Origin: a virus | IMG/VR virus record: IMGVR_UViG_3300031885_000031 | Span: 1-47,010 of that record | Length of the DNA: 47,010 nt | Strand: one strand, 5' to 3' | Shown here: piece by piece, positions 1 through 47,010 of the stretch | Layout: every line of letters begins with the position of its first letter | Position numbering within the stretch: the stretch's first letter is position 1 | Translations under genes and position numbers: made by a program | Notes under the pieces: generated by a model | What the model saw: only the letters and a program-made list of their open reading frames with translations | Told to the model about the DNA's origin: nothing | Database searches by the model: none

Positions 1-219
1 GTCGAGAGCGGCATCGGCCGGATGAAAGAGGCCGCCGTCGTCAAGCCGCTGGTGGAGACCGTGAGCGGCGGCCAGCGATTCAAGGATGCCGTCGACGCGC
101 GGGCGGATCTGTCGGCTGAGCAGAAGGTGTCGCTGCGCGGCCTGTTCAATGCCTCGATGCAGGCCGAGCAGGATGCGTCGAGCCAGGACGCGGTGAAGGC
201 GATCAAGGCGGGGATGTAG
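1..219 (+). CDS. C-terminal end of an unknown protein (5' truncated)
   Basis: The frame is open from the first base and stops at 217-219, so only the last 72 residues are present. The segment is Ala-, Lys- and Asp-rich and looks helical. It resembles no other protein in the window. It lies 55 bases upstream of the 275-676 gene, whereas the second copy of that gene (46205-46606) is preceded by a different, 540-residue gene. This piece is therefore either part of a second tail module or belongs to a variant genome joined at the contig end. No function can be proposed. Confidence 0.6.
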   Translation, partial: VESGIGRMKEAAVVKPLVETVSGGQRFKDAVDARADLSAEQKVSLRGLFNASMQAEQDASSQDAVKAIKAGM

Positions 220-274
220 CAGCGGTGAGGCGGCATGGGGCGAGTGACGCAGTGGCGGAGTGACGGAGTGAGAT

Positions 275-676
275 ATGAGCCAGTACACCGAGATCATTCT
301 GAAGGCCGCCCTTGCCGCAGGAACCGATGCGGCGAAGGCCGAGTCCCTGACGCTCGATGAACTCGCGGTCATGGCGGGGGTTGACGCCAAGAAATTGCCC
401 AAGGAATGGGACGCCGCCGAGGAAAAGGCGGCGCTGGCGGCGTACTACGCTCCGGCGGAGATCACGCGCGAGGTCGAGGCAGAAAACGGCGAATGGGATA
501 TCGAGGTTCATCACGAGTACCTGGGTTGTTTCACGGTCCGCACCGCCGACCACCCCGACCCGCCTCGCGTTGTGGATGCCGAGAAGCGGCGCGAGATCGT
601 GGCGGCGGCTACGGCGGCGAGACTGGCTGAGGACTCTCGATTGCGTTTTAAGCCGCCGGAGGGCAAGGCACTCTAA
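275..676 (+). CDS. Conserved tail-module protein, copy 1 (133 aa)
   Basis: This is a small acidic, Ala-rich protein of unknown function. The N-terminal half (about residues 1-60) looks helical; a short stretch around residues 75-95 with aromatic and His residues may be a beta segment. A near-identical protein is encoded at 46205-46606: 126 of 133 residues match, all seven differences fall in the first 75 residues, and the last 59 are identical. The stop overlaps the next start in a TAATG arrangement, so it is translationally coupled to the fibre-like gene in both copies. That fixed pairing suggests an accessory, linker or chaperone for the fibre, but this is inference. The start is ATG after GGAGTGAG, a weaker ribosome site than that of the second copy. 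Confidence 0.85.
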   Translation: MSQYTEIILKAALAAGTDAAKAESLTLDELAVMAGVDAKKLPKEWDAAEEKAALAAYYAPAEITREVEAENGEWDIEVHHEYLGCFTVRTADHPDPPRVVDAEKRREIVAAATAARLAEDSRLRFKPPEGKAL

Positions 677-2121
677 TGGCCAATAAGTATGCCATCACCG
701 GCATTGCGATGAACTGGTCGGTCTCGACCTGGGGCCAGATCGTCACGGGGGCGGACTGGACGAGCAAGGTTCTGACGCCCGCGACCCCCACGTGGCCGCC
801 CTCGACGGACCTGACGGGCAAGTATATTGAAATCCGTACCACCACTGCCGTGCTTTGCACGATTGCCTCCAACACGGACACGACTATCACAACCGTCGAA
901 GCGGGTCCGGCCAACAGCGCTTCCGCCCGTTACGTCCTCTTCAACGAGGCCAAACCCGCCGGCGGCGACGTGGCGAGCGCGAACGGGGCGGTCGTGACGA
1001 TGGACGAGACGCCCATCCCGGCCAGCGGAACCGTCGAACTCGATTCCTGGGACACCGCCGCCACCCCCGTCAGAAACGCCGGCCAGTTCTCCATAGTGAT
1101 GACCGACGCCATTCATCACGATCCCGGATCGGCAATCAATACAAGCAACCTCATAGCAGGTAGTCTGAGCGGCGGCCTGATCAAGACCTCCGGGGCTGGA
1201 CCGGCAGATCATATCTGCACCATGACCGCCGACTATTCAATCGGCGGCATCGCAGATACTCGATTCTGCTTCTACATAAGCCATAGCGGCGGGACGTTCT
1301 GGCTCAAGAATTGCGACGTGTGGGCCGGCGTCGGAGGCAACCGCGCCGCCGGCTTTGTCAACCTGACGACGAGCACCGGCATCGTGAAGTTGACCAACGT
1401 CAATTTCCACAACCAGATAACCGGCATGGCTTATGAGGGCCGTGCCCCGGTTTGGGAACTCGGCGACAAGTCCGATTACATGGACTGGTATCGCGGTTCA
1501 GGCCCGATTGCCGTGCCCAACACGAAGCACGGAGCGGAACCCGCCGCTGGAGAGATGCTCCTCGGCGTGGTGTGCGGATCCACCACGGGCAACCTGTCCT
1601 GGCCCAACGTGGCAGACGCGGACATCACCGAGGCCGCCGCTGCGGCCTTTGTACTCAGCACGGCAACCTTCGGGGCAGCGAACGCCAGGTCGGGTACTTG
1701 GGTCGCTGCGGCCAATGCAGACGTGCTCCTGGATGTGCCGAATGGCGTGTCGCCAAGCGTGGGCGACTACTATCCGCCAAACTTTGATAGTCTCCCTGGT
1801 GTTGCGGACGCAAACGCAGTTCTTAACACGGCTCACTTCGGTCCGGCCAATGTCAGCATTGGTGGACACAACTTGGCTCTCTGGGTTGAAATAGACCAAG
1901 TTGTATTGGAGGACTTTGTACTCCTTGGTCACGACAGGTACACAGGGGGTGCGGCTGGAAAGTTCTATCCACCGAACGACGGTGCTCCGTTCACCGACGA
2001 TCCGGCCCTCGTTCGTGACACGGCCCATTATGGGTATGACAACACCACGGCAGGCACTTACGCCGGCGGTGGGGCTCCCGTCCCCATCGGTGCGTGGGAC
2101 AGCGGATTCGTCTGGAGGTAG
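676..2121 (+). CDS. Tail fibre / receptor-binding-like protein (481 aa)
   Basis: The protein is rich in Gly, Thr, Ala, Asn and Asp with very few Lys, as in secreted beta-rich phage fibres. The C-terminal third carries three degenerate repeats whose core reads roughly V-L-x-T-A-x-[FY]-G-x-x-N (around residues 325, 382 and 446), the last two preceded by an FYPPN- or YYPPN-like stretch. Repeats with a YG core are common in phage tail and appendage proteins, as known from that broad class. The start is the ATG overlapping the previous stop, and a GGAGG site for the next gene lies at the 3' end. Codons from 951 to 1077 are identical to the last 127 bases of the window, and the reading frame is preserved if the two are joined (482 aa). 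Host-receptor binding is inferred from composition and position. Confidence 0.75.
   Translation: MANKYAITGIAMNWSVSTWGQIVTGADWTSKVLTPATPTWPPSTDLTGKYIEIRTTTAVLCTIASNTDTTITTVEAGPANSASARYVLFNEAKPAGGDVASANGAVVTMDETPIPASGTVELDSWDTAATPVRNAGQFSIVMTDAIHHDPGSAINTSNLIAGSLSGGLIKTSGAGPADHICTMTADYSIGGIADTRFCFYISHSGGTFWLKNCDVWAGVGGNRAAGFVNLTTSTGIVKLTNVNFHNQITGMAYEGRAPVWELGDKSDYMDWYRGSGPIAVPNTKHGAEPAAGEMLLGVVCGSTTGNLSWPNVADADITEAAAAAFVLSTATFGAANARSGTWVAAANADVLLDVPNGVSPSVGDYYPPNFDSLPGVADANAVLNTAHFGPANVSIGGHNLALWVEIDQVVLEDFVLLGHDRYTGGAAGKFYPPNDGAPFTDDPALVRDTAHYGYDNTTAGTYAGGGAPVPIGAWDSGFVWR
951..1077. repeat. Internal copy of the contig-end exact repeat (127 bp)
   Basis: These 127 bases are identical to 46884-47010. 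The preceding base differs (C at 950, T at 46883), and the preceding roughly 200 bases are strongly diverged. The segment lies inside the fibre-like gene. A repeat whose length equals a common assembler k-mer, placed exactly at a contig end, suggests that the assembly path re-entered itself here. Confidence 0.95.
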
Positions 2122-2123
2122 TC

Positions 2124-3551
2124 ATGGCGATACTCCTACTGGACAGCGAGAACGCCGTCCGCGACTTGAAGACGGCCGCGATCACGGTTCTGACTCATAC
2201 GCCGCACGCCACCAACCACGTCATGTGCGCTGCGTATCTCGTCCTTGGAGATGCTGGCGATCCACTGGACGGGACCGGTGGTGACTTCGAGTTGACCATC
2301 ACGGTCGGTGGCCAGACGGTTGAACCGAATCCGCAGGTCGTCACGTTCTCGACTGCAACCCGCGCCGCTGTGTGGACCGCGCCTTTTCCTGTCCCAGCAG
2401 CCCAGGAAGTCATCGTCAAGGTTCTAAGTCCAAACGCGGCCGATGATACCGTACGAACCACCTGCTACCTGTTCGACATGGCGCCCGTCGCCATAGATGC
2501 CAACGGCAACGCCAGCGCCGATCTGACGTACATTCACGGGACGGCCTTAACCGAAACCGCCGGCCAACTCGCCGGGGCATTCATCAAGTTCTTCGACGTG
2601 GCCGCACCGACCCTGACTTGTCTTGGCCTCAACCAGACCGGCGATACCTACTTGCTGGCCAAGGCCGGCGGGGCGGGTGATATCACAGCGGCGCTGACGA
2701 GGGTGCAACTGGCCCTTCCAGCCATCGCGCCGGATGCTGCAGGTGGTCTGCCCACCACGACGAAGATCACGGATGCCCGGCTCGGCGCCTTGACCGACCT
2801 GATTGACGGCGGCCGCCTTGACTTGCTCATCGACTCCATCGTTGCCGGAAGGGGTTGGATATTCGGAGGCACCGTCACCGCCGACGTTCCGGGCGTGAGT
2901 TTCACCGTCGGGACGATGGCCGGCTTCGGGGCAGGATGCTTCGTTGATGCGACCTCGCCCTGGTATGCCTACGTGTTCCGCGACAACGGCGGAACCGGGG
3001 CCCCGCCCCAGGGTGAGATGCGGAAGATCACCGGGTACACGACGGCGACGGGCCTGTTCACCACCGAGGCGTTCAGCGCGAGCGTGGCGACGAACGATCA
3101 GGTCTTTATCGTGAACCCGGCCCTGGCGGACATCCTGAGCATCAAGACCTCCCTGGCGGCGGCGCTCGTGACCCGCGTGGGCGGCGCGGTTGCGACCTAC
3201 ACTTTGACGGGCGGCACGGTCCAACCGATCACCATCGCCCAGTACGCCCACACCGACCTGTCGCTCGTCCTCTCGGACGAAGGCGGCACGCCCATCAGCC
3301 TTGTCGGCAAGACGCTGCGGTTCAAGGCCATGCGCGGGGCCACGATCGTGTTCGACTTCGTTTCGACCGACGCGACGGAGATCACGATCGCGGGCGGGAC
3401 GGGCGGCGGGTTCGTCATCCACTTCACGGCGGCGCTCACTTTGGTCACCGAACGGCTGTCCTACGAATTGTGGGACACCACGGCCGTGACCGGCCCGATC
3501 CTCTTGGCGAAGGCCGATCTGGACGTGGTGCCGACGATAGGGCCAACGTAA
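2124..3551 (+). CDS. Tail/baseplate-like structural protein (475 aa)
   Basis: The start at 2124 is chosen because GGAGG (2115-2119) lies just upstream; an in-frame start 30 bases earlier lacks one and overlaps the fibre gene. The protein is Gly/Thr/Ala-rich and beta-rich. About residues 265-340 hold a segment with the pattern seen in many phage tail proteins, in which a surface loop is followed by R-K-I-x-x-Y and a T-G-x-F-T-x-E-x-F motif. The C-terminal 115 residues read like an immunoglobulin-like domain of the baseplate upper protein type, with D-E-G-G-T-P-I-S-L-V-G-K-T near the start. It follows the fibre gene by two bases and probably belongs to the same adsorption apparatus. The exact role is unknown. 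Confidence 0.78.
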   Translation: MAILLLDSENAVRDLKTAAITVLTHTPHATNHVMCAAYLVLGDAGDPLDGTGGDFELTITVGGQTVEPNPQVVTFSTATRAAVWTAPFPVPAAQEVIVKVLSPNAADDTVRTTCYLFDMAPVAIDANGNASADLTYIHGTALTETAGQLAGAFIKFFDVAAPTLTCLGLNQTGDTYLLAKAGGAGDITAALTRVQLALPAIAPDAAGGLPTTTKITDARLGALTDLIDGGRLDLLIDSIVAGRGWIFGGTVTADVPGVSFTVGTMAGFGAGCFVDATSPWYAYVFRDNGGTGAPPQGEMRKITGYTTATGLFTTEAFSASVATNDQVFIVNPALADILSIKTSLAAALVTRVGGAVATYTLTGGTVQPITIAQYAHTDLSLVLSDEGGTPISLVGKTLRFKAMRGATIVFDFVSTDATEITIAGGTGGGFVIHFTAALTLVTERLSYELWDTTAVTGPILLAKADLDVVPTIGPT

Positions 3552-3570
3552 CAGAAAGACGAGGCGCAGG

Positions 3571-4731
3571 ATGCTACTCGAACGCCGGAAGCGGGTGGTG
3601 TGGAACCCGGTCACGCAGCAGAACGAGGCCGCGCCTGCCGGGGGCCTGATGTCGCCGGGCACGTTGCCGGGCGACCTCTTCCGCGAGCGCCAGCACCAAA
3701 CTCAGGTCGGCTTGACCTCGCGGGTCGAGGCGGCGAATCCCCACTCCGGCTTCGGCGAACGGTCAACGTCACCCGAAGTGGTCGCGGGCACACGCCGTCT
3801 GCGGAACGCCGCCGCCCAAGAGGGTCTCTACGGCGAACAGATCGGCTTGGAGACCGGCGAAGTCCAGGGGGAGAGGCGCCTACTTCCGGCCCGCGAGAAA
3901 CTGGCGGGGGCTGGACTGGCACTCGGGGCGGGAGAGGCGACCCGCGCGAACCTCTACGGCGAGGCGGTCGCGCCGTCCAAGACGGCCGCCGACATCGCCG
4001 GGTTCACGGCGGCAGGGGCGGAAGCCGGACCCCGGGCGAGGGCACAGACGGGCCTTATCGGCAGTCAAAGCAAACTGCTCAGGGGCCAAAGTGCCTACTA
4101 TCGCGGTACGGGTGCTGGTGCGGCCAAGCAGGGGGCTGGGATGGAAAAGACCGGGCAGGCGGCCATCATGTCCGCGGAGGCCCAGAAGGTGGCCGCGGAC
4201 GCCGAAGCTCAGTCGGCCGGCGATCGGGTGGCCCAATCCGTCTTCATTCGGGAGCACCTACAGAAACATCCGGAGATGATGCCGCAGCTTCTGGGGTTCC
4301 TGACGCCGGAGGACCGGCAGGCGATGGCAGACGTCATGCGCCGCACGGAGGCCGCCGGGATTCTGGCGACGGCGGAAAACCTGGAACCGGAGTCTCGGGC
4401 GGGGCTTCTCTCGGAAGTCACCGGGCGCGAAGAACCTTACCCGGAACAGGGCGCCATTCCGTGGGTTGCCCGTACTCTCTGGGGCGGCGGGCAGGGCAGG
4501 GTAAAGCCGCCGGCCCGTCCGGTTGCGGCCCCGCCGGGTGTCCCGAGCCGCTCGCCGCTCATGGCCGGTGCAGGGGGGGTACCCGCGCCAGCCGCGAAAC
4601 CGGCGGCAGGGAAGGCCGGGGCGGTGAGGGCCGTACCTGAGCTCCTGCAGGAGTTCAAGCGGGCGTTCCGCGCGAACCCCCAGGATCCGACTTTGAGGCG
4701 GCTGGCCCAGGCTTTGGGACCTGACTACTGA
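3571..4731 (+). CDS. Ala-rich helical protein, possible internal virion protein (386 aa)
   Basis: The protein is dominated by Ala, Gly, Glu and Arg, with long predicted helical stretches (about residues 70-240) and a Pro/Ala-rich linker (about 300-355) before a short charged C-terminus. No catalytic motif is evident. It sits directly before the giant polyvalent-protein gene, a position often occupied by ejected internal virion proteins in short-tailed phages. That role is inferred from position and composition only. The ribosome site is modest (GAGG or AGG before ATG). Its last 77 bases overlap, antisense, the small membrane-protein candidate on the opposite strand. Confidence 0.72.
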   Translation: MLLERRKRVVWNPVTQQNEAAPAGGLMSPGTLPGDLFRERQHQTQVGLTSRVEAANPHSGFGERSTSPEVVAGTRRLRNAAAQEGLYGEQIGLETGEVQGERRLLPAREKLAGAGLALGAGEATRANLYGEAVAPSKTAADIAGFTAAGAEAGPRARAQTGLIGSQSKLLRGQSAYYRGTGAGAAKQGAGMEKTGQAAIMSAEAQKVAADAEAQSAGDRVAQSVFIREHLQKHPEMMPQLLGFLTPEDRQAMADVMRRTEAAGILATAENLEPESRAGLLSEVTGREEPYPEQGAIPWVARTLWGGGQGRVKPPARPVAAPPGVPSRSPLMAGAGGVPAPAAKPAAGKAGAVRAVPELLQEFKRAFRANPQDPTLRRLAQALGPDY

Positions 4732-4831
4732 GCCGGTTGCGCGTAACTCGGCACCAAGCAAGGAAGACCCGAAGTGCCGCAATACACGCCACGGCGACGA
4801 TGACCAAGAATACGACAATGAAGAATTCCAT
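4655..4831 (-). CDS. Candidate small antisense membrane protein (58 aa)
   Basis: On the minus strand an ATG at 4829-4831 is preceded by GAGGAGG with eight bases between AGGAGG and the start, an ideal ribosome site. Residues 2-24 form one very hydrophobic segment (Phe, Val, Ile, Ala), followed by an Arg-containing stretch and a Pro/Ser-rich hydrophilic tail, as in a single-pass membrane protein. It covers the 159-base gap between two structural genes and runs antisense into the end of the upstream one. It would be the only minus-strand gene here. No promoter was recognised, so it may be a chance frame; the good ribosome site and hydrophobic pattern argue for it. Confidence 0.4.
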   Translation of the reverse strand: MEFFIVVFLVIVAVACIAALRVFLAWCRVTRNRLSSQVPKPGPAASKSDPGGSRGTPA

Positions 4832-4890
4832 GATCAGTTCCTCCTCAAGATCGAGGGAAGGATACACCAGATTCGGAGAATGTCAAGCAC

Positions 4891-7800
4891 GTGGGTGAGA
4901 TCGCAGAGATTCTGGCGGCGACTGAACCGGGCAGGACACGCCCGCGCCGGTTCCCCGGCGAAGGCGGGTTGCTCAGTCAGACGTTGGCGGCAACAGGCCA
5001 GGGGGCGCTTCGGGCGGCGTTCCCGCAAGAGGCCATTCCTGCGCCGTCTACGGAGCCTCTCCCGCTGCCCGAAGCGTCGCAACTTGGCACAACCCTGCCC
5101 GAGCGCGCGGTCGGCACTGGTTTTGAACTCATGCACGGCTTCGAGTCGCGGGTTGTCGAACCTGTTGTTGAAGGGATCACCCGCCTTGCGGGAGCAAGTG
5201 AGGCGGCGCGATCATGGACAGAGGAGTTCGAGACGCGACGTAAGAAAAGGATCCAGGGCTTGCCTGATCTGCCGACTGTAACGAAGGTCTTGAATGAGAC
5301 CGGCGGGGTCGGCGGCATCTTACTGTCAGGTCCATTGATCTACCCGGTTGTCGGTCTTGCTGGGTTCGGAGCAGGGTACGACGACGCTGCGCAGTATACA
5401 CTTGATGAGAACGTTCGCTGGCAGGCGGGGCTCGCAAACGGAGGATGGGACGCGGCCACCGCATGGGCTCTTGGCGTCCTGAAACCGTTGAGTGGTTCTG
5501 CGAAGGCGGGTATGGCGAACGTCTTGAAGAACGCGGCCAACATCGGAAGCGAAGGAGTCAAGTGGGGTATCTTCGGCACTCTCCTGAAGACAGGGCAGAA
5601 CACCATCGCCCGTGCTCTATATGATAATAACAGGGGCTTTTTCGACAACGTTCTCGCCTCTGGCGCGGGCGGCATAATTGTCGGTCTTGTGTTTGGAGTC
5701 CTCCGGGCGCTTGCTCATCTTCCTCCGGGCGCGATTGGAAAACCCCTCAAGGTCCACGAAGCCAAGAGCGCTCAGGGCGAGTACGCGGCCCTCGCCCCGG
5801 AGCATCAACCGCGCGCGGGTGAGACCCGGCCCGACTTCGCGCGGCGCGTCCGGCAGGAGTACGGCGGCGAGTACCCCGACTGGTTTCGCCGGTACTTCAT
5901 CACGGCTGAACCGCCGGCAGAGGGCGCGGCGCTCTACGGCGGCCTTCCCGTTCCGAGCCTCAAGCAACTCAAGGCCGCGGCCAGCGAACTCGGGCTCCTG
6001 TTGCCCCAGGTCAAGCGCTTCGCCCAGGTGCTGGCCAAGGGCGCGATGAGCGTCGAGGAGGCCGCCCGGCAGACAGGCGTTCCCTTGCAGGCCGCAATGG
6101 TCCTCGCCCAGCGGTTCGGGCAGCCGGAGCAGAAGACCTGGAAGGAAACGCTGAAAGAGGGCGAGGCGGGGCTGGCAGAAGTTCCAATTACCCCTACGAC
6201 GGGGGTAGAAGGCCCGCCGGTTGCGCCAGGAGCGACGCCTGCCCCGGATGCGGGCCAAGTGCCAACGGAAGGCGTCGGCGGGGTTCCTGCCCCCGCGCCT
6301 GCACCGGCGCGGGGCGAGGGGCCCGGCCTGAAAACTACTGTCGGTCCCGTTTCGATGATAGCATACCACGGAACCACGCCAAAGGCACTGGCGGCTATTC
6401 AGAAGAAGGGGTTTGCTCCCAAGATTCTGAACGGTCAATACTTTGGTGAAGGTGTCTATCTGACGCTGGACATGGCCGAGGCAAAACGGTACGGCGATGC
6501 TGTAGGAACATTCAACGTCCAACTGAAACAACCATTTGTCCTCGATTTAGACAAGTACAGGGGTGTTGAGGACTGGTATCACGAGATCGAAGATCGCATT
6601 GCTGTTTCGCTGTTCGACGAATACGGTGATCCGGTAACTGTACACACACGTGATCCAGAAACCCTCGGCCCCCAAGGTCGCCTTGCGCCTGAAGCGACAG
6701 AAGCCGCCTCTGCCATTACCCAGTTCCTGCAATCCCTGGGATACGATGGAGTGTTGGTAAAACAAGCGGGCAAGACGGCAGAAATTGTCGTCTTTGATCC
6801 GGCCAGTCTTGGTCGGCTCGCCGCCCCCGCGCCTGCCCCGGCGCAGGGCGAGGGGCCGACGGCGAAGAAGTTGCAGAAGGGCGAGTCAGGCATTCTTGCG
6901 GAACTCCGCGAACGAGCAAAGCAACCAGCCGATTTGACCTTGCCGCTTGGTGGCGTGGTAAACCCAAAGGCTGCGGCATTTATCCGCAAGATGGTGTCTG
7001 CCGTGCCGGAGTTTGCCATCGATCCGACCTTCACCGTGAACGCAGAAGGCAAACTTACCTTCCATGACGGGTTCCACTACGCCATCGAACCCGACTTGCT
7101 TGGGGTGGGAACGCCCAGCCCAGGAACACGCATCAGGGTTGACCTCGCCGCTTTTGGCATAAAGACTGAAGCCGCCGCCAAACGAGTTGCAGCACAGGCA
7201 GAGGGCAAGTACCCCAAAGTGCGCGCGGCCACTGCGCCGACGCCGTACAAACAGGCCGAGTACGCCGATGAGCCGGCCTTGAACGAGGCCCTGTTCAAGT
7301 GGAAGCAAACGACCGGAGAACTTCCCGATACTTGGGCAATGCCTTTTGAGCAGTATGTGGCCGAGCGCCTTACACACCCGCCTCTCCAGAAGACGGCCGC
7401 TTGGGGCCGAAGAGGCGTAGAGGTCATGTCCGCAGAAGAAGCAACCAAGGTTTACAGAGAGGAACACCGCGATGCCGTAGTACATGCCATCCAGAGAGGC
7501 AAGGTTCCGCCGGTTGAAAACCTGACTCCATACGTAAATGATAAGTGGGCAGGTTCGACCATTCGCAAAGCGATGGAAGCACGCGGCGCCGGCCCGGAAG
7601 TCAAGTCGTCCATCCCCGAAATCGCCGCTGCCCAGGAAGCGGACCTGGCCCGAGCGCGCGCGAACGTGCGACGGCCCGCGAGTGAGGGCGGGTACGGGCA
7701 ACCGCCTGCCAAGCAGCTTCAGCGTGCCGCCCCGCCAGCCGCCAAGAAGATCGAGAAGGCGGAAGCGCCGCCGGTCGCCGCCGGTCAACTACCCCCGCCA

Positions 7801-10800
7801 CCGAAGCCGCCCGCGCCGCCCGCCGCTGCGCCCGAACCGGAACCGGAACCGGAGGAACGGGTTGCCAAGGGCGCGGAGTTGGAAGCCGTTGTCCGTAAAG
7901 GTCAAGTCCAGGGCCGGGCGGAAGCCTTCGATGCCTTGACGAAACAGGCCAAGGCGGAAGTCAAGGGGGCTGTGGGCGCGGCCAAGGCTGAAGCCAAGAC
8001 CGAGGCCGAACAAGCGGCCATAGACGCTGAGCGCGAAAAGACTGGCGCGGTGTGGGACGTGCAACTCAAGGAGCGTCTGCGGGCCGAAGCGCAGGAAGAA
8101 GCGACGGCCACGAAGTTGTCTCAGGCACGGATGGCGCGACGTGCGGCCGTGGCCGAAGGCAGAGCCAACATCGCCAGTCTGTCGCTGCGGCTGAAGGCCA
8201 AACGTCAGACCGAGGACGAGATCCGAAGCGCGCTCGTCAAGGTCATCAAGCGGATGCCGAAGGAGATCAGGGGCAAACTCATCGCCAGAGTCAGAACCGC
8301 CATCACGGAAAACAAACTGGCGGATGCTCTGCAACTGGCGTGGAAGTACCTGACGGAGAATCATCAACGGGCGCTCATCAATGCCTCGAAGGCCGTCGCC
8401 ATGAAGATTCACAAGGCGACGTTGGAGTTTGACCCCAAAGACCCGACCGACCAAGCGTTGACGAGTGAGGCCGAGCGGGTCTTGGCGGCGCTCAAACGCG
8501 ACCTGATGAAACTGCAACCCGGAGAAACGCCGGAGGATGCGGTTGCGCGGCTCCTCAAGATCAAGGAGTTCCTGGTTGAAGGCTGGCACATGCACCGGGA
8601 CAAGACCGTGCTCTACACGCTTCAGGGCATGGCCGACGCGGAGGACGCGGCCCGGTCGGTACTCAAAGACCTTGAGACCTGGAACCCGCCGGCGGGCGTT
8701 GAACCGAAAGGCCCGATGCCCGGAACCCCGCACAGGTCCGTGGCCAACCGGGCATTGGACCTCAACAGTTACCCCGACACGGTTATCGAGGGCGACTTGG
8801 GACCGGAAGATGGGGTCCTTGAAACGATGCTCGTCAAGAACGTCGGGGTGGATGTCGTGCATCACCACTTCGCCGACTGGTACGCGGTCTATGACCCGAT
8901 GAACGATGCCGCCAAGGTGGCAACGGGCGGTATCCTTGGCAGCGAGAAAGACATCGCGTGGAAGTCCGACCCGTTGACGTTCGAGATCGGCGGGCAGAAA
9001 GTTACGGCAGAGCGCCGCTTCTGGCTCACCGTCTATGCGGTCTCGAGGGACGAGGACGCGATGGGGAAGTGGTTGGCGAGAACGGAAAGCGACCAGCCTG
9101 AACCATCGACCGCTGTATGGTCTATCCGGCGCGGCAAGGTGGCCTTCTCTTTCAACAATGCCGCCGAAGCCTACGAGTTGGCCGATGCGTTCGCCGCCGC
9201 CGACCCGAAGGGTGCCGCCTACGTCGATGCCTGTCTCGCCGCTCTCAACGCGCCGGGTAGGTACGAGAAGACTGATGCCACTCACGTCCAACTTTTCGGC
9301 ACACACATCGAGAAGGTTCCGGGCACGCGGATGCCGACTCAGTACAACGTGGCGGTGGAGAAGCAACGAGCCGTGCCCGACTTCTCGACAGCCTCGCCGA
9401 CGAACATCGTGAGGCACCTGGGCCATCATACCGCACGGTTGCCAGGCGGGCGCGGGGTCAGCATGGTCTTTGCCGACTTCGACAACACGATCATCCGTGA
9501 GGCGTGGGAAGATGCCGCGTTCAACAACTACGGGCCGACCCTCCGGGACGGCTGGATACTGATGCAGCAGATGGTGCCACATGGCGAAAAGCCGATCACC
9601 CTTCAGGCGTTTCTCGGTGAGCGGGTCGGTCGGGAAGTGCCGCAGATGCTCGACAGGCATCTGCGATACGTCGCCGGAGATGTCGGCCTCTCGTTTCAGA
9701 CAAGGTTGGAGGAGGCCGAGATCGATCCGTTCTTCCGCCGGGCACTTCACAACGCGATGGGCGCGGCGGTCGGCGGGTTCAAGTGGACGCCGATGGCGAA
9801 TCAGATACCGGCCGTCATCTTGCCGATGGCCGACACGAAACCTATGCACGCCGAGGACTTGGCGGGAGCCCTCGCGGAACTGCCCTCGAAATGGAAATGG
9901 GCGTGGGACATACTCCGGCGGGTCCGGTCCGACATCCGCTTCAGGGCGGAACAGTCCGACCCGCAACAATACCTCTCCTACGCGGAAGCGGCCCCGCGAG
10001 GACATGGGGCGAATCGTTGGTGGAGGCGGATCAAGAAGGCCGTCGGCTGGTCTGGCCGGGGCATGATCCGCGTGGACCAGTCGAACCGCATCGTCCATTT
10101 CCTGGCTGCGATCCGGCAGTTGATGCGCGAAAACAAGTTGACGGGGGAGGCACTTTACCAACGTGCCGGCGACATGGCCGCGAGGTGGATGTACCGGGTG
10201 GATGCACCTGTGACGAGCGCGGCCTACAACACCCCGGTCGGCAGGGCCGGGAAGTTCAGTACGGCGGTTGCGGCGGTGACGGCCTTTATGAAGGGCCGAC
10301 TCGCAAACTTCCAGGTCATGCTCCGGGCCATCAACGAGTACCGGCGGGACAAAGACCTGAGCAAGTTGCTCTACAAACTCACCATCGGGGCAATCGTGGC
10401 GGCGGGGTTCACGGCGGTCGGCATAGGTGGGGCGTATCTGTCCGGCAGGAAGGTGGGCGAAGGGCGCGGCGGCGTTGCGGGCGACTTCGTAGAGAACGCC
10501 CTGGGCAACACCTACGGGGCCACGGAAGCCATCCGCCTGATCCGGTCGAAGTCGGCCTACGGGGTCCAGGTGTTCTCAAGCCCGCCCGTCGCGGCGGCGG
10601 AACGGGTCGGCCAGGGTCTCGTCGGGTTGAGGACGGCCATCGAGAAGTCGAGCGGTGACAAGGCGTTCTCGGCCAGCCTAAAACTCCTGCGGGGGTCCGC
10701 CAGTCTGGCAGGGATACCGACCGATCAGGCGTTCAACCTCGTGCGGTTCATGCAGTCTATGCGCGTGGGACCGGGGCGGTTGCAGCCGATGAAGAAGAAG

Positions 10801-10935
10801 GGGGCGCGAAAGCCCAAGGCCCGGACGTATGCGGAGGCGCGGCGGGAGTTGTTCCAGAAGTTCAAGGGCCGTCCGGCTCGGGACTGGTGGGCGGCGGCAC
10901 GAAAACTCAGAGCCGAATGGGCAGAGAAAGGGTAA
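4891..10935 (+). CDS. Giant polyvalent-type virion protein with ADP-ribosyltransferase-like domain (2014 aa)
   Basis: This is the longest gene in the window. In order it shows: an N-terminal region with hydrophobic segments near residues 145-165 and 255-275; Pro/Ala linkers; an ADP-ribosyltransferase-like domain at about 489-640 with Y492-H493-G494-T495, G521-V522-Y523 and E631 in a V-V-F-D-P context, an H-Y-E-type triad; a region of unknown fold; a Pro-rich linker near 975-990; a long Ala/Glu/Lys helical or coiled-coil stretch (about 1000-1160); more unknown domains; and a membrane-like segment near 1828-1850. Giant mosaics of this kind are known as polyvalent proteins in phages and conjugative elements and are thought to be delivered with DNA. 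The domain is bracketed by two 35-bp near-identical linkers. GTG with GGAG 12 bases upstream is the likely start. Delivery and target are inferred. Confidence 0.85.
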   Translation: MGEIAEILAATEPGRTRPRRFPGEGGLLSQTLAATGQGALRAAFPQEAIPAPSTEPLPLPEASQLGTTLPERAVGTGFELMHGFESRVVEPVVEGITRLAGASEAARSWTEEFETRRKKRIQGLPDLPTVTKVLNETGGVGGILLSGPLIYPVVGLAGFGAGYDDAAQYTLDENVRWQAGLANGGWDAATAWALGVLKPLSGSAKAGMANVLKNAANIGSEGVKWGIFGTLLKTGQNTIARALYDNNRGFFDNVLASGAGGIIVGLVFGVLRALAHLPPGAIGKPLKVHEAKSAQGEYAALAPEHQPRAGETRPDFARRVRQEYGGEYPDWFRRYFITAEPPAEGAALYGGLPVPSLKQLKAAASELGLLLPQVKRFAQVLAKGAMSVEEAARQTGVPLQAAMVLAQRFGQPEQKTWKETLKEGEAGLAEVPITPTTGVEGPPVAPGATPAPDAGQVPTEGVGGVPAPAPAPARGEGPGLKTTVGPVSMIAYHGTTPKALAAIQKKGFAPKILNGQYFGEGVYLTLDMAEAKRYGDAVGTFNVQLKQPFVLDLDKYRGVEDWYHEIEDRIAVSLFDEYGDPVTVHTRDPETLGPQGRLAPEATEAASAITQFLQSLGYDGVLVKQAGKTAEIVVFDPASLGRLAAPAPAPAQGEGPTAKKLQKGESGILAELRERAKQPADLTLPLGGVVNPKAAAFIRKMVSAVPEFAIDPTFTVNAEGKLTFHDGFHYAIEPDLLGVGTPSPGTRIRVDLAAFGIKTEAAAKRVAAQAEGKYPKVRAATAPTPYKQAEYADEPALNEALFKWKQTTGELPDTWAMPFEQYVAERLTHPPLQKTAAWGRRGVEVMSAEEATKVYREEHRDAVVHAIQRGKVPPVENLTPYVNDKWAGSTIRKAMEARGAGPEVKSSIPEIAAAQEADLARARANVRRPASEGGYGQPPAKQLQRAAPPAAKKIEKAEAPPVAAGQLPPPPKPPAPPAAAPEPEPEPEERVAKGAELEAVVRKGQVQGRAEAFDALTKQAKAEVKGAVGAAKAEAKTEAEQAAIDAEREKTGAVWDVQLKERLRAEAQEEATATKLSQARMARRAAVAEGRANIASLSLRLKAKRQTEDEIRSALVKVIKRMPKEIRGKLIARVRTAITENKLADALQLAWKYLTENHQRALINASKAVAMKIHKATLEFDPKDPTDQALTSEAERVLAALKRDLMKLQPGETPEDAVARLLKIKEFLVEGWHMHRDKTVLYTLQGMADAEDAARSVLKDLETWNPPAGVEPKGPMPGTPHRSVANRALDLNSYPDTVIEGDLGPEDGVLETMLVKNVGVDVVHHHFADWYAVYDPMNDAAKVATGGILGSEKDIAWKSDPLTFEIGGQKVTAERRFWLTVYAVSRDEDAMGKWLARTESDQPEPSTAVWSIRRGKVAFSFNNAAEAYELADAFAAADPKGAAYVDACLAALNAPGRYEKTDATHVQLFGTHIEKVPGTRMPTQYNVAVEKQRAVPDFSTASPTNIVRHLGHHTARLPGGRGVSMVFADFDNTIIREAWEDAAFNNYGPTLRDGWILMQQMVPHGEKPITLQAFLGERVGREVPQMLDRHLRYVAGDVGLSFQTRLEEAEIDPFFRRALHNAMGAAVGGFKWTPMANQIPAVILPMADTKPMHAEDLAGALAELPSKWKWAWDILRRVRSDIRFRAEQSDPQQYLSYAEAAPRGHGANRWWRRIKKAVGWSGRGMIRVDQSNRIVHFLAAIRQLMRENKLTGEALYQRAGDMAARWMYRVDAPVTSAAYNTPVGRAGKFSTAVAAVTAFMKGRLANFQVMLRAINEYRRDKDLSKLLYKLTIGAIVAAGFTAVGIGGAYLSGRKVGEGRGGVAGDFVENALGNTYGATEAIRLIRSKSAYGVQVFSSPPVAAAERVGQGLVGLRTAIEKSSGDKAFSASLKLLRGSASLAGIPTDQAFNLVRFMQSMRVGPGRLQPMKKKGARKPKARTYAEARRELFQKFKGRPARDWWAAARKLRAEWAEKG
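6289..6323 (+). repeat. Left copy of a 35-bp linker repeat bracketing the ART-like domain
   Basis: It encodes a Pro-Ala linker ending in R-G-E-G-P. It matches 6823-6857 at 33 of 35 bases and is in the same reading frame, so recombination between the copies would delete or swap the intervening domain without a frameshift. Confidence 0.9.
6823..6857 (+). repeat. Right copy of the 35-bp linker repeat
   Basis: It encodes the Pro-Ala linker ending in Q-G-E-G-P just after the E-I-V-V-F-D-P strand of the ART-like domain. It differs from the left copy only at its 15th and 23rd bases. Confidence 0.9.
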
Positions 10936-10938
10936 CTC

Positions 10939-11343
10939 ATGGCCGACACACTTCTGAGGCGTACACGGATGGGGCCGTACGGTGAGTTTGAGATCTACTC
11001 CCACCCCATCAGCGCGGCGGCGAACGGAACCGATGTGATCCATGCGGCCTTGACCGGCCAGCCCACGGGCCACAACATCATCGAACTCTTTTACCTCGTC
11101 TGCGGCACGTCCGCAGCGGGGTCGATGGTGGTCGAGACGAAACCCGCCGGGGCCGCCGTGGCGCTCACCGGCGTCATCCCCGTGGCGGCCCTGGACCGGC
11201 TCGTCATCGGGCGCATCCCGACCGAGGACGAGCGGACCGTGCCCTGTCTGCGGACGGCGGACGCCGGGGGGCTTCAGATCACAGGGGCCGGCGGCGCGGA
11301 TCTCAAGGGCTTCGCCATCTACGGGATCAGGGTCGGGCCGTAG
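10939..11343 (+). CDS. Small structural protein of unknown function (134 aa)
   Basis: A compact, mixed hydrophobic and Gly/Ala-rich protein without charged clusters, most likely a small beta-fold virion component. It starts three bases after the giant gene ends and stops 12 bases before the next gene, so it is in the same late operon. No motif was recognised. Confidence 0.75.
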   Translation: MADTLLRRTRMGPYGEFEIYSHPISAAANGTDVIHAALTGQPTGHNIIELFYLVCGTSAAGSMVVETKPAGAAVALTGVIPVAALDRLVIGRIPTEDERTVPCLRTADAGGLQITGAGGADLKGFAIYGIRVGP

Positions 11344-11355
11344 GAGGGGTGACAC

Positions 11356-12501
11356 ATGGCTACCCGAACGTGGAACGCCACGACCAATACCGATTTCGAG
11401 ACCGACTCGAACTGGGGCGCGGGCGGGCATGCCCACGCGGGCGACACCATTATCATCGCCAGCGCGACGGCTCCGACGACGACCCGCCCCGCCGCCGGGG
11501 CGTTCAGTTTCATCGTGACGTCGGACCTCGTGATCATCGAGTTGGGCGACTACATCGACTGCGAGGGCGGGGCGGCCACCATCGGTGACGTGCTGGTGAT
11601 CTCTGCCGGCGCCGACGTGTCGTGCGACTATCCGGTAGGCGGGGCACTGGTGGTCACGTCGGGCGTCTACCGCCACAACAACATCGGCGGGATCGCAGGA
11701 ACCCTCGACGTGGGGCCGACGGGGTTGCTGGAGTTTGAGTCCCAGGCAACCGTGACCCTTGCGGCCACGGTCGCAGGAACCCTCGTCGTGCCTGCCGCGA
11801 CGACCATCACGTTTGCGGCGGGGCTCGTACTGAACGGCGGAACTCTCGGTTGCGTGGCCGCCGGGTCCGACGTCACGGTCGAGGGCGCGGCTGGCATCAC
11901 CGGAACAGGCACGGTCATCCTGAACGCCACGAGCGTGTGCGGCGGGCGGATCAACATGACGTCCTGCACCTGGACCGTGACGGCGGGGGCCAGGTGGGTC
12001 ATCGGCACGGCAGGCGCCCAGAGCCTCGGTGGCAGCGCGGCGAACCTCGACCTTGAGTTCAACCTGGCGGCCAACACGTTCAGCCTCTCCGATGCCATCG
12101 TGCGCGACGTGACGGTCACGGACGGGACGCCGACCTTGACGAACTTGACGTGCCGGACCCTCACCCTCGCCGCGGCCAAGACGTTGAACCTGGGCGGTTT
12201 CGTCCGGCTCGGGGCCTCGCCGGTGTTCGGCGCGGCCGCGGCGGTCCACCTCACGAACGCGGCGATCATCCCAACGGCGAGCATCACATTCGACGCGGTG
12301 GCCCTCGGCGCGTGCGACCATACGACCTGCTGCATGTTCGACAACGGGGCGGCGGTCCTGATAGTCAAGAACCTGCCGGCACAGACGACGCCCATCCAAG
12401 CCTATTCGTGCGCCGCCACCGCAGACGGGGGGGGCAACGCCGCCAACAGCATCGTGTTCCATGCCCATCCATCGGCAGTTCCCACAGGAGCGCAACCGTG
12501 A
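11356..12501 (+). CDS. Beta-helix-like surface protein (381 aa)
   Basis: The sequence is made of short repeating beta strands rich in Thr, Val, Ala, Gly and Asn, with many G-T-L, G-T-V and T-x-T-x-x-A turns, as in right-handed beta-helix or autotransporter-like passenger domains. The N-terminus (T-W-N-A-T-T-N, then a D-S-N-W-G-A-G motif) resembles openings seen in such proteins. Several Cys residues near the C-terminus (including C-D-H-T-T-C-C) could bind metal or crosslink. A strong AGGAGGGG site precedes ATG. A tail-spike or head-surface appendage is the natural guess. Its 3' end overlaps the holin-like gene in a GTGA arrangement. Confidence 0.75.
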   Translation: MATRTWNATTNTDFETDSNWGAGGHAHAGDTIIIASATAPTTTRPAAGAFSFIVTSDLVIIELGDYIDCEGGAATIGDVLVISAGADVSCDYPVGGALVVTSGVYRHNNIGGIAGTLDVGPTGLLEFESQATVTLAATVAGTLVVPAATTITFAAGLVLNGGTLGCVAAGSDVTVEGAAGITGTGTVILNATSVCGGRINMTSCTWTVTAGARWVIGTAGAQSLGGSAANLDLEFNLAANTFSLSDAIVRDVTVTDGTPTLTNLTCRTLTLAAAKTLNLGGFVRLGASPVFGAAAAVHLTNAAIIPTASITFDAVALGACDHTTCCMFDNGAAVLIVKNLPAQTTPIQAYSCAATADGGGNAANSIVFHAHPSAVPTGAQP

Positions 12502-12656
12502 CCGACCACGACCTACTTGTGACAATCAACGAGCAAGTGAAGGCCCTGCATGAGTGCGTGAAAAACCACCTGCACCGACACTGGCAGATCACACTGATGG
12601 CTCTGACAGCGGCACTGGCCGGGATAGTCTCGGCGGTGATCGCCTGGTGGAAATAA
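12498..12656 (+). CDS. Holin-like small membrane protein (52 aa)
   Basis: GTG at 12498 overlaps the preceding stop (GTGA) and has AGGAG seven bases upstream. Residues 1-30 form a charged, probably amphipathic helix; residues 31-50 form one hydrophobic segment ending in W-W-K. This layout resembles XhlA/haemolysin-type holins. It is followed ten bases later by another membrane protein, which fits a lysis cassette. A small structural membrane anchor is the alternative. Confidence 0.7.
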   Translation: MTDHDLLVTINEQVKALHECVKNHLHRHWQITLMALTAALAGIVSAVIAWWK

Positions 12657-12666
12657 GGAGACTGAC

Positions 12667-13392
12667 ATGCGAATCCTGCGAGCGTTGTACGAATCGAGGA
12701 AAGCCTGGGTCGGCGTCTTGACCGTCCTCTTGACGGCCGTGGTGCTCAAGTGGGTGTGCCCGTTTCTGAACATCCCGCCCGACCAAGCGGCGATCATCGC
12801 TGGCGCGATCGTCACGATGGGGCTGGCGGTCATCGGCGGGATCGCATGGGAGGATTCCTCGAAAACCCTCTCGCAACGCAAACCGCCGGCGGTGCTGCTT
12901 CTGTTCCTCTTGCCGCTGCTGGGCCTGGGGTGTGCCGTGCCCGAAGCGGTCCTACGCGCCCAGCAGTTCGAGGTTGTGCAACTGGACGCCGACAAGACCT
13001 TCCTCGATTCCCTCTACGCTGACCGTGACAAGTCGAATGAGGCTCTCTTGAAGTCCCTGGATACCGCGTTCGAGACCACGATCAAAGGCAGGCCCACCCT
13101 CGACGCCAAGTGGGTGCTCGAAACCTACGCGGGCCACACGGCCCTGCAAGACCTGATTCGGAAACGCCTGACGACCGACGCCGACGCCATACGCACCCTG
13201 CGCGATAACCTGGACGAGCGAATCGACTTACTGAAACGCGCCGCTGCCCTGACGATCAAGACGCAGTTGTGGCGGAGCGAGACGATGGCCCTCGCCCAAG
13301 AACTGTTTGACCGAAGCCTGAAGAAACCGGCGGCCCGGCCCGCCCCGGCGCCGCTACCCGCTCCTGCACCCGCACCGGAGGTCAAGCCATGA
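12667..13392 (+). CDS. Membrane protein with spanin-like tail, probable lysis component (241 aa)
   Basis: There are two membrane segments (about residues 14-32 and 40-60) and a third hydrophobic run (75-88) ending in G-L-G-C at Cys89, which looks like an imperfect lipobox. The remainder (90-215) is soluble and helical, and the C-terminus is a Pro/Ala-rich tail. A holin-like front joined to a spanin-like helical and proline-rich periplasmic part would be unusual; an internal GTG start before the third hydrophobic run could give a separate lipoprotein. AAGGAG precedes the ATG. Its place beside a holin-like gene supports a role in lysis, but no homologue was confirmed. Confidence 0.72.
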   Translation: MRILRALYESRKAWVGVLTVLLTAVVLKWVCPFLNIPPDQAAIIAGAIVTMGLAVIGGIAWEDSSKTLSQRKPPAVLLLFLLPLLGLGCAVPEAVLRAQQFEVVQLDADKTFLDSLYADRDKSNEALLKSLDTAFETTIKGRPTLDAKWVLETYAGHTALQDLIRKRLTTDADAIRTLRDNLDERIDLLKRAAALTIKTQLWRSETMALAQELFDRSLKKPAARPAPAPLPAPAPAPEVKP

Positions 13393-13658
13393 CGCCGAAA
13401 GAAGTCCTACTGCGCGCCGCCGCCGGCAAGTCCGTCGAGGAATGGCTGGCTGACGGGCGCGAAGCCTACCGCGCCGTCCTGGCCGCGATCCCCGACCTCC
13501 AGGACCGGCTCGTCGAGCGGATCAAGAACAACCCGGACTTCGCGGCGACCGAAGCCGCGATGGACGCGGGCGAGGCCGAGGCCACGGTCGTCGGGCAACT
13601 TGTCGAACTCGGCAAGACCGCCCTGAGCGCCATGCTGGCGGCGGGCCTGCTGGGGTAG
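13389..13658 (+). CDS. Unknown Ala-rich protein (89 aa)
   Basis: ATG overlaps the preceding stop (ATGA), so it is coupled to the lysis-type gene. The protein is helical and Ala/Glu-rich, ending in a mildly hydrophobic segment (S-A-M-L-A-A-G-L-L-G). It is the last gene of the late block; the next 180 bases are non-coding. No family recognised. Confidence 0.72.
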   Translation: MTPKEVLLRAAAGKSVEEWLADGREAYRAVLAAIPDLQDRLVERIKNNPDFAATEAAMDAGEAEATVVGQLVELGKTALSAMLAAGLLG

Positions 13659-13789
13659 ATAATTCTGCATAGGTCGTCGCGCACGGCCTTCGCCCGCACT
13701 TTCGCCGCTCCCTCCGAAAAAAGTCTGCGCTCAAAACACCCCTGTTTATGGGCGAAAACCCCTATTTTGCGATTCCCCGCCGGATTTTC

Positions 13790-13817
13790 TTGCTTCCGCC
13801 CAAAAGCGGTGTAGAGT
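13790..13817 (+). promoter_or_regulatory. Weak candidate promoter before the early block
   Basis: TTGCTT (13790-13795) and TAGAGT (13812-13817) are separated by 16 bases and lie 24 bases before the HNH gene start, inside the 182-base gap between the lysis block and the early block. Both boxes are only partial matches. No convincing terminator was found in this gap. Confidence 0.25.
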
Positions 13818-13840
13818 GTAGGCGTGATTGGAGGTTCCAG

Positions 13841-14524
13841 ATGCAGGTCATCATGCGACAACCGCTTGTGCAATTGCCCCGTGAGGAATCTGCGCTTCCG
13901 ACGGACCTCCAATCACAGGGACCCGCCAAAGAGCCAGCCCTCACGGGGCTTCTTCCTTTGATGAAAGAGTGCTCCAAGTGCGGCCGCCCCTGGCCACGGA
14001 CGCGGGAGTACTTCGCCGAGGACAAGCCGCGCAGGAACGGCAAGTGCAACAGGGACGGCCTGCAATCTAACTGCCGGGCCTGCCAGCGCAAGGTGGCGAT
14101 CAAGTGGACGCGGGAACATCCAGAACGATCAGCATACAATTCCGCCCGATGGGCTGAGAAAAACCGGGCAAGGAAAGAGGAGAATCACGCGACTTGGTGC
14201 GCGGAACACCCTCGGGCCATCCCGGCGAAGTCCGCCATGATGTGGGCGATTCAAATCGGTCGGCTGGTATGGGATGACTCCTGCGAACTCTGTGGCCGCA
14301 GAGTCAAGGTCCATCACCATCATGAGGATTATAATAGACCCCTCGATGTGATCTCGCTTTGCCCCTCGTGTCATCGCACGGTCGAGGGCCACAAGAATCG
14401 CGGCGAGCCGGATGGATTGGACAGGGTTCGCGCACGCCAACGAAAGGCAGACAACGGGCAACGTCCGATAATGGCTCTTACGACACCCAATCAACCATCT
14501 CTGGATTTCGGAACCAACGCATGA
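13841..14524 (+). CDS. HNH endonuclease with N-terminal zinc ribbon (227 aa)
   Basis: The start at 13841 is chosen over an earlier in-frame ATG at 13748 because GGAGG (13830-13834) sits six bases upstream. About residues 44-80 hold two C-x-x-C pairs (E-C-S-K-C and C-R-A-C-Q), a zinc ribbon. About residues 146-185 hold the HNH core: C-E-L-C-G, a run of four His followed by E-D-Y-N-R-P-L-D, then C-P-S-C-H. In the HNH family these residues bind metal and cut DNA. It is the first gene of the early block and stands alone, so it may be a free-standing homing endonuclease or a packaging-related nuclease. Confidence 0.88.
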   Translation: MQVIMRQPLVQLPREESALPTDLQSQGPAKEPALTGLLPLMKECSKCGRPWPRTREYFAEDKPRRNGKCNRDGLQSNCRACQRKVAIKWTREHPERSAYNSARWAEKNRARKEENHATWCAEHPRAIPAKSAMMWAIQIGRLVWDDSCELCGRRVKVHHHHEDYNRPLDVISLCPSCHRTVEGHKNRGEPDGLDRVRARQRKADNGQRPIMALTTPNQPSLDFGTNA

Positions 14525-14530
14525 AAACGC

Positions 14531-14549
14531 TGGTATACTTTGATATACC
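14531..14549 (+). promoter_or_regulatory. Candidate extended -10 promoter with inverted repeat
   Basis: TGGTATACT matches an extended -10 element (TGnTATAAT) with one difference. GGTATA (14532-14537) and TATACC (14544-14549) form an inverted repeat that could be an operator. No -35 match lies at the right distance. It is placed 25 bases before the next gene. Confidence 0.3.
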
Positions 14550-14573
14550 CCTACGGGCGAAAGGGGGCCTCCC

Positions 14574-14831
14574 ATGTGCACGCTCAATCTCCGAATGTCG
14601 TGCGGCCACTGGCAGAAAGCGAGACTGTCCGGCTGCCCTCGCGTGGCCGAGGTCTATGTCGCGTCTCTCCGGCAGCAACCGTGTGCCAAATGTCTCACCC
14701 GCCACCTTGCCCCGCTCGAGCCCGAGGCGATCTTCGCCGAGTATGCCCGCTCGATGTGCAGGCACGGTGAAGATCCCCCTGGCTCATTTTCCCGGCCCGC
14801 GCCTGCGCGGTGCGTGGCCCATCGGTCCTGA
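14574..14831 (+). CDS. Small Cys/His-rich probable zinc protein (85 aa)
   Basis: Cys and His residues recur in an ordered way: C2, C10-G-H12, C21, then C-A-K-C-L-T-R-H (about 37-44) and C-R-H near 62-64. This pattern suggests at least one zinc site and a role in binding nucleic acid or protein. The ribosome site is a G-rich run before ATG. A second long frame covers the same DNA from 14540, but the Cys/His spacing favours this one. Confidence 0.55.
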   Translation: MCTLNLRMSCGHWQKARLSGCPRVAEVYVASLRQQPCAKCLTRHLAPLEPEAIFAEYARSMCRHGEDPPGSFSRPAPARCVAHRS

Positions 14832-14920
14832 ACTTGCACACCCCGGCACCCGTAATCCCCGCCGCGTCACTCCCCCCGACGTGCGCGGGGACCGGGGCCG
14901 GGCCATTTGAGGAGTGAACG

Positions 14921-15136
14921 GTGAAATCTCACAGGAAATCTGAGCGGGCACTGGAGTCGCGCATCCAACAGATTGAGACCTGTTGCCGCATGTACCGTCA
15001 AATGGCGGGAATGGACGGGGACAAGAGAATTGCAGGCGAGCACCTCGCCAAGGCGGAAGCACTGGACGAGGCCCTCGCTATTCTCTCGCCCCTCTTGCGG
15101 CCCCGGCAACCCGTGGCCAGGAACGCCGAGGGATGA
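14921..15136 (+). CDS. Small basic helical protein (71 aa)
   Basis: GTG at 14921 follows AGGAG with good spacing. The N-terminus is Lys/Arg-rich (K-S-H-R-K-S-E-R), followed by two helices. No family recognised; a small early regulator is possible. Confidence 0.65.
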   Translation: MKSHRKSERALESRIQQIETCCRMYRQMAGMDGDKRIAGEHLAKAEALDEALAILSPLLRPRQPVARNAEG

Positions 15137-15150
15137 CAAGGAGTGCACCT

Positions 15151-15327
15151 GTGGCTAAGTTGTGGAATCGTGATGGGGAGGCGTTTCAGACGCGCGACGG
15201 TGAGCTGATGCCCGTGTCCCGTGCGCAACGTCTCGGCTTTGAGACGAGACGACCCTTCGATAATGGGGTGGCCCGACTCCATGATGGCGAACTGTTCCCC
15301 GACGATGAGGGCGATGACGATGCCTGA
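15151..15327 (+). CDS. Small unknown protein (58 aa)
   Basis: GTG at 15151 has AAGGAG seven bases upstream, which decides the start over earlier in-frame codons. The protein opens with L-W-N-R-D-G-E-A-F-x-T-R-D-G-E-L and closes with an acidic tail. Two short R-D-G-E repeats suggest a small beta hairpin. Its end overlaps the start of the next gene. Confidence 0.6.
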   Translation: MAKLWNRDGEAFQTRDGELMPVSRAQRLGFETRRPFDNGVARLHDGELFPDDEGDDDA

Positions 15328-15616
15328 AGCTTACCGTCATCCGCACGCGCGCAACACGCACCAGAGCAGGCCGGGCCGCTACGCCAAGCCGGACCCGGCA
15401 GAGGAGGACGAGGAGGATGAGGACAAGATCACATTGCCGCCCCGGTGCTCTTGCGGCGACTATCTCGGCCAGGGCGACTGCTCGTACTGCCGGCACTGGC
15501 GGGGTAAGCACAATAAGCCGGACGAGTTGACGGCGAGAGCGCTGGCGCGGAAGAACCGCGACGAGCAGACGACGGGATGGGTCAACGTGATAAGGAAGAT
15601 GGGAACCGGAAAGTGA
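15320..15616 (+). CDS. Small zinc-binding protein with acidic linker (98 aa)
   Basis: The likely start is ATG 15320, with GAGG nine bases upstream. The protein has a basic N-terminus (R-H-P-H-A-R-N-T-H), a run of Glu/Asp around residues 32-38, then a C-S-C-G ... C-S-Y-C-R-H motif that would bind zinc. It overlaps the preceding gene by eight bases. Function unknown. Confidence 0.6.
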   Translation: MPEAYRHPHARNTHQSRPGRYAKPDPAEEDEEDEDKITLPPRCSCGDYLGQGDCSYCRHWRGKHNKPDELTARALARKNRDEQTTGWVNVIRKMGTGK

Positions 15617-15628
15617 GGAGGAGAAGTC

Positions 15629-15847
15629 ATGGGGAAGAAAACCGAGCGGAGCAACGCCGTGGAGGAAAGCAGGCGTACTTGGGAATGGCCGGTGTTGGGA
15701 TGTCAGCCAACACCTGTCGTGGCCCAGGTTCTCTCTGTGGGCTACCTCCAGCGCATCGCCGAGTCGGTCGAGCGGCAGGAGGTGATCCTGCGGCACATGG
15801 ACCAGCGGCAGAAAGAGCCGGCGGCGAAGAGGAAGGGCAGGGCATGA
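15629..15847 (+). CDS. Small charged protein (72 aa)
   Basis: A strong GAGGAGGAG ribosome site precedes ATG. The C-terminal half is a charged helix (S-V-E-R-Q-E-V-I-L-R-H-M) ending in Lys/Arg, so a small coiled-coil or nucleic-acid-binding role is possible. It overlaps the next gene by four bases (ATGA). Confidence 0.65.
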   Translation: MGKKTERSNAVEESRRTWEWPVLGCQPTPVVAQVLSVGYLQRIAESVERQEVILRHMDQRQKEPAAKRKGRA

Positions 15848-16065
15848 CCAAGCATCACGGCAACTCGCCGCTGAAGGCCATTCGGGCGAAGTGTAAGGAC
15901 TGCGCCACGACGTTCAAGAACGTCAAGTGGTGCCCGGCAACCGGGTGCGACCTGTGGGAGTTCCGCTTCGGATGCAGGCCCACACGAGCCAAACGGTTGT
16001 ACCCGGACCTGATGGACCGGGACAAAATCCCCCATTCCAGCGTGCTTTTAGAGGAACTGGCGTAG
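15844..16065 (+). CDS. Phage zinc-ribbon protein with C-D-L-W-x-F-R-F-G motif (73 aa)
   Basis: The pattern K-A-I-R-A-K-C-K-D-C, then W-C-P-A-T-G-C-D-L-W-E-F-R-F-G, is one met often in small phage proteins. The four Cys residues form a probable zinc ribbon, followed by a basic stretch. The function of the family is not established to my knowledge; binding nucleic acid is likely. It is coupled to the upstream gene by an ATGA overlap. Confidence 0.75.
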   Translation: MTKHHGNSPLKAIRAKCKDCATTFKNVKWCPATGCDLWEFRFGCRPTRAKRLYPDLMDRDKIPHSSVLLEELA

Positions 16066-16151
16066 CGGAAGGCAGGGCGAGGGGTCCGCGCGTCAGAAAA
16101 CGCAGAGGGCGTGCAAAATTGAGGGCTGGCGGGGCAATGGAGGGTGTGACC

Positions 16152-16379
16152 ATGAGCCGTAAGACATGGTGGGCGGTCCGGTATCGAATACCCGGAGTCG
16201 GGCAAGGCTGGAAGTGGGTTCGCAAGGAAAGTCTCTGTGAATCGTGCGATGCGTTCAGCCTTGGCGGGATTGCTCTTTGGCGCACAAGGAAGGATGCCAG
16301 ATTGGAAGTCAAGCATGGTGGGGAAGATGGTTTCCCGTCAATGGCTGTTGAGTGGGAGGGCAGGGTGCGCCATGCGTGA
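16152..16379 (+). CDS. Small unknown protein (75 aa)
   Basis: ATG follows GGAGGG. The protein is basic and Trp-rich (W-W-A-V-R-Y near the start) with one C-x-x-C (C-E-S-C), which could bind metal together with other residues. Its end overlaps a possible 33-residue frame. No family recognised. Confidence 0.55.
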   Translation: MSRKTWWAVRYRIPGVGQGWKWVRKESLCESCDAFSLGGIALWRTRKDARLEVKHGGEDGFPSMAVEWEGRVRHA

Positions 16380-16473
16380 AATCCCGATCGTCCGTGCGAG
16401 GACCGGCAGGTGGCGGGCGCTCTACCGGCGGGTGCGGGCGTGGTGGTGGCGGACGGTGTGCGGACTGGAGTGA
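16372..16473 (+). CDS. Possible Arg/Trp-rich micropeptide (33 aa)
   Basis: The ATG overlaps the end of the previous gene and a GAGGG lies upstream. The product is very basic (about ten Arg) with a W-W-W cluster, a composition found in membrane-active peptides, but it may be a chance frame. Confidence 0.3.
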   Translation: MREIPIVRARTGRWRALYRRVRAWWWRTVCGLE

Positions 16474-16485
16474 AAGGGGCTGAAC

Positions 16486-16827
16486 ATGGGATTCATTGAG
16501 AGGCCGCAAAGGCAAATCGTGTGTGATGTTTGCCATGAGGCATTTGGCGGCAAGGGCCAGTGGTTTACCTCGCCGCCGGACCTGTTGTTGAAGATGGTTC
16601 TGAACTGTGGATGGCAGCGCCTGCCCCCGGCCGAGGGCGACGGGTTGATCTGCCGGAAGTGCATCACCAGGCGGGCGATCCCCCCAATGGCGCATGCGAT
16701 GGCAACCGGCTGTATCCCTCAGGCGCGCTTGGACGAACTCGACAAACTTGAGGCCGACTTTCTCGCGGGCGGCGAGACCGCTGACGCCGTGGCGCGCGGA
16801 CTGGCGAAGGACTACGGAAAGACTTGA
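16486..16827 (+). CDS. Zinc-ribbon protein (113 aa)
   Basis: C-D-V-C-H near residues 13-17 and C-R-K-C near residue 57 form a classical paired C-x-x-C zinc ribbon around a hydrophobic core. The C-terminal 40 residues form a charged helix (L-D-E-L-D-K-L-E-A-D-F). AAGGGG precedes ATG. It is one of a series of early Cys-rich proteins in this block; a DNA- or protein-binding adaptor is likely, but no specific partner can be named. Confidence 0.65.
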   Translation: MGFIERPQRQIVCDVCHEAFGGKGQWFTSPPDLLLKMVLNCGWQRLPPAEGDGLICRKCITRRAIPPMAHAMATGCIPQARLDELDKLEADFLAGGETADAVARGLAKDYGKT

Positions 16828-16916
16828 TTTGAGGACGAGCGACGGCTTGGAACCTAACATGAAAACCATCAGACGGCGGAGGAACCCGCCAGGCCCACTA
16901 CTTAGGAGGATGAGCG

Positions 16917-17291
16917 ATGAAAGAGCGAACCCAGTACCAAGCCGAATGTGCAAGGTGTGGCGCGGGATACGGTCACGAGTGGTTTTCTGATCGCTTCGAG
17001 GCCCAAGCCGTCGTCACAAGCACAGGCGACTGGAAAATCACTGCCGCCGGGGAGGTTCTCTGCCCCAAGTGCCAGCGCCCCGACCCGCTGGCGCTGCCGG
17101 AACCACACGACTGGTGGCGTCCCTCAAGTGTGATTTGCCCTGCTGACCAGCGGATTGCTATGGGTGTTCCTGTCATGGAAGCGGCCCTGCGGAACATATT
17201 GAAACTATGGCGATCCCGCGCCGATGTCAATGACTTTGAGGTAGAAGCAATGTTGCACAAGGCCCTCGCGACAGGAGCCATCAGGCCATGA
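16917..17291 (+). CDS. Zinc-ribbon protein (124 aa)
   Basis: An ideal TTAGGAGG site precedes ATG. The N-terminal half holds C-A-R-C-G (11-15) and C-P-K-C (about 49-52), a zinc ribbon; the C-terminal half is helical. The stop overlaps the next start (ATGA). Function unknown. Confidence 0.68.
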   Translation: MKERTQYQAECARCGAGYGHEWFSDRFEAQAVVTSTGDWKITAAGEVLCPKCQRPDPLALPEPHDWWRPSSVICPADQRIAMGVPVMEAALRNILKLWRSRADVNDFEVEAMLHKALATGAIRP

Positions 17292-17473
17292 ACCATGCCG
17301 AACTCGCCGCTGCGCTGGAGCAGAAGATCATCGAACTAGACGACCTTGTAGACCAGCACCCGAAGGGGTGCATACTGCCCGTGGCACCGCGCATGGCCAT
17401 CGGCTATCTGCTCCAGGACCTCGCCTACCAGGTGCGCCGACAGGCCCCACCCGCAGGTGGGCAAGAACCATGA
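17288..17473 (+). CDS. Small helical protein (61 aa)
   Basis: It is coupled at both ends by ATGA overlaps, to the zinc-ribbon gene before and the homing endonuclease after. The sequence is helical with few special residues. No family recognised. Confidence 0.6.
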   Translation: MNHAELAAALEQKIIELDDLVDQHPKGCILPVAPRMAIGYLLQDLAYQVRRQAPPAGGQEP

Positions 17474-17943
17474 AGACGATCCCACTTACTCAAGGCCAAT
17501 TTGCTCTTGTCGATGATGCCGACTACGAGTGGCTGAGTCGCTGGAAATGGTGCGTATTGTTCACAGACTCGGTCTTCTACGCGACACGATCTCGCTGTCT
17601 CTCCGATGCGCCGGGAAGCAAAACCATTCTTATGCACCGCGAAGTTCTTAATGCACCGGACGGGTTTGAGACAGATCACATCAACGGCGATGGATTAGAC
17701 AATCGCCGAGAAAATCTTCGACTAGCAACTCACGCCTTGAATCAGAGAAATGGGCATCGTCGAACGCCAACGCGCTTGGGATTGCCCGTTGGTGTTAGTG
17801 CCCACGGCAATAAGTTTCAGGCCAGAATCGGACACGACCGGAAGTATCTTGGCAGTTTTGCCTCAGTGGAAGAAGCCCGTGTTGTCTATCTGAAAGCACG
17901 CACCGCAAGCATTGCAGGGGCACAACGGGAGCTGACGCCGTGA
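17470..17943 (+). CDS. HNH homing endonuclease with AP2-like domain, copy 1 (157 aa)
   Basis: The N-terminus M-K-T-I-P-L-T-Q-G is followed by a D-D-A-D-Y-E-W-L-S motif and an HNH core: M-H-R-E-V-L, then T-D-H-I-N-G-D-G-L-D-N-R-R-E-N-L-R. About residues 107-145 form a short three-strand segment with F-Q-A-R-I-G ... K-Y-L-G-S-F, as in AP2 DNA-binding domains. Free-standing endonucleases of this kind copy themselves into related phages by cutting unoccupied sites. ATG overlaps the upstream stop (ATGA) and the downstream GTG overlaps its own stop, so it sits inside an operon without disturbing it. A paralogue lies at 18591-19106. Confidence 0.88.
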   Translation: MKTIPLTQGQFALVDDADYEWLSRWKWCVLFTDSVFYATRSRCLSDAPGSKTILMHREVLNAPDGFETDHINGDGLDNRRENLRLATHALNQRNGHRRTPTRLGLPVGVSAHGNKFQARIGHDRKYLGSFASVEEARVVYLKARTASIAGAQRELTP

Positions 17944-18179
17944 AGAACTGGCTACGAGACACGATTGAATGGCTCCGTTCGTACCCGTTCCCTTGGCGGC
18001 GTGTCATCGTCAAGGGCAGCATCCTCTCGACCGGCGGGACGCTCTACATCGGTCGCGGCATAACAGTGACCATCGAGGGCGACCTGGTGATGCGAGGCAA
18101 GGAAAACTCCGTCTATCTGGAAGCGGGACCGAGTCCGTGCAGCCCATTCGAGGATTTCGTGCCTCGCAAGGAGACCTGA
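17940..18179 (+). CDS. Small beta-rich protein (79 aa)
   Basis: GTG overlaps the end of the endonuclease gene (GTGA). A Trp-rich amphipathic N-terminus is followed by alternating hydrophobic and Gly residues (G-G-T-L-Y-I-G-R-G-I-T-V-T-I-E-G), a beta-hairpin or beta-helix-like pattern. No family recognised. Confidence 0.55.
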   Translation: MKNWLRDTIEWLRSYPFPWRRVIVKGSILSTGGTLYIGRGITVTIEGDLVMRGKENSVYLEAGPSPCSPFEDFVPRKET

Positions 18180-18180
18180 C

Positions 18181-18594
18181 ATGCTGAGCGAACAGGACAT
18201 CACCGCGATTCGGACGCGCGTGCAGAGGGAGTGGAAGGCCAGCCACCAGTTGCAGGCCAAGCGTAAGGGCAGGGCGGCGGCGAGTCTGAATCTGGCCGAT
18301 GTGATGATGCTCCTCGCGGAGTATGAGAAGGCACGCGCCGATTTCGTCCGTGTGGACAGGCTCTACACGACCACTTCTCGTGAGCGTGAGGCGGCGGTCG
18401 CTGGCGCGGCCCAGTCGCAGGCGGCGATGCGCGAGGCCCGGACCGAACGCGACAAAGCCCTGGACCGGGTTGAGACCCTGACGCAGGTTCTCTTCTGCTG
18501 GGTCCTCTGGCCCTGGCGCGTCCTGCCGCTGCGGTTGCTCTGGCCGCGCTTCCGGGCGGTTGTACAAAGTCTAAAATTGGAATGCCGCCCATGA
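18181..18594 (+). CDS. Coiled-coil protein with C-terminal membrane segment (137 aa)
   Basis: AAGGAG precedes ATG. Residues 1-100 are helical and charged, with an Ala-rich coiled coil at about 60-95. Residues about 103-120 are hydrophobic and Trp-rich and probably membrane-associated, followed by Arg residues. The stop overlaps the start of the second AP2/HNH endonuclease (ATGA). A membrane-anchored early protein is possible; the function is unknown. Confidence 0.65.
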   Translation: MLSEQDITAIRTRVQREWKASHQLQAKRKGRAAASLNLADVMMLLAEYEKARADFVRVDRLYTTTSREREAAVAGAAQSQAAMREARTERDKALDRVETLTQVLFCWVLWPWRVLPLRLLWPRFRAVVQSLKLECRP

Positions 18595-19106
18595 AGACAA
18601 TTCCTCTCACGCAAGACAAAACCACATTTGTGGATGACGGCGACTTTAATTACCTGCAACAATGGAAGTGGCGCCTGAGCGCCGCGCGCGGTCGTGCCTA
18701 CGCAGTACGGCGACGATGCCGCGCCGATGGACCCGGAACGGAGACCATTCGTATGCACCGCATCATTCTGAATGCGCCGTCGGTCCTTGAGGTGGATCAC
18801 GTCAATGGCAATGGTCTTGACAACCGGAGAGGCAATCTCCGATTGGCTACTCATCTTCTAAACCAGCGAAACATTTGCCGCCGAAAGCCAAGGGCCTGTG
18901 GCCTTCCCCGTGGAATCCGAAGACATGGACGCGGATTTGAACCGAGGCTTAGGGGTGCTGGATATCTGGGGACATTCGATACTATCGACCAGGCACAAGC
19001 GGCCTATCAGAAGGCAAACAACGCCAACATCGCGGAGGCGGAAGGAACGGTGCGCCGCGTCCTGGCCAGCCTGCGGGCCGAGGAGAAAGGGAGCGAGAAG
19101 CCATGA
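18591..19106 (+). CDS. HNH homing endonuclease with AP2-like domain, copy 2 (171 aa)
   Basis: ATG 18591 is preferred to 18582 because the protein then opens with M-K-T-I-P-L-T-Q, as copy 1 does, and shows the same ATGA overlap. The HNH core reads M-H-R-I-I-L ... V-D-H-V-N-G-N-G-L-D-N-R-R-G-N-L-R, and the AP2-like part ends in G-Y-L-G-T-F-D-T-I. Compared with copy 1 it has a longer charged C-terminus. The two copies share their general architecture but differ in many residues, so the duplication is not recent or the genes arrived separately. Confidence 0.87.
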   Translation: MKTIPLTQDKTTFVDDGDFNYLQQWKWRLSAARGRAYAVRRRCRADGPGTETIRMHRIILNAPSVLEVDHVNGNGLDNRRGNLRLATHLLNQRNICRRKPRACGLPRGIRRHGRGFEPRLRGAGYLGTFDTIDQAQAAYQKANNANIAEAEGTVRRVLASLRAEEKGSEKP

Positions 19107-19264
19107 GCCCGAACCCGCCGCCGGCTGTGCCCGAAGTGGACCAGGACTGGGACCTCCGCGTGAAGCGCGAACTGGAACGGCGCAATGACAAGCCCGACGT
19201 GCCCAGCCGCTGGGGCGACGGGACGGCGAGCGGGGAAATGGACGGGGGAAAGGTGCGACCTTGA
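19103..19264 (+). CDS. Small unknown protein (53 aa)
   Basis: The frame runs from an ATG overlapping the previous stop (ATGA) to a TGA that overlaps the TTG start of the nuclease gene (TTGA). The product is Pro-rich at the start and charged in the middle (D-L-R-V-K-R-E-L-E-R-R-N-D-K). Tight coupling on both sides supports it as a real gene. Confidence 0.55.
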   Translation: MSPNPPPAVPEVDQDWDLRVKRELERRNDKPDVPSRWGDGTASGEMDGGKVRP

Positions 19265-20163
19265 AAGAACTCGAACCGGGCATCTATCCGGCAACACCGT
19301 ATTCAGTCTACGACTCGTGGTCGGCCATCCGCAAGTCTCGCCTGTGGACGCTCTGGACCAGGACGCCCGCACACTACAAGTGGGAACTCGAAAACCCGAT
19401 CAAGGTCGAGACGCCCGCCATGCGACTCGGTACGGCGGTTCACGTCGCCTTGCTCGAACCGGAGACATTCGACAGCCGTTACGCCATCGGCGGGCCGATC
19501 AATCCGAATACGGGGAAGTGCTATGGCCCGGACACGCAGAAGTACGCGGCATGGGCGGAGGAACAGGGCAAGCCGACGCTGACGACCGAACACGCCGACC
19601 TCTGCCACACGCTGGCCGCAGCCGTCCACGCGCATCGCGTCGCCCAAGAGTGCATCGAAGGCTCGCAACACGAAGTCTGCGCAATCTGGACCGACGCCGA
19701 GACCGGGTACACGATGAAGAGCCGGATGGATATGTGGTGGGTTGGCCGGCGGTTGATTGTGGACGCCAAGACCTGCCGTTCTGCCGCCCCCTGGCCGTTC
19801 GCGGCCGATGCCTACCGTTTCGGCTATCACTTCCAAATGGCGATGTACCGCGACGGGATGCGCGCCTTGGGTTTCCCTGATACCAAGATTCCGTGTCTCA
19901 TCGCCATCGAGAAAGACCCGCCGTACGCCGTGGCGGTTTACCAGTTCGACGAAGGCGCGATGGACATTGGCCGCGAACAGTACCGGCAGGCCCTGCGCCG
20001 CCTCGTCGAGTGCGAGAAGTCTGGCGTGTGGCCGGCCTACAGCGAGAACGTCGAGGAGTTGATTCTGCCGCGCTGGGCCGGGACAGAGACCGCGCCAGCA
20101 ATGGAACCGACCGCCGTTTCGGACGATGACGATGACGACGGCAACGCATTGGGCATCATCTAG
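19261..20163 (+). CDS. RecE-like PD-(D/E)XK exonuclease (300 aa)
   Basis: The sequence carries the marks of the exodeoxyribonuclease VIII-type nuclease domain: R-L-G-T-A-V-H (55-61), R-M-D157, V-D168-A-K170-T and Q192-x-x-x-Y196. D157, D168 and K170 would bind metal and cut DNA; the Gln-Tyr motif is typical of this branch of the superfamily. In such pairs it resects double-stranded ends to leave 3' single strands for the annealing protein encoded next. The start is TTG at 19261, which opens with K-E-L-E-P-G-I-Y; no ATG fits better. An acidic run of seven Asp lies near the C-terminus. It is separated from the RecT gene by ten bases that include AGGAGG. Confidence 0.88.
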   Translation: MKELEPGIYPATPYSVYDSWSAIRKSRLWTLWTRTPAHYKWELENPIKVETPAMRLGTAVHVALLEPETFDSRYAIGGPINPNTGKCYGPDTQKYAAWAEEQGKPTLTTEHADLCHTLAAAVHAHRVAQECIEGSQHEVCAIWTDAETGYTMKSRMDMWWVGRRLIVDAKTCRSAAPWPFAADAYRFGYHFQMAMYRDGMRALGFPDTKIPCLIAIEKDPPYAVAVYQFDEGAMDIGREQYRQALRRLVECEKSGVWPAYSENVEELILPRWAGTETAPAMEPTAVSDDDDDDGNALGII

Positions 20164-20173
20164 GAGGTAGCCA

Positions 20174-21370
20174 GTGACAACCGCACTCGCCAGGTACGAA
20201 CGGCCGCTCGAAATGGCCGTGGCCAGCATCGAGGACTTCCGCACCTTGCTCATGGCGAACGCACCGATGATCGGCGAAGCATCGCCGCGATGGTCTCCGG
20301 TGACGCCGGAACAGGTAATCCAGACGGCCATCGTCCAGGTAGACCGTTCGCCGAATCAGTCGGACCTCCTGCGATGCACCGGCCGCAGCATCCTGCAAAG
20401 CGTCCGAGACGCCGTGGAACTCGGCCTGAGTTTCACGCCCGCGCTGGGGCAGGCCTACCTTGTGCCGTTCAAGGGCAAATGTACGCTGATGCTCGGCTAC
20501 CGCGGACTGGCGGATCTCGTGCGCCGAGCCGCCGACGTGACGGTCCTTGACAGCGGGGTTGTCTACCAAGGCGAACTCTTCGAGGCCGTGAAGGGCGACA
20601 GGCCGACATTCAAGCACGTCCAGCGCCTGGACGTGGACCGGAGCGATGCCAAGGTCGTCGGGGCTTACGCGATCGCGCACTACCCGAACGGTATGGTGCA
20701 GTTCGAGGTGCTCAACCTCGGCGAGCTGAAGAAGGTCCGCCAGGTCTCGCGCATGTCCTCGCACGGTCCGTGGCAAGATTGGTTCAGCGAGATGTGCCGC
20801 AAGACGGCCATCCGGCGACTCGCCAAGCTCCTGCCGATTTCGGCAGAGAAGGCGAAACTCGTGGAACTGACATTTGCGCACGAAGACAGGTTCGCCGGCG
20901 CATCGCCGGTGCTGACGCCGGCTGATCGGACGCGACTGGCACTTGCACCGGCGCAGGACTCGACACCGGGAGAGAAAAAGGTGATGGGGGCGGCGACCAG
21001 GTTGGAGACTCCTGCGGTCAGTTCCCCTCCCGCAGCCTCCGGCGGCGGGCCAGCGACGGCCACGCCACCCTCTGCCCCCACACCTTCTGCCGCGCGCCAG
21101 CGCCTGTACGACTTGCTGCGGGCAATCGCCCAACATCGGAACACGACGCTTGACGACGAATGGGCCAAGTTGCGCAAGGCGGCCAAGTTGCCCGATGCAA
21201 GAACCATCTGGACGCTGAAGGAGGAGGGCGCGGAGACCATGTGCGAAATCTGGCCATGCGTGAAGATGGCCGAAAGGGTCGTCAAGAAGGAGGGCGCTGA
21301 CGCGGGGCCATTCCTGCCGGGTGGCCCGAACCATCAGCCGATGCAGGATCGTGAACCGGCCAGCGACTAA
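20174..21370 (+). CDS. recT: RecT single-strand annealing protein (398 aa)
   Basis: The N-terminal 260 residues show RecT family features: C-T-G-R-S-I-L-Q-S-V (68-77), A-V-E-L-G-L, Q-A-Y-L-V-P-F (93-99), L-M-L-G-Y-R-G-L-A-D-L-V-R-R (105-118), V-V-Y-Q-G-E-L-F and K-T-A-I-R-R-L-A-K-L-L-P. RecT anneals complementary strands during phage recombination and replication-linked repair. The protein is longer than usual: about 100 extra residues after a Pro/Ala/Ser linker form a helical domain, possibly for partner binding. GTG follows AGGAGG at a good distance. It works with the nuclease encoded just upstream. Confidence 0.92.
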   Translation: MTTALARYERPLEMAVASIEDFRTLLMANAPMIGEASPRWSPVTPEQVIQTAIVQVDRSPNQSDLLRCTGRSILQSVRDAVELGLSFTPALGQAYLVPFKGKCTLMLGYRGLADLVRRAADVTVLDSGVVYQGELFEAVKGDRPTFKHVQRLDVDRSDAKVVGAYAIAHYPNGMVQFEVLNLGELKKVRQVSRMSSHGPWQDWFSEMCRKTAIRRLAKLLPISAEKAKLVELTFAHEDRFAGASPVLTPADRTRLALAPAQDSTPGEKKVMGAATRLETPAVSSPPAASGGGPATATPPSAPTPSAARQRLYDLLRAIAQHRNTTLDDEWAKLRKAAKLPDARTIWTLKEEGAETMCEIWPCVKMAERVVKKEGADAGPFLPGGPNHQPMQDREPASD

Positions 21371-21433
21371 GTGCAACGGCAGGCGGGGGTGCTCCAGCGC
21401 GAGCGGCGAAAGAAGACCTCGCCTGCCGGCAAC

Positions 21434-21471
21434 GGCCGGGGCGCGCGGGGGCGGTCCTCGCGGCCCCGGCC
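21434..21471 (+). other. Strong hairpin in the leader of the 21489 gene
   Basis: GGCCGGGGC (21434-21442) pairs with GCCCCGGCC (21463-21471), a nine-base stem that can extend by four more pairs across a bulge. The AGGAGG ribosome site follows within ten bases, so the structure may control translation. A related leader segment recurs at 22058-22080. Confidence 0.5.
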
Positions 21472-21488
21472 ATAGATAGGAGGATGCC

Positions 21489-22052
21489 ATGAGCGAGTCG
21501 GGTCAAATGCTGTGCGCCGCAGGAAGCATGGAGAGGGCGGCAGCAATCATGGCCAACGCCTCTGAACGCCTGAGAGACGCGGCTGGACGGTTTGGAGACG
21601 CCGCAGACTTGGCGAAGGCGGCTGTGCAACAATTGGAGGAGTTCACGCGCAACCGCGAGGAAGGGCTTAGGGACAACCTGCGAAACGCTTGGACCGCATT
21701 GGCAATGATCCGAGAGACGTTGGAGACCCTTGGCCCTGTCGGATGTGTAGCCGCCGAGGAATCAGCGCGCGGACCGGAACCCCTGCACGAAGCGGAACTC
21801 CTCGTGGCGGCGATTCGGAAGATGGCACAAGTGAACTGGCCCGCGTGGTGCGGGATGAGGAGCGAGAACGTGGAAGAAATCACAATCGACATTGCCCAAG
21901 GCGCGGCGTTGGTGGCGCACGAAATCGCCAGCATGTACGACCTGACGCACTACACGCCGCAGGGAGACCGCATCACACTGAGGCATGATGAAACCGAGGC
22001 GACAATCAAGCGCATCGCCCTCGAAGAACTCAGGCGCTTGGCCGGTAAATGA
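21489..22052 (+). CDS. Helical protein of unknown function (187 aa)
   Basis: AGGAGG precedes ATG. The first 85 residues are an Ala/Glu/Arg-rich helical or coiled-coil region; the C-terminal half (residues 110-187) is a mixed fold with I-T-I-D-I-A-Q-G-A and a closing charged helix. It lies directly after the RecE/RecT pair, so a role in DNA metabolism is possible but cannot be shown. Confidence 0.72.
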   Translation: MSESGQMLCAAGSMERAAAIMANASERLRDAAGRFGDAADLAKAAVQQLEEFTRNREEGLRDNLRNAWTALAMIRETLETLGPVGCVAAEESARGPEPLHEAELLVAAIRKMAQVNWPAWCGMRSENVEEITIDIAQGAALVAHEIASMYDLTHYTPQGDRITLRHDETEATIKRIALEELRRLAGK

Positions 22053-22087
22053 ACCACGCGGCCCCGGCCACAGATAAGGAGCAGAAT

Positions 22088-22354
22088 ATGCCGAAGTTCC
22101 GCAAGAAGCCAGTCGTGATTGAGGCCGAACAGTTCTTTCCCGACAAGAGACCATATCCCAAGGGGGTATGCAACACGCCCGATGGAATCTGTGGGTGTGT
22201 GTTGCTTGGTGGTGATACTGGTCCGCACATTCACACGCTCGAAGGGCTCATGCATGTGGGCCCCGGCGACTGGATTATCACGGCCGTCAAGGGTGAGCGC
22301 TATCCCTGCAAGCCAGACATCTTCGCGGCGACATACGAGGCGATCGTGGAATAA
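22088..22354 (+). CDS. Phage protein of the P-G-D-W-I family (88 aa)
   Basis: The opening K-F-R-K-K-P-V-V-I-E-A, the central G-P-G-D-W-I-I-T-A-V-K-G-E and the closing Y-P-C-K-P-D-I-F ... T-Y-E match a small protein found in many unrelated phages. Its biochemical role is not known to me. AAGGAG precedes ATG. The leader shares a 23-base segment, with a few differences, with that of the 21489 gene. Confidence 0.85.
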   Translation: MPKFRKKPVVIEAEQFFPDKRPYPKGVCNTPDGICGCVLLGGDTGPHIHTLEGLMHVGPGDWIITAVKGERYPCKPDIFAATYEAIVE

Positions 22355-22384
22355 ACTGACCCGGGCGGCGGGAAGGAGCGTGCC

Positions 22385-22582
22385 ATGCCCAAGCCTGACA
22401 AACTGAAGCCGCACATCGCCATGTACCGGATGGGCGCGTGCTGGCATTGGCACCTGGAGGCCAATGGCCTTGTGTTGGCCGAGGGGCCGAATGGGAACCA
22501 TCATCTGAGCGCTGGGCGCGCCAGGGCCGAGGCCGAGAAGGCCCAGCGCGCGATGCGTACGGCCAAGATCGTGAGGGAGTGA
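22385..22582 (+). CDS. Small unknown protein (65 aa)
   Basis: AAGGAG precedes ATG. Trp and His residues cluster at W-H-W-H near residues 20-23, and a basic Ala-rich helix closes the protein. No family recognised. Confidence 0.65.
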   Translation: MPKPDKLKPHIAMYRMGACWHWHLEANGLVLAEGPNGNHHLSAGRARAEAEKAQRAMRTAKIVRE

Positions 22583-22585
22583 GCC

Positions 22586-22957
22586 ATGCCCAACCCGAAC
22601 GTGCCCAGTTTCCCCGTGTGCAAGCGGCTGGCAAAGGTGTGGCAACCCGCGGAGGTTGATTATGCCTACAATGCCGATGGAGAACTGCGGCACCAATCGC
22701 AGAGTGTGATACGATTCATCTCCCCCGTCGGAACCGGCTACTACGTTCCCGCCCCGACGTGCGCCGAGATGCTCGCCGAGATTCAGCGGCGCAGTTGGGG
22801 CATCTCGCTTCATCGCACATGCGGAAACGGATATTGGACGTGTTATGTGAATTACAGAGTTGGACAAAAGGCCGTGGCGCAAAACGGGCAGTCCCCCACC
22901 GAGGCCCTCGCCCTGGCGCTGGCCGAGGCGCTGGAAAATGAAGGAGCGAGAACGTGA
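22586..22957 (+). CDS. Paralogous early protein A (123 aa)
   Basis: Conserved landmarks are P-N-V-P-S-F-x-V-C-K-R-L (about 4-15), A-P-T-C-A-E-M-L-A-E-I-Q-R (about 56-68) and a C-terminal A-L-A-L-A-L-A-E-A-L-E. The same landmarks in the same order occur in the protein at 26688-27023, so these are paralogues. A single alpha/beta domain is likely. The function is unknown. It follows the previous gene by three bases and overlaps the next. Confidence 0.72.
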   Translation: MPNPNVPSFPVCKRLAKVWQPAEVDYAYNADGELRHQSQSVIRFISPVGTGYYVPAPTCAEMLAEIQRRSWGISLHRTCGNGYWTCYVNYRVGQKAVAQNGQSPTEALALALAEALENEGART

Positions 22958-23139
22958 AAGACTTCATCCTTTGGTGGGTTACGTTTCTCCTGGTTGCGAC
23001 TGCGGGGTGCATCGGTCTCCGTGAAATCTTTCGGGAGCAACCGGGGACGAATCCGGGTCTCGGCCTTGGTCTTTTAATGCTCTCCTTGGCCGGAATGGTG
23101 AGGATGGTCGTTGCGCTTGTGAAAGAAGCAATGGAATGA
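22954..23139 (+). CDS. Small two-segment membrane protein (61 aa)
   Basis: GTG overlaps the preceding stop (GTGA). Residues 4-22 and 36-55 are hydrophobic, separated by a charged loop, so it probably crosses the membrane twice. It could be a superinfection-exclusion or holin-like factor, but the early position makes a lysis role less likely. Confidence 0.65.
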   Translation: MKDFILWWVTFLLVATAGCIGLREIFREQPGTNPGLGLGLLMLSLAGMVRMVVALVKEAME

Positions 23140-23186
23140 ACCTCGGCATCGAGGCCGTCAGCGTGGCCATTACGAAGGAGAATGAT

Positions 23187-23270
23187 ATGCTTTATCTAAT
23201 AGCCTTGCTTCTAATTATCTGGTTCCTGGTTCTGGCAATCTTGAATATAATGAGTTGGCCCTGCTGGTAA
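23187..23270 (+). CDS. Membrane micropeptide (27 aa)
   Basis: AAGGAG (23175-23180) lies six bases before ATG. The product is almost wholly hydrophobic (Leu, Ile, Trp, Phe) and ends in P-C-W, so it would be a single membrane helix. The codons are AT-richer than the surroundings. Its ribosome site is among the best in the window, which supports translation despite the small size. Confidence 0.5.
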   Translation: MLYLIALLLIIWFLVLAILNIMSWPCW

Positions 23271-23280
23271 GGGGAATGAT

Positions 23281-23493
23281 ATGACCGCCCCTTGCCCCGC
23301 CGTGCCGCAGCCGAGCGCCGCCGAGCGGGCCGCGCTCCTGGCCAGCATCCTGGGACTGGCCTTGCAGGAGTTGCAGGACCGCGCAGAAGGCGACGGAAGC
23401 AGATTGACGACCGCCAAGTTGAACCTGAAAGCCATCATCGAACAGTACGAGACGGCCCTGGTGGAGCAACAATGGGAATTTCTGGACTTCTGA
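23281..23493 (+). CDS. Small helical protein (70 aa)
   Basis: AAGGGG precedes ATG. A Pro/Ala start is followed by a single long amphipathic helix rich in Leu, Glu and Gln. It probably oligomerises. No family recognised. Confidence 0.6.
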   Translation: MTAPCPAVPQPSAAERAALLASILGLALQELQDRAEGDGSRLTTAKLNLKAIIEQYETALVEQQWEFLDF

Positions 23494-23554
23494 CGGAACC
23501 CGGCGCCGCAGGATCGCCCAGGGGCGACGCGGGCGATGGGACTTGACATAGGAC

Positions 23555-24610
23555 ATGGCCTACTACAACGAGATCTCTGGCTTTTGCTGCCGGGTGCTGA
23601 GAGCGAGAATCGTCGATGGAAGATTGCCAGCCGGGACCGTTGACGAGCGCGACGTGCGGGAAGTCCGGCCCGCCGACATCCCCGCCGGCCAGGTCCACCT
23701 GTTCGCCGGTATCGGCGGATTCGGCCTCGCTGCCCGCCTCGCCAGGTTGCCCGACGACTTCGACATCTGGACGGCGGGATTCCCCTGCCAGGACATCAGC
23801 AGCGCCGGACGCGGCGCGGGATTGCACGGCGCCCGGAGCGGTCTGTTCTTTGAGATTGTGCGGCTCCTGCATGGGGTCCGACGACGACCGCTTTTTCTGC
23901 TCCTGGAGAATGTCTCTGCTCTGCGAACTCGCGGGTATGACCGGGTACGCGCTGAACTGGAAGAAGCAGGCTACGCCGTCCGGGCAGGAGTGGTGGGTGC
24001 TTGGGCGGTCGGAGCGCCGCACAGGCGGAACAGGGTGTGGATTGTGGCCCACCGCCAAGAGCGCGACGGGGGATTACCAGTACAGTCGGGGGAATCACAA
24101 CAAGCCTGTCCTGAACCTGAGCGGTGCTGTGAAGGACTGGCAGACGCCGAACGCGATGGCGGGCGGGAACAAGAGCCGGGGCGGGAAACGGATAGGCGAG
24201 TTGCTGCTGGCGGGGCAGGTGAAGGCGTGGCCGACGCCGAGAGCCGAGGACTCGGAGCAGACGGGGGCGCACGAGACACCGGACACGCTGACGAGCGCGG
24301 CGCGGACATGGCCGACGCCGAGGGCCAGCGAGAACGAGAACCGGACAACGCACCATGCACCGAGCCACGGAGTGACACACGGCAAGACGCTGGCGGGCGA
24401 GGTTGGCCTTCACGCCCCGGAGAGCCGCAGCATGAGTGGGAAGCGCCACGGCTGCTTGAACTCCCGATGGGTGGCCTCGCTGATGGGCTACCCGTCCGAC
24501 TGGTGCGCGCTCAAAACAGAGACGCCCTCAAAGCCTATGGCAACAGTATCGTCCCGCAGGTCGCGGCGGCGGTGATGAGGGCGATGATCGACGCGGGCGG
24601 GCGGGCGTGA
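23555..24610 (+). CDS. dcm: DNA (cytosine-5) methyltransferase (351 aa)
   Basis: Classical motifs appear in order: I, L-F-A-G-I-G-G-F-G (49-57), for S-adenosylmethionine; IV, F-P-C78-Q with the catalytic Cys; VI, E-N-V (118-120); VIII, R-R-N-R (157-160); and X, Y-G-N-S-I-V-P-Q-V-A (328-337). It would methylate the C5 position of cytosine in a short DNA site. The segment between motifs VIII and X, where target recognition lies, is unusually Arg/Glu/Gly/Asp-rich with repeated A-D-A-E. This same stretch carries a second open frame shifted by +1 whose product resembles another phage protein family (see 23616-24575). No restriction partner was seen, so protection from host restriction is likely. 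The ribosome site is weak. Confidence 0.87.
   Translation: MAYYNEISGFCCRVLRARIVDGRLPAGTVDERDVREVRPADIPAGQVHLFAGIGGFGLAARLARLPDDFDIWTAGFPCQDISSAGRGAGLHGARSGLFFEIVRLLHGVRRRPLFLLLENVSALRTRGYDRVRAELEEAGYAVRAGVVGAWAVGAPHRRNRVWIVAHRQERDGGLPVQSGESQQACPEPERCCEGLADAERDGGREQEPGRETDRRVAAGGAGEGVADAESRGLGADGGARDTGHADERGADMADAEGQREREPDNAPCTEPRSDTRQDAGGRGWPSRPGEPQHEWEAPRLLELPMGGLADGLPVRLVRAQNRDALKAYGNSIVPQVAAAVMRAMIDAGGRA
23616..24575 (+). other. +1-frame open reading frame overlapping the cytosine methyltransferase (319 codons)
   Basis: This frame stays open for 960 bases inside the methyltransferase gene. From about 23910 on its composition is that of a normal protein. It contains W-P-T-A (24045), W-Q-T-P (24138), two W-P-T-P-R-A motifs (24228 and 24309) and L-M-G-Y-P-S-D-W (24480-24503). 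Repeated W-P-T-P-x-A and a late L-M-G-[FY]-P-x-x-W are, from memory, marks of a phage family usually annotated as methyltransferase-associated. The first 100 codons look like shadow sequence (Ser/Pro/Ala-rich). It may be a true overlapping gene, the product of a +1 frameshift (a CTTTTTC tract lies at 23891-23897), or a by-product of codon bias. Confidence 0.35.
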
Positions 24611-24620
24611 GGAGAGAGGC

Positions 24621-24860
24621 ATGGCCAAGTACATAAGGTTTGAGAAAGTTGGCAGTTGGTCTGGCAAACCTATATATGACATTATCAACAAGGCGCACGG
24701 GGAAGTCCTCGGCTTCATCAAGTGGTATCCCCAATGGCGAGGATACGTCTGTGTGTTCTCTGCCGATACCATCTGGTCGATGGACTGTTTGGCCGACGTA
24801 CAGCGGTTTATGGCGACGCTCAAGCCGAGCGCCGCGCCAGGGAGGGAGCCGGGCTGTTGA
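24621..24860 (+). CDS. Small phage protein with I-K-W-Y-x-x-W-R-x-Y motif (79 aa)
   Basis: The pattern K-P-I-Y-D-I ... L-G-F-I-K-W-Y-P-Q-W-R-G-Y-V-C-V-F and a late C-L-A-D-V-Q-R-F match a small beta-rich protein widespread in phages and bacteria. Its role is unknown. GGAGAG precedes ATG. Its end overlaps the TTG start of the next gene. Confidence 0.75.
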   Translation: MAKYIRFEKVGSWSGKPIYDIINKAHGEVLGFIKWYPQWRGYVCVFSADTIWSMDCLADVQRFMATLKPSAAPGREPGC

Positions 24861-25693
24861 CTGAGGCTTGCGACATCTTCGGCGACGGCCGGGCGGTGAT
24901 CTACTGCGGCAACTGCCTGGAGATTCTGCCGCAGTTGCCGGCGGGGAGCGTGGACGCCGTGGTGACGGATCCGCCGTATGGGCACAACAACAACAACGGC
25001 GACCTAATCCATCGATGGGAAGCCGCCCTGGGGCGCGGGCCGCACGGGGAAGCCAGGGCGATTGCCAACGATGGCGTGGAGGCAAATGAGTTGTTCAAGG
25101 CCGTGCTACCCGAAATCTCCCGCGTCCTCGGCCCCGGCTGCTGCTGCTGCTGCTGCTGCGGCGGCGGCGGCCCCGACCCGCAGTTCGCCCGATGGTCTCT
25201 CTGGCTCGACGAAGTTCTTGAGTTCAAGCAAATGGTGGTATGGGACAAGGGGCCGATGGGCATGGGCTGGCACTACCGGCGCTCCTATGAAACGGTGCTT
25301 GTCGCGCAGAAGCGCGGTGCGGCGTGCCGATGGTTCGATGAAACCGACCGCGTCGAGAACATCATCCGACCGGGCCAGTACGGAATCCGCAAGATCATCC
25401 CGTCTGCAAACGAACATCCGACACTGAAGCCTGTTGAACTGGCGGCACACTTCATTCACCTGCACACGCAAGCCGACCATCTTGTCTGCGACCCCTTCAT
25501 GGGCAGCGGCACGACGGGCCTTGCCGCCGTCCAGTTGGGCCGCCGGTTCATCGGCATCGAGATCGACCCGCACTACTTCGCCATCGCCCACAAGCGGATA
25601 CTCGACGCCGCGCCGCTGTTCACCCAGGCGACGGCCCGCGACCGGGCAGGCGAGCGGGGGCTGTTCGGGGAGGAGGCGAACGGTGTACGCTAA
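24857..25693 (+). CDS. DPPY-type site-specific DNA methyltransferase 1 (278 aa)
   Basis: The catalytic motif T-D-P-P-Y (37-41) precedes the S-adenosylmethionine motif D-P-F-M-G-S-G-T-T-G (about residues 212-221), the order of beta-class N6-adenine or N4-cytosine methyltransferases. A run of seven Cys followed by four Gly (from residue 95, TGC repeats at 25139-25159) lies between them; similar Cys/Gly runs before P-x-P-x-F-A-x-W are known in this family from memory. The TTG start is supported by the paralogue at 27020, which opens with the same T-E and N-terminal pattern. Probable role: protection from restriction or a regulatory mark. The methylated site cannot be read from the sequence. Confidence 0.87.
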   Translation: MTEACDIFGDGRAVIYCGNCLEILPQLPAGSVDAVVTDPPYGHNNNNGDLIHRWEAALGRGPHGEARAIANDGVEANELFKAVLPEISRVLGPGCCCCCCCGGGGPDPQFARWSLWLDEVLEFKQMVVWDKGPMGMGWHYRRSYETVLVAQKRGAACRWFDETDRVENIIRPGQYGIRKIIPSANEHPTLKPVELAAHFIHLHTQADHLVCDPFMGSGTTGLAAVQLGRRFIGIEIDPHYFAIAHKRILDAAPLFTQATARDRAGERGLFGEEANGVR

Positions 25694-26474
25694 AGTCTAC
25701 AGCCAGATATTCGACTCCTCCTTGGCTGAGGACTACGCGACACGGCACGTCTTCATGGACCTCTTGGTCCTGGCCGACCCCACCGGCCTCGTGGACATGA
25801 CGGCAGAGGCCATTGCCCGCAGAACGAACGGTCCCTTGGAGGTCGTCGTGGCGGCCCTGAAGAAGCTCGAGCAACCGGACAAGCGCTCGCGGTCGAAGAA
25901 TCAGGGCGGGCGTCGGATCGTCCGCCTGGACAAGAACCGGGACTGGGGTTGGCAGATCGTGAACTTCGCGGCCTACCGGAACATGAAAGATGAGGACGAA
26001 AAGCGCGAATACATGCGAGATTACATGAGAAAACGGCGATTGTTAAACCCTGTTAAACTTGTTAAACGCGGTAAAAGTCAGTTAGCCGAAGTAACACACG
26101 CAGAAGAACAAGAACAAGAACAAGAACAAGCAGAAGCAGACAGACAAGCACAAGAAGAAGGAGAAGCAGAAGCAAAGGATGTTGCTGTTGGCGGCGCACG
26201 CGGCTCAGGGGAGGCTGTTGTGCCTGTTGTTGCTCCTTGCATCGAGCGCATTATGGACGCCCTACGCGACCCACGGTTTGGAGAAGCCACCAGGGCCAGT
26301 GCCGCCTGTCTTTTACAGGCTGCCCTGGGGTACAGCAACGTCTTAGCCCTCGACATGACCAAGAAGTACGACGCGAGCCGGATCCGTGCCGTCCTGCAAA
26401 TGGCTGTAGACCACAAAGCCCGGAGACCAGGAGGCTGGGTGCGCAAGGCCCTGAATGAAGGATGGACAACTTGA
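25683..26474 (+). CDS. Replication initiator / replisome organiser-like protein (263 aa)
   Basis: The N-terminal 125 residues (Y-A-K-V-Y-S-Q-I-F-D-S-S, then L-A-D-P-T-G-L-V-D-M-T-A-E-A-I-A-R-R, then R-D-W-G-W-Q-I-V-N-F) match the winged-helix front of a phage replication protein family. A basic stretch follows, then an E-Q repeat linker (about 140-167) and a helical C-terminal domain (about 180-263) that could load a helicase. The GTG start follows GGAGG and overlaps the previous gene. The linker DNA holds three TGTTAAAC repeats and a T-free tract, so the gene may contain the origin it acts on, as lambda O does. No phage helicase or primase was recognised, which suggests use of host replication proteins. 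Confidence 0.78.
   Translation: MYAKVYSQIFDSSLAEDYATRHVFMDLLVLADPTGLVDMTAEAIARRTNGPLEVVVAALKKLEQPDKRSRSKNQGGRRIVRLDKNRDWGWQIVNFAAYRNMKDEDEKREYMRDYMRKRRLLNPVKLVKRGKSQLAEVTHAEEQEQEQEQAEADRQAQEEGEAEAKDVAVGGARGSGEAVVPVVAPCIERIMDALRDPRFGEATRASAACLLQAALGYSNVLALDMTKKYDASRIRAVLQMAVDHKARRPGGWVRKALNEGWTT
26041..26179 (+). other. Candidate replication origin: iterons plus T-free A-rich tract
   Basis: TGTTAAAC occurs three times exactly, at 26041, 26051 and 26060 (spacings of 10 and 9 bases), with a degenerate copy near 26068. It is followed by 87 bases (26093-26179) without a single T on this strand. In the 29 codons from 26094 to 26180, 25 end in A, although the genome strongly prefers G or C there, so selection on the DNA itself is likely. 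Iterons beside a strand-asymmetric, easily melted tract inside an initiator gene resemble the lambda origin. Confidence 0.5.
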
Positions 26475-26487
26475 AGGAGGGCGAAAC

Positions 26488-26691
26488 ATGCCTGAGCCGA
26501 TGAAGTGCCCAAGGGTATCCGACGCAACCTTGGCGAGTCTCTGTAGCATCCTGGACAAAACCGATGGGAACCTGTCGGGCGATTCCGCGTTCGGGGACTG
26601 GTTGCGGGCATGCGCGCTGGACCTGCGCGACGTGCGCGCGGCCCACGACGCCGCCCTGGCCGAGTACCAGAAGGCAAAGGAGAACCGATGA
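26488..26691 (+). CDS. Small helical protein (67 aa)
   Basis: ATG 26488 is chosen because AAGGAGG lies seven bases upstream, ahead of an earlier in-frame start. The product is helical with a charged C-terminus. It overlaps the next gene (ATGA). No family recognised. Confidence 0.62.
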   Translation: MPEPMKCPRVSDATLASLCSILDKTDGNLSGDSAFGDWLRACALDLRDVRAAHDAALAEYQKAKENR

Positions 26692-27023
26692 ACCCCGACA
26701 TTCCGAGTTTCGAGACGTGCAAGCGGCTGGCGGTGCTGTGGCCGCACGAAGATGCCCTGTGGTTCTACTCGCAGATGGGCAACTTGATGCAAGGTGCGCG
26801 TGGACCGGCGGGTTACACGATTTCCGCCCCCACCATCGGCGAGATGTTGGCGGAGATCAGGCGGTGCGGATGGAGATGGAACCTTGAGCGGAAACAATCC
26901 CAGGCCAAGGTTGTGGCCTCGATCCGAACGGGCAGGTACAAAGAGGTGTGGATGGCTGATAAAGAACCCGCCGATGCGCTGGCCCTGGTCCTGTGCGCGG
27001 CGATGGAGGAGGGGAAGCGGTGA
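26688..27023 (+). CDS. Paralogous early protein B (111 aa)
   Basis: It shares P-D-I-P-S-F-x-T-C-K-R-L, A-P-T-I-G-E-M-L-A-E-I-R-R and a closing A-D-A-L-A-L-V-L with the protein at 22586-22957; the middle differs. It directly precedes the second DPPY-type methyltransferase, with a four-base overlap, whereas the other copy lies five genes upstream of the first. The function is unknown; duplication together with the methyltransferase is possible. Confidence 0.72.
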   Translation: MNPDIPSFETCKRLAVLWPHEDALWFYSQMGNLMQGARGPAGYTISAPTIGEMLAEIRRCGWRWNLERKQSQAKVVASIRTGRYKEVWMADKEPADALALVLCAAMEEGKR

Positions 27024-27724
27024 CTGAGTGGGTAGACATCTTCAAGGACGGCCGGGCGCTTATCGCGTGCGGCGACTGCCTGGAGGTGATGAAGGAGTTG
27101 CCGGCGGGGAGCGTGGACGCCGTGGTGGCGGATATTCCTTATGGCGAAGTGAACCGACCCTCATCGGGCCTCCGAAATCTCGATAAAGGCATGGCCGATA
27201 CGGAAACCTTTGCGCTTGCCTTTGCCGTCGAACAATCGGCCCGGCTGGGCCGTTCTGTCTACCTGTGGTGTGGAACGGAACAGGTCAGCGAACTCCGGCA
27301 GCGGTTTGTTGCTCTGGGCATGACAACCCGACTTTGCATCTGGCACAAGAGCAACCCCAGCCCCATGAATGGAGAACATCTTTGGCTGTCGGCGCTCGAG
27401 GCGTGCGTCTTTGCTCGACATGATGGGGTCTACTTCGGACGGCATTGCCAATCACCTATCTGGCGCGGACCGTCAGAATCGAAACCACAACACCCAACCC
27501 AAAAGCCCTTGTGGCTCATGCGCGAACTCGTGGAAGCCAGTGTACCAGAGGATGGGACAACACTCGACTTTTGCATGGGCTCCGGCACGACGGGCGTTGC
27601 CGCCGTCCAGTTGGGACGCAGGTTCATCGGCATCGAGATTGACCCCGGCTACTTCAAGATCGCCCACAAGCGGATACTCGACGCCGCGCCGCTGTTCGTG
27701 CGGCCCCTGGAGTCAACTCCATGA
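27020..27724 (+). CDS. Methyltransferase 2 with D-I-P-Y catalytic motif (234 aa)
   Basis: It begins like methyltransferase 1 (T-E ... D-I-F-x-D-G-R-A ... C-L-E), and the last 45 residues around M-G-S-G-T-T-G-V-A-A-V-Q-L-G-R-R-F-I-G-I-E-I-D are nearly identical, while the middle is unrelated. The catalytic motif reads D-I-P-Y (38-41) in place of D-P-P-Y, and the binding motif begins F-C-M-G in place of F-M-G. The changed Pro may alter or reduce activity. H-P-T-Q-K-P before the binding motif is typical of this class. It overlaps both neighbouring genes by four bases. Confidence 0.82.
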   Translation: MTEWVDIFKDGRALIACGDCLEVMKELPAGSVDAVVADIPYGEVNRPSSGLRNLDKGMADTETFALAFAVEQSARLGRSVYLWCGTEQVSELRQRFVALGMTTRLCIWHKSNPSPMNGEHLWLSALEACVFARHDGVYFGRHCQSPIWRGPSESKPQHPTQKPLWLMRELVEASVPEDGTTLDFCMGSGTTGVAAVQLGRRFIGIEIDPGYFKIAHKRILDAAPLFVRPLESTP

Positions 27725-27888
27725 GTCGCAAGCGCCTAGCCCAACTCGCCAAGGAGGCCGTGCGGCGCATGACGCCGGAGCAGCGGGCGCTCCACGATGA
27801 GATTCTGCGAATCTCCAAGAAGTTCGGTAGGCCCATCGACGTGAACGCATTGCTGCGCGAAGTGCGAGAGGAGGGCGAGAAAGCATGA
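27721..27888 (+). CDS. Small basic helical protein (55 aa)
   Basis: ATG overlaps the methyltransferase stop (ATGA). The product is Arg/Lys/Glu-rich and probably one or two helices. Its last 48 bases (27841-27888) resemble 28323-28370 at 36 of 48 positions, with the same stop context, so the gene end seems to have been duplicated around the following gene. Confidence 0.6.
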   Translation: MSRKRLAQLAKEAVRRMTPEQRALHDEILRISKKFGRPIDVNALLREVREEGEKA

Positions 27889-28322
27889 CCGCGATGGATA
27901 TCGTTATTTGGAATATGGCCGAGTTGTCCCCGCTGGATCGGGAAGGAATAGCAAATATATTGTTCGGAGGAACGGGCATTCAGGCGTGTGCCCCACCTCC
28001 GCTTGACGGCCCGAATGTTGGCCAAGTTTGTACTGTTATTTTAACTCTTGCGGACTGGGACCGCCTCATTCAAACACCAGACAACGTGTGGGCTGAGGTC
28101 ATAGGCATTCCGGTTGATGACTACCGCCGGTGGAGGGCATGGGTTTTGAGTACGATGGAACACTACCGGCCCGCTTGCAGATGTACGGGTACGACGCGGA
28201 GGCGGCGCCGGTGCCGCAACAGCGTATGGCCTTTCGGCGCCCCGCATGGCCGAGACGTTACGTATCTGCCCAGGTTCCGTTGGGGTGATGACGATCGATG
28301 TTTCTTACACAAGGAATTCTAA
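27885..28322 (+). CDS. Probable zinc-finger protein, possibly inserted (145 aa)
   Basis: The N-terminal 95 residues form an alpha/beta region (I-V-I-W-N-M-A-E-L ... L-T-L-A-D-W-D). The C-terminus holds C-R-C-T-G-T-T, R-R-C-R-N and a final C-F-L-H, the spacing of a small metal-binding module seen in phage and bacterial proteins. The gene is bracketed by two 48-base near-repeats, so it may be a later insertion. The codons in the first 60 residues are AT-richer than those of its neighbours. Confidence 0.58.
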   Translation: MTAMDIVIWNMAELSPLDREGIANILFGGTGIQACAPPPLDGPNVGQVCTVILTLADWDRLIQTPDNVWAEVIGIPVDDYRRWRAWVLSTMEHYRPACRCTGTTRRRRRCRNSVWPFGAPHGRDVTYLPRFRWGDDDRCFLHKEF

Positions 28323-28366
28323 GTGAACCGGCTGCTGCGACAGGTGCGAAAGGAGAGCGAGGAGGG

Positions 28367-28780
28367 ATGAACTTCACGACCGACCAACTCCGGGCCGCCC
28401 TGCCGCCGGACCTGTTCGCCAGGGTCCAGGCGCAACTCGGCCAGCCAAGACAGGGACCGCCGCCGGCCAAGCGCAGGAACAAGTACGGGGCGGTGCGGAC
28501 GTTCGCGCTGGGCCGGTGGTGGCCGTCAACCAAGGAAGCGCGCTACGCCGAGAACCTTGCGCTTTCCCAACGGGCGGGTGAACTCGCTTTCTGGCACGCA
28601 CATTCGCTCTGGCACTTGGAGGGCGGCTGGTACGAACTGGACTTTGAGGAATGGTGGAAGGGTGAGAACCAGCCGCGCTTCGTGGACGTGAAAGGCGGGA
28701 AGGCAACGCAGACGAAACTCTACCGCATGAAGAAGCGGGCCATCTTGGACAGGTACGGGGTGACTATAACGGAGGTGTGA
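28367..28780 (+). CDS. DUF1064-type PD-(D/E)XK nuclease (137 aa)
   Basis: N-K-Y-G-A-V-R-T is followed by S-T-K-E-A-R-Y-A-E, then E-L-D-F-E ... F-V-D-V-K-G-G-K-A-T and Y-R-M-K-K-R-A-I ... Y-G-V-T-I-T-E-V. These are the landmarks of the DUF1064 family, a restriction-fold nuclease that probably trims branched phage DNA. The D-V-K core would bind metal. GAGGAGG lies immediately before ATG, so the spacing is tight. The D-S-K motif of the family appears here as S-T-K. Confidence 0.82.
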   Translation: MNFTTDQLRAALPPDLFARVQAQLGQPRQGPPPAKRRNKYGAVRTFALGRWWPSTKEARYAENLALSQRAGELAFWHAHSLWHLEGGWYELDFEEWWKGENQPRFVDVKGGKATQTKLYRMKKRAILDRYGVTITEV

Positions 28781-28781
28781 C

Positions 28782-28943
28782 GTGGTGAAGGAGAAGGAAG
28801 CCTCTGAGAGACCGGCGGCGGCCGTTGTGAACATTCTCAGCGTGCAGAATGAGCGCATCGGGAAACTGGAACTGCGCCTCACGGCGCTGGAGGGTATCCT
28901 TCGGCGGGAGGAGGAGGGGGCGCTCGAAGAGTTGTTGCCGTGA
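28782..28943 (+). CDS. Small coiled-coil protein (53 aa)
   Basis: GTG at 28782 follows GGAGG by six bases; GTG 28785 is also possible. Residues 20-50 form a leucine-containing charged helix (I-G-K-L-E-L-R-L-T-A-L-E-G-I-L) that would dimerise. The stop overlaps the sigma-like gene start (GTGA), so the two may be made together. Confidence 0.58.
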   Translation: MVKEKEASERPAAAVVNILSVQNERIGKLELRLTALEGILRREEEGALEELLP

Positions 28944-29545
28944 TCGGGTTCTCACCCATGCCGATACTTGACACGCGCCAACGCGACCGGATGCTTCTCG
29001 ACAACCTCGACCTGCTCGGGGCGACGATCAAACGGCTGCGCGTACCGCCCCATGCGGACCGAGAGGACTTGTGGGGGGCGCTGGTGGTCGCGGCGATGGA
29101 GGTCATCGAGCGCTGGGAACCCGGCGCCTCTTCTCTGCGGGCGCACCTGGCCAGGCGGCTGAGGTGGGCGGCTCTCGACTGGGTGCGGAAGGTGGGCCCG
29201 ACGACGCGGGCTGAGGCGCACGGGGCGGATCATCCCAAGGGCAGGCGGGGGCGAAGGCAGGCGCCGGTGCGCTTCGGGCCGGCCGAGGGCGAGGTCTCGG
29301 ACGTGGAGGATGCAAAACACCCGGCGTTGGAAGATCTGTGCGCAGGGACGGAGGCGCGACGGGCGCTCAAGCGGTTGGCGCCGAACGAGCGGTTGGCGGT
29401 GAATGTAGTACTGTTGCGGGGTATGACCCAGCACGGCGCAGGCGAGTTGATGGGCGTGTCGGGCGTGACGGTAGGCCGGTATGTGCGGCGGGGCTTGGAG
29501 AAACTGAGGGCGAAGGAGTGGCGCGATGGAAAACGAGAGCTGTGA
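28940..29545 (+). CDS. Sigma-70-family-like transcription factor (201 aa)
   Basis: Residues about 20-84 resemble sigma region 2 (helical, with R-E-D-L-W-G-A-L-V-V-A-A and W-A-A-L-D-W-V-R-K). A basic linker follows. Residues about 138-190 form a region 4 helix-turn-helix: A-R-R-A-L-K-R-L-A-P-N-E-R, then G-E-L-M-G-V-S-G-V-T-V-G-R-Y-V-R-R-G-L-E-K-L-R. It would direct host RNA polymerase to phage promoters. It lies at the end of the early block, just before the unit at 30356 and the packaging genes, a sensible place for a late activator. The start could be GTG 28940 or ATG 28961. Its promoters were not identified. Confidence 0.75.
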   Translation: MIGFSPMPILDTRQRDRMLLDNLDLLGATIKRLRVPPHADREDLWGALVVAAMEVIERWEPGASSLRAHLARRLRWAALDWVRKVGPTTRAEAHGADHPKGRRGRRQAPVRFGPAEGEVSDVEDAKHPALEDLCAGTEARRALKRLAPNERLAVNVVLLRGMTQHGAGELMGVSGVTVGRYVRRGLEKLRAKEWRDGKREL

Positions 29546-29738
29546 GAACTGCCGGTACGTGGTGGGCGGCGAGTGCAGGCGCTGGCCGCCGAGCGTAACG
29601 TTGCTGCCTGGAGGGCCGGCGCGCGGCGTGATCCAGCAAGCAGGTCAACAGGCGGTGCAGATTCTGGCCATTTCGCGCTGGCCGCCGCTGGTGCCGGACG
29701 GCTGGTGTGGGGAGTGGAAGGGAGTGATCGAGCAATGA
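29526..29738 (+). CDS. Small Cys-rich phage protein (70 aa)
   Basis: C-E-N-C-R ... G-E-C-R-R-W-P-P and a late W-C-G-E-W form a pattern known in many small phage proteins that probably bind zinc or an iron-sulphur centre. It overlaps the sigma-like gene by 20 bases in another frame, so both are likely translated from one message. Confidence 0.75.
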   Translation: MENESCENCRYVVGGECRRWPPSVTLLPGGPARGVIQQAGQQAVQILAISRWPPLVPDGWCGEWKGVIEQ

Positions 29739-30097
29739 CTGAAAACGAGGCGCGGTTGCTTCGGGGGGATGCGTACATGGATCAGTCGCTTTGGGAGGAG
29801 GTTGCCATGTGTGGTGAAGGGACATGGGAAGCGGGGAAACTAATCTGCGGACCCTACCAGGTGGAGATCGTCCTGGACGAGCCGTGCCCTCTTTGCTGTG
29901 GCGTTGGCTTGGTCTCGCGCGACCAAGTGCCGCAGGGTGCTGCTGTTCGGGAGGCGGTGGGGTGCAGTGTTTACGCCAGCGACGGCGGGCCGGTGTACTA
30001 CTGCCCGAAGTGTTTTGCGAAAGGTCGCGTGCTCACAGAGGACGGGGCGAGGTTGCTCGCGTTCCTGACGAGGCACGGATTACACATGACGCTTTAA
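29735..30097 (+). CDS. Cys-rich protein with double C-x-x-C (120 aa)
   Basis: C-P-L-C-C near residue 51 and C-P-K-C near residue 90 form a probable zinc ribbon; a Gly/Val-rich segment lies between. The start overlaps the previous stop (ATGA). Function unknown. Confidence 0.68.
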   Translation: MTENEARLLRGDAYMDQSLWEEVAMCGEGTWEAGKLICGPYQVEIVLDEPCPLCCGVGLVSRDQVPQGAAVREAVGCSVYASDGGPVYYCPKCFAKGRVLTEDGARLLAFLTRHGLHMTL

Positions 30098-30109
30098 GGA
30101 GGGCTTTCG

Positions 30110-30256
30110 ATGTGGACCGGGGAGAAGTGGGTGCTGTGGACGGGATTGATGGTCGGTGCGGGGCTGCGCTACTTGGGATATTTGCGCGCCGGGCGACTTG
30201 TTGATACCTGGATCGAGCGGTGGTGGGATGCGGGGCCGCGGTCGTGGTGGTGGTGA
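30110..30256 (+). CDS. Small Trp-rich possible membrane protein (48 aa)
   Basis: AAGGAGG precedes ATG by seven bases. The middle (residues 7-25) is moderately hydrophobic and the rest is rich in Trp and Arg, ending in W-W-W. It is the last gene of the early block before the promoter region. No family recognised. Confidence 0.5.
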   Translation: MWTGEKWVLWTGLMVGAGLRYLGYLRAGRLVDTWIERWWDAGPRSWWW

Positions 30257-30355
30257 ACCCGGAACGCTGTGCACCGCGCACGTCTTAAGTGGTTGACGCC
30301 TGAGTATACAAACGTAACCCCAGAATAATATCTTTCTGCCCTGCCCTTTGCGCGC

Positions 30356-30383
30356 TTGACACCAGCCTGATATAAGGTATAAT
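30356..30383 (+). promoter_or_regulatory. Perfect sigma-70 promoter
   Basis: TTGACA (30356-30361) and TATAAT (30378-30383) are both exact consensus hexamers, separated by 16 bases, with A/T-rich bases around the -10 box. It is the only perfect match noticed in the window and lies in a 198-base gap (30257-30454) that otherwise holds nothing recognisable apart from a leader hairpin. Transcription would start near 30390 and run into six small genes up to the terminator at 32556. Use by the host sigma factor at once after DNA entry is likely. Confidence 0.8.
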
Positions 30384-30415
30384 ATGGGTAATGGAGATAC
30401 GCAGATGTCACGCGG

Positions 30416-30450
30416 GCGCCCGGCGGGCAGGGCGCAAAGAGAAAGGGGAT
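30416..30450 (+). promoter_or_regulatory. Leader hairpin and AAAGGGGAT ribosome segment, gene 30455
   Basis: GCGCCC (30416-30421) pairs with GGGCGC (30430-30435) in the untranslated leader; AAAGGGGAT follows seven bases later, then ATG 30455. The same ribosome segment recurs before four more starts in this unit. Confidence 0.4.
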
Positions 30451-30454
30451 TGCA

Positions 30455-30778
30455 ATGACGACCACAAGCGGGCTGCGTAGCAGATTGGCGGAGCAAATCA
30501 AGCGCATGGAGTTGGCAAGCGCGGCGGGTCAGACAGTGACGGCCGAGCGTTACGAGCGCTTGGCGGCCGAGACAGAGCGCGACCTTGCCGCCCTGAGACA
30601 GCCGCAAGCGCGGGCCACGGCACACCATGTGGCGGGCTATGGCAATCCGTCGAGGATGGCGGCAGAGGACGAGGACGATCTCAACCCCGACCTCAGCACG
30701 CGACGTTCAGCCGGGCGCTGGGGTGGCAGTCGAAGATCGCCGCAACTGGAGACTGGGTTAGATGCCGATGAAGCCTGA
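30455..30778 (+). CDS. First gene of the 30356 unit, helical protein (107 aa)
   Basis: It opens with M-T-T-T-S-G-L-R-S, followed by a helical Ala/Glu/Arg-rich half and a charged, flexible tail with D-E-D-D-L-N-P-D-L-S. It is transcribed from the perfect promoter 70 bases upstream and is likely the most strongly expressed small early protein. A fragment of its start recurs at 31204. No family recognised; a host-directed factor is one possibility. Confidence 0.68.
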   Translation: MTTTSGLRSRLAEQIKRMELASAAGQTVTAERYERLAAETERDLAALRQPQARATAHHVAGYGNPSRMAAEDEDDLNPDLSTRRSAGRWGGSRRSPQLETGLDADEA

Positions 30779-30863
30779 GCGTGTCCTGACTTCGCGCTCT
30801 CTCTTAAGAGAGCGCCTAGCCTGCGACACGCGGGCGCAGCGGTTGCGGCAGCCGCAAGGGGAT
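30779..30863 (+). promoter_or_regulatory. Nested structured leader of gene 30870
   Basis: An outer stem, GCGTGTC (30779-30785) with GACACGC (30825-30831), encloses a perfect nine-base hairpin, GCGCTCTCT (30794-30802) with AGAGAGCGC (30807-30815). A second hairpin, GCGGTT (30839-30844) with AGCCGC (30850-30855), abuts the AAGGGGAT ribosome segment (30856-30863). An outer helix, inner hairpin and site-proximal hairpin together could regulate translation, as in a riboswitch or protein-bound leader. No T-run follows, so a terminator is less likely. Confidence 0.45.
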
Positions 30864-30869
30864 TAAGTC

Positions 30870-31127
30870 ATGGCCACACCAGATGCCGGTATCGCGGCTG
30901 TCGCTGCTGCGAGGATCGTCGCAGAGACCGCATGGGCTGAATATGCCCGCGCCGGGAAGTCTCACCGCCTCGCACGCAGTCTGCGTCGCAGCGACGACGA
31001 GATCGCCCGCGCCGCCCACATCGAAGCCTATGCCTTTCTTGCCGCCCGCGCCGCCGATGAGCGTGTTTCGGTTGCCTTGGATACGCTTGACGACACCGCC
31101 GCGCGTAACATGAGCGCCACGGCCTAG
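30870..31127 (+). CDS. Ala/Arg-rich helical protein (85 aa)
   Basis: AAGGGGATTAAGTC precedes ATG. The product is almost entirely helical, with many Ala and Arg/Asp pairs and no Cys. Its leader is the most structured in the window. No family recognised. Confidence 0.65.
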   Translation: MATPDAGIAAVAAARIVAETAWAEYARAGKSHRLARSLRRSDDEIARAAHIEAYAFLAARAADERVSVALDTLDDTAARNMSATA

Positions 31128-31134
31128 TGCCCGC

Positions 31135-31160
31135 GCTGCCGGGCCTTCGGACCCGGCGGC
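31135..31160 (+). other. UUCG-tetraloop hairpin after gene 30870
   Basis: GCTGCCGGG pairs with CCCGGCGGC on either side of a C-TTCG-G loop, with one internal C/A mismatch, an eleven-rung stem of very high stability. No T-tract follows. It could stabilise the message end or be part of the next leader. Confidence 0.45.
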
Positions 31161-31203
31161 CTGGGCATGTGGACCTGGGGAGCACCAGAACAGGGGATCG
31201 AAC

Positions 31204-31233
31204 ATGACGACCACGGGCGGGCTGCGTAGCTGA
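31204..31233 (+). pseudogene. Nine-codon minicistron, relic or leader copy of gene 30455
   Basis: ATG after CAGGGGATCGAAC encodes M-T-T-T-G-G-L-R-S and then stops. Gene 30455 opens with M-T-T-T-S-G-L-R-S after a similar ribosome segment. The similarity fades after the stop. It is either the remains of a duplicated gene or a leader peptide for the gene at 31303. Confidence 0.45.
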
Positions 31234-31250
31234 ACCGCGCGGCGGATCAT

Positions 31251-31300
31251 GCTCTCGGCAATCGAGAGCGGGGAACTGGCGAAAGCCTGAAAGGGGATCG
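31251..31300 (+). promoter_or_regulatory. Leader hairpins and ribosome segment of gene 31303
   Basis: GCTCTCG (31251-31257) pairs with CGAGAGC (31263-31269). GGC-GAAA-GCC (31278-31287) forms a tetraloop hairpin directly before AAAGGGGATCG (31290-31300). This is the same order of elements as in the other leaders of this unit. Confidence 0.4.
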
Positions 31301-31302
31301 AC

Positions 31303-31572
31303 GTGGCTACCATGTGGCGGACGGAAGAGGACCAGCGCCAGCACACAAGCAGATTGTGCCTTGCGTGTGGCATACTCTGCAACCGGCGATGGGGTATGCG
31401 ACATGGGCGGTACGTGCTCTGCTCGGAGTGCGTTGAACGCGGGTATTCGTTCGGCCAAACGGGTTTGGTCAAGGGCAAGACTCTTGTATACTGGCCGGAC
31501 GGCAAGATTCTTGGAGACGCCGTGTTTTTGCTGGCCATGCGGCGGATGTCGCCCGTGGCCGATACCGCATAA
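31303..31572 (+). CDS. Zinc-ribbon protein (89 aa)
   Basis: C-L-A-C-G (19-23) and C-S-E-C (about 40-43) form a paired C-x-x-C zinc ribbon; a basic segment lies between and a beta-rich stretch (K-T-L-V-Y-W-P-D-G-K) follows. GTG 31303 fits the ribosome segment; ATG 31312 is an alternative. The function is unknown; nucleic-acid binding is likely. Confidence 0.65.
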   Translation: MATMWRTEEDQRQHTSRLCLACGILCNRRWGMRHGRYVLCSECVERGYSFGQTGLVKGKTLVYWPDGKILGDAVFLLAMRRMSPVADTA

Positions 31573-31600
31573 ACCATGCCCGCGCTTATACGGCGCGGCC

Positions 31601-31727
31601 CTGGCTGGTGTGTAAGCAAATGCAGCACGGTGCACCGCGACTGCACGCAGCCGAAAGCCAGCCAGTGCCCCACCGCATAAGGCGAAAGCGTAAGCCGGCC
31701 GCTGGCGAAGCGGCACAGGAAGGGGAT
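31601..31727 (+). promoter_or_regulatory. Nested structured leader of gene 31733
   Basis: CTGGCTGG (31601-31608) pairs with CCAGCCAG (31658-31665) around an inner TGCAG/CTGCA stem (31621-31625 with 31641-31645). A hairpin GCCGCT/AGCGGC (31698-31703 with 31709-31714) then comes six bases before AAGGGGAT (31720-31727). The plan (outer stem, inner stem, site-proximal hairpin, ribosome segment) repeats that of 30779-30863 without clear sequence identity. Confidence 0.42.
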
Positions 31728-31732
31728 CGAAC

Positions 31733-31984
31733 ATGGCTAGCGAATATATGTGGGGTTGCGGATGGGGCCGGGTATCGGCCACGAAAGAGAAGCGGCTGGA
31801 TCGGATCGCCCGCAAGATCGGCGGCAGGGAATGCGGCTTTGTGTGCTGCGAGCCGACGCCGGGGCGACCGCAGTTCTGGTTTTTCGGGCCAAATCGCGGC
31901 GAACCGTTTGACCGGCAACTCGCCATCGCTGTCCAGTCCGCAGCGGAGACAGCTGGGATCACATTCCCGCTGGAGATCGCCTGA
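31733..31984 (+). CDS. Small unknown protein (83 aa)
   Basis: AAGGGGATCGAAC precedes ATG. The protein is of mixed composition with aromatic residues, a C-x(4)-C-C cluster near residues 34-39 and Q-F-W-F-F-G-P-N-R-G. It probably folds as a small alpha/beta domain. No family recognised. Confidence 0.62.
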   Translation: MASEYMWGCGWGRVSATKEKRLDRIARKIGGRECGFVCCEPTPGRPQFWFFGPNRGEPFDRQLAIAVQSAAETAGITFPLEIA

Positions 31985-32014
31985 GCGGACCCGCCCTACC
32001 CCGAGGAGATGAAC

Positions 32015-32227
32015 ATGGCAGGCTACAAGTGGTGGACGGACGAGCGGCTGGGCTGGCTGAGAGATCATGCTGCGATGGGTCTCTCGGCGCGGGATGTGGC
32101 GGCACTGGAAAACGGCAAGTGGCCGCGCGATCCGCCGGTGACCGCCAGGGGCGTGCGCCTGGTGTGCGAGCGCGTGGGGATCAAGCTCCTCGCCAAGGGC
32201 GGCGGGAGAGGCAAGAAAGGAAGTTGA
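32015..32227 (+). CDS. Small basic HTH-like protein (70 aa)
   Basis: ATG 32015 is preferred to 32009 because AGGAG (32004-32008) would touch the earlier start. The order W-W-T-D-E-R-L-G-W-L-R ... G-L-S-A-R-D-V-A-A-L, ending in a Lys/Gly-rich basic tail, resembles small helix-turn-helix or Myb-like DNA-binding proteins. A regulatory role is inferred. Confidence 0.6.
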   Translation: MAGYKWWTDERLGWLRDHAAMGLSARDVAALENGKWPRDPPVTARGVRLVCERVGIKLLAKGGGRGKKGS

Positions 32228-32231
32228 GCGA

Positions 32232-32516
32232 ATGGTGATGCCAGCATGTCGTCCAGAGGAAGACCCGGCCTATTGGCCCCAGAAACCTTCGCTGGCCTGG
32301 ATGTATGCACACTTGGCCGTGTTACATGATCTGATGTTGCCAGAGGGCGAGCACATCTGTACGGATCGTCAGGCAGCGGACGAGTCGATGGATGTTGTTT
32401 GCGCCCGGGTGAGTAGGGCGGTTAATGGTGATGTCAAGGGCATGCGCGAGTTGGGGGAGTACCTCAAGGCGGTTAGGGCGGACCTTCAAGAGCATGGCGG
32501 AGAGCCTCAGGCCTGA
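32232..32516 (+). CDS. Unknown protein (94 aa)
   Basis: This is the last gene before the strong terminator. The first 30 residues are Pro/Trp-rich; the rest is helical with a charged C-terminus. It may form part of the early unit served by the promoter at 30356. No family recognised. Confidence 0.6.
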   Translation: MVMPACRPEEDPAYWPQKPSLAWMYAHLAVLHDLMLPEGEHICTDRQAADESMDVVCARVSRAVNGDVKGMRELGEYLKAVRADLQEHGGEPQA

Positions 32517-32555
32517 CCGTCCGCGCGTCTCCTGAGCAAGCCTGAGAGGCGGTTC

Positions 32556-32601
32556 AAGGGCTGGACCTGCTCAAACGTGGGTCCGGCCCTTCTTCTGTTT
32601 T
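32556..32601 (+). terminator. Rho-independent terminator before the terminase genes
   Basis: AAGGGCTGGACC (32556-32567) pairs with GGTCCGGCCCTT (32580-32591), twelve pairs including one G-U, with a 12-base loop. A T-rich tail (TCTTCTGTTTT) follows. It closes the promoter-driven small-gene unit. The remaining 127 bases to the terminase gene hold A/G-rich sequence and no clear promoter. Confidence 0.75.
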
Positions 32602-32728
32602 GGGGCAGCGCGCACGTCTCTGTTTGTAAGAGGACTACAGGATGTAAAAGAAGAAGAAAAGAAAGGCGGCGGCTGAAAACGATTTTCCGGCGCGTTGGAA
32701 GAGGAGGGTTGTTGCCGATGAAAAGGGT

Positions 32729-33277
32729 ATGGAGACCGACACTCCGACAGTTTCGCGCGGGAAGTGGGGACCGGGCCTGCCGGACTGGGGGCCGGCCTTT
32801 CTTGAGGCGATGGCGGAAGATCCAAACGTCAGCCGTGCGGCCGCGATAGCCAGAGTGAACCGGCAGTACGCCTACGAGGTCCGCGAGAAAAACGAGGCCC
32901 TGGCCAAGGCATGGGACTGTGCCGTTGCCCACAGTGTGGACACGCTCGAGACTGAGGCCCGCCGTCGAGCCTACAGGGGCACAACGAGGCCCATCATGTA
33001 CCAGGGCGTCAAGGTGGGCCACATCCGCGAGTTCTCTGACGTCCTGATGATGTTCCTCTTGCGTGCCCACCGCCCGAGCAAGTACCGCGAGCTCCAGACG
33101 GCCGCACCTTCAGGCGCGCCGGTGCACGTCGATCTTCACGTCGATGTCGGCGTGGTCCTCGCCGAGTCGATGAGGCGCGTGGCCGATCAGCCGCTCGTGC
33201 CTGGGCTGCCCGTGCTCAGGCCGCAACCCGTGCCGCAACTGGCAGGGGGCGAGACAAAGGAGGAGGAGCATGAGTGA
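32729..33277 (+). CDS. terS: Terminase small subunit (182 aa)
   Basis: W-G-P-A-F-L-E-A-M-A-E-D-P-N-V-S-R-A-A-A, then R-V-N-R-Q-Y-A-Y-E, a helix-turn-helix, and T-L-E-T-E-A-R-R-R-A-Y-R-G with Y-Q-G-V-K-V-G and H-R-P-S-K-Y-R-E are typical of phage small terminases. This subunit recognises the packaging site on the DNA and hands it to the large subunit. The start is ATG 32729; the basic sequence upstream in the same frame (back to a stop at 32645) contains no start codon, and the ribosome site is weak. The C-terminus overlaps the next gene by eight bases. Confidence 0.88.
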   Translation: METDTPTVSRGKWGPGLPDWGPAFLEAMAEDPNVSRAAAIARVNRQYAYEVREKNEALAKAWDCAVAHSVDTLETEARRRAYRGTTRPIMYQGVKVGHIREFSDVLMMFLLRAHRPSKYRELQTAAPSGAPVHVDLHVDVGVVLAESMRRVADQPLVPGLPVLRPQPVPQLAGGETKEEEHE

Positions 33278-33488
33278 GGGGAAATTGAAGGGCCGATGGA
33301 ACTGGCATCGGGCGCGTGCCTTTGTGGACCCAGACACTGGTGATCGTTCCTACAGGGTTGCGGCCACCATACGGCTCGCCTTCTGGGGGAATGGGGCAAC
33401 AGCGAGGGAAGCCAGAGCCGAAGTAGAGGCGTATCTACAGAAATTCGAGGCGAAGAACGCCCGGATGTTCGGCTTGCCGGAGGGCTAG
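33270..33488 (+). CDS. Small unknown protein between terminase genes (72 aa)
   Basis: AAGGAGGAGGAG precedes ATG. The protein is basic at the start with a W-N-W-H motif and ends in a charged helix. Its position between the terminase subunits suggests a packaging-related role, but nothing in the sequence proves it. Confidence 0.65.
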   Translation: MSEGKLKGRWNWHRARAFVDPDTGDRSYRVAATIRLAFWGNGATAREARAEVEAYLQKFEAKNARMFGLPEG

Positions 33489-33490
33489 TC

Positions 33491-35197
33491 GTGGACCTGG
33501 CTGAATGGATGGCGACCCGGCTTCAGATCCTTGACAAGCAAACGGGCGCCCTCATCCCCTACATGCCGCACGACGAGCAGCGCAAGCTCGACTACGCCCT
33601 GGGCCTGCAACAGTCAGCAGGGCTGCCCGGCCGCTTGATCGTGCTCAAGGCCCGGCGCCGGGGTGTGAGCACATGGACCCAGGGCACGATCTTCGCCATG
33701 TGCCACCTCGCGGCGAACAAGCAAGGGTACTGCGTCAGCCACAGCGAGGAGTCGGCGGCGTACCTCTTGGAGATGTCGCACTCGTTTGATCGGCACTTGC
33801 CGGGCGGGGAGCGGCTGCCCAAGGCCCGCTCGAACCCGACGGAGATCATCTGGTCGCCGCCGCACTCCTCGCGGTTCGAGATGCACACTGCCGGCGCCGG
33901 TAGGACAGAGGGCGAGGCCAAAGTCGGCAGAAGCCGCCGGATCGACTATCTGCATGTCTCGGAGCTCGCGTTCTGCGAGGGGGCGGCGTCGATGATGCGC
34001 GGGCTCGTGCAGGGCGTGCCAGATGCGCCGGGTACGCTCATCGTCATCGAGTCCACGGCCAACGGCGCGGCGGGCGAGTTCTACGACCGTTGGCAGGCGG
34101 CCATCGAGGACAAGCACAAGCGCATGGACCCTACCGGCTACCTGCCTGTTTTCATCTCGTGGCTGACGGCCCCTGAGTATTCCCTTGTCCTCCGGGCCGG
34201 CGAAGACCTCGGCACGCCCACCGAACGGGAGCGCGACTTGATCCTGCTTGGCGCGAGACCCGAGCAACTGAACTGGCGGCGGCACAAGATCGCCCAGGAC
34301 TTCGGCGGCGACGAGGACAGGTTCTGCCAGGAGTACCCCGCCGAACCGTCGGAGGCTTTTGTGACGAGCGGGCGACCGGCGATACCAGCGAGCATCATCC
34401 GGCGGCATGACAAACTCTCGTGTGAGCCGCGGCGGTGCGTGGCCTTGGACGGCGGCAAGCTCATCGGCGTGCCGATGGACTCGCCGCGGGCCTGGTGGGT
34501 GTGGCGTGAGCCTGTGGACTCGCACGACTACATCGTGTTCGGCGACGTGATGGAGGGGAGTTTGAGCGACGCCAGCGACCCGCGCAGTCAGCCGGACTTC
34601 AACGGGGGTGTGGTGTTGGACCGGCGGACTATGGAGATCGTCGCGTCGATACAGACGCGGATGGATCCGGACCTTTTTGGCGAGCAGTTGATGGCGGCTG
34701 GCCGGTGGTACAACAACGCCTGGGCCTCGCCGGAGGCGAACGCTTCAGGCGTGGCGGCTGTCCTGCCGTTCGTCCGAAAGAACTACCTGCACCTGTATCA
34801 GCGGCAGCGGCTGGCGGAGAGTTTGAGCGCGGGCGACGATGCGCCGCTGTGGGGATGGAAGACGACGGTGGCCAACCGCGACCTGATGATCGACTCGTGG
34901 ATCGCCCTGTGCCGCCCGGACGCCGGCAACGACTGGAGCGGGAAGGCCGAGGTGTACGACCGGCGGATCGTGGCCGAGGAGAAAACCTTTGTCTGGCGCG
35001 GGGCGAAGAGGCAGCACCAGGTGGGCGCCCACGACGATCTGCTGTTCGCGTGCTTCGGTGCGGGGCAACTTCACCTGAATTGCCCGCGACAATTCCCGTT
35101 AGGACAAAAGGTGTTGCAGCCGATGTCAGGAGATAGAGGGCTGTACTACGACCTCGAGGGCGACGACGAACCGGATGAGGACTGGAGGACCGGATGA
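33491..35197 (+). CDS. terL: Terminase large subunit (568 aa)
   Basis: This is the motor that pumps DNA into the head. A deviant Walker A, L-K53-A-R-R-R-G-V-S-T61, is followed by a Walker B region, I-D-Y-L-H-V-S-E158, whose final Glu would be catalytic, and a coupling motif E-S-T-A-N-G. The C-terminal nuclease domain shows F-G-D352 and H-D515-D516, which would hold metal ions to cut the genome into headfuls or at a site. The length is normal for the family. GTG 33491 follows GGAGGG. The type of end produced (pac or cos) cannot be decided from the sequence. Confidence 0.93.
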   Translation: MDLAEWMATRLQILDKQTGALIPYMPHDEQRKLDYALGLQQSAGLPGRLIVLKARRRGVSTWTQGTIFAMCHLAANKQGYCVSHSEESAAYLLEMSHSFDRHLPGGERLPKARSNPTEIIWSPPHSSRFEMHTAGAGRTEGEAKVGRSRRIDYLHVSELAFCEGAASMMRGLVQGVPDAPGTLIVIESTANGAAGEFYDRWQAAIEDKHKRMDPTGYLPVFISWLTAPEYSLVLRAGEDLGTPTERERDLILLGARPEQLNWRRHKIAQDFGGDEDRFCQEYPAEPSEAFVTSGRPAIPASIIRRHDKLSCEPRRCVALDGGKLIGVPMDSPRAWWVWREPVDSHDYIVFGDVMEGSLSDASDPRSQPDFNGGVVLDRRTMEIVASIQTRMDPDLFGEQLMAAGRWYNNAWASPEANASGVAAVLPFVRKNYLHLYQRQRLAESLSAGDDAPLWGWKTTVANRDLMIDSWIALCRPDAGNDWSGKAEVYDRRIVAEEKTFVWRGAKRQHQVGAHDDLLFACFGAGQLHLNCPRQFPLGQKVLQPMSGDRGLYYDLEGDDEPDEDWRTG

Positions 35198-35427
35198 TGG
35201 AACCGCACAATGCTGAATTACTTGGGGCTTTTATTGTTGGCTTGCTCTGTGGCCTACTCGCCGTCCCGTTGGGAGTCTTCATCGGCTTTCTCGCGGCAAA
35301 GATGTTGCGCCCGATGATCCGAAGCGTTGATGGAGAATCTCAGCAAACTGAGGAAGTGAACGAGAAGGGCTTGGGCGCTCTCCTGCGTCGCAAGCCGCCG
35401 TGCATCGACCAGGAGAAGACGGAATGA
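35194..35427 (+). CDS. Small membrane protein (77 aa)
   Basis: It overlaps the terminase stop (ATGA). Residues 9-37 are hydrophobic and Gly-rich, long enough for a membrane helix or hairpin, and a charged C-terminus follows. It is an unexpected gene between terminase and portal; its role is unknown. Confidence 0.65.
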   Translation: MMEPHNAELLGAFIVGLLCGLLAVPLGVFIGFLAAKMLRPMIRSVDGESQQTEEVNEKGLGALLRRKPPCIDQEKTE

Positions 35428-35663
35428 ACCAGTCACCCCCAACCATCAAGGACTTGCCCGAGTCGGCGATCACGGGTAACACTCTCGCCTTCTTGGCAAC
35501 TCAATACTCAGGGGATGAACACGGGGAATTGTGGAAGCGCGTCACCGTTCTGTTGTCGGAGATCAACCGATTGCGCGAGCACTACGAGAAGTGCCCGTTG
35601 ACCAAAGGTGAGCATGACGTGAGAAGTATATACGAGGATGCGGAGGCCCCGGCGCATGGCTGA
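35424..35663 (+). CDS. Small helical protein (79 aa)
   Basis: ATG 35424 follows AGGAGA and overlaps the preceding stop (ATGA). The central part (L-W-K-R-V-T-V-L-L-S-E-I-N-R-L-R-E-H-Y-E) is a single amphipathic helix. The end overlaps the portal start by eight bases. Confidence 0.65.
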   Translation: MNQSPPTIKDLPESAITGNTLAFLATQYSGDEHGELWKRVTVLLSEINRLREHYEKCPLTKGEHDVRSIYEDAEAPAHG

Positions 35664-37680
35664 CCCCTACACCGGCTCCGAGTCGGACCTCTCTGACCTG
35701 AACGCCCAGATTGACGAGATGCTCTACGCGGGTCAGGCCGCGAACACCGAGTGGAAAGACCTCTGGCAAGACGGCCTCGACTATTGCTTCGGAAACCAGC
35801 TGGCGGGTACGCGGCATCGCAAGGGCTGGGAACGCATCCAGGTGAACTACATCTACCCGGCCGTGTGCCAGCAGATGGCCCTCCTGTCGGCCCGTCAGCC
35901 GCTCGTGAACGTCTCGCCCCAGTCGCCTGAAGACGATGGGTTCATGGAGTTCTGGAAGGGCCTCTTGCGATGGCAGTTCACCCACGACCTGGACATGGAG
36001 GGCCAGTGCTTGGCGACCGCTCTTGACGCCGCGACCTACGGCATCTACGTGGCGCGGGTGAGTTGGGAGCCAAAGGGCGAATGGGACGACCGGACGAAGC
36101 GCTGGCGGGGCAGGCCGCGCGTCGTTCTCTTGCGACCGGAATGTTTCGGGGCCGACCCTGATTGCGAGAAACTGGCCGACGCGGAGTTCGTCTACTCCTC
36201 GCGCCGGATGCCCCTGGCCAGGGCGCTTGCCCGGTGGCCGGAACACGAGGGCATGATCCTTCTGGCGGCAAAGGAGGAAGGCGAGGGCGGGGTTGGGCCT
36301 TCGGGCGGGTACGAGCACGGGATGAGCGAGGCGATCAGCCTGCCCGAGCACGAGTCGGACTGGACGCCCTCGGGCCGGCCGAGCGTCGAGGGGCGGTTGG
36401 CGAACCTCTTGCGGAAGGTCCGGGGCTATGACTGGGCGGCATCGAAGAAGGTCGGCGGCAAGGCCGGCGACGACGATCTGCCCAGCCACGTCACGGTCAC
36501 GGAGATGTACTTCCGAGACCGGCTGGAGAAGGCCGGCGAGGAACGGCAGGAAGTGCCGCCGGAGGAACTGCTTGCGAAGGGGCAGATCATCGCCGACGGG
36601 GCGGCCTTTCGCGTGGGCGACCCGGCGATGTTCGCCGGCCAGGCGCTTGGTGAACTGGTTGCACCCGGCGCGTGGCCGGCCCGCATCGTCCGCCAGTGGG
36701 ACGACGAGCCGGTGTTTCCTTACGGGCGCCGGGTGCTCCGCATCGGCAAGACCATCCTGAACCCGGCGCCGGAGGAGCAGCGATACGACCTGACGCGCTG
36801 GCCGTTCGTGGTGGGAGTGAGTCAACTCCTGCCGCATATGTGGCAGGGCATGAACGGCGTCGAGATGGCGCGGGGGCTCCAGGACTGGGTGAACGTCTCG
36901 GCGGCCCACCTGTGCAACTACGTCAAGTTCTTCGGCGACCCCATCGTCAAGGTTGAGGACGGGGCGATAGCGGCGGACCCGGAGAACAAGAAGATCGCGC
37001 ACAAGATCGAGGCCGTGGCCGGGGCTATCTGGAAGCTGGCGAAGAACGCCAAGGACCGGATCATCCGCGAGCCGCCGCCCCCGATGAGTCAGGGCGTGAT
37101 GGAGGCGTGGGACCGCTTCGCGCGGGAACTTCAGGACCAGGTGGGGATGCAGCCCGTGGCGCGCGGGCGGCAGGCGACGGGCAACCCGACCGCGACGGAG
37201 ATCGCGGAACTGAGCCGGTCGAGCCGCGTCCGCACGAGTATGGCGGCGAAGCTCCTGGACTTCTGGGTCCGGGAGGTCATGGCGCTTGTGGCCGAGATGG
37301 ACCAGAAATACCTTGCCCCTGGCGACATGGTTCGCATCCTGGGCGAGGGACAACGGCAGGCATCGGTCGCCGTGGCGCAGGGGGCGACGGATGCCCGGTT
37401 CGATGTCGAGATCGGGATCGGGACGGCGCTGCCGTTTGACCAGGAACGCCAGCAGGAAAAGATGCTGGCCCTGCAGCCCGTCGTCGGCCCGGCGCTTCTG
37501 CCGGAACTGCTTGAGAGTTTCAGCGACGTCATCAAGGACCGGAAGGCGGTCTTGGCACGGGTGCAACAGTGGGCGGAGTTCGAGAAATGGCGCGAGACGC
37601 AAATGGCCATCGAGGAACAGGCGGCCGAAGCGCAGCCGGCAGAGGAAGCCGCGCCGGTCGGCGCACCTTCGGTATCGTGA
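35656..37680 (+). CDS. P22-like portal protein (674 aa)
   Basis: Size, gene position and sequence (N-Y-I-Y-P-A-V near residue 60, A-L-D-A-A-T-Y-G-I-Y-V-A, G-M-N-G-V-E-M-A-R-G-L-Q-D-W-V-N, T-E-I-A-E-L-S-R-S-S-R) fit the large portals of P22-like short-tailed phages. The portal is the twelve-fold ring at one head vertex through which DNA enters and leaves. ATG 35656 is chosen because GGAGG lies nine bases upstream; an ATG at 35638 would add six residues. The C-terminus is Glu/Ala-rich and helical. Confidence 0.88.
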   Translation: MADPYTGSESDLSDLNAQIDEMLYAGQAANTEWKDLWQDGLDYCFGNQLAGTRHRKGWERIQVNYIYPAVCQQMALLSARQPLVNVSPQSPEDDGFMEFWKGLLRWQFTHDLDMEGQCLATALDAATYGIYVARVSWEPKGEWDDRTKRWRGRPRVVLLRPECFGADPDCEKLADAEFVYSSRRMPLARALARWPEHEGMILLAAKEEGEGGVGPSGGYEHGMSEAISLPEHESDWTPSGRPSVEGRLANLLRKVRGYDWAASKKVGGKAGDDDLPSHVTVTEMYFRDRLEKAGEERQEVPPEELLAKGQIIADGAAFRVGDPAMFAGQALGELVAPGAWPARIVRQWDDEPVFPYGRRVLRIGKTILNPAPEEQRYDLTRWPFVVGVSQLLPHMWQGMNGVEMARGLQDWVNVSAAHLCNYVKFFGDPIVKVEDGAIAADPENKKIAHKIEAVAGAIWKLAKNAKDRIIREPPPPMSQGVMEAWDRFARELQDQVGMQPVARGRQATGNPTATEIAELSRSSRVRTSMAAKLLDFWVREVMALVAEMDQKYLAPGDMVRILGEGQRQASVAVAQGATDARFDVEIGIGTALPFDQERQQEKMLALQPVVGPALLPELLESFSDVIKDRKAVLARVQQWAEFEKWRETQMAIEEQAAEAQPAEEAAPVGAPSVS

Positions 37681-37685
37681 CGGGC

Positions 37686-37856
37686 ATGCACCGCGAGCGC
37701 AGGCCGCCGGCGGAGCGGAAGTGCCTGTCTGACTTGCCGGTGTGCGAGTTGCAGGACGCCGCGGTCAAGGCCGAGCGGTACGCGGGGCCGGACAGCGACC
37801 CGGCGAAGATGGCGCGGCGGGCGCTCCAGGTGGCCGAGAGGCGAGAGAGAGGGTGA
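37686..37856 (+). CDS. Small charged protein (56 aa)
   Basis: The ATG lies five bases after the portal stop. It is Arg/Glu/Ala-rich and helical with one C-x(6)-C pair near residues 13-20. No family recognised. Confidence 0.5.
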   Translation: MHRERRPPAERKCLSDLPVCELQDAAVKAERYAGPDSDPAKMARRALQVAERRERG

Positions 37857-37865
37857 GTGACGCTA

Positions 37866-38015
37866 ATGCGGAAGGTGAGACGCAAAACGGCCCCTAAGCG
37901 CAAACGGATTCCTTGGCACAAGGAGGGGTATGACATTGTCTCCGAAGGACCGCTTAACCTCGTTGTCAAACACCGGCGGCGGAACATCTTGCTGAAAATG
38001 GAGACCGGGAAGTAA
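37866..38015 (+). CDS. Small very basic protein (49 aa)
   Basis: A third of the residues are Lys or Arg (R-K-V-R-R-K-T-A-P-K-R-K-R at the start, K-H-R-R-R later), suggesting nucleic-acid binding or a head-associated peptide. The ribosome site is poor. It lies directly before the 38071 terminator. Confidence 0.45.
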   Translation: MRKVRRKTAPKRKRIPWHKEGYDIVSEGPLNLVVKHRRRNILLKMETGK

Positions 38016-38070
38016 CACGAAAACCTGAAGACGCAGCGAACGCCGTCTAGCTAACGGCGGACGAAAACTC

Positions 38071-38109
38071 AAAGGGCACGACCTTCCGGAAGGTGGTCGT
38101 GCCCTTTTT
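38071..38109 (+). terminator. Strong Rho-independent terminator within the head genes
   Basis: AAAGGGCACGACC (38071-38083) and its partner GGTCGTGCCC (38095-38104) enclose a second small palindrome; a run of five T (38105-38109) follows. This is the clearest terminator in the window. It lies between portal and scaffold/capsid genes, all on the same strand, so it either ends portal transcription or tunes the portal-to-capsid ratio. No promoter was recognised just downstream. Confidence 0.88.
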
Positions 38110-38129
38110 CGCTGCGCGAGGAGCGACGG

Positions 38130-38354
38130 ATGCCAGGTGCATGTTGTGCGAAGTCGGGGCGGAAACATACGCCCATCACGAGCGAGGCCCAGCGCGGCAA
38201 GTTCGGGGCGACACTCGCCCGGCGCCGGGCAGGCAGCAAGTGGGGCGGGATGAAGGGCATCACCACGGCGGAACTGCGGTCGCACTTGAAAGAGGCTGGC
38301 GGCAAGAAACTGCCCAAGCGCTCCAAGTCGCCGCTGATGAACCGGGACTACTGA
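38130..38354 (+). CDS. Small basic head-region protein (74 aa)
   Basis: GAGGAG precedes ATG. I-T-S-E-A-Q-R-G-K-F-G-A and L-R-S-H-L-K-E-A-G-G-K-K-L-P-K-R match a small basic protein found next to head genes in many phages. Its role is not known to me. Two Cys near the start (A-C-C-A) are unusual. Confidence 0.68.
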   Translation: MPGACCAKSGRKHTPITSEAQRGKFGATLARRRAGSKWGGMKGITTAELRSHLKEAGGKKLPKRSKSPLMNRDY

Positions 38355-38455
38355 TCGTGAGGCGCCGGCGGCCAAAGGCCCACGGGGCAAACGGCCAACC
38401 GGCGCTTGAAACCATGCCCGCGCGGACACGAGCCGCAGGGCCATAGGGTGCGAAC

Positions 38456-39373
38456 ATGCCGGAACCGAAAGTCGAGGACGCGAAGACGGATGCCCCGGCG
38501 AAGCCGGAAGGCGAGCCCCAGGGCGTGACGATGGACACGCTCTACCCCCCGAAGTCCGGGGAGAAGCCGGATGCCGACAAGGGCGGCGAACCGGCGAAGA
38601 AGCCGGAGGAGAAACCGGAGGCCAAGCCGGACAAGAAGCCGGAAACGCCTGCGGAACCCCCGGCATGGGACAAGGAGCGGCAAAAGAGGGACCAGGAACA
38701 CGCCAACGAGCGCCGGGCGTTCATGGGCCAGATGGAGGCCATGCAGCGGACGAACGAAGCCCTTGTGGCGCGCCTTGAGGAAATGGCCACGCCGCCGAAG
38801 CCGGTCGAGAAGGACGAAGGTCTCGAAGACATGCTTGGCCAAGTGGATGGTCTCGGTGAGGACGCGGACCCGGCTCAGTTGCTCTCGGCGACGAAGTTGC
38901 TCTCGAAAGCGCTCCGGCGAGTCCTCAGCCGGCCGCATAGCGCGGCAGAAGTGAAGGAACTCCGGGAACAGTTGGCGGCACAAGACAAACGCATCGAGGC
39001 GATGCAGGCTGAGACCGAGACGCGCGAGGAAGAAAAAACCTCCTACGAGGGCCGGAAGAGCCGCCTGACGGCCAAGCTCCTCGAGCTCGACGGCAAGCAT
39101 GGCGTGGCCGTCCGCAACGAGGCGATCAAGCGGGCGCGCGAAATCCTCGTCGAGCAGGGTTACACGGCCGAGCACGAGGCCGACGAGTTCGCGGAACACC
39201 TGCTCCTGGAGCGGTGCTACGCGGAGGCGGCGGCGGAGCAGGCGGGCAAACCCAAGCCGAAGCCCAAGGTGGGCGACGACGGGGTTGGCGGCGCCGGGCC
39301 GGCGGCGGCTCCGAAGCGCGGGTCGCGCCGGGAAGTGCTGGCGATGATGGAGAAGGAAGGCAAGCTCAAATGA
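38456..39373 (+). CDS. Scaffold-like protein (305 aa)
   Basis: A long, highly charged, Lys/Glu/Pro-rich protein placed directly before the capsid gene, the usual position and composition of a phage scaffold. Residues 1-75 are disordered (K-P-E-E-K-P-E-A-K-P-type repeats), 80-230 are coiled coil, and the Lys/Arg-rich C-terminus (R-G-S-R-R-E-V-L) could be the capsid-binding helix, as in known scaffolds. Scaffolds guide assembly of the empty head and then leave or are cut up. No protease motif was seen. The ribosome site is weak (AGGG). Confidence 0.72.
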   Translation: MPEPKVEDAKTDAPAKPEGEPQGVTMDTLYPPKSGEKPDADKGGEPAKKPEEKPEAKPDKKPETPAEPPAWDKERQKRDQEHANERRAFMGQMEAMQRTNEALVARLEEMATPPKPVEKDEGLEDMLGQVDGLGEDADPAQLLSATKLLSKALRRVLSRPHSAAEVKELREQLAAQDKRIEAMQAETETREEEKTSYEGRKSRLTAKLLELDGKHGVAVRNEAIKRAREILVEQGYTAEHEADEFAEHLLLERCYAEAAAEQAGKPKPKPKVGDDGVGGAGPAAAPKRGSRREVLAMMEKEGKLK

Positions 39374-39418
39374 ACCATGCCCGGTTCTGCATAGGCCGGG
39401 TCCGAGGAGATACGAACC

Positions 39419-40411
39419 ATGTCAGTCAACCTGGCTCATTGTGCACGGGAACTCTGGGACCGCACGGTCGAGAACGAAGTGCTGCTGGCCCTTCCGCTTT
39501 TGGCGATGCTGAAGGAACACCAGAACCTGACGGTCTCGGGCACGGCCCTGAAGCTTACCGTGATCATGGACGACCTCGAAAGCGTCGCCCAGGACTACGA
39601 GGTCAACGATCCCCTGACCGTCGGCGAGAAGACGGTCACGCAGAACGTGCAGTGGAACTGGAAGAAAACCCAGCTCCCCGTCACGTACGACGTGGACGAC
39701 CAGATCGAAGGTGAGGGCGACGCCGCCACCGCGCCGGTCAAGGTGGTGGACACCATCGTCGAGGCGGGCCAGACCGGGATGCGGAAGCACCTGAACACGC
39801 TCCTGTACGGGGCGGCGGCCGACGCCGGCAAGGCGACGTTCCAGGGCCTGCGGTCGGCCCTGACGCACGATACCACGTACGGCGGTTTGGGCCGGCTCAT
39901 CGCCACGCCGCTCAACACCTGGTGGCAGGGCGCGTCGCTTGCGGACACTTACGTCGACCAAGCCGTGGCGACGGTCCCGACGATGGCGATGCTGCGGCAC
40001 GCGGCGACGCATTGCCGCCGGCATGTGAAGCCCAACACGAGGCTCTACTGCATCACGAGCGAGCAGATTTACGCCCAGTTCGTGTCGCAGGCCGAGGCCC
40101 GGAACATCTACACGACCGAGGGCGTGCGGCTCCTGAAGTACGGGTTCGCTTCCTTCATGGTGGACACCAACATCGAGATGGTCTGCGACTCGTACCTCAC
40201 CACGTCAAGTCATCCGACGTGGTTCTTCCTCCTGAACCCCGAGACGTGGGAGTTCAGGATCAAGCCCGAGCGGAACTTCAAGATGACGCCCTTCAAGTGG
40301 CTCGGCGAACAGGCGAACGGCCTGGACAAGATGCTGGCCCGCATCCTCGTCGCGGGGAACCTCATCTGCCGGAAGCCGAACGCGAACATCTACCTGTCGA
40401 ACGTGGCGTAA
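39419..40411 (+). CDS. Major capsid protein (330 aa)
   Basis: The position after the scaffold gene, a strong GAGGAG site and the sequence (W-E-F-R-I-K-P-E-R-N-F-K near residue 275, then P-F-K-W-L ... G-L-D-K-M-L-A-R-I-L-V-A-G-N-L-I-C-R-K-P) match phage capsid proteins of HK97-like fold that form the head shell. The N-terminal segment (L-A-H-C-A-R-E-L-W-D) could be the arm that latches neighbouring subunits. The length fits the class. Two decoration-like genes follow. Confidence 0.83.
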   Translation: MSVNLAHCARELWDRTVENEVLLALPLLAMLKEHQNLTVSGTALKLTVIMDDLESVAQDYEVNDPLTVGEKTVTQNVQWNWKKTQLPVTYDVDDQIEGEGDAATAPVKVVDTIVEAGQTGMRKHLNTLLYGAAADAGKATFQGLRSALTHDTTYGGLGRLIATPLNTWWQGASLADTYVDQAVATVPTMAMLRHAATHCRRHVKPNTRLYCITSEQIYAQFVSQAEARNIYTTEGVRLLKYGFASFMVDTNIEMVCDSYLTTSSHPTWFFLLNPETWEFRIKPERNFKMTPFKWLGEQANGLDKMLARILVAGNLICRKPNANIYLSNVA

Positions 40412-40455
40412 CCGGGTCGCCTGCCGTAAGGGCGGAAACGTAAGGAGAAGGACAC

Positions 40456-41043
40456 ATGGCAGACGAAAATGTTGATCTCGACTACATCGTCCTCAATCAC
40501 GAGATGTGGCCCGGTCGCCCCGACCTGATGATGGGCGTGCCGCCGGATGGCTTTGCCGGCGCCTCGCATCACAACGTCATCGCCCCGGTGTACCGCCTGG
40601 GCCAGAAGATCCAGGTCTACAACACCGGCGTCGTCGCCGGCTTGGCGGGGTACTCGGTCTTCATCTACCTCAAGTTGGAGTACCAAGATCTGGCGAACAT
40701 CCTGGCCGTGAAGGAGGTTGTCGCGCTTCACAGCGACGCCAACGGGACCGACGTGACGAACGATCTTGGCACGGACCTCGGCAACTCGCTCGGGCCTGCC
40801 GCCGTGGCCCTCGGCGCGATGACGACCGACTACTACGGTTGGTTCTGGTGTGGCGGCGTCTGTCCCGAGGAGTTTGTGCCGACGCTCACCGGAAACATCA
40901 GGACCGATGGGACGCTTGCTATCGGGAGCATCGGGCATGGGCCGCTCGCAACGCCGGGAGCGACGGTCGGCGAGATCGGCCTGATGGCCCCGGCCGCAGA
41001 CACGTCAACCGTCATCGGGTACGCGATGCACGCCGACGCCTAA
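40456..41043 (+). CDS. Capsid decoration-like protein, copy 1 (195 aa)
   Basis: It shares with the next gene the segments G-V-P-P-D, A-S-H-H-N-V, Y-L-K-L-E, V-A-L-H-S-D-A and D-Y-Y-G-W-F-W-C-G-G-V. Gly/Ala/Thr-rich strands suggest a compact beta fold. Proteins with a Y-G-W-F-W-x-G-G-V motif occur beside capsid genes in other phages and are taken to be minor head proteins. AAGGAG precedes ATG. The two leaders are also alike (A-A-C-G-T-A-A-G-G-A-G-A-A-G). Confidence 0.75.
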   Translation: MADENVDLDYIVLNHEMWPGRPDLMMGVPPDGFAGASHHNVIAPVYRLGQKIQVYNTGVVAGLAGYSVFIYLKLEYQDLANILAVKEVVALHSDANGTDVTNDLGTDLGNSLGPAAVALGAMTTDYYGWFWCGGVCPEEFVPTLTGNIRTDGTLAIGSIGHGPLATPGATVGEIGLMAPAADTSTVIGYAMHADA

Positions 41044-41067
41044 CCAGCCCGGCAAGTGAAAGAGAGG

Positions 41068-41090
41068 CGACCGCTTCGGCGGTCGTTCTC
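41068..41090 (+). other. UUCG hairpin between the decoration genes
   Basis: CGACCGC (41068-41074) pairs with GCGGTCG (41079-41085) around TTCG, followed by TTCTC. The stem is very stable but the T-tract is short, so it may act as a weak terminator or message stabiliser between paralogous genes. Confidence 0.5.
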
Positions 41091-41117
41091 GGACAACGAA
41101 CGTAAGGAGAAGTAGTC

Positions 41118-41723
41118 ATGGCTGACAGTTCACTGAGCGTCTACAAGGCGTTTCTGTACGACAAGTGGCCGGGTGATGCCGACCCGCGCTTCGGCGTGCC
41201 GCCGGACCTTTTCATCGGCGCGTCGCATCACAACGTCGTGGCGGCGAAGTACCCCATCGGCACGAAGGTCCAGGTCTACCATCCCGGTGCGACCGCAGGT
41301 TCCCTCGCGGGCTATTCGACCCTCATCTACCTCAAGTTGGAGATGCAGGACGCGACGAACCTGTTGGCGGCGGCCCAGATGGTCGCTCTCCACTCGGATG
41401 CCGTGCCCTACGACGCGACCAACGAGGTTGCGACCCTGCTCGGGACCACGATGGGGCCTGCCGCCATCGCCCTCTCGGTGATGACGGTGGACTACTACGG
41501 CTGGTTCTGGTGCGGCGGCGTTGTGCCGGTTGACTTCCTCGAAGCGACCAACGTCCTGATCACCACGCACCTGCTGTACACCGTCAACACCGTGGCCATC
41601 GGCGACATGTGCTGGTGCAACCTGGCTCCGACCGCGCCGCTCGTGAGCGGGGAGATCGGCTTCTGTCTCCCTGCCGCCGACACCACGACCCGCGTCGGGT
41701 TCGCCATGATCGCAGACACCTAA
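41118..41723 (+). CDS. Capsid decoration-like protein, copy 2 (201 aa)
   Basis: It is a paralogue of copy 1 with the same landmarks in the same order, differing in the N-terminus (K-A-F-L-Y-D-K-W) and in the 145-180 segment, which has extra Cys residues (C-W-C). The closing pattern P-A-A-D-T-T-T-R-V-G-F-A-M differs only slightly. The duplication seems old. Two related head proteins could occupy different capsid positions. Confidence 0.75.
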   Translation: MADSSLSVYKAFLYDKWPGDADPRFGVPPDLFIGASHHNVVAAKYPIGTKVQVYHPGATAGSLAGYSTLIYLKLEMQDATNLLAAAQMVALHSDAVPYDATNEVATLLGTTMGPAAIALSVMTVDYYGWFWCGGVVPVDFLEATNVLITTHLLYTVNTVAIGDMCWCNLAPTAPLVSGEIGFCLPAADTTTRVGFAMIADT

Positions 41724-41772
41724 GACACCGGCCTGGCGTTTGGGGCCTCAACCGACGAAAGGACGGTGACAC

Positions 41773-42048
41773 ATGCCTTGGAACGATGCCTTGCAGTTTG
41801 CGGGCGCGGGGATGGGGTTCAACATCGAGTTCGGCCTTGCCACTCTCGTACCCGCCATTGGCGGGGCCAGTGTGGAGGTCGCCACACGGATGACGCGGCT
41901 CGGAGGTTGCGCGGGATTCGTGGCCGACGCAGGCAGACCGAACTCGTTGTGGATCGACGGGACGGTCACGAATGGTCACGTCACGATCTCGGACCCGGAC
42001 CCCGGCGGCAACGACGTGATCTGGTATTTGCTCTTCGGCTTGGCGTAA
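41773..42048 (+). CDS. Small structural protein (91 aa)
   Basis: Gly/Ala-rich beta-type sequence with I-E-F-G-L-A-T and a final I-W-Y-L-L-F-G-L-A. It falls between the decoration genes and the head-tail connector genes. No family recognised. Confidence 0.65.
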   Translation: MPWNDALQFAGAGMGFNIEFGLATLVPAIGGASVEVATRMTRLGGCAGFVADAGRPNSLWIDGTVTNGHVTISDPDPGGNDVIWYLLFGLA

Positions 42049-42073
42049 CGGCGCGCGGGTGCGCAGCACGGTT

Positions 42074-42109
42074 CCCTGTCCGGCGGGCTCCTCCTCCTGC
42101 CGGGCAGGG
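42074..42109 (+). other. Eleven-pair hairpin before the connector gene
   Basis: CCCTGTCCGGC (42074-42084) pairs with GCCGGGCAGGG (42099-42109), including one G-U, around a 14-base C/T-rich loop. The tail after it (GGCCGGGCTTTG) has only three T, so it may be a partial terminator or a leader structure. The AAGGAG site lies 17 bases downstream. Confidence 0.45.
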
Positions 42110-42136
42110 GCCGGGCTTTGAGGTAAGGAGAACACC

Positions 42137-43033
42137 ATGCCCCTGCGCAGCTTCGGCCTGTTGTGCGATGTGGTCGAGGCGTATTCCGGCGTTGGCACGC
42201 CGGGGAACGCCCTTGCTCACGTTGCGGCCGGTTGCCGGCGGGTGCTCGACGGGTTTGACCCGCGCGACGGCCATCTTCACGTCTGGGGCTGCCTTGAACC
42301 GCTGGCGGAACTCACGCTCGCGGCGAACGTGACGGGCACGGCTGTTGGCGTGTACAACGCGGGGTTGGCGCGGACCACGATCACGGCGACGACGCCGATC
42401 TTCGTTCCGTCACAGGTGGGCCAGACGATCACCGTGGCGGTTGTTGGCGCTCTCGTCATCTACTCGTACACGTCGCCGCTTCAGATCGTGGCGACAGGCG
42501 GTGCGGACTTTCTGGCCAGTGCCGTGAGTCTGCCTCACCACGGCGTGTACGACCTGCCGGCGGGGTTCAACGGGCTCCTCGAAGGGCCGGTGTATCCGTA
42601 CTCCTCAACCCTCGACATGGCGGACCTGGAAGAAGTGTCGCCCCAGACGATCTTCGAGGAGTGGCAGAGTTCGCAGACGCAGGACACGCCGGCGAAGTAC
42701 GCGATCATCCCGAAGGCGCAACTGGCGACCCAGGTGGTCCAGGGCTGGGCGATCATCGTCTCGCCGAAACCCGACGTGGACCGGCTCGTCCGATACCGAT
42801 ACCGGGTTGACGGCAGCGCCCTCGCGGCCGTGGACGACTCTTACCACTGGCCCATCGGCGGTATGCACATGGATAGCGTATACGAGTACGCGGCCCTGGC
42901 CGATGCCGAGGCCCGGCTGACGAAACAGCCGGGCATGTGGGAAGCCCGGTTTCAGCAGGCGATGGGGCTCGCCATCGACGCCGACCGGGCCCTCTTTGAG
43001 ACGCAGGGAACCGCCTCCATGCAGGAAGGATAG
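42137..43033 (+). CDS. Head-tail connector/adaptor-like protein (298 aa)
   Basis: The protein combines an N-terminal helical part, a beta-rich middle (T-I-T-A-T-T-P-I-F-V-P) with short strands, and a mixed C-terminus with Y-D-L-P-A-G-F and H-M-D-S-V-Y-E-Y. In gene order it takes the place of the adaptors that extend the portal in short-tailed phages. Identification rests on position more than on sequence. AAGGAG precedes ATG. Confidence 0.62.
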   Translation: MPLRSFGLLCDVVEAYSGVGTPGNALAHVAAGCRRVLDGFDPRDGHLHVWGCLEPLAELTLAANVTGTAVGVYNAGLARTTITATTPIFVPSQVGQTITVAVVGALVIYSYTSPLQIVATGGADFLASAVSLPHHGVYDLPAGFNGLLEGPVYPYSSTLDMADLEEVSPQTIFEEWQSSQTQDTPAKYAIIPKAQLATQVVQGWAIIVSPKPDVDRLVRYRYRVDGSALAAVDDSYHWPIGGMHMDSVYEYAALADAEARLTKQPGMWEARFQQAMGLAIDADRALFETQGTASMQEG

Positions 43034-43036
43034 TCG

Positions 43037-44302
43037 ATGGCCCTTCTGCCCGTACCAGACTCCCGGGCCTTCCTTGAGACGCCGGACGATGAGGTCTGGA
43101 CGCTCGGCTGGCACGTCGGCCAGGTGGAGGCGGAAACTCTCTGCCCGGCCCGCGGGGCCGCCATGCCCCTGTACGGCGAGACGGCGCCGCTGGGCGCGAT
43201 CTGCACCGAGTCCGGCCTGAAGCCGGACGCCAAGGCCGGGGCCGTCGTCTCCGCGACCTACCGGAAACCGAAGCGGCTCGACACCGAGACCGGGGTGACG
43301 GAAGTCAAGCGCTTCGGCCCCTCGCTCGCGTCGCGCGGGTTGCGCCTGTCTGGCACGCGCATCTTCCTGGCCCCTGACGCTACGGCCCAGGCGGAGATCG
43401 CGGCACACCTCCCAGCCTACCGGGCATGGACCCATGAGGCCACGGCAACGGTTACGGGTACGGTTTCCGGTCCCTCGACGGCACTCGTGGCGACGGCGGG
43501 AGTTTACGACGGGTTTATCATCGGCCGGACCCTCACCATCGCGGCGGGGTCATTCCCCATCACGGCGGTCGACGCGACGACCCGGACGATCACGGTCACG
43601 GGCGACGCGACGTGCGTGGCCCAGACGTTCACCATCGGCGGCGACCCGTACCTCTTGAGCGCTCAAACATACCCCGACTGGCGCGGGGGCCTGACGCGGA
43701 TCGTGACGCAGTGGGGTCAACTCTCGTTCTGGCATCGCCGCGAACTGGTGCCCGGCGCCGGGGTGCTCGAAGGCGGCGGCCAGATGATCGGGGAGAAGAC
43801 GGGGTATGACCTCGACGCCGCGGTCATTGACGCGGACTGGTGGGATGTCACACACCACTACCGTTACGAGGCGGTCGCCGGTTCCGCGATCATTCCGGTG
43901 CCGAAGGTGACGTACCGCATCCGGGTTGTCCTGACGAGTGCGGGACTTGCGACCTGCGCCGCCCTGTTCGGCAAGTCGAACGCGGCGGCCTGTGCCAACA
44001 TCGGCGGGGCGGGCATCAAGACGCTGTGGTTCAACGGCTTCGCTTTCCGCCAGTCTGAACATGCCTCGACGTTGTACCAGGCAGTCATCGACTTGGCCTA
44101 CCACGCGGCCAACTGGGACAACTGGCTCAAGGTGAAAAAGAAGGAACAGAAGGCCGTGCGGTTCCAACTGTTCGACACGGCCGGGGCGGACACGGGCATC
44201 AAGCAGACGCAACTGATCTGGCAGCCGACGGCCGATGCTGTCGAGAGCCGGCGGATCATCGCAACGGGCGACTTCGCGGCCCTGAATGGATACGTGACAT
44301 GA
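43037..44302 (+). CDS. Tail-associated structural protein (421 aa)
   Basis: Beta-rich and Thr/Val/Ala-rich, with a central repetitive stretch (T-A-T-V-T-G-T-V-S-G, then I-T-A-V-D-A-T-T-R-T-I-T-V-T-G-D-A-T) that looks like an inserted immunoglobulin-like or beta-sandwich domain. The C-terminal part is mixed with many aromatic residues. It begins three bases after the previous gene and is coupled to the next by ATGA. A tail or connector component is likely; no close family is recognised. Confidence 0.65.
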   Translation: MALLPVPDSRAFLETPDDEVWTLGWHVGQVEAETLCPARGAAMPLYGETAPLGAICTESGLKPDAKAGAVVSATYRKPKRLDTETGVTEVKRFGPSLASRGLRLSGTRIFLAPDATAQAEIAAHLPAYRAWTHEATATVTGTVSGPSTALVATAGVYDGFIIGRTLTIAAGSFPITAVDATTRTITVTGDATCVAQTFTIGGDPYLLSAQTYPDWRGGLTRIVTQWGQLSFWHRRELVPGAGVLEGGGQMIGEKTGYDLDAAVIDADWWDVTHHYRYEAVAGSAIIPVPKVTYRIRVVLTSAGLATCAALFGKSNAAACANIGGAGIKTLWFNGFAFRQSEHASTLYQAVIDLAYHAANWDNWLKVKKKEQKAVRFQLFDTAGADTGIKQTQLIWQPTADAVESRRIIATGDFAALNGYVT

Positions 44303-44574
44303 GCCGGGGCGAAGTGTGGTGGGACCGCGACGACGAAGTTGATCTCGCCAAGGTGGTGGAGGAGCTGGACCGCCGCCTGAAGGCGCTGGAAAACATGGTC
44401 GGCGCGAACGGCGTGGTCGTCACGCGGGGGCCGGACGGCGTGACCATCGCCGGGCCGACGCAGGAGATTCAGGCGCTGCCCGACCAACTGCCGCCCGGCG
44501 ACATCGAGGCCCAGACGTTGAACTGGGACGACACGCACAAGGTGTGGTACGCAGGACCGGCGAGGCTCATGTAA
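44299..44574 (+). CDS. Small virion-associated protein (91 aa)
   Basis: The first half is a charged helix (V-D-L-A-K-V-V-E-E-L-D-R-R-L-K-A-L-E) that could trimerise; the second half is beta-rich with V-V-T-R-G-P-D-G-V-T-I-A-G and ends in W-Y-A-G-P-A. The helix-plus-beta layout resembles small fibre tips or needle proteins. It overlaps both neighbours. Confidence 0.68.
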   Translation: MSRGEVWWDRDDEVDLAKVVEELDRRLKALENMVGANGVVVTRGPDGVTIAGPTQEIQALPDQLPPGDIEAQTLNWDDTHKVWYAGPARLM

Positions 44575-46196
44575 TGCCACCCTGGACCGATCCGACGATC
44601 ATCGCCGGCGAGAACGAAACCCTGGCGGAGTATCCCGCCTCGTTCTTCGCCGCGGCGGCCGAGCGGTGTCCGGTCACAACTTACCTGAACGAGGATGAGG
44701 AGATCGCCGAGTTCGCCGGCATGCTTCACAAGTACGACGTGTGGGACTACACAGGCATCTACCCACTCCTGCTTATGGGAACCGCGACCGTCACGAGCGG
44801 CGCCGTGCTTTCGCACGCCGACGAGGAAGTTGCTGTCGGCGATGGCGGCAAAACGTACACCTTCACTTTCCCCCATGATCCGGCGCACGCTGGAAACGAC
44901 CGTGTTCATCCTGAGACCGTGACGATTCAGGTCACGGTCGGCGAGACGACGTACACCGTGACGGACGATGGGACAGGGGGCCTCTCCGGCGACGGGGCCA
45001 CGGGCGCCATCCAGTACGGCTTCCTGGTGCATGAGTGCGTGCCGTGGTCGGTAACGCCCTGGCTCAGCCATCCGTATTCACAGGCCACGGCTACCCTGAC
45101 GTTCCCGGTTGACGTGCCGGCGGCAACCTCGATCACGGCCTCCTGGGAAGAGGACCGGACGGTGCTGGTTCTCGCCGGGCGTCTCGCCTGGACTGAATGG
45201 GCTGGGCATGAGTTGACGACCTATGACGACGAGGATGAAGTGATCGACACGTACGAAATCGACCGGGCGGAAGGCGGCGGGACGGAGATCGTCCTGGTCG
45301 GGCAGCACGACATCCTCGCCCGCCGTTTCAGCATCGACCCGGCGAACACGGCCTTGGATTGCGGCTTCTTCGCCGCTCTCCAAGGTCTGATTCAAAGCCT
45401 TGTCCCCCACTACGTGAACCACACCGCCGACGACTTCACCGGCGCGACGGATGTGCCGATGTTCGGGCTCTCGACCTTCGCCACCGCCGCCGGGATGAAG
45501 TACAGCGCCGGACCGCCGACGATCTTCCTGCGCGTGCAGTCGAGTGGGTACACCATGACCGGCAGCTATGACGTGGTGAGCGATAAGACGACCATCCACG
45601 ACAGTGGGGCCGGCTTCTTCCGGGCGGGCATGGACGTCAGGCCCGACCAGATTCATATTTACGGGGAGGGACAGTTTCCAATCTATGAGGTGCTCGACGC
45701 GAACCACATCCGCATCGAGGGCGATCATTCCTGGACGGCCAACCGCAAGGTCGCTGTCCTGCCGTTCGACCACACGAACAAGGACGACCCGGCCTTCACG
45801 CCGGGGTTGGCTGCTGTGGGCGACGTGCGCGGCATCTGGCTCTACTACTGGATCAAGAAGGCGCTCCAGAACTTGAAGTGGACGGTGCTCTGGACGCCGG
45901 ACGAAGGAGTGACGGGTTTCGACGACTGGGTTCACTGGGATCTGGATGGCGACTTCGAGGACACGCTGCACTGGAAGTTCGAGGCGTCGTGGTGGACCGA
46001 CCTTGAGCACGACATCGACTTCTACATCTCGGCGGGCGATGAGGGAACAGGGGCGACAATCGAGCGCTGGGACGCGGAGTGCCTTGTCGATCAGACAGCG
46101 ACCGAGGGCCACACGGGTGTCCAGGCGGACGGCGACTACATCGGGGCGAACCGGAAGCGCCGGGCCGTGGTCAAGTGGCACTTTGCGTATGAGTAG
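44574..46196 (+). CDS. Large beta-rich tail protein (540 aa)
   Basis: ATG 44574 forms a TAATG overlap with the previous gene and is preferred to the in-frame start 30 bases earlier. The protein is acidic, rich in Thr, Asp, Gly and Trp, with strand-rich segments and no evident catalytic motif. The C-terminal half holds many Trp and Asp residues (D-D-W-V-H-W-D-L-D-G-D-F-E-D-T-L-H-W) that could bind calcium or sugars. It lies just before the conserved 133-residue gene and the fibre-like gene, so a tail or baseplate role is likely. Confidence 0.68.
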   Translation: MPPWTDPTIIAGENETLAEYPASFFAAAAERCPVTTYLNEDEEIAEFAGMLHKYDVWDYTGIYPLLLMGTATVTSGAVLSHADEEVAVGDGGKTYTFTFPHDPAHAGNDRVHPETVTIQVTVGETTYTVTDDGTGGLSGDGATGAIQYGFLVHECVPWSVTPWLSHPYSQATATLTFPVDVPAATSITASWEEDRTVLVLAGRLAWTEWAGHELTTYDDEDEVIDTYEIDRAEGGGTEIVLVGQHDILARRFSIDPANTALDCGFFAALQGLIQSLVPHYVNHTADDFTGATDVPMFGLSTFATAAGMKYSAGPPTIFLRVQSSGYTMTGSYDVVSDKTTIHDSGAGFFRAGMDVRPDQIHIYGEGQFPIYEVLDANHIRIEGDHSWTANRKVAVLPFDHTNKDDPAFTPGLAAVGDVRGIWLYYWIKKALQNLKWTVLWTPDEGVTGFDDWVHWDLDGDFEDTLHWKFEASWWTDLEHDIDFYISAGDEGTGATIERWDAECLVDQTATEGHTGVQADGDYIGANRKRRAVVKWHFAYE

Positions 46197-46204
46197 GAGG
46201 AATC

Positions 46205-46606
46205 GTGAGCCTCTACACCGAGACCATTCTGAAGGCCGCCCTTGCCGCAGGAACCGATGCGGCCAAGGCCGAGTCCATGACCCTCGATGAACTCGCGGTC
46301 ATGGCGGGGGTTGACGCCAAGAAATTGCCCAAGGAATGGGACGCCGCCAAGGAAAAGGCGGCGCTGGCGGCGTACTACGCCCCGGCGGAGATCAGGGGCG
46401 AGGTCGAGGCAGAAAACGGCGAATGGAATATCGAGGTTCATCACGAGTACCTGGGTTGTTTCACGGTCCGCACCGCTGACCACCCCGACCCGCCTCGCGT
46501 TGTGGATGCCGAGAAGCGGCGCGAGATCGTGGCGGCGGCTACGGCGGCGAGACTGGCTGAGGACTCTCGATTGCGTTTTAAGCCGCCGGAGGGCAAGGCA
46601 CTCTAA
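46205..46606 (+). CDS. Conserved tail-module protein, copy 2 (133 aa)
   Basis: It differs from copy 1 (275-676) at seven of 133 residues, all before residue 76. The start here is GTG after TAGGAGG, eight bases after the 540-residue gene, and the stop overlaps the next ATG (TAATG) exactly as in copy 1. Because the upstream gene differs, the two copies are not a simple overlap of contig ends. The better ribosome site suggests that this is the functional late-operon copy. Confidence 0.85.
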   Translation: MSLYTETILKAALAAGTDAAKAESMTLDELAVMAGVDAKKLPKEWDAAKEKAALAAYYAPAEIRGEVEAENGEWNIEVHHEYLGCFTVRTADHPDPPRVVDAEKRREIVAAATAARLAEDSRLRFKPPEGKAL

Positions 46607-47010
46607 TGGCCAATAAGTATGCCATCACCGGCATTGCGATGAACTGGTCGGCCTCGACCTGGGGGCAGATCGTCACAGGGGCGGCGTGGAACACAGGCAC
46701 AAAGGTTCTCACGCCCGCCGTATCGCCGGGCTGGACGCCCGACGCCCTGATCGGTCTCTATGTGGAGATTCGGACCACGACGGCCGTGCTTTGTACGGTT
46801 GCCGACAATGACGCCGACACATTGACATGCAACGAGGCTGGCCCCGCCACCGGCACGGCCCGTTACGTGCTTTTCAACGAGGTCAAACCCGCCGGCGGCG
46901 ACGTGGCGAGCGCGAACGGGGCGGTCGTGACGATGGACGAGACGCCCATCCCGGCCAGCGGAACCGTCGAACTCGATTCCTGGGACACCGCCGCCACCCC
47001 CGTCAGAAAC
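46606..47010 (+). CDS. Tail-fibre-like protein, copy 2, cut off by the contig end
   Basis: The first 135 codons are present. Compared with copy 1, about 25 opening residues are nearly identical, the next 65 or so are strongly diverged with one extra codon, and the last 42 codons lie in the 127-base exact repeat. The join at 951 is in frame, so 46606-46883 plus 951-2121 would give an intact 482-residue fibre. Diverged middle and conserved edges are the usual pattern of fibre variation. Confidence 0.8.
   Translation, partial: MANKYAITGIAMNWSASTWGQIVTGAAWNTGTKVLTPAVSPGWTPDALIGLYVEIRTTTAVLCTVADNDADTLTCNEAGPATGTARYVLFNEVKPAGGDVASANGAVVTMDETPIPASGTVELDSWDTAATPVRN
46884..47010. repeat. Contig-end exact repeat (127 bp)
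   Basis: Identical to 951-1077, with a mismatch at the base just before and the contig ending at the other side. The length of 127 matches the largest k-mer of widely used short-read assemblers. The contig end is therefore probably a graph junction and not a physical genome end. Confidence 0.95.

What the first reader, a model, noticed from the sequence alone, without database searches (positions are those of the whole stretch)
6289..6857. ADP-ribosyltransferase-like domain bracketed by 35-bp direct repeats
The repeats (33 of 35 identical, same frame) encode Pro-Ala linkers on both sides of a domain with Y-H-G-T, G-V-Y and an E in V-V-F-D-P. The enclosed DNA looks AT-richer than its flanks. 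The layout suggests a swappable effector cassette inside an injected protein: recombination between the linkers would exchange the domain without breaking the frame.
Basis: partly seen in the sequence, partly recalled or inferred. Interest (0 to 1): 0.7.

Follow-up and report, generated by a model that had tools for sequence, protein, structure and literature searches.

The report
Phage ejection-type protein carrying ADP-ribosyltransferase module
A giant phage protein, probably shot into the bacterium with the phage DNA, carries a toxin-like ADP-ribosyltransferase module in a variable region between two nearly identical linker sequences; the module type is already known from phages, and the only close relative has entirely different cargo at that place.

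Summary
Two 35-bp direct repeats (33/35 identical, same frame, 534 bp apart) encode Pro-Ala linkers inside a 2014-codon ORF (4891-10935). Their DNA identity exceeds what the shared peptides require (P about 3e-4), and the DNA between them is the most GC-poor stretch of the gene (53% vs 63%). The enclosed domain is a polyvalent-protein ADP-ribosyltransferase: PF18760 (31.5 bits, cut-off 31.2) and PF00644 (29.7, cut-off 26.7). H493, Y523 and E631 are invariant in 32 sequences. An AlphaFold model (pLDDT 80) matches the ART fold; its top PDB hit is a cyanophage pre-ejectosome chain. The phage is podovirus-like, so the gene most likely encodes a virion-packaged, ejected polyvalent protein (inferred). 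The only close relative found keeps the N- and C-terminal blocks but has unrelated, ART-free cargo between them. The region is thus exchangeable in evolution, but the replaced segment starts about 110 bp before repeat 1 and ends over 1 kb after repeat 2. None of 67 other ART loci has such flanking repeats. Repeat-mediated swapping is plausible but unproven. The ART is a new member of a known kind; the repeat bracket is an unusual detail.

The parts
4891..10935 (+). 2014-codon ORF encoding a giant polyvalent/ejection-type protein (P0001)
   Evidence: homologue P0003 in L003
4891..6181 (+). Conserved N-terminal part (residues 1-308, and 355 to about 430), shared with L003 P0003 at 40-46% identity
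6181..7980 (+). Variable cargo segment (about residues 430-1030), replaced by unrelated sequence in L003; holds the ART, a further module without Pfam match (about 660-920) and Pro-Ala-rich linkers
   Evidence: the 3' limit is soft: DNA-level homology resumes only at 8576
6289..6323 (+). Direct repeat copy 1, Pro-Ala linker APAPAPARGEGP
   Evidence: 33/35 with copy 2; P 0.0003 given the peptides
6823..6857 (+). Direct repeat copy 2, Pro-Ala linker APAPAPAQGEGP
6331..6822 (+). ART domain (residues 481-644), H-Y-E triad H493 (6367-6369), Y523 (6457-6459), E631 (6781-6783); low-GC block
   Evidence: PF18760 31.5 bits (cut-off 31.2), PF00644 29.7 bits (cut-off 26.7); triad invariant in 32 rows; AF2 pLDDT 80, pTM 0.76; ART folds in PDB; GC
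8576..10749 (+). Conserved C-terminal block, 69% aa and 71% nt identity to L003; no Pfam or PDB sequence match
33491..35197 (+). Terminase-like gene (context)
   Evidence: PHROG 24361
35638..37680 (+). P22/SU10-like portal gene (context: short-tailed phage)
   Evidence: PF16510 and PF23899 above cut-off
42137..43033 (+). SU10-type adaptor gene (context)
   Evidence: PF24175 29.7 bits, cut-off 27

Best explanation
The ORF encodes a virion-packaged, ejected polyvalent protein of a short-tailed phage. Its conserved N- and C-terminal blocks probably serve packaging and ejection. The middle is a variable cargo region joined by flexible Pro-Ala linkers. One cargo module is an H-Y-E (PARP/diphtheria-toxin-type) ADP-ribosyltransferase of the ART-PolyVal family. 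After ejection it would transfer ADP-ribose from NAD+ to a host protein early in infection, to favour phage takeover or blunt a defence. The ART block was acquired fairly recently from a source of different base composition, and the two 35-bp linker copies are a trace of how it arrived (linker duplication or recombination at linker DNA). Shown: repeat, composition, ART family, triad, fold, different cargo in a relative. Inferred: packaging, ejection, enzyme activity, target, and the route of acquisition.
For: PF18760 and PF00644 over their cut-offs on the trimmed domain. Triad invariant in 32 diverse sequences. AF2 model pLDDT 80 with 52 PDB matches at E <= 0.001, led by the cyanophage A4 pre-ejectosome, then PARPs and diphtheria toxin, and viral ART-PolyVal proteins. 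ART domains lie in about 2,700-3,200-aa proteins of other short-tailed phages next to tail genes. Relative L003 keeps both ends and has unrelated cargo with no ART, including a piece shared with DarB-like antirestriction polyvalent proteins; its middle also dips in GC3. Codon bias of the ART block is foreign (z about -5.9), while ARTs in most other phages match their host ORF's GC. The polyvalent-protein papers predict packaging and injection and call ARTs the commonest modifying domain there (PMC5512222; PMC9503650).
Against: No direct evidence of packaging, ejection or NAD+ chemistry. No Pfam or PHROG hit to any ejection-protein family in the conserved ends. Only one close relative. No intermediate with an empty or differently filled site between the same repeats.
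Confidence: 0.78

Rival explanations
1. Repeat-mediated effector exchange: the two in-frame linker repeats act as homologous recombination sites, so co-infecting phages swap the bracketed effector without breaking the frame, much as repeats flanking target-recognition domains do in type I restriction specificity genes.
For: Repeats are DNA-level copies exactly flanking the one compositionally foreign block. Domain exchange by 19-53-bp in-frame repeats is documented in HsdS-type genes (PMC3077401). Cargo does differ in a relative.
Against: The segment that differs in L003 extends well beyond both repeats. No other viral contig has this linker DNA, none of 67 ART loci has flanking repeats (best 25/35), and L003's own linker repeat is explained by shared peptide (P 0.05). 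A single pair also predicts loss of the domain by deletion as readily as exchange.
Confidence: 0.25
2. The repeats are a by-product: tandem duplication of the linker (or of a linker-ART unit later reduced to one), or gene conversion between two Pro-Ala linkers, with no role in exchange.
For: Short GC-rich Pro-Ala DNA is prone to slippage and conversion (general knowledge); the gene is rich in such linkers. The same giant-protein lineage shows other short internal repeats, such as four N-terminal copies of a 36-nt motif in L003. The repeat is unique to this genome.
Against: Coincidence of the two copies with the exact edges of the compositionally distinct block.
Confidence: 0.45
3. The similarity of the linkers is convergent: both were selected as Pro-Ala spacers and GC-rich codon choice made the DNA alike.
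For: Pro-Ala-rich linkers recur in this protein and in L003, and L003's repeat can be explained this way.
Against: P = 0.0003 for 33/35 given the peptides; no synonymous shuffle above 30/35.
Confidence: 0.05
4. The ART is a catalytically dead or structural module (scaffold inside the ejection core).
For: An ART-like fold is part of a solved pre-ejectosome, so the fold can serve structurally; activity untested.
Against: Full H-Y-E triad kept and invariant in 32 sequences.
Confidence: 0.12

Closest known systems
Polyvalent proteins with ART-PolyVal domains (Iyer et al. 2017, PMC5512222; PF18760)
   Same: Large multidomain phage protein with an H-Y-acidic ART among other modules; variable domain architectures; predicted injection
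   Different: This ART is shorter: it lacks the WFG...DG.P lead-in and the KS..N.GTWS tail seen in most giant-protein ARTs here and is bracketed by DNA-level linker repeats. Its invariant acidic residue is E; the paper describes a D.
Podovirus ejection proteins / pre-ejectosome (T7 gp16 group; cyanophage A4, PDB 9k3a)
   Same: Short-tailed phage, giant gene behind the tail genes; top structural match of the ART model is a pre-ejectosome chain; domain swapping between ejection proteins is described as common (PMC8954989)
   Different: No sequence similarity of the conserved ends to solved ejection proteins
Domain movement (DOMO) in restriction specificity genes (PMC3077401)
   Same: In-frame direct repeats of 19-53 bp flank an exchangeable domain
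   Different: There exchange is shown by many alleles; here one allele and one distant relative
T4 Alt
   Same: Packaged and ejected phage ADP-ribosyltransferase acting early on the host (PMC5512222)
   Different: Alt is of the R-S-E clade, a different ART clade

Membership tests
ART-PolyVal (PF18760) | Profile match over the curated cut-off | tested here: met
   31.5 vs 31.2 bits for the trimmed domain; marginal: 31.0 with linkers and 24.5 within the whole protein, 29.6
ART-PolyVal (PF18760) | H in strand 1, Y in strand 2, acidic residue in strand 5 of an ART fold | tested here: met
   H493, Y523, E631 invariant in 32 rows, on predicted strands 7-15, 39-45 and 148-154 of the model; ART folds in PDB
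ART-PolyVal (PF18760) | NAD+-dependent ADP-ribosyl transfer | not testable with these tools
   Needs enzyme assay
Phage polyvalent protein | Several distinct domains in one large polypeptide with lineage-specific variable architecture | tested here: met
   2014 aa with ART plus other segments; cargo differs from homologue P0003, which has a DarB-like piece. Only the ART has a named family.
Phage polyvalent protein | Packaged in the virion and delivered at infection | not testable with these tools
   Inferred from gene position and literature
Podovirus ejection protein | Sequence or profile homology to known ejection proteins | tested here: inconclusive
   No Pfam, PHROG or PDB sequence match of the conserved ends; structure of these ends not predicted
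DOMO-type repeat-mediated domain exchange | Alternative domains between the same flanking repeats in related alleles | tested here: inconclusive
   Linker DNA found in no other viral contig; the only relative has different cargo but no matching repeats

The most novel reading that the evidence does not exclude
Phage ejection proteins carry a cassette slot whose in-frame linker repeats let effector domains be exchanged by homologous recombination between co-infecting phages: a repeat-bracketed effector cassette in an injected phage protein.
Probability: 0.2. Interest if true: 0.62.

Novelty: new member of a known kind. Interest (0 to 1): 0.38.

Why it matters
It adds a compositionally foreign, recently placed ART to the known set of phage polyvalent effectors, and a homologous pair with conserved ends and replaced cargo. 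If the repeats do mediate exchange, it would show how phages reload injected effectors in frame and would give a simple DNA signature for finding other cassette slots.

Tried and rejected
First AF2 job with seven rows, six of them near-identical, gave pLDDT 35 and was discarded. The linker DNA pattern had no match in viral contigs. Profile scans of genome contigs for the C-terminal block and for the ART gave no relatives, and tblastn of the whole protein in named phages gave none. A K[RKQ]L.[KR] motif at linkers of P0001 and P0003 looked enriched and is absent from the other genes checked, but after correction for motif choice P is about 0.07, so it is only a lead. L003's 44-nt linker repeat is not significant at DNA level. 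The D of VVFDP as catalytic residue was rejected because it varies (K or N in relatives), whereas E631 does not. PADLOC and NCBIfam gave no usable hit. The papers found do not report repeat-bracketed domains in ejection proteins, but the library is partial.

Full report
Observation. The window is a 47,010-base virus record. ORF 4891-10935 (+, GTG start) has 2014 codons. Two direct repeats, 6289-6323 and 6823-6857, match at 33 of 35 bases and lie 534 bp (178 codons) apart in the same frame. They are the best 35-bp pair in the gene. In 60 shuffles of synonymous codons that keep the protein, the best pair reached at most 30 of 35; drawing codons for just the two linker peptides gives 26.8 on average and 33 or more in 0.03%. 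The copies are therefore DNA duplicates, not only similar peptides. The 499 bp between them have 53.1% GC and GC3 52%, against 63.0% and 73% for the gene. Correcting for amino-acid content, expected GC3 is 0.745 (SD 0.033) and no simulation was as low; windows at the ART have the lowest z of the gene, -5.9.

The domain. Trimmed to residues 481-644, it passes the Pfam cut-offs for ART-PolyVal (31.5 vs 31.2) and PARP (29.7 vs 26.7). With linkers attached the ART-PolyVal score is 31.0, so membership is marginal by score, but all 31 aligned relatives match PF18760 too. A profile search of IMG/VR gave 71 loci. In a 32-row alignment H493, Y523 and E631 are invariant, while the D of VVFDP is not (N or K in others). 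A first AlphaFold run with seven rows failed (pLDDT 35); with 32 rows it gave pLDDT 80.2 and pTM 0.76. Foldseek ranks cyanophage A4 pre-ejectosome chain 9k3a_B first (E 3.6e-5), then PARPs and diphtheria toxin. VIA-align gives Z 9.2 over 137 residues (rmsd 4.8) for 9k3a_B and Z 8.1-8.7 for tankyrases and diphtheria toxin. TM-scores are moderate (0.4-0.5), rows within one Z unit are tied, and Z near 8 alone would be weak; the sequence family, the triad and the fold agree. In the viral library the best matches include ART-PolyVal-named proteins and a MuF fusion.

Context. The phage encodes a P22/SU10-like portal, an SU10-type adaptor, a terminase and a major head protein, so it is podovirus-like. 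The contig ends overlap imperfectly (276-1077 with 46206-47010, 89.8%), which suggests a circularly permuted, nearly complete genome assembled from a mixed population. The giant gene then follows the structural genes, the usual place of ejection proteins. Comparable ART-bearing giant genes lie beside tail genes in podovirus ctQRb9 and, with the same layout, in Limnohabitans phage DC33, and ARTs sit near residue 670-800 of 2,700-2,900-aa ORFs in many IMG/VR loci. There the ART carries a WFG...DG.P lead and a KS..N.GTWS tail that the window's version lacks.

Test of the swap idea. One close relative was found, L003 (IMG/VR 3300031862_000365), with a 2751-aa homologue. Residues 1-308 and 355-457 match at 40-46%, and 1031-1953 at 59% (69% from 1237 on). 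Between them the sequences are unrelated: about 570 residues here, about 1,160 there. L003's record has no ART by profile or sequence (profile score -0.5). Part of its cargo (1395-1467) resembles DarB-like antirestriction proteins of Burkholderia phages, and its cargo also has lower GC3 (0.57-0.66 for residues 601-1300 against 0.70-0.84 elsewhere). So the region is a variable cargo slot. But DNA-level homology ends at about 6181, some 110 bp before repeat 1, and resumes only at 8576 (protein level about 7981), more than 1 kb after repeat 2. The difference seen is therefore not an exchange at the repeats.

Are the repeats general? Of 67 other ART loci, none has a comparable flanking pair: best 25 of 35, mean 20.6, against 33 in the window. 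The linker DNA has no exact match in viral contigs. L003's own linker pair (34 of 42) is expected from its peptides (P 0.05). One other ART-bearing family (L078-L080) has a 33/35 internal pair, but it does not flank the ART.

Mechanism. Most likely (0.78) this is a packaged, ejected polyvalent protein whose ART module ADP-ribosylates a host protein early in infection; target unknown. Packaging, ejection and catalysis are inferred from gene context, fold precedent and the literature (PMC5512222; PMC9503650; PMC8954989). The repeats are probably a scar of how the foreign ART block was acquired, or a later linker duplication. Repeat-mediated exchange, as documented for restriction specificity genes with in-frame repeats of 19-53 bp (PMC3077401), remains possible (about 0.2-0.25) and is testable by population sequencing.

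Verdict. Observation confirmed; interpretation partly supported. The ART is a new member of a known kind; the repeat bracket is unusual and unexplained.

Noticed in passing
276-1077 and 46206-47010: The contig ends overlap at 89.8% identity over 812 bp, suggesting a circularly permuted, nearly complete genome assembled from diverged variants; terminal genes are therefore counted twice.
   Followed up: partly
Residues 659 and 941 of ORF 4891-10935; L003 4199-12454, residues 476, 567, 737, 1148, 2692: A K[RKQ]L.[KR] motif recurs at linker regions of both giant proteins and in none of the other genes checked; possible processing or binding site, but P is about 0.07 after correction for motif choice.
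   Followed up: partly
L003 4204-4485; window 4891-4930 and 4336-4377: Four N-terminal copies of a GEIGDILDAT-like motif in the L003 giant protein, one in the window protein and a weak one near the end of the upstream gene; short leucine-containing repeats also seem to start some other ART-bearing giant proteins (by eye). Possibly a virion docking signal.
   Followed up: no
8576-10749: About 720-residue C-terminal block, 69% identical to L003 and without any Pfam or PDB sequence match.
   Followed up: partly
40499-40867 and 41158-41528: Two adjacent genes (195 and 201 aa) behind the major head protein are 70% identical in DNA over 377 bp, a tandem paralogue pair.
   Followed up: no
24872-25621 and 27035-27697: Two repeat pairs (110 bp at 82%, 124 bp at 90%) downstream of a C5 cytosine methylase gene (23555-24610), hinting at a duplicated segment.
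   Followed up: no
L078, residues about 417 and 471 of the 2285-aa ORF: A 33/35 internal repeat pair in another ART-bearing protein, 54 residues apart and not flanking the ART.
   Followed up: no

What the first reader, a model, noticed from the sequence alone, without database searches (positions are those of the whole stretch)
23616..24575. Methyltransferase gene carries a second protein-like reading frame
The +1 frame is open for 960 bases and contains four W-[PQ]-T-[PA] motifs and L-M-G-Y-P-S-D-W, hallmarks from memory of another phage protein family. In the methyltransferase frame the same bases read V-A-D-A-E and A-D-G-L-P. Both frames look like conserved proteins over the same stretch, which could mean dual coding, a programmed +1 frameshift (CTTTTTC at 23891-23897), or long-standing misannotation of one frame.
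Basis: partly seen in the sequence, partly recalled or inferred. Interest (0 to 1): 0.7.

Follow-up and report, generated by a model that had tools for sequence, protein, structure and literature searches.

The report
Methyltransferase gene hides its partner subunit
One stretch of phage DNA is read in two frames to make the two parts of one DNA-methylating enzyme: the catalytic part in one frame and, most likely, the DNA-recognising part in the other, an arrangement reported for one bacterial enzyme but shared by hundreds of phages whose annotations mostly show only one of the two.

Summary
The window's C5-cytosine methyltransferase (23555-24610) contains an out-of-frame ORF (23616-24575) with four W[PQ]T[PA] repeats and LMGYPSDW. 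In 119 of 128 phage relatives the +1 frame has no stop between motifs VIII and X; the third frame is never open. Codon-shuffled controls predict 294 stops in +1; 16 are seen. There, substitutions fall mainly at third positions of +1 codons: the +1 protein is under purifying selection (omega 0.40), the methyltransferase frame nearly neutral (0.90). AlphaFold2 gives frame 0 a confident catalytic core, about 135 low-confidence residues, then a motif X helix.

The +1 protein carries motif IX (LNPxWVEWLMGxPxxW, aligning with M.HhaI LHPRECARVMGYPDSY). Motif IX is in +1 in 120 of 128 genes, in frame 0 in two, never in both. [quoted passage not shown] Internal ribosome-binding sites favour separate initiation; the proposed CTTTTTC slip site is not conserved. 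Not found described: the breadth, the recognition region's likely place in the nested frame, and actinophage frame switches.

The parts
23555..24610 (+). Frame 0: large (alpha) subunit of a C5-cytosine methyltransferase, motifs I-VIII and X
   Evidence: PF00145 matches residues 64-188, profile positions 57-180 of 324; phrog_363; AF2 residues 1-170 pLDDT about 96 and a helix pair at the motif X end; Foldseek M.HhaI E=4.8e-10
23616..24575 (+). Frame +1: nested small (beta) subunit, TRD-like repeats plus motif IX; start codon uncertain (ATG 23616 is the longest candidate; the fully stop-free zone in relatives corresponds to about 23850 onward)
   Evidence: phrog_1008 E=4.3e-17; 98 relatives by blastp; stop depletion and substitution periodicity in relatives
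23702..23722 (+). FAGIGGF, motif I (frame 0)
23777..23794 (+). GFPCQD, motif IV with catalytic Cys (frame 0)
   Evidence: C78 and Q79 invariant in the frame-0 alignment
23897..23917 (+). LLLENVS, motif VI (frame 0)
23952..23966 (+). LNWKK, start of the conserved +1 block LTWKxxxTPxG
24008..24040 (+). VGAPHRRNRVW, motif VIII (frame 0)
24045..24056 (+). WPTA, +1 repeat 1
24138..24149 (+). WQTP, +1 repeat 2
24228..24239 (+). WPTP, +1 repeat 3 (frame 0 reads VADAE)
24309..24320 (+). WPTP, +1 repeat 4 (frame 0 reads MADAE)
24074..24478 (+). Frame-0 residues 174-308: low-confidence, probably disordered linker between the catalytic core and motif X; evolves nearly neutrally in frame 0 in relatives
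   Evidence: pLDDT about 40; omega(frame 0) 0.90 in relatives
24456..24503 (+). LNSRWVASLMGYPSDW, motif IX in the +1 frame
   Evidence: near-invariant LNP....WLMG.P..W in 109-113 relatives; in L138 the in-frame counterpart aligns with M.HhaI 270-318
24539..24559 (+). GNSIVPQ, motif X (frame 0)

Best explanation
The locus encodes both subunits of one split C5-cytosine DNA methyltransferase on the same DNA. Frame 0 makes the large subunit: AdoMet-binding and catalytic core (motifs I-VIII), then a flexible linker of about 130 residues, then the motif X helix. The +1 frame makes the small subunit: a short conserved block (LTWKxxxTPxG), one to six WPTPxAxD repeats in the place of the target-recognition domain, and motif IX (LNPxWVEWLMGxPxxW). 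The two chains are inferred to assemble into one enzyme, with the small subunit supplying DNA recognition and motif IX. The small subunit is probably started at internal ribosome-binding sites inside the large-subunit gene. Shown here: dual coding, selection on +1, motif partition, low-confidence frame-0 region. Inferred: assembly, the recognition role of the repeats, separate initiation. By analogy: M.EcoHK31I, a two-polypeptide C5 enzyme with the same motif partition.
For: Stops: +1 16 observed vs 294 expected; +2 961 vs 916; none in 124 genes from -50 to +60 codons around motif VIII. Periodicity: outside the overlap frame-0 position 3 takes about 57-72% of substitutions; between motifs VIII and X position 1 (= +1 position 3) leads, then position 3 leads again after motif X. 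Two-frame rates on 90 disjoint pairs: omega(+1) 0.40 (0.35-0.45), omega(frame 0) 0.90 (0.79-1.01). 206 [WL]PTP motifs face 47 different frame-0 tetrapeptides varying at the +1 third positions (D/H/Y/N, A/T/S/P). Motif IX in +1 in 120 of 128, in frame 0 in 2, in both in 0. The two exceptions (L138, L149) have motif IX in frame 0; there PF00145 matches positions 2-322 and 1-323 of 324, against 57-180 in the window. M.HhaI alignment. Reverse search from +1 sequences: 159 of 160 loci have the methyltransferase core in the -1 frame, none as an in-frame fusion. AF2 of frame 0. Internal SD plus start in +1 at codons -130 to -121: 54 vs 11 expected, often AAAGGAGTATTGAAGATG. M.EcoHK31I: large polypeptide I-VIII and X, motif IX in the small one (PMC3404938).
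Against: No expression, purification or methylation data for any of these +1 ORFs. AF2 of the +1 protein alone is poor (mean pLDDT 58.6) and finds no PDB match. The cited paper places the predicted TRD of M.EcoHK31I in the large subunit, opposite to the placement proposed here. The window's own start codon has only a weak Shine-Dalgarno. The window has no close relative for a rate test of its own: against L011 and L012 the overlap shows no clear frame preference at that divergence. Frame 0 also has a conserved stretch in the overlap (WPSRPGEPQHEWEAPR, 24404-24451).
Confidence: 0.85

Rival explanations
1. Programmed +1 ribosomal frameshifting joins the N-terminal catalytic part to the +1 C-terminal part, giving a second, fused methyltransferase.
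For: In actinophages Samy and Eesa frame 0 stops soon after motif VIII and the +1 frame carries the repeats, motif IX and motif X, so a frameshift would give one complete chain.
Against: The proposed CTTTTTC occurs in 2 of 124 relatives in that stretch. SD plus start codons are enriched inside the gene. Both frames are conserved from about 60 codons upstream of motif VIII, which a shift at one late site would not need. In proteobacterial-type members motif X stays in frame 0, so a shifted product lacks it.
Confidence: 0.12
2. The +1 ORF is an unrelated overprinted protein (for example anti-restriction or regulatory) that happens to sit in methyltransferase genes.
For: No Pfam family, no structural match.
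Against: It contains motif IX, which the frame-0 protein lacks; motif IX is never in both frames. All 160 reverse-search loci also matched the methyltransferase core.
Confidence: 0.06
3. No second protein is made: the +1 frame is open because of GC content and conserved frame-0 motifs such as VADA and ADGLP.
For: GC-rich window; for the window alone openness has P about 0.2.
Against: Synonymous-shuffle null, +2 control, members of GC about 0.5 that are open in +1, reversed codon periodicity, omega 0.40 vs 0.90, frame-0 tetrapeptides drifting while WPTP is kept.
Confidence: 0.01

Closest known systems
M.EcoHK31I (YGGCCR), two-polypeptide C5 methyltransferase
   Same: Large polypeptide with motifs I-VIII and X, motif IX only in the small polypeptide (PMC3404938, citing Lee, Kam and Shaw 1995). 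From memory, not verified: its small subunit is also encoded inside the large one in another frame.
   Different: Studied as a bacterial two-polypeptide enzyme (R-M system, from memory). Its TRD was predicted in the large subunit; selection and AF2 results here put the recognition region in the nested frame.
M.AquI (CYCGRG), split C5 methyltransferase
   Same: Two polypeptides make one C5 enzyme (PMC3404938).
   Different: Split within the variable region, with motifs IX and X both in the small subunit; actinophage Samy and Eesa loci are nearer to this than the window is.
phrog_1008 and phrog_31772 (PHROGs v4, both 'DNA methyltransferase')
   Same: The +1 protein matches phrog_1008 and twelve relatives match both.
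   Different: Named as methyltransferases, but the matching +1 proteins have no catalytic motif.
ShiLan-type out-of-frame HNH in phage methylases (PMC11855218)
   Same: A second out-of-frame ORF inside a phage methylase gene.
   Different: That is an inserted homing element with patchy distribution; here the nested frame is an old, family-wide part of the enzyme.

Membership tests
C5-cytosine DNA methyltransferase (PF00145) | Core motifs I, IV, VI, VIII and X | tested here: met
C5-cytosine DNA methyltransferase (PF00145) | TRD and motif IX in the same chain (one-chain form) | tested here: not met
   Profile match stops at position 180 of 324; motif IX is in the +1 frame. So it is not a one-chain member
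M.EcoHK31I-type split C5 methyltransferase | Large polypeptide with motifs I-VIII and X, lacking IX | tested here: met
M.EcoHK31I-type split C5 methyltransferase | Small polypeptide carrying motif IX | tested here: met
   +1 LNSRWVASLMGYPSDW; bridge L138 aligned with M.HhaI 270-318
M.EcoHK31I-type split C5 methyltransferase | Small polypeptide encoded inside the large gene in another frame | tested here: met
   Met in this locus; that M.EcoHK31I shares it is from memory
M.EcoHK31I-type split C5 methyltransferase | Both polypeptides needed for methylation | not testable with these tools
   needs expression and assay
M.EcoHK31I-type split C5 methyltransferase | Sequence homology to M.EcoHK31I | not tested
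   its sequence and the 1995 paper were not available
Programmed +1 frameshift gene | Conserved slippery site at the frame change | tested here: not met
   CTTTTTC in 2 of 124 relatives in that stretch
ShiLan-type out-of-frame HNH insertion | HNH domain and patchy presence as an insert | tested here: not met
   No HNH family hit; +1 frame open in 119 of 128 genes

The most novel reading that the evidence does not exclude
The nested WPTP repeats (one to six copies) are exchangeable target-recognition modules. Because they sit in a frame where the catalytic subunit is only a nearly neutral flexible linker, phages can gain, lose or swap recognition modules without harming catalysis, and indels move modules between the nested and the fused state, as in actinophages WillSterrel, prophi91-4 and CheeseTouch.
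Probability: 0.3. Interest if true: 0.8.

Novelty: new variant of a known kind. Interest (0 to 1): 0.66.

Why it matters
It would make a curiosity known from one restriction-modification enzyme into a common phage gene design: two subunits of one enzyme on the same DNA, with the usually unannotated frame carrying most of the selection. It would explain why phage records show overlapping 'DNA methyltransferase' pairs or pick the wrong frame, it predicts that these enzymes are inactive when only the annotated frame is cloned, and it offers a large natural data set on long same-strand overlapping genes.

Tried and rejected
Programmed frameshift at CTTTTTC: not conserved. Chance openness from GC content: rejected by synonymous shuffles and the +2 control at family level, though not from the window alone. 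Out-of-frame homing endonuclease (PMC11855218): no HNH in the +1 frame here. Wrong-frame annotation only: rejected, since motif X and the catalytic core are in frame 0 and motif IX is in +1. Structure search of the +1 model: low confidence, no meaningful match. PDB search with the +1 profile: only chance hits. Literature searches for a described overlapping gene in this phage family found none, in an open-licence library only.

Full report
Observation. The window is a 47-kb tailed-phage record (portal, terminase and RecT-like hits). Frame 0 at 23555-24610 is a C5 methyltransferase and the +1 ORF 23616-24575 is open as described. Frame 0 matches phrog_363; the +1 frame matches a different PHROG, phrog_1008, also labelled DNA methyltransferase. 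In Escherichia phage K1ind2 and Xanthomonas phage PhiXhv-28 both overlapping ORFs are annotated; in Cronobacter phage JC01 only the +1 ORF; in epsilon15 only frame 0. All carry the same +1 motifs.

Is it more than chance? Relatives were gathered mainly by frame-0 searches, plus two loci from a +1 search and five annotated phage regions. Of 128 usable genes, 119 have no +1 stop between motif VIII and motif X; the +2 frame is open in none. With the protein fixed and codons redrawn from the same gene, 294 +1 stops are expected and 16 found; +2 agrees with expectation, 961 against 916. For the window alone the chance is about 0.2, so the case rests on the family. Caveat: the searches kept the best 80 loci per query, so the fraction applies to relatives of the queries, not to all C5 methyltransferases; a few very similar loci are counted separately.

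Which frame is selected? Neutral nucleotide alignments show frame-0 codon position 3 as the most variable position upstream and again after motif X. Between motifs VIII and X position 1 leads, which is position 3 of the +1 codons. On 90 disjoint pairs from 236 loci, omega is 0.40 for +1 and 0.90 for frame 0. Where +1 reads [WL]PTP, frame 0 reads [VLM]A[DHYN][ATSP], 47 variants in 206 instances, varying at the +1 third positions. The 60 codons before motif VIII are constrained in both frames.

What is it? The +1 protein ends with LNPxWVEWLMGxPxxW. In two relatives, L138 and L149, this motif sits in frame 0, followed by motif X; there PF00145 matches almost its whole length, and the segment aligns with M.HhaI LHPRECARVMGYPDSY...QFGNSVV (the segment alone scores weakly). 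So it is motif IX. Across 128 genes motif IX is in +1 in 120, in frame 0 in 2, in both in none. AF2 of the window's frame 0 gives residues 1-170 at pLDDT about 96, residues 174-308 about 40, and a confident helix pair at motif X; Foldseek finds M.HhaI and M.HaeIII. The recognition domain and motif IX are thus missing from frame 0, and motif IX is supplied by +1.

Reverse test. Searching with +1 alignments in viral contigs and in bacterial genomes gave 160 loci. In 159 the methyltransferase core lies in the -1 frame, in none in frame, and in 155 frame 0 stays open through the overlap. The 80 best bacterial loci are mostly Proteobacteria, with MAGs of other phyla; many may be prophages, which was not tested.

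Frame switching. In actinophages the same LPTP repeats occur in other arrangements. In Samy and Eesa frame 0 stops after motif VIII, and +1 carries repeats, motif IX and motif X. In WillSterrel and prophi91-4 the first repeats are in +1 and later ones, with motifs IX and X, in frame 0; in CheeseTouch the repeats are in +1 and motifs IX and X in frame 0. This suggests, as inference, that a one-chain enzyme and the nested form interconvert by indels.

How is the small subunit made? SD plus start codon pairs in +1 are enriched at codons -130 to -121 before the end of motif VIII, 54 against 11 expected, and near -70, 35 against 9.6, in the epsilon15-like group. A common form is AAAGGAGTATTGAAGATG inside VDERSIEDV. 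This favours internal initiation in that group. The window itself has only a weak SD before ATG 23616. The CTTTTTC heptamer is not conserved.

Known precedent. M.EcoHK31I is a two-polypeptide C5 enzyme with motifs I-VIII and X in the large chain and motif IX in the small one (PMC3404938). I recall that its small chain is also read from another frame inside the large gene; the 1995 paper is not held, so this is unverified. The window works like that enzyme and meets the motif features tested; homology to it was not testable. Different here: family-wide spread in phages, and evidence that the recognition region lies in the nested frame.

Verdict. Dual coding: near certain for the family and, by homology, for the window. 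Split methyltransferase: about 0.85. Internal initiation rather than frameshift: about 0.75.

Noticed in passing
L121 and L134, +1 frame between motif IX and motif X: Each carries a Cys/His-rich, HNH-like insert in the +1 frame inside the methyltransferase gene, reminiscent of ShiLan-type out-of-frame HNH insertions.
   Followed up: no
L335, L337, L341 (actinophages CheeseTouch, WillSterrel, prophi91-4): LPTP repeats or motif IX switch between the +1 frame and frame 0 part-way through the gene, as if indels moved modules between frames.
   Followed up: partly
window 24404-24451: Frame-0 WPSRPGEPQHEWEAPR is conserved in L007, L008 and L010 within the overlap, so a short stretch may be constrained in both frames.
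   Followed up: partly
window 25139-25175: A run of TGC then GGC triplets gives a Cys run then a Gly run inside the next methyltransferase gene (24722-25693, PF01555); a possible length-variable repeat.
   Followed up: no
window 24722-25693 and 26993-27724: Two further N6/N4-type DNA methyltransferases (PF01555) close downstream, so this phage carries at least three methyltransferase loci.
   Followed up: partly
window 4891-10935: A 2014-residue ORF with a weak ADP-ribosyltransferase (PARP / ART-PolyVal) match, suggesting a polyvalent protein; both scores are below the curated cut-offs.
   Followed up: no
L212, L228, L235, L296, L298: The methyltransferase frame has stops within the +1 match while the +1 frame is open; decayed or rearranged copies, not examined.
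   Followed up: no
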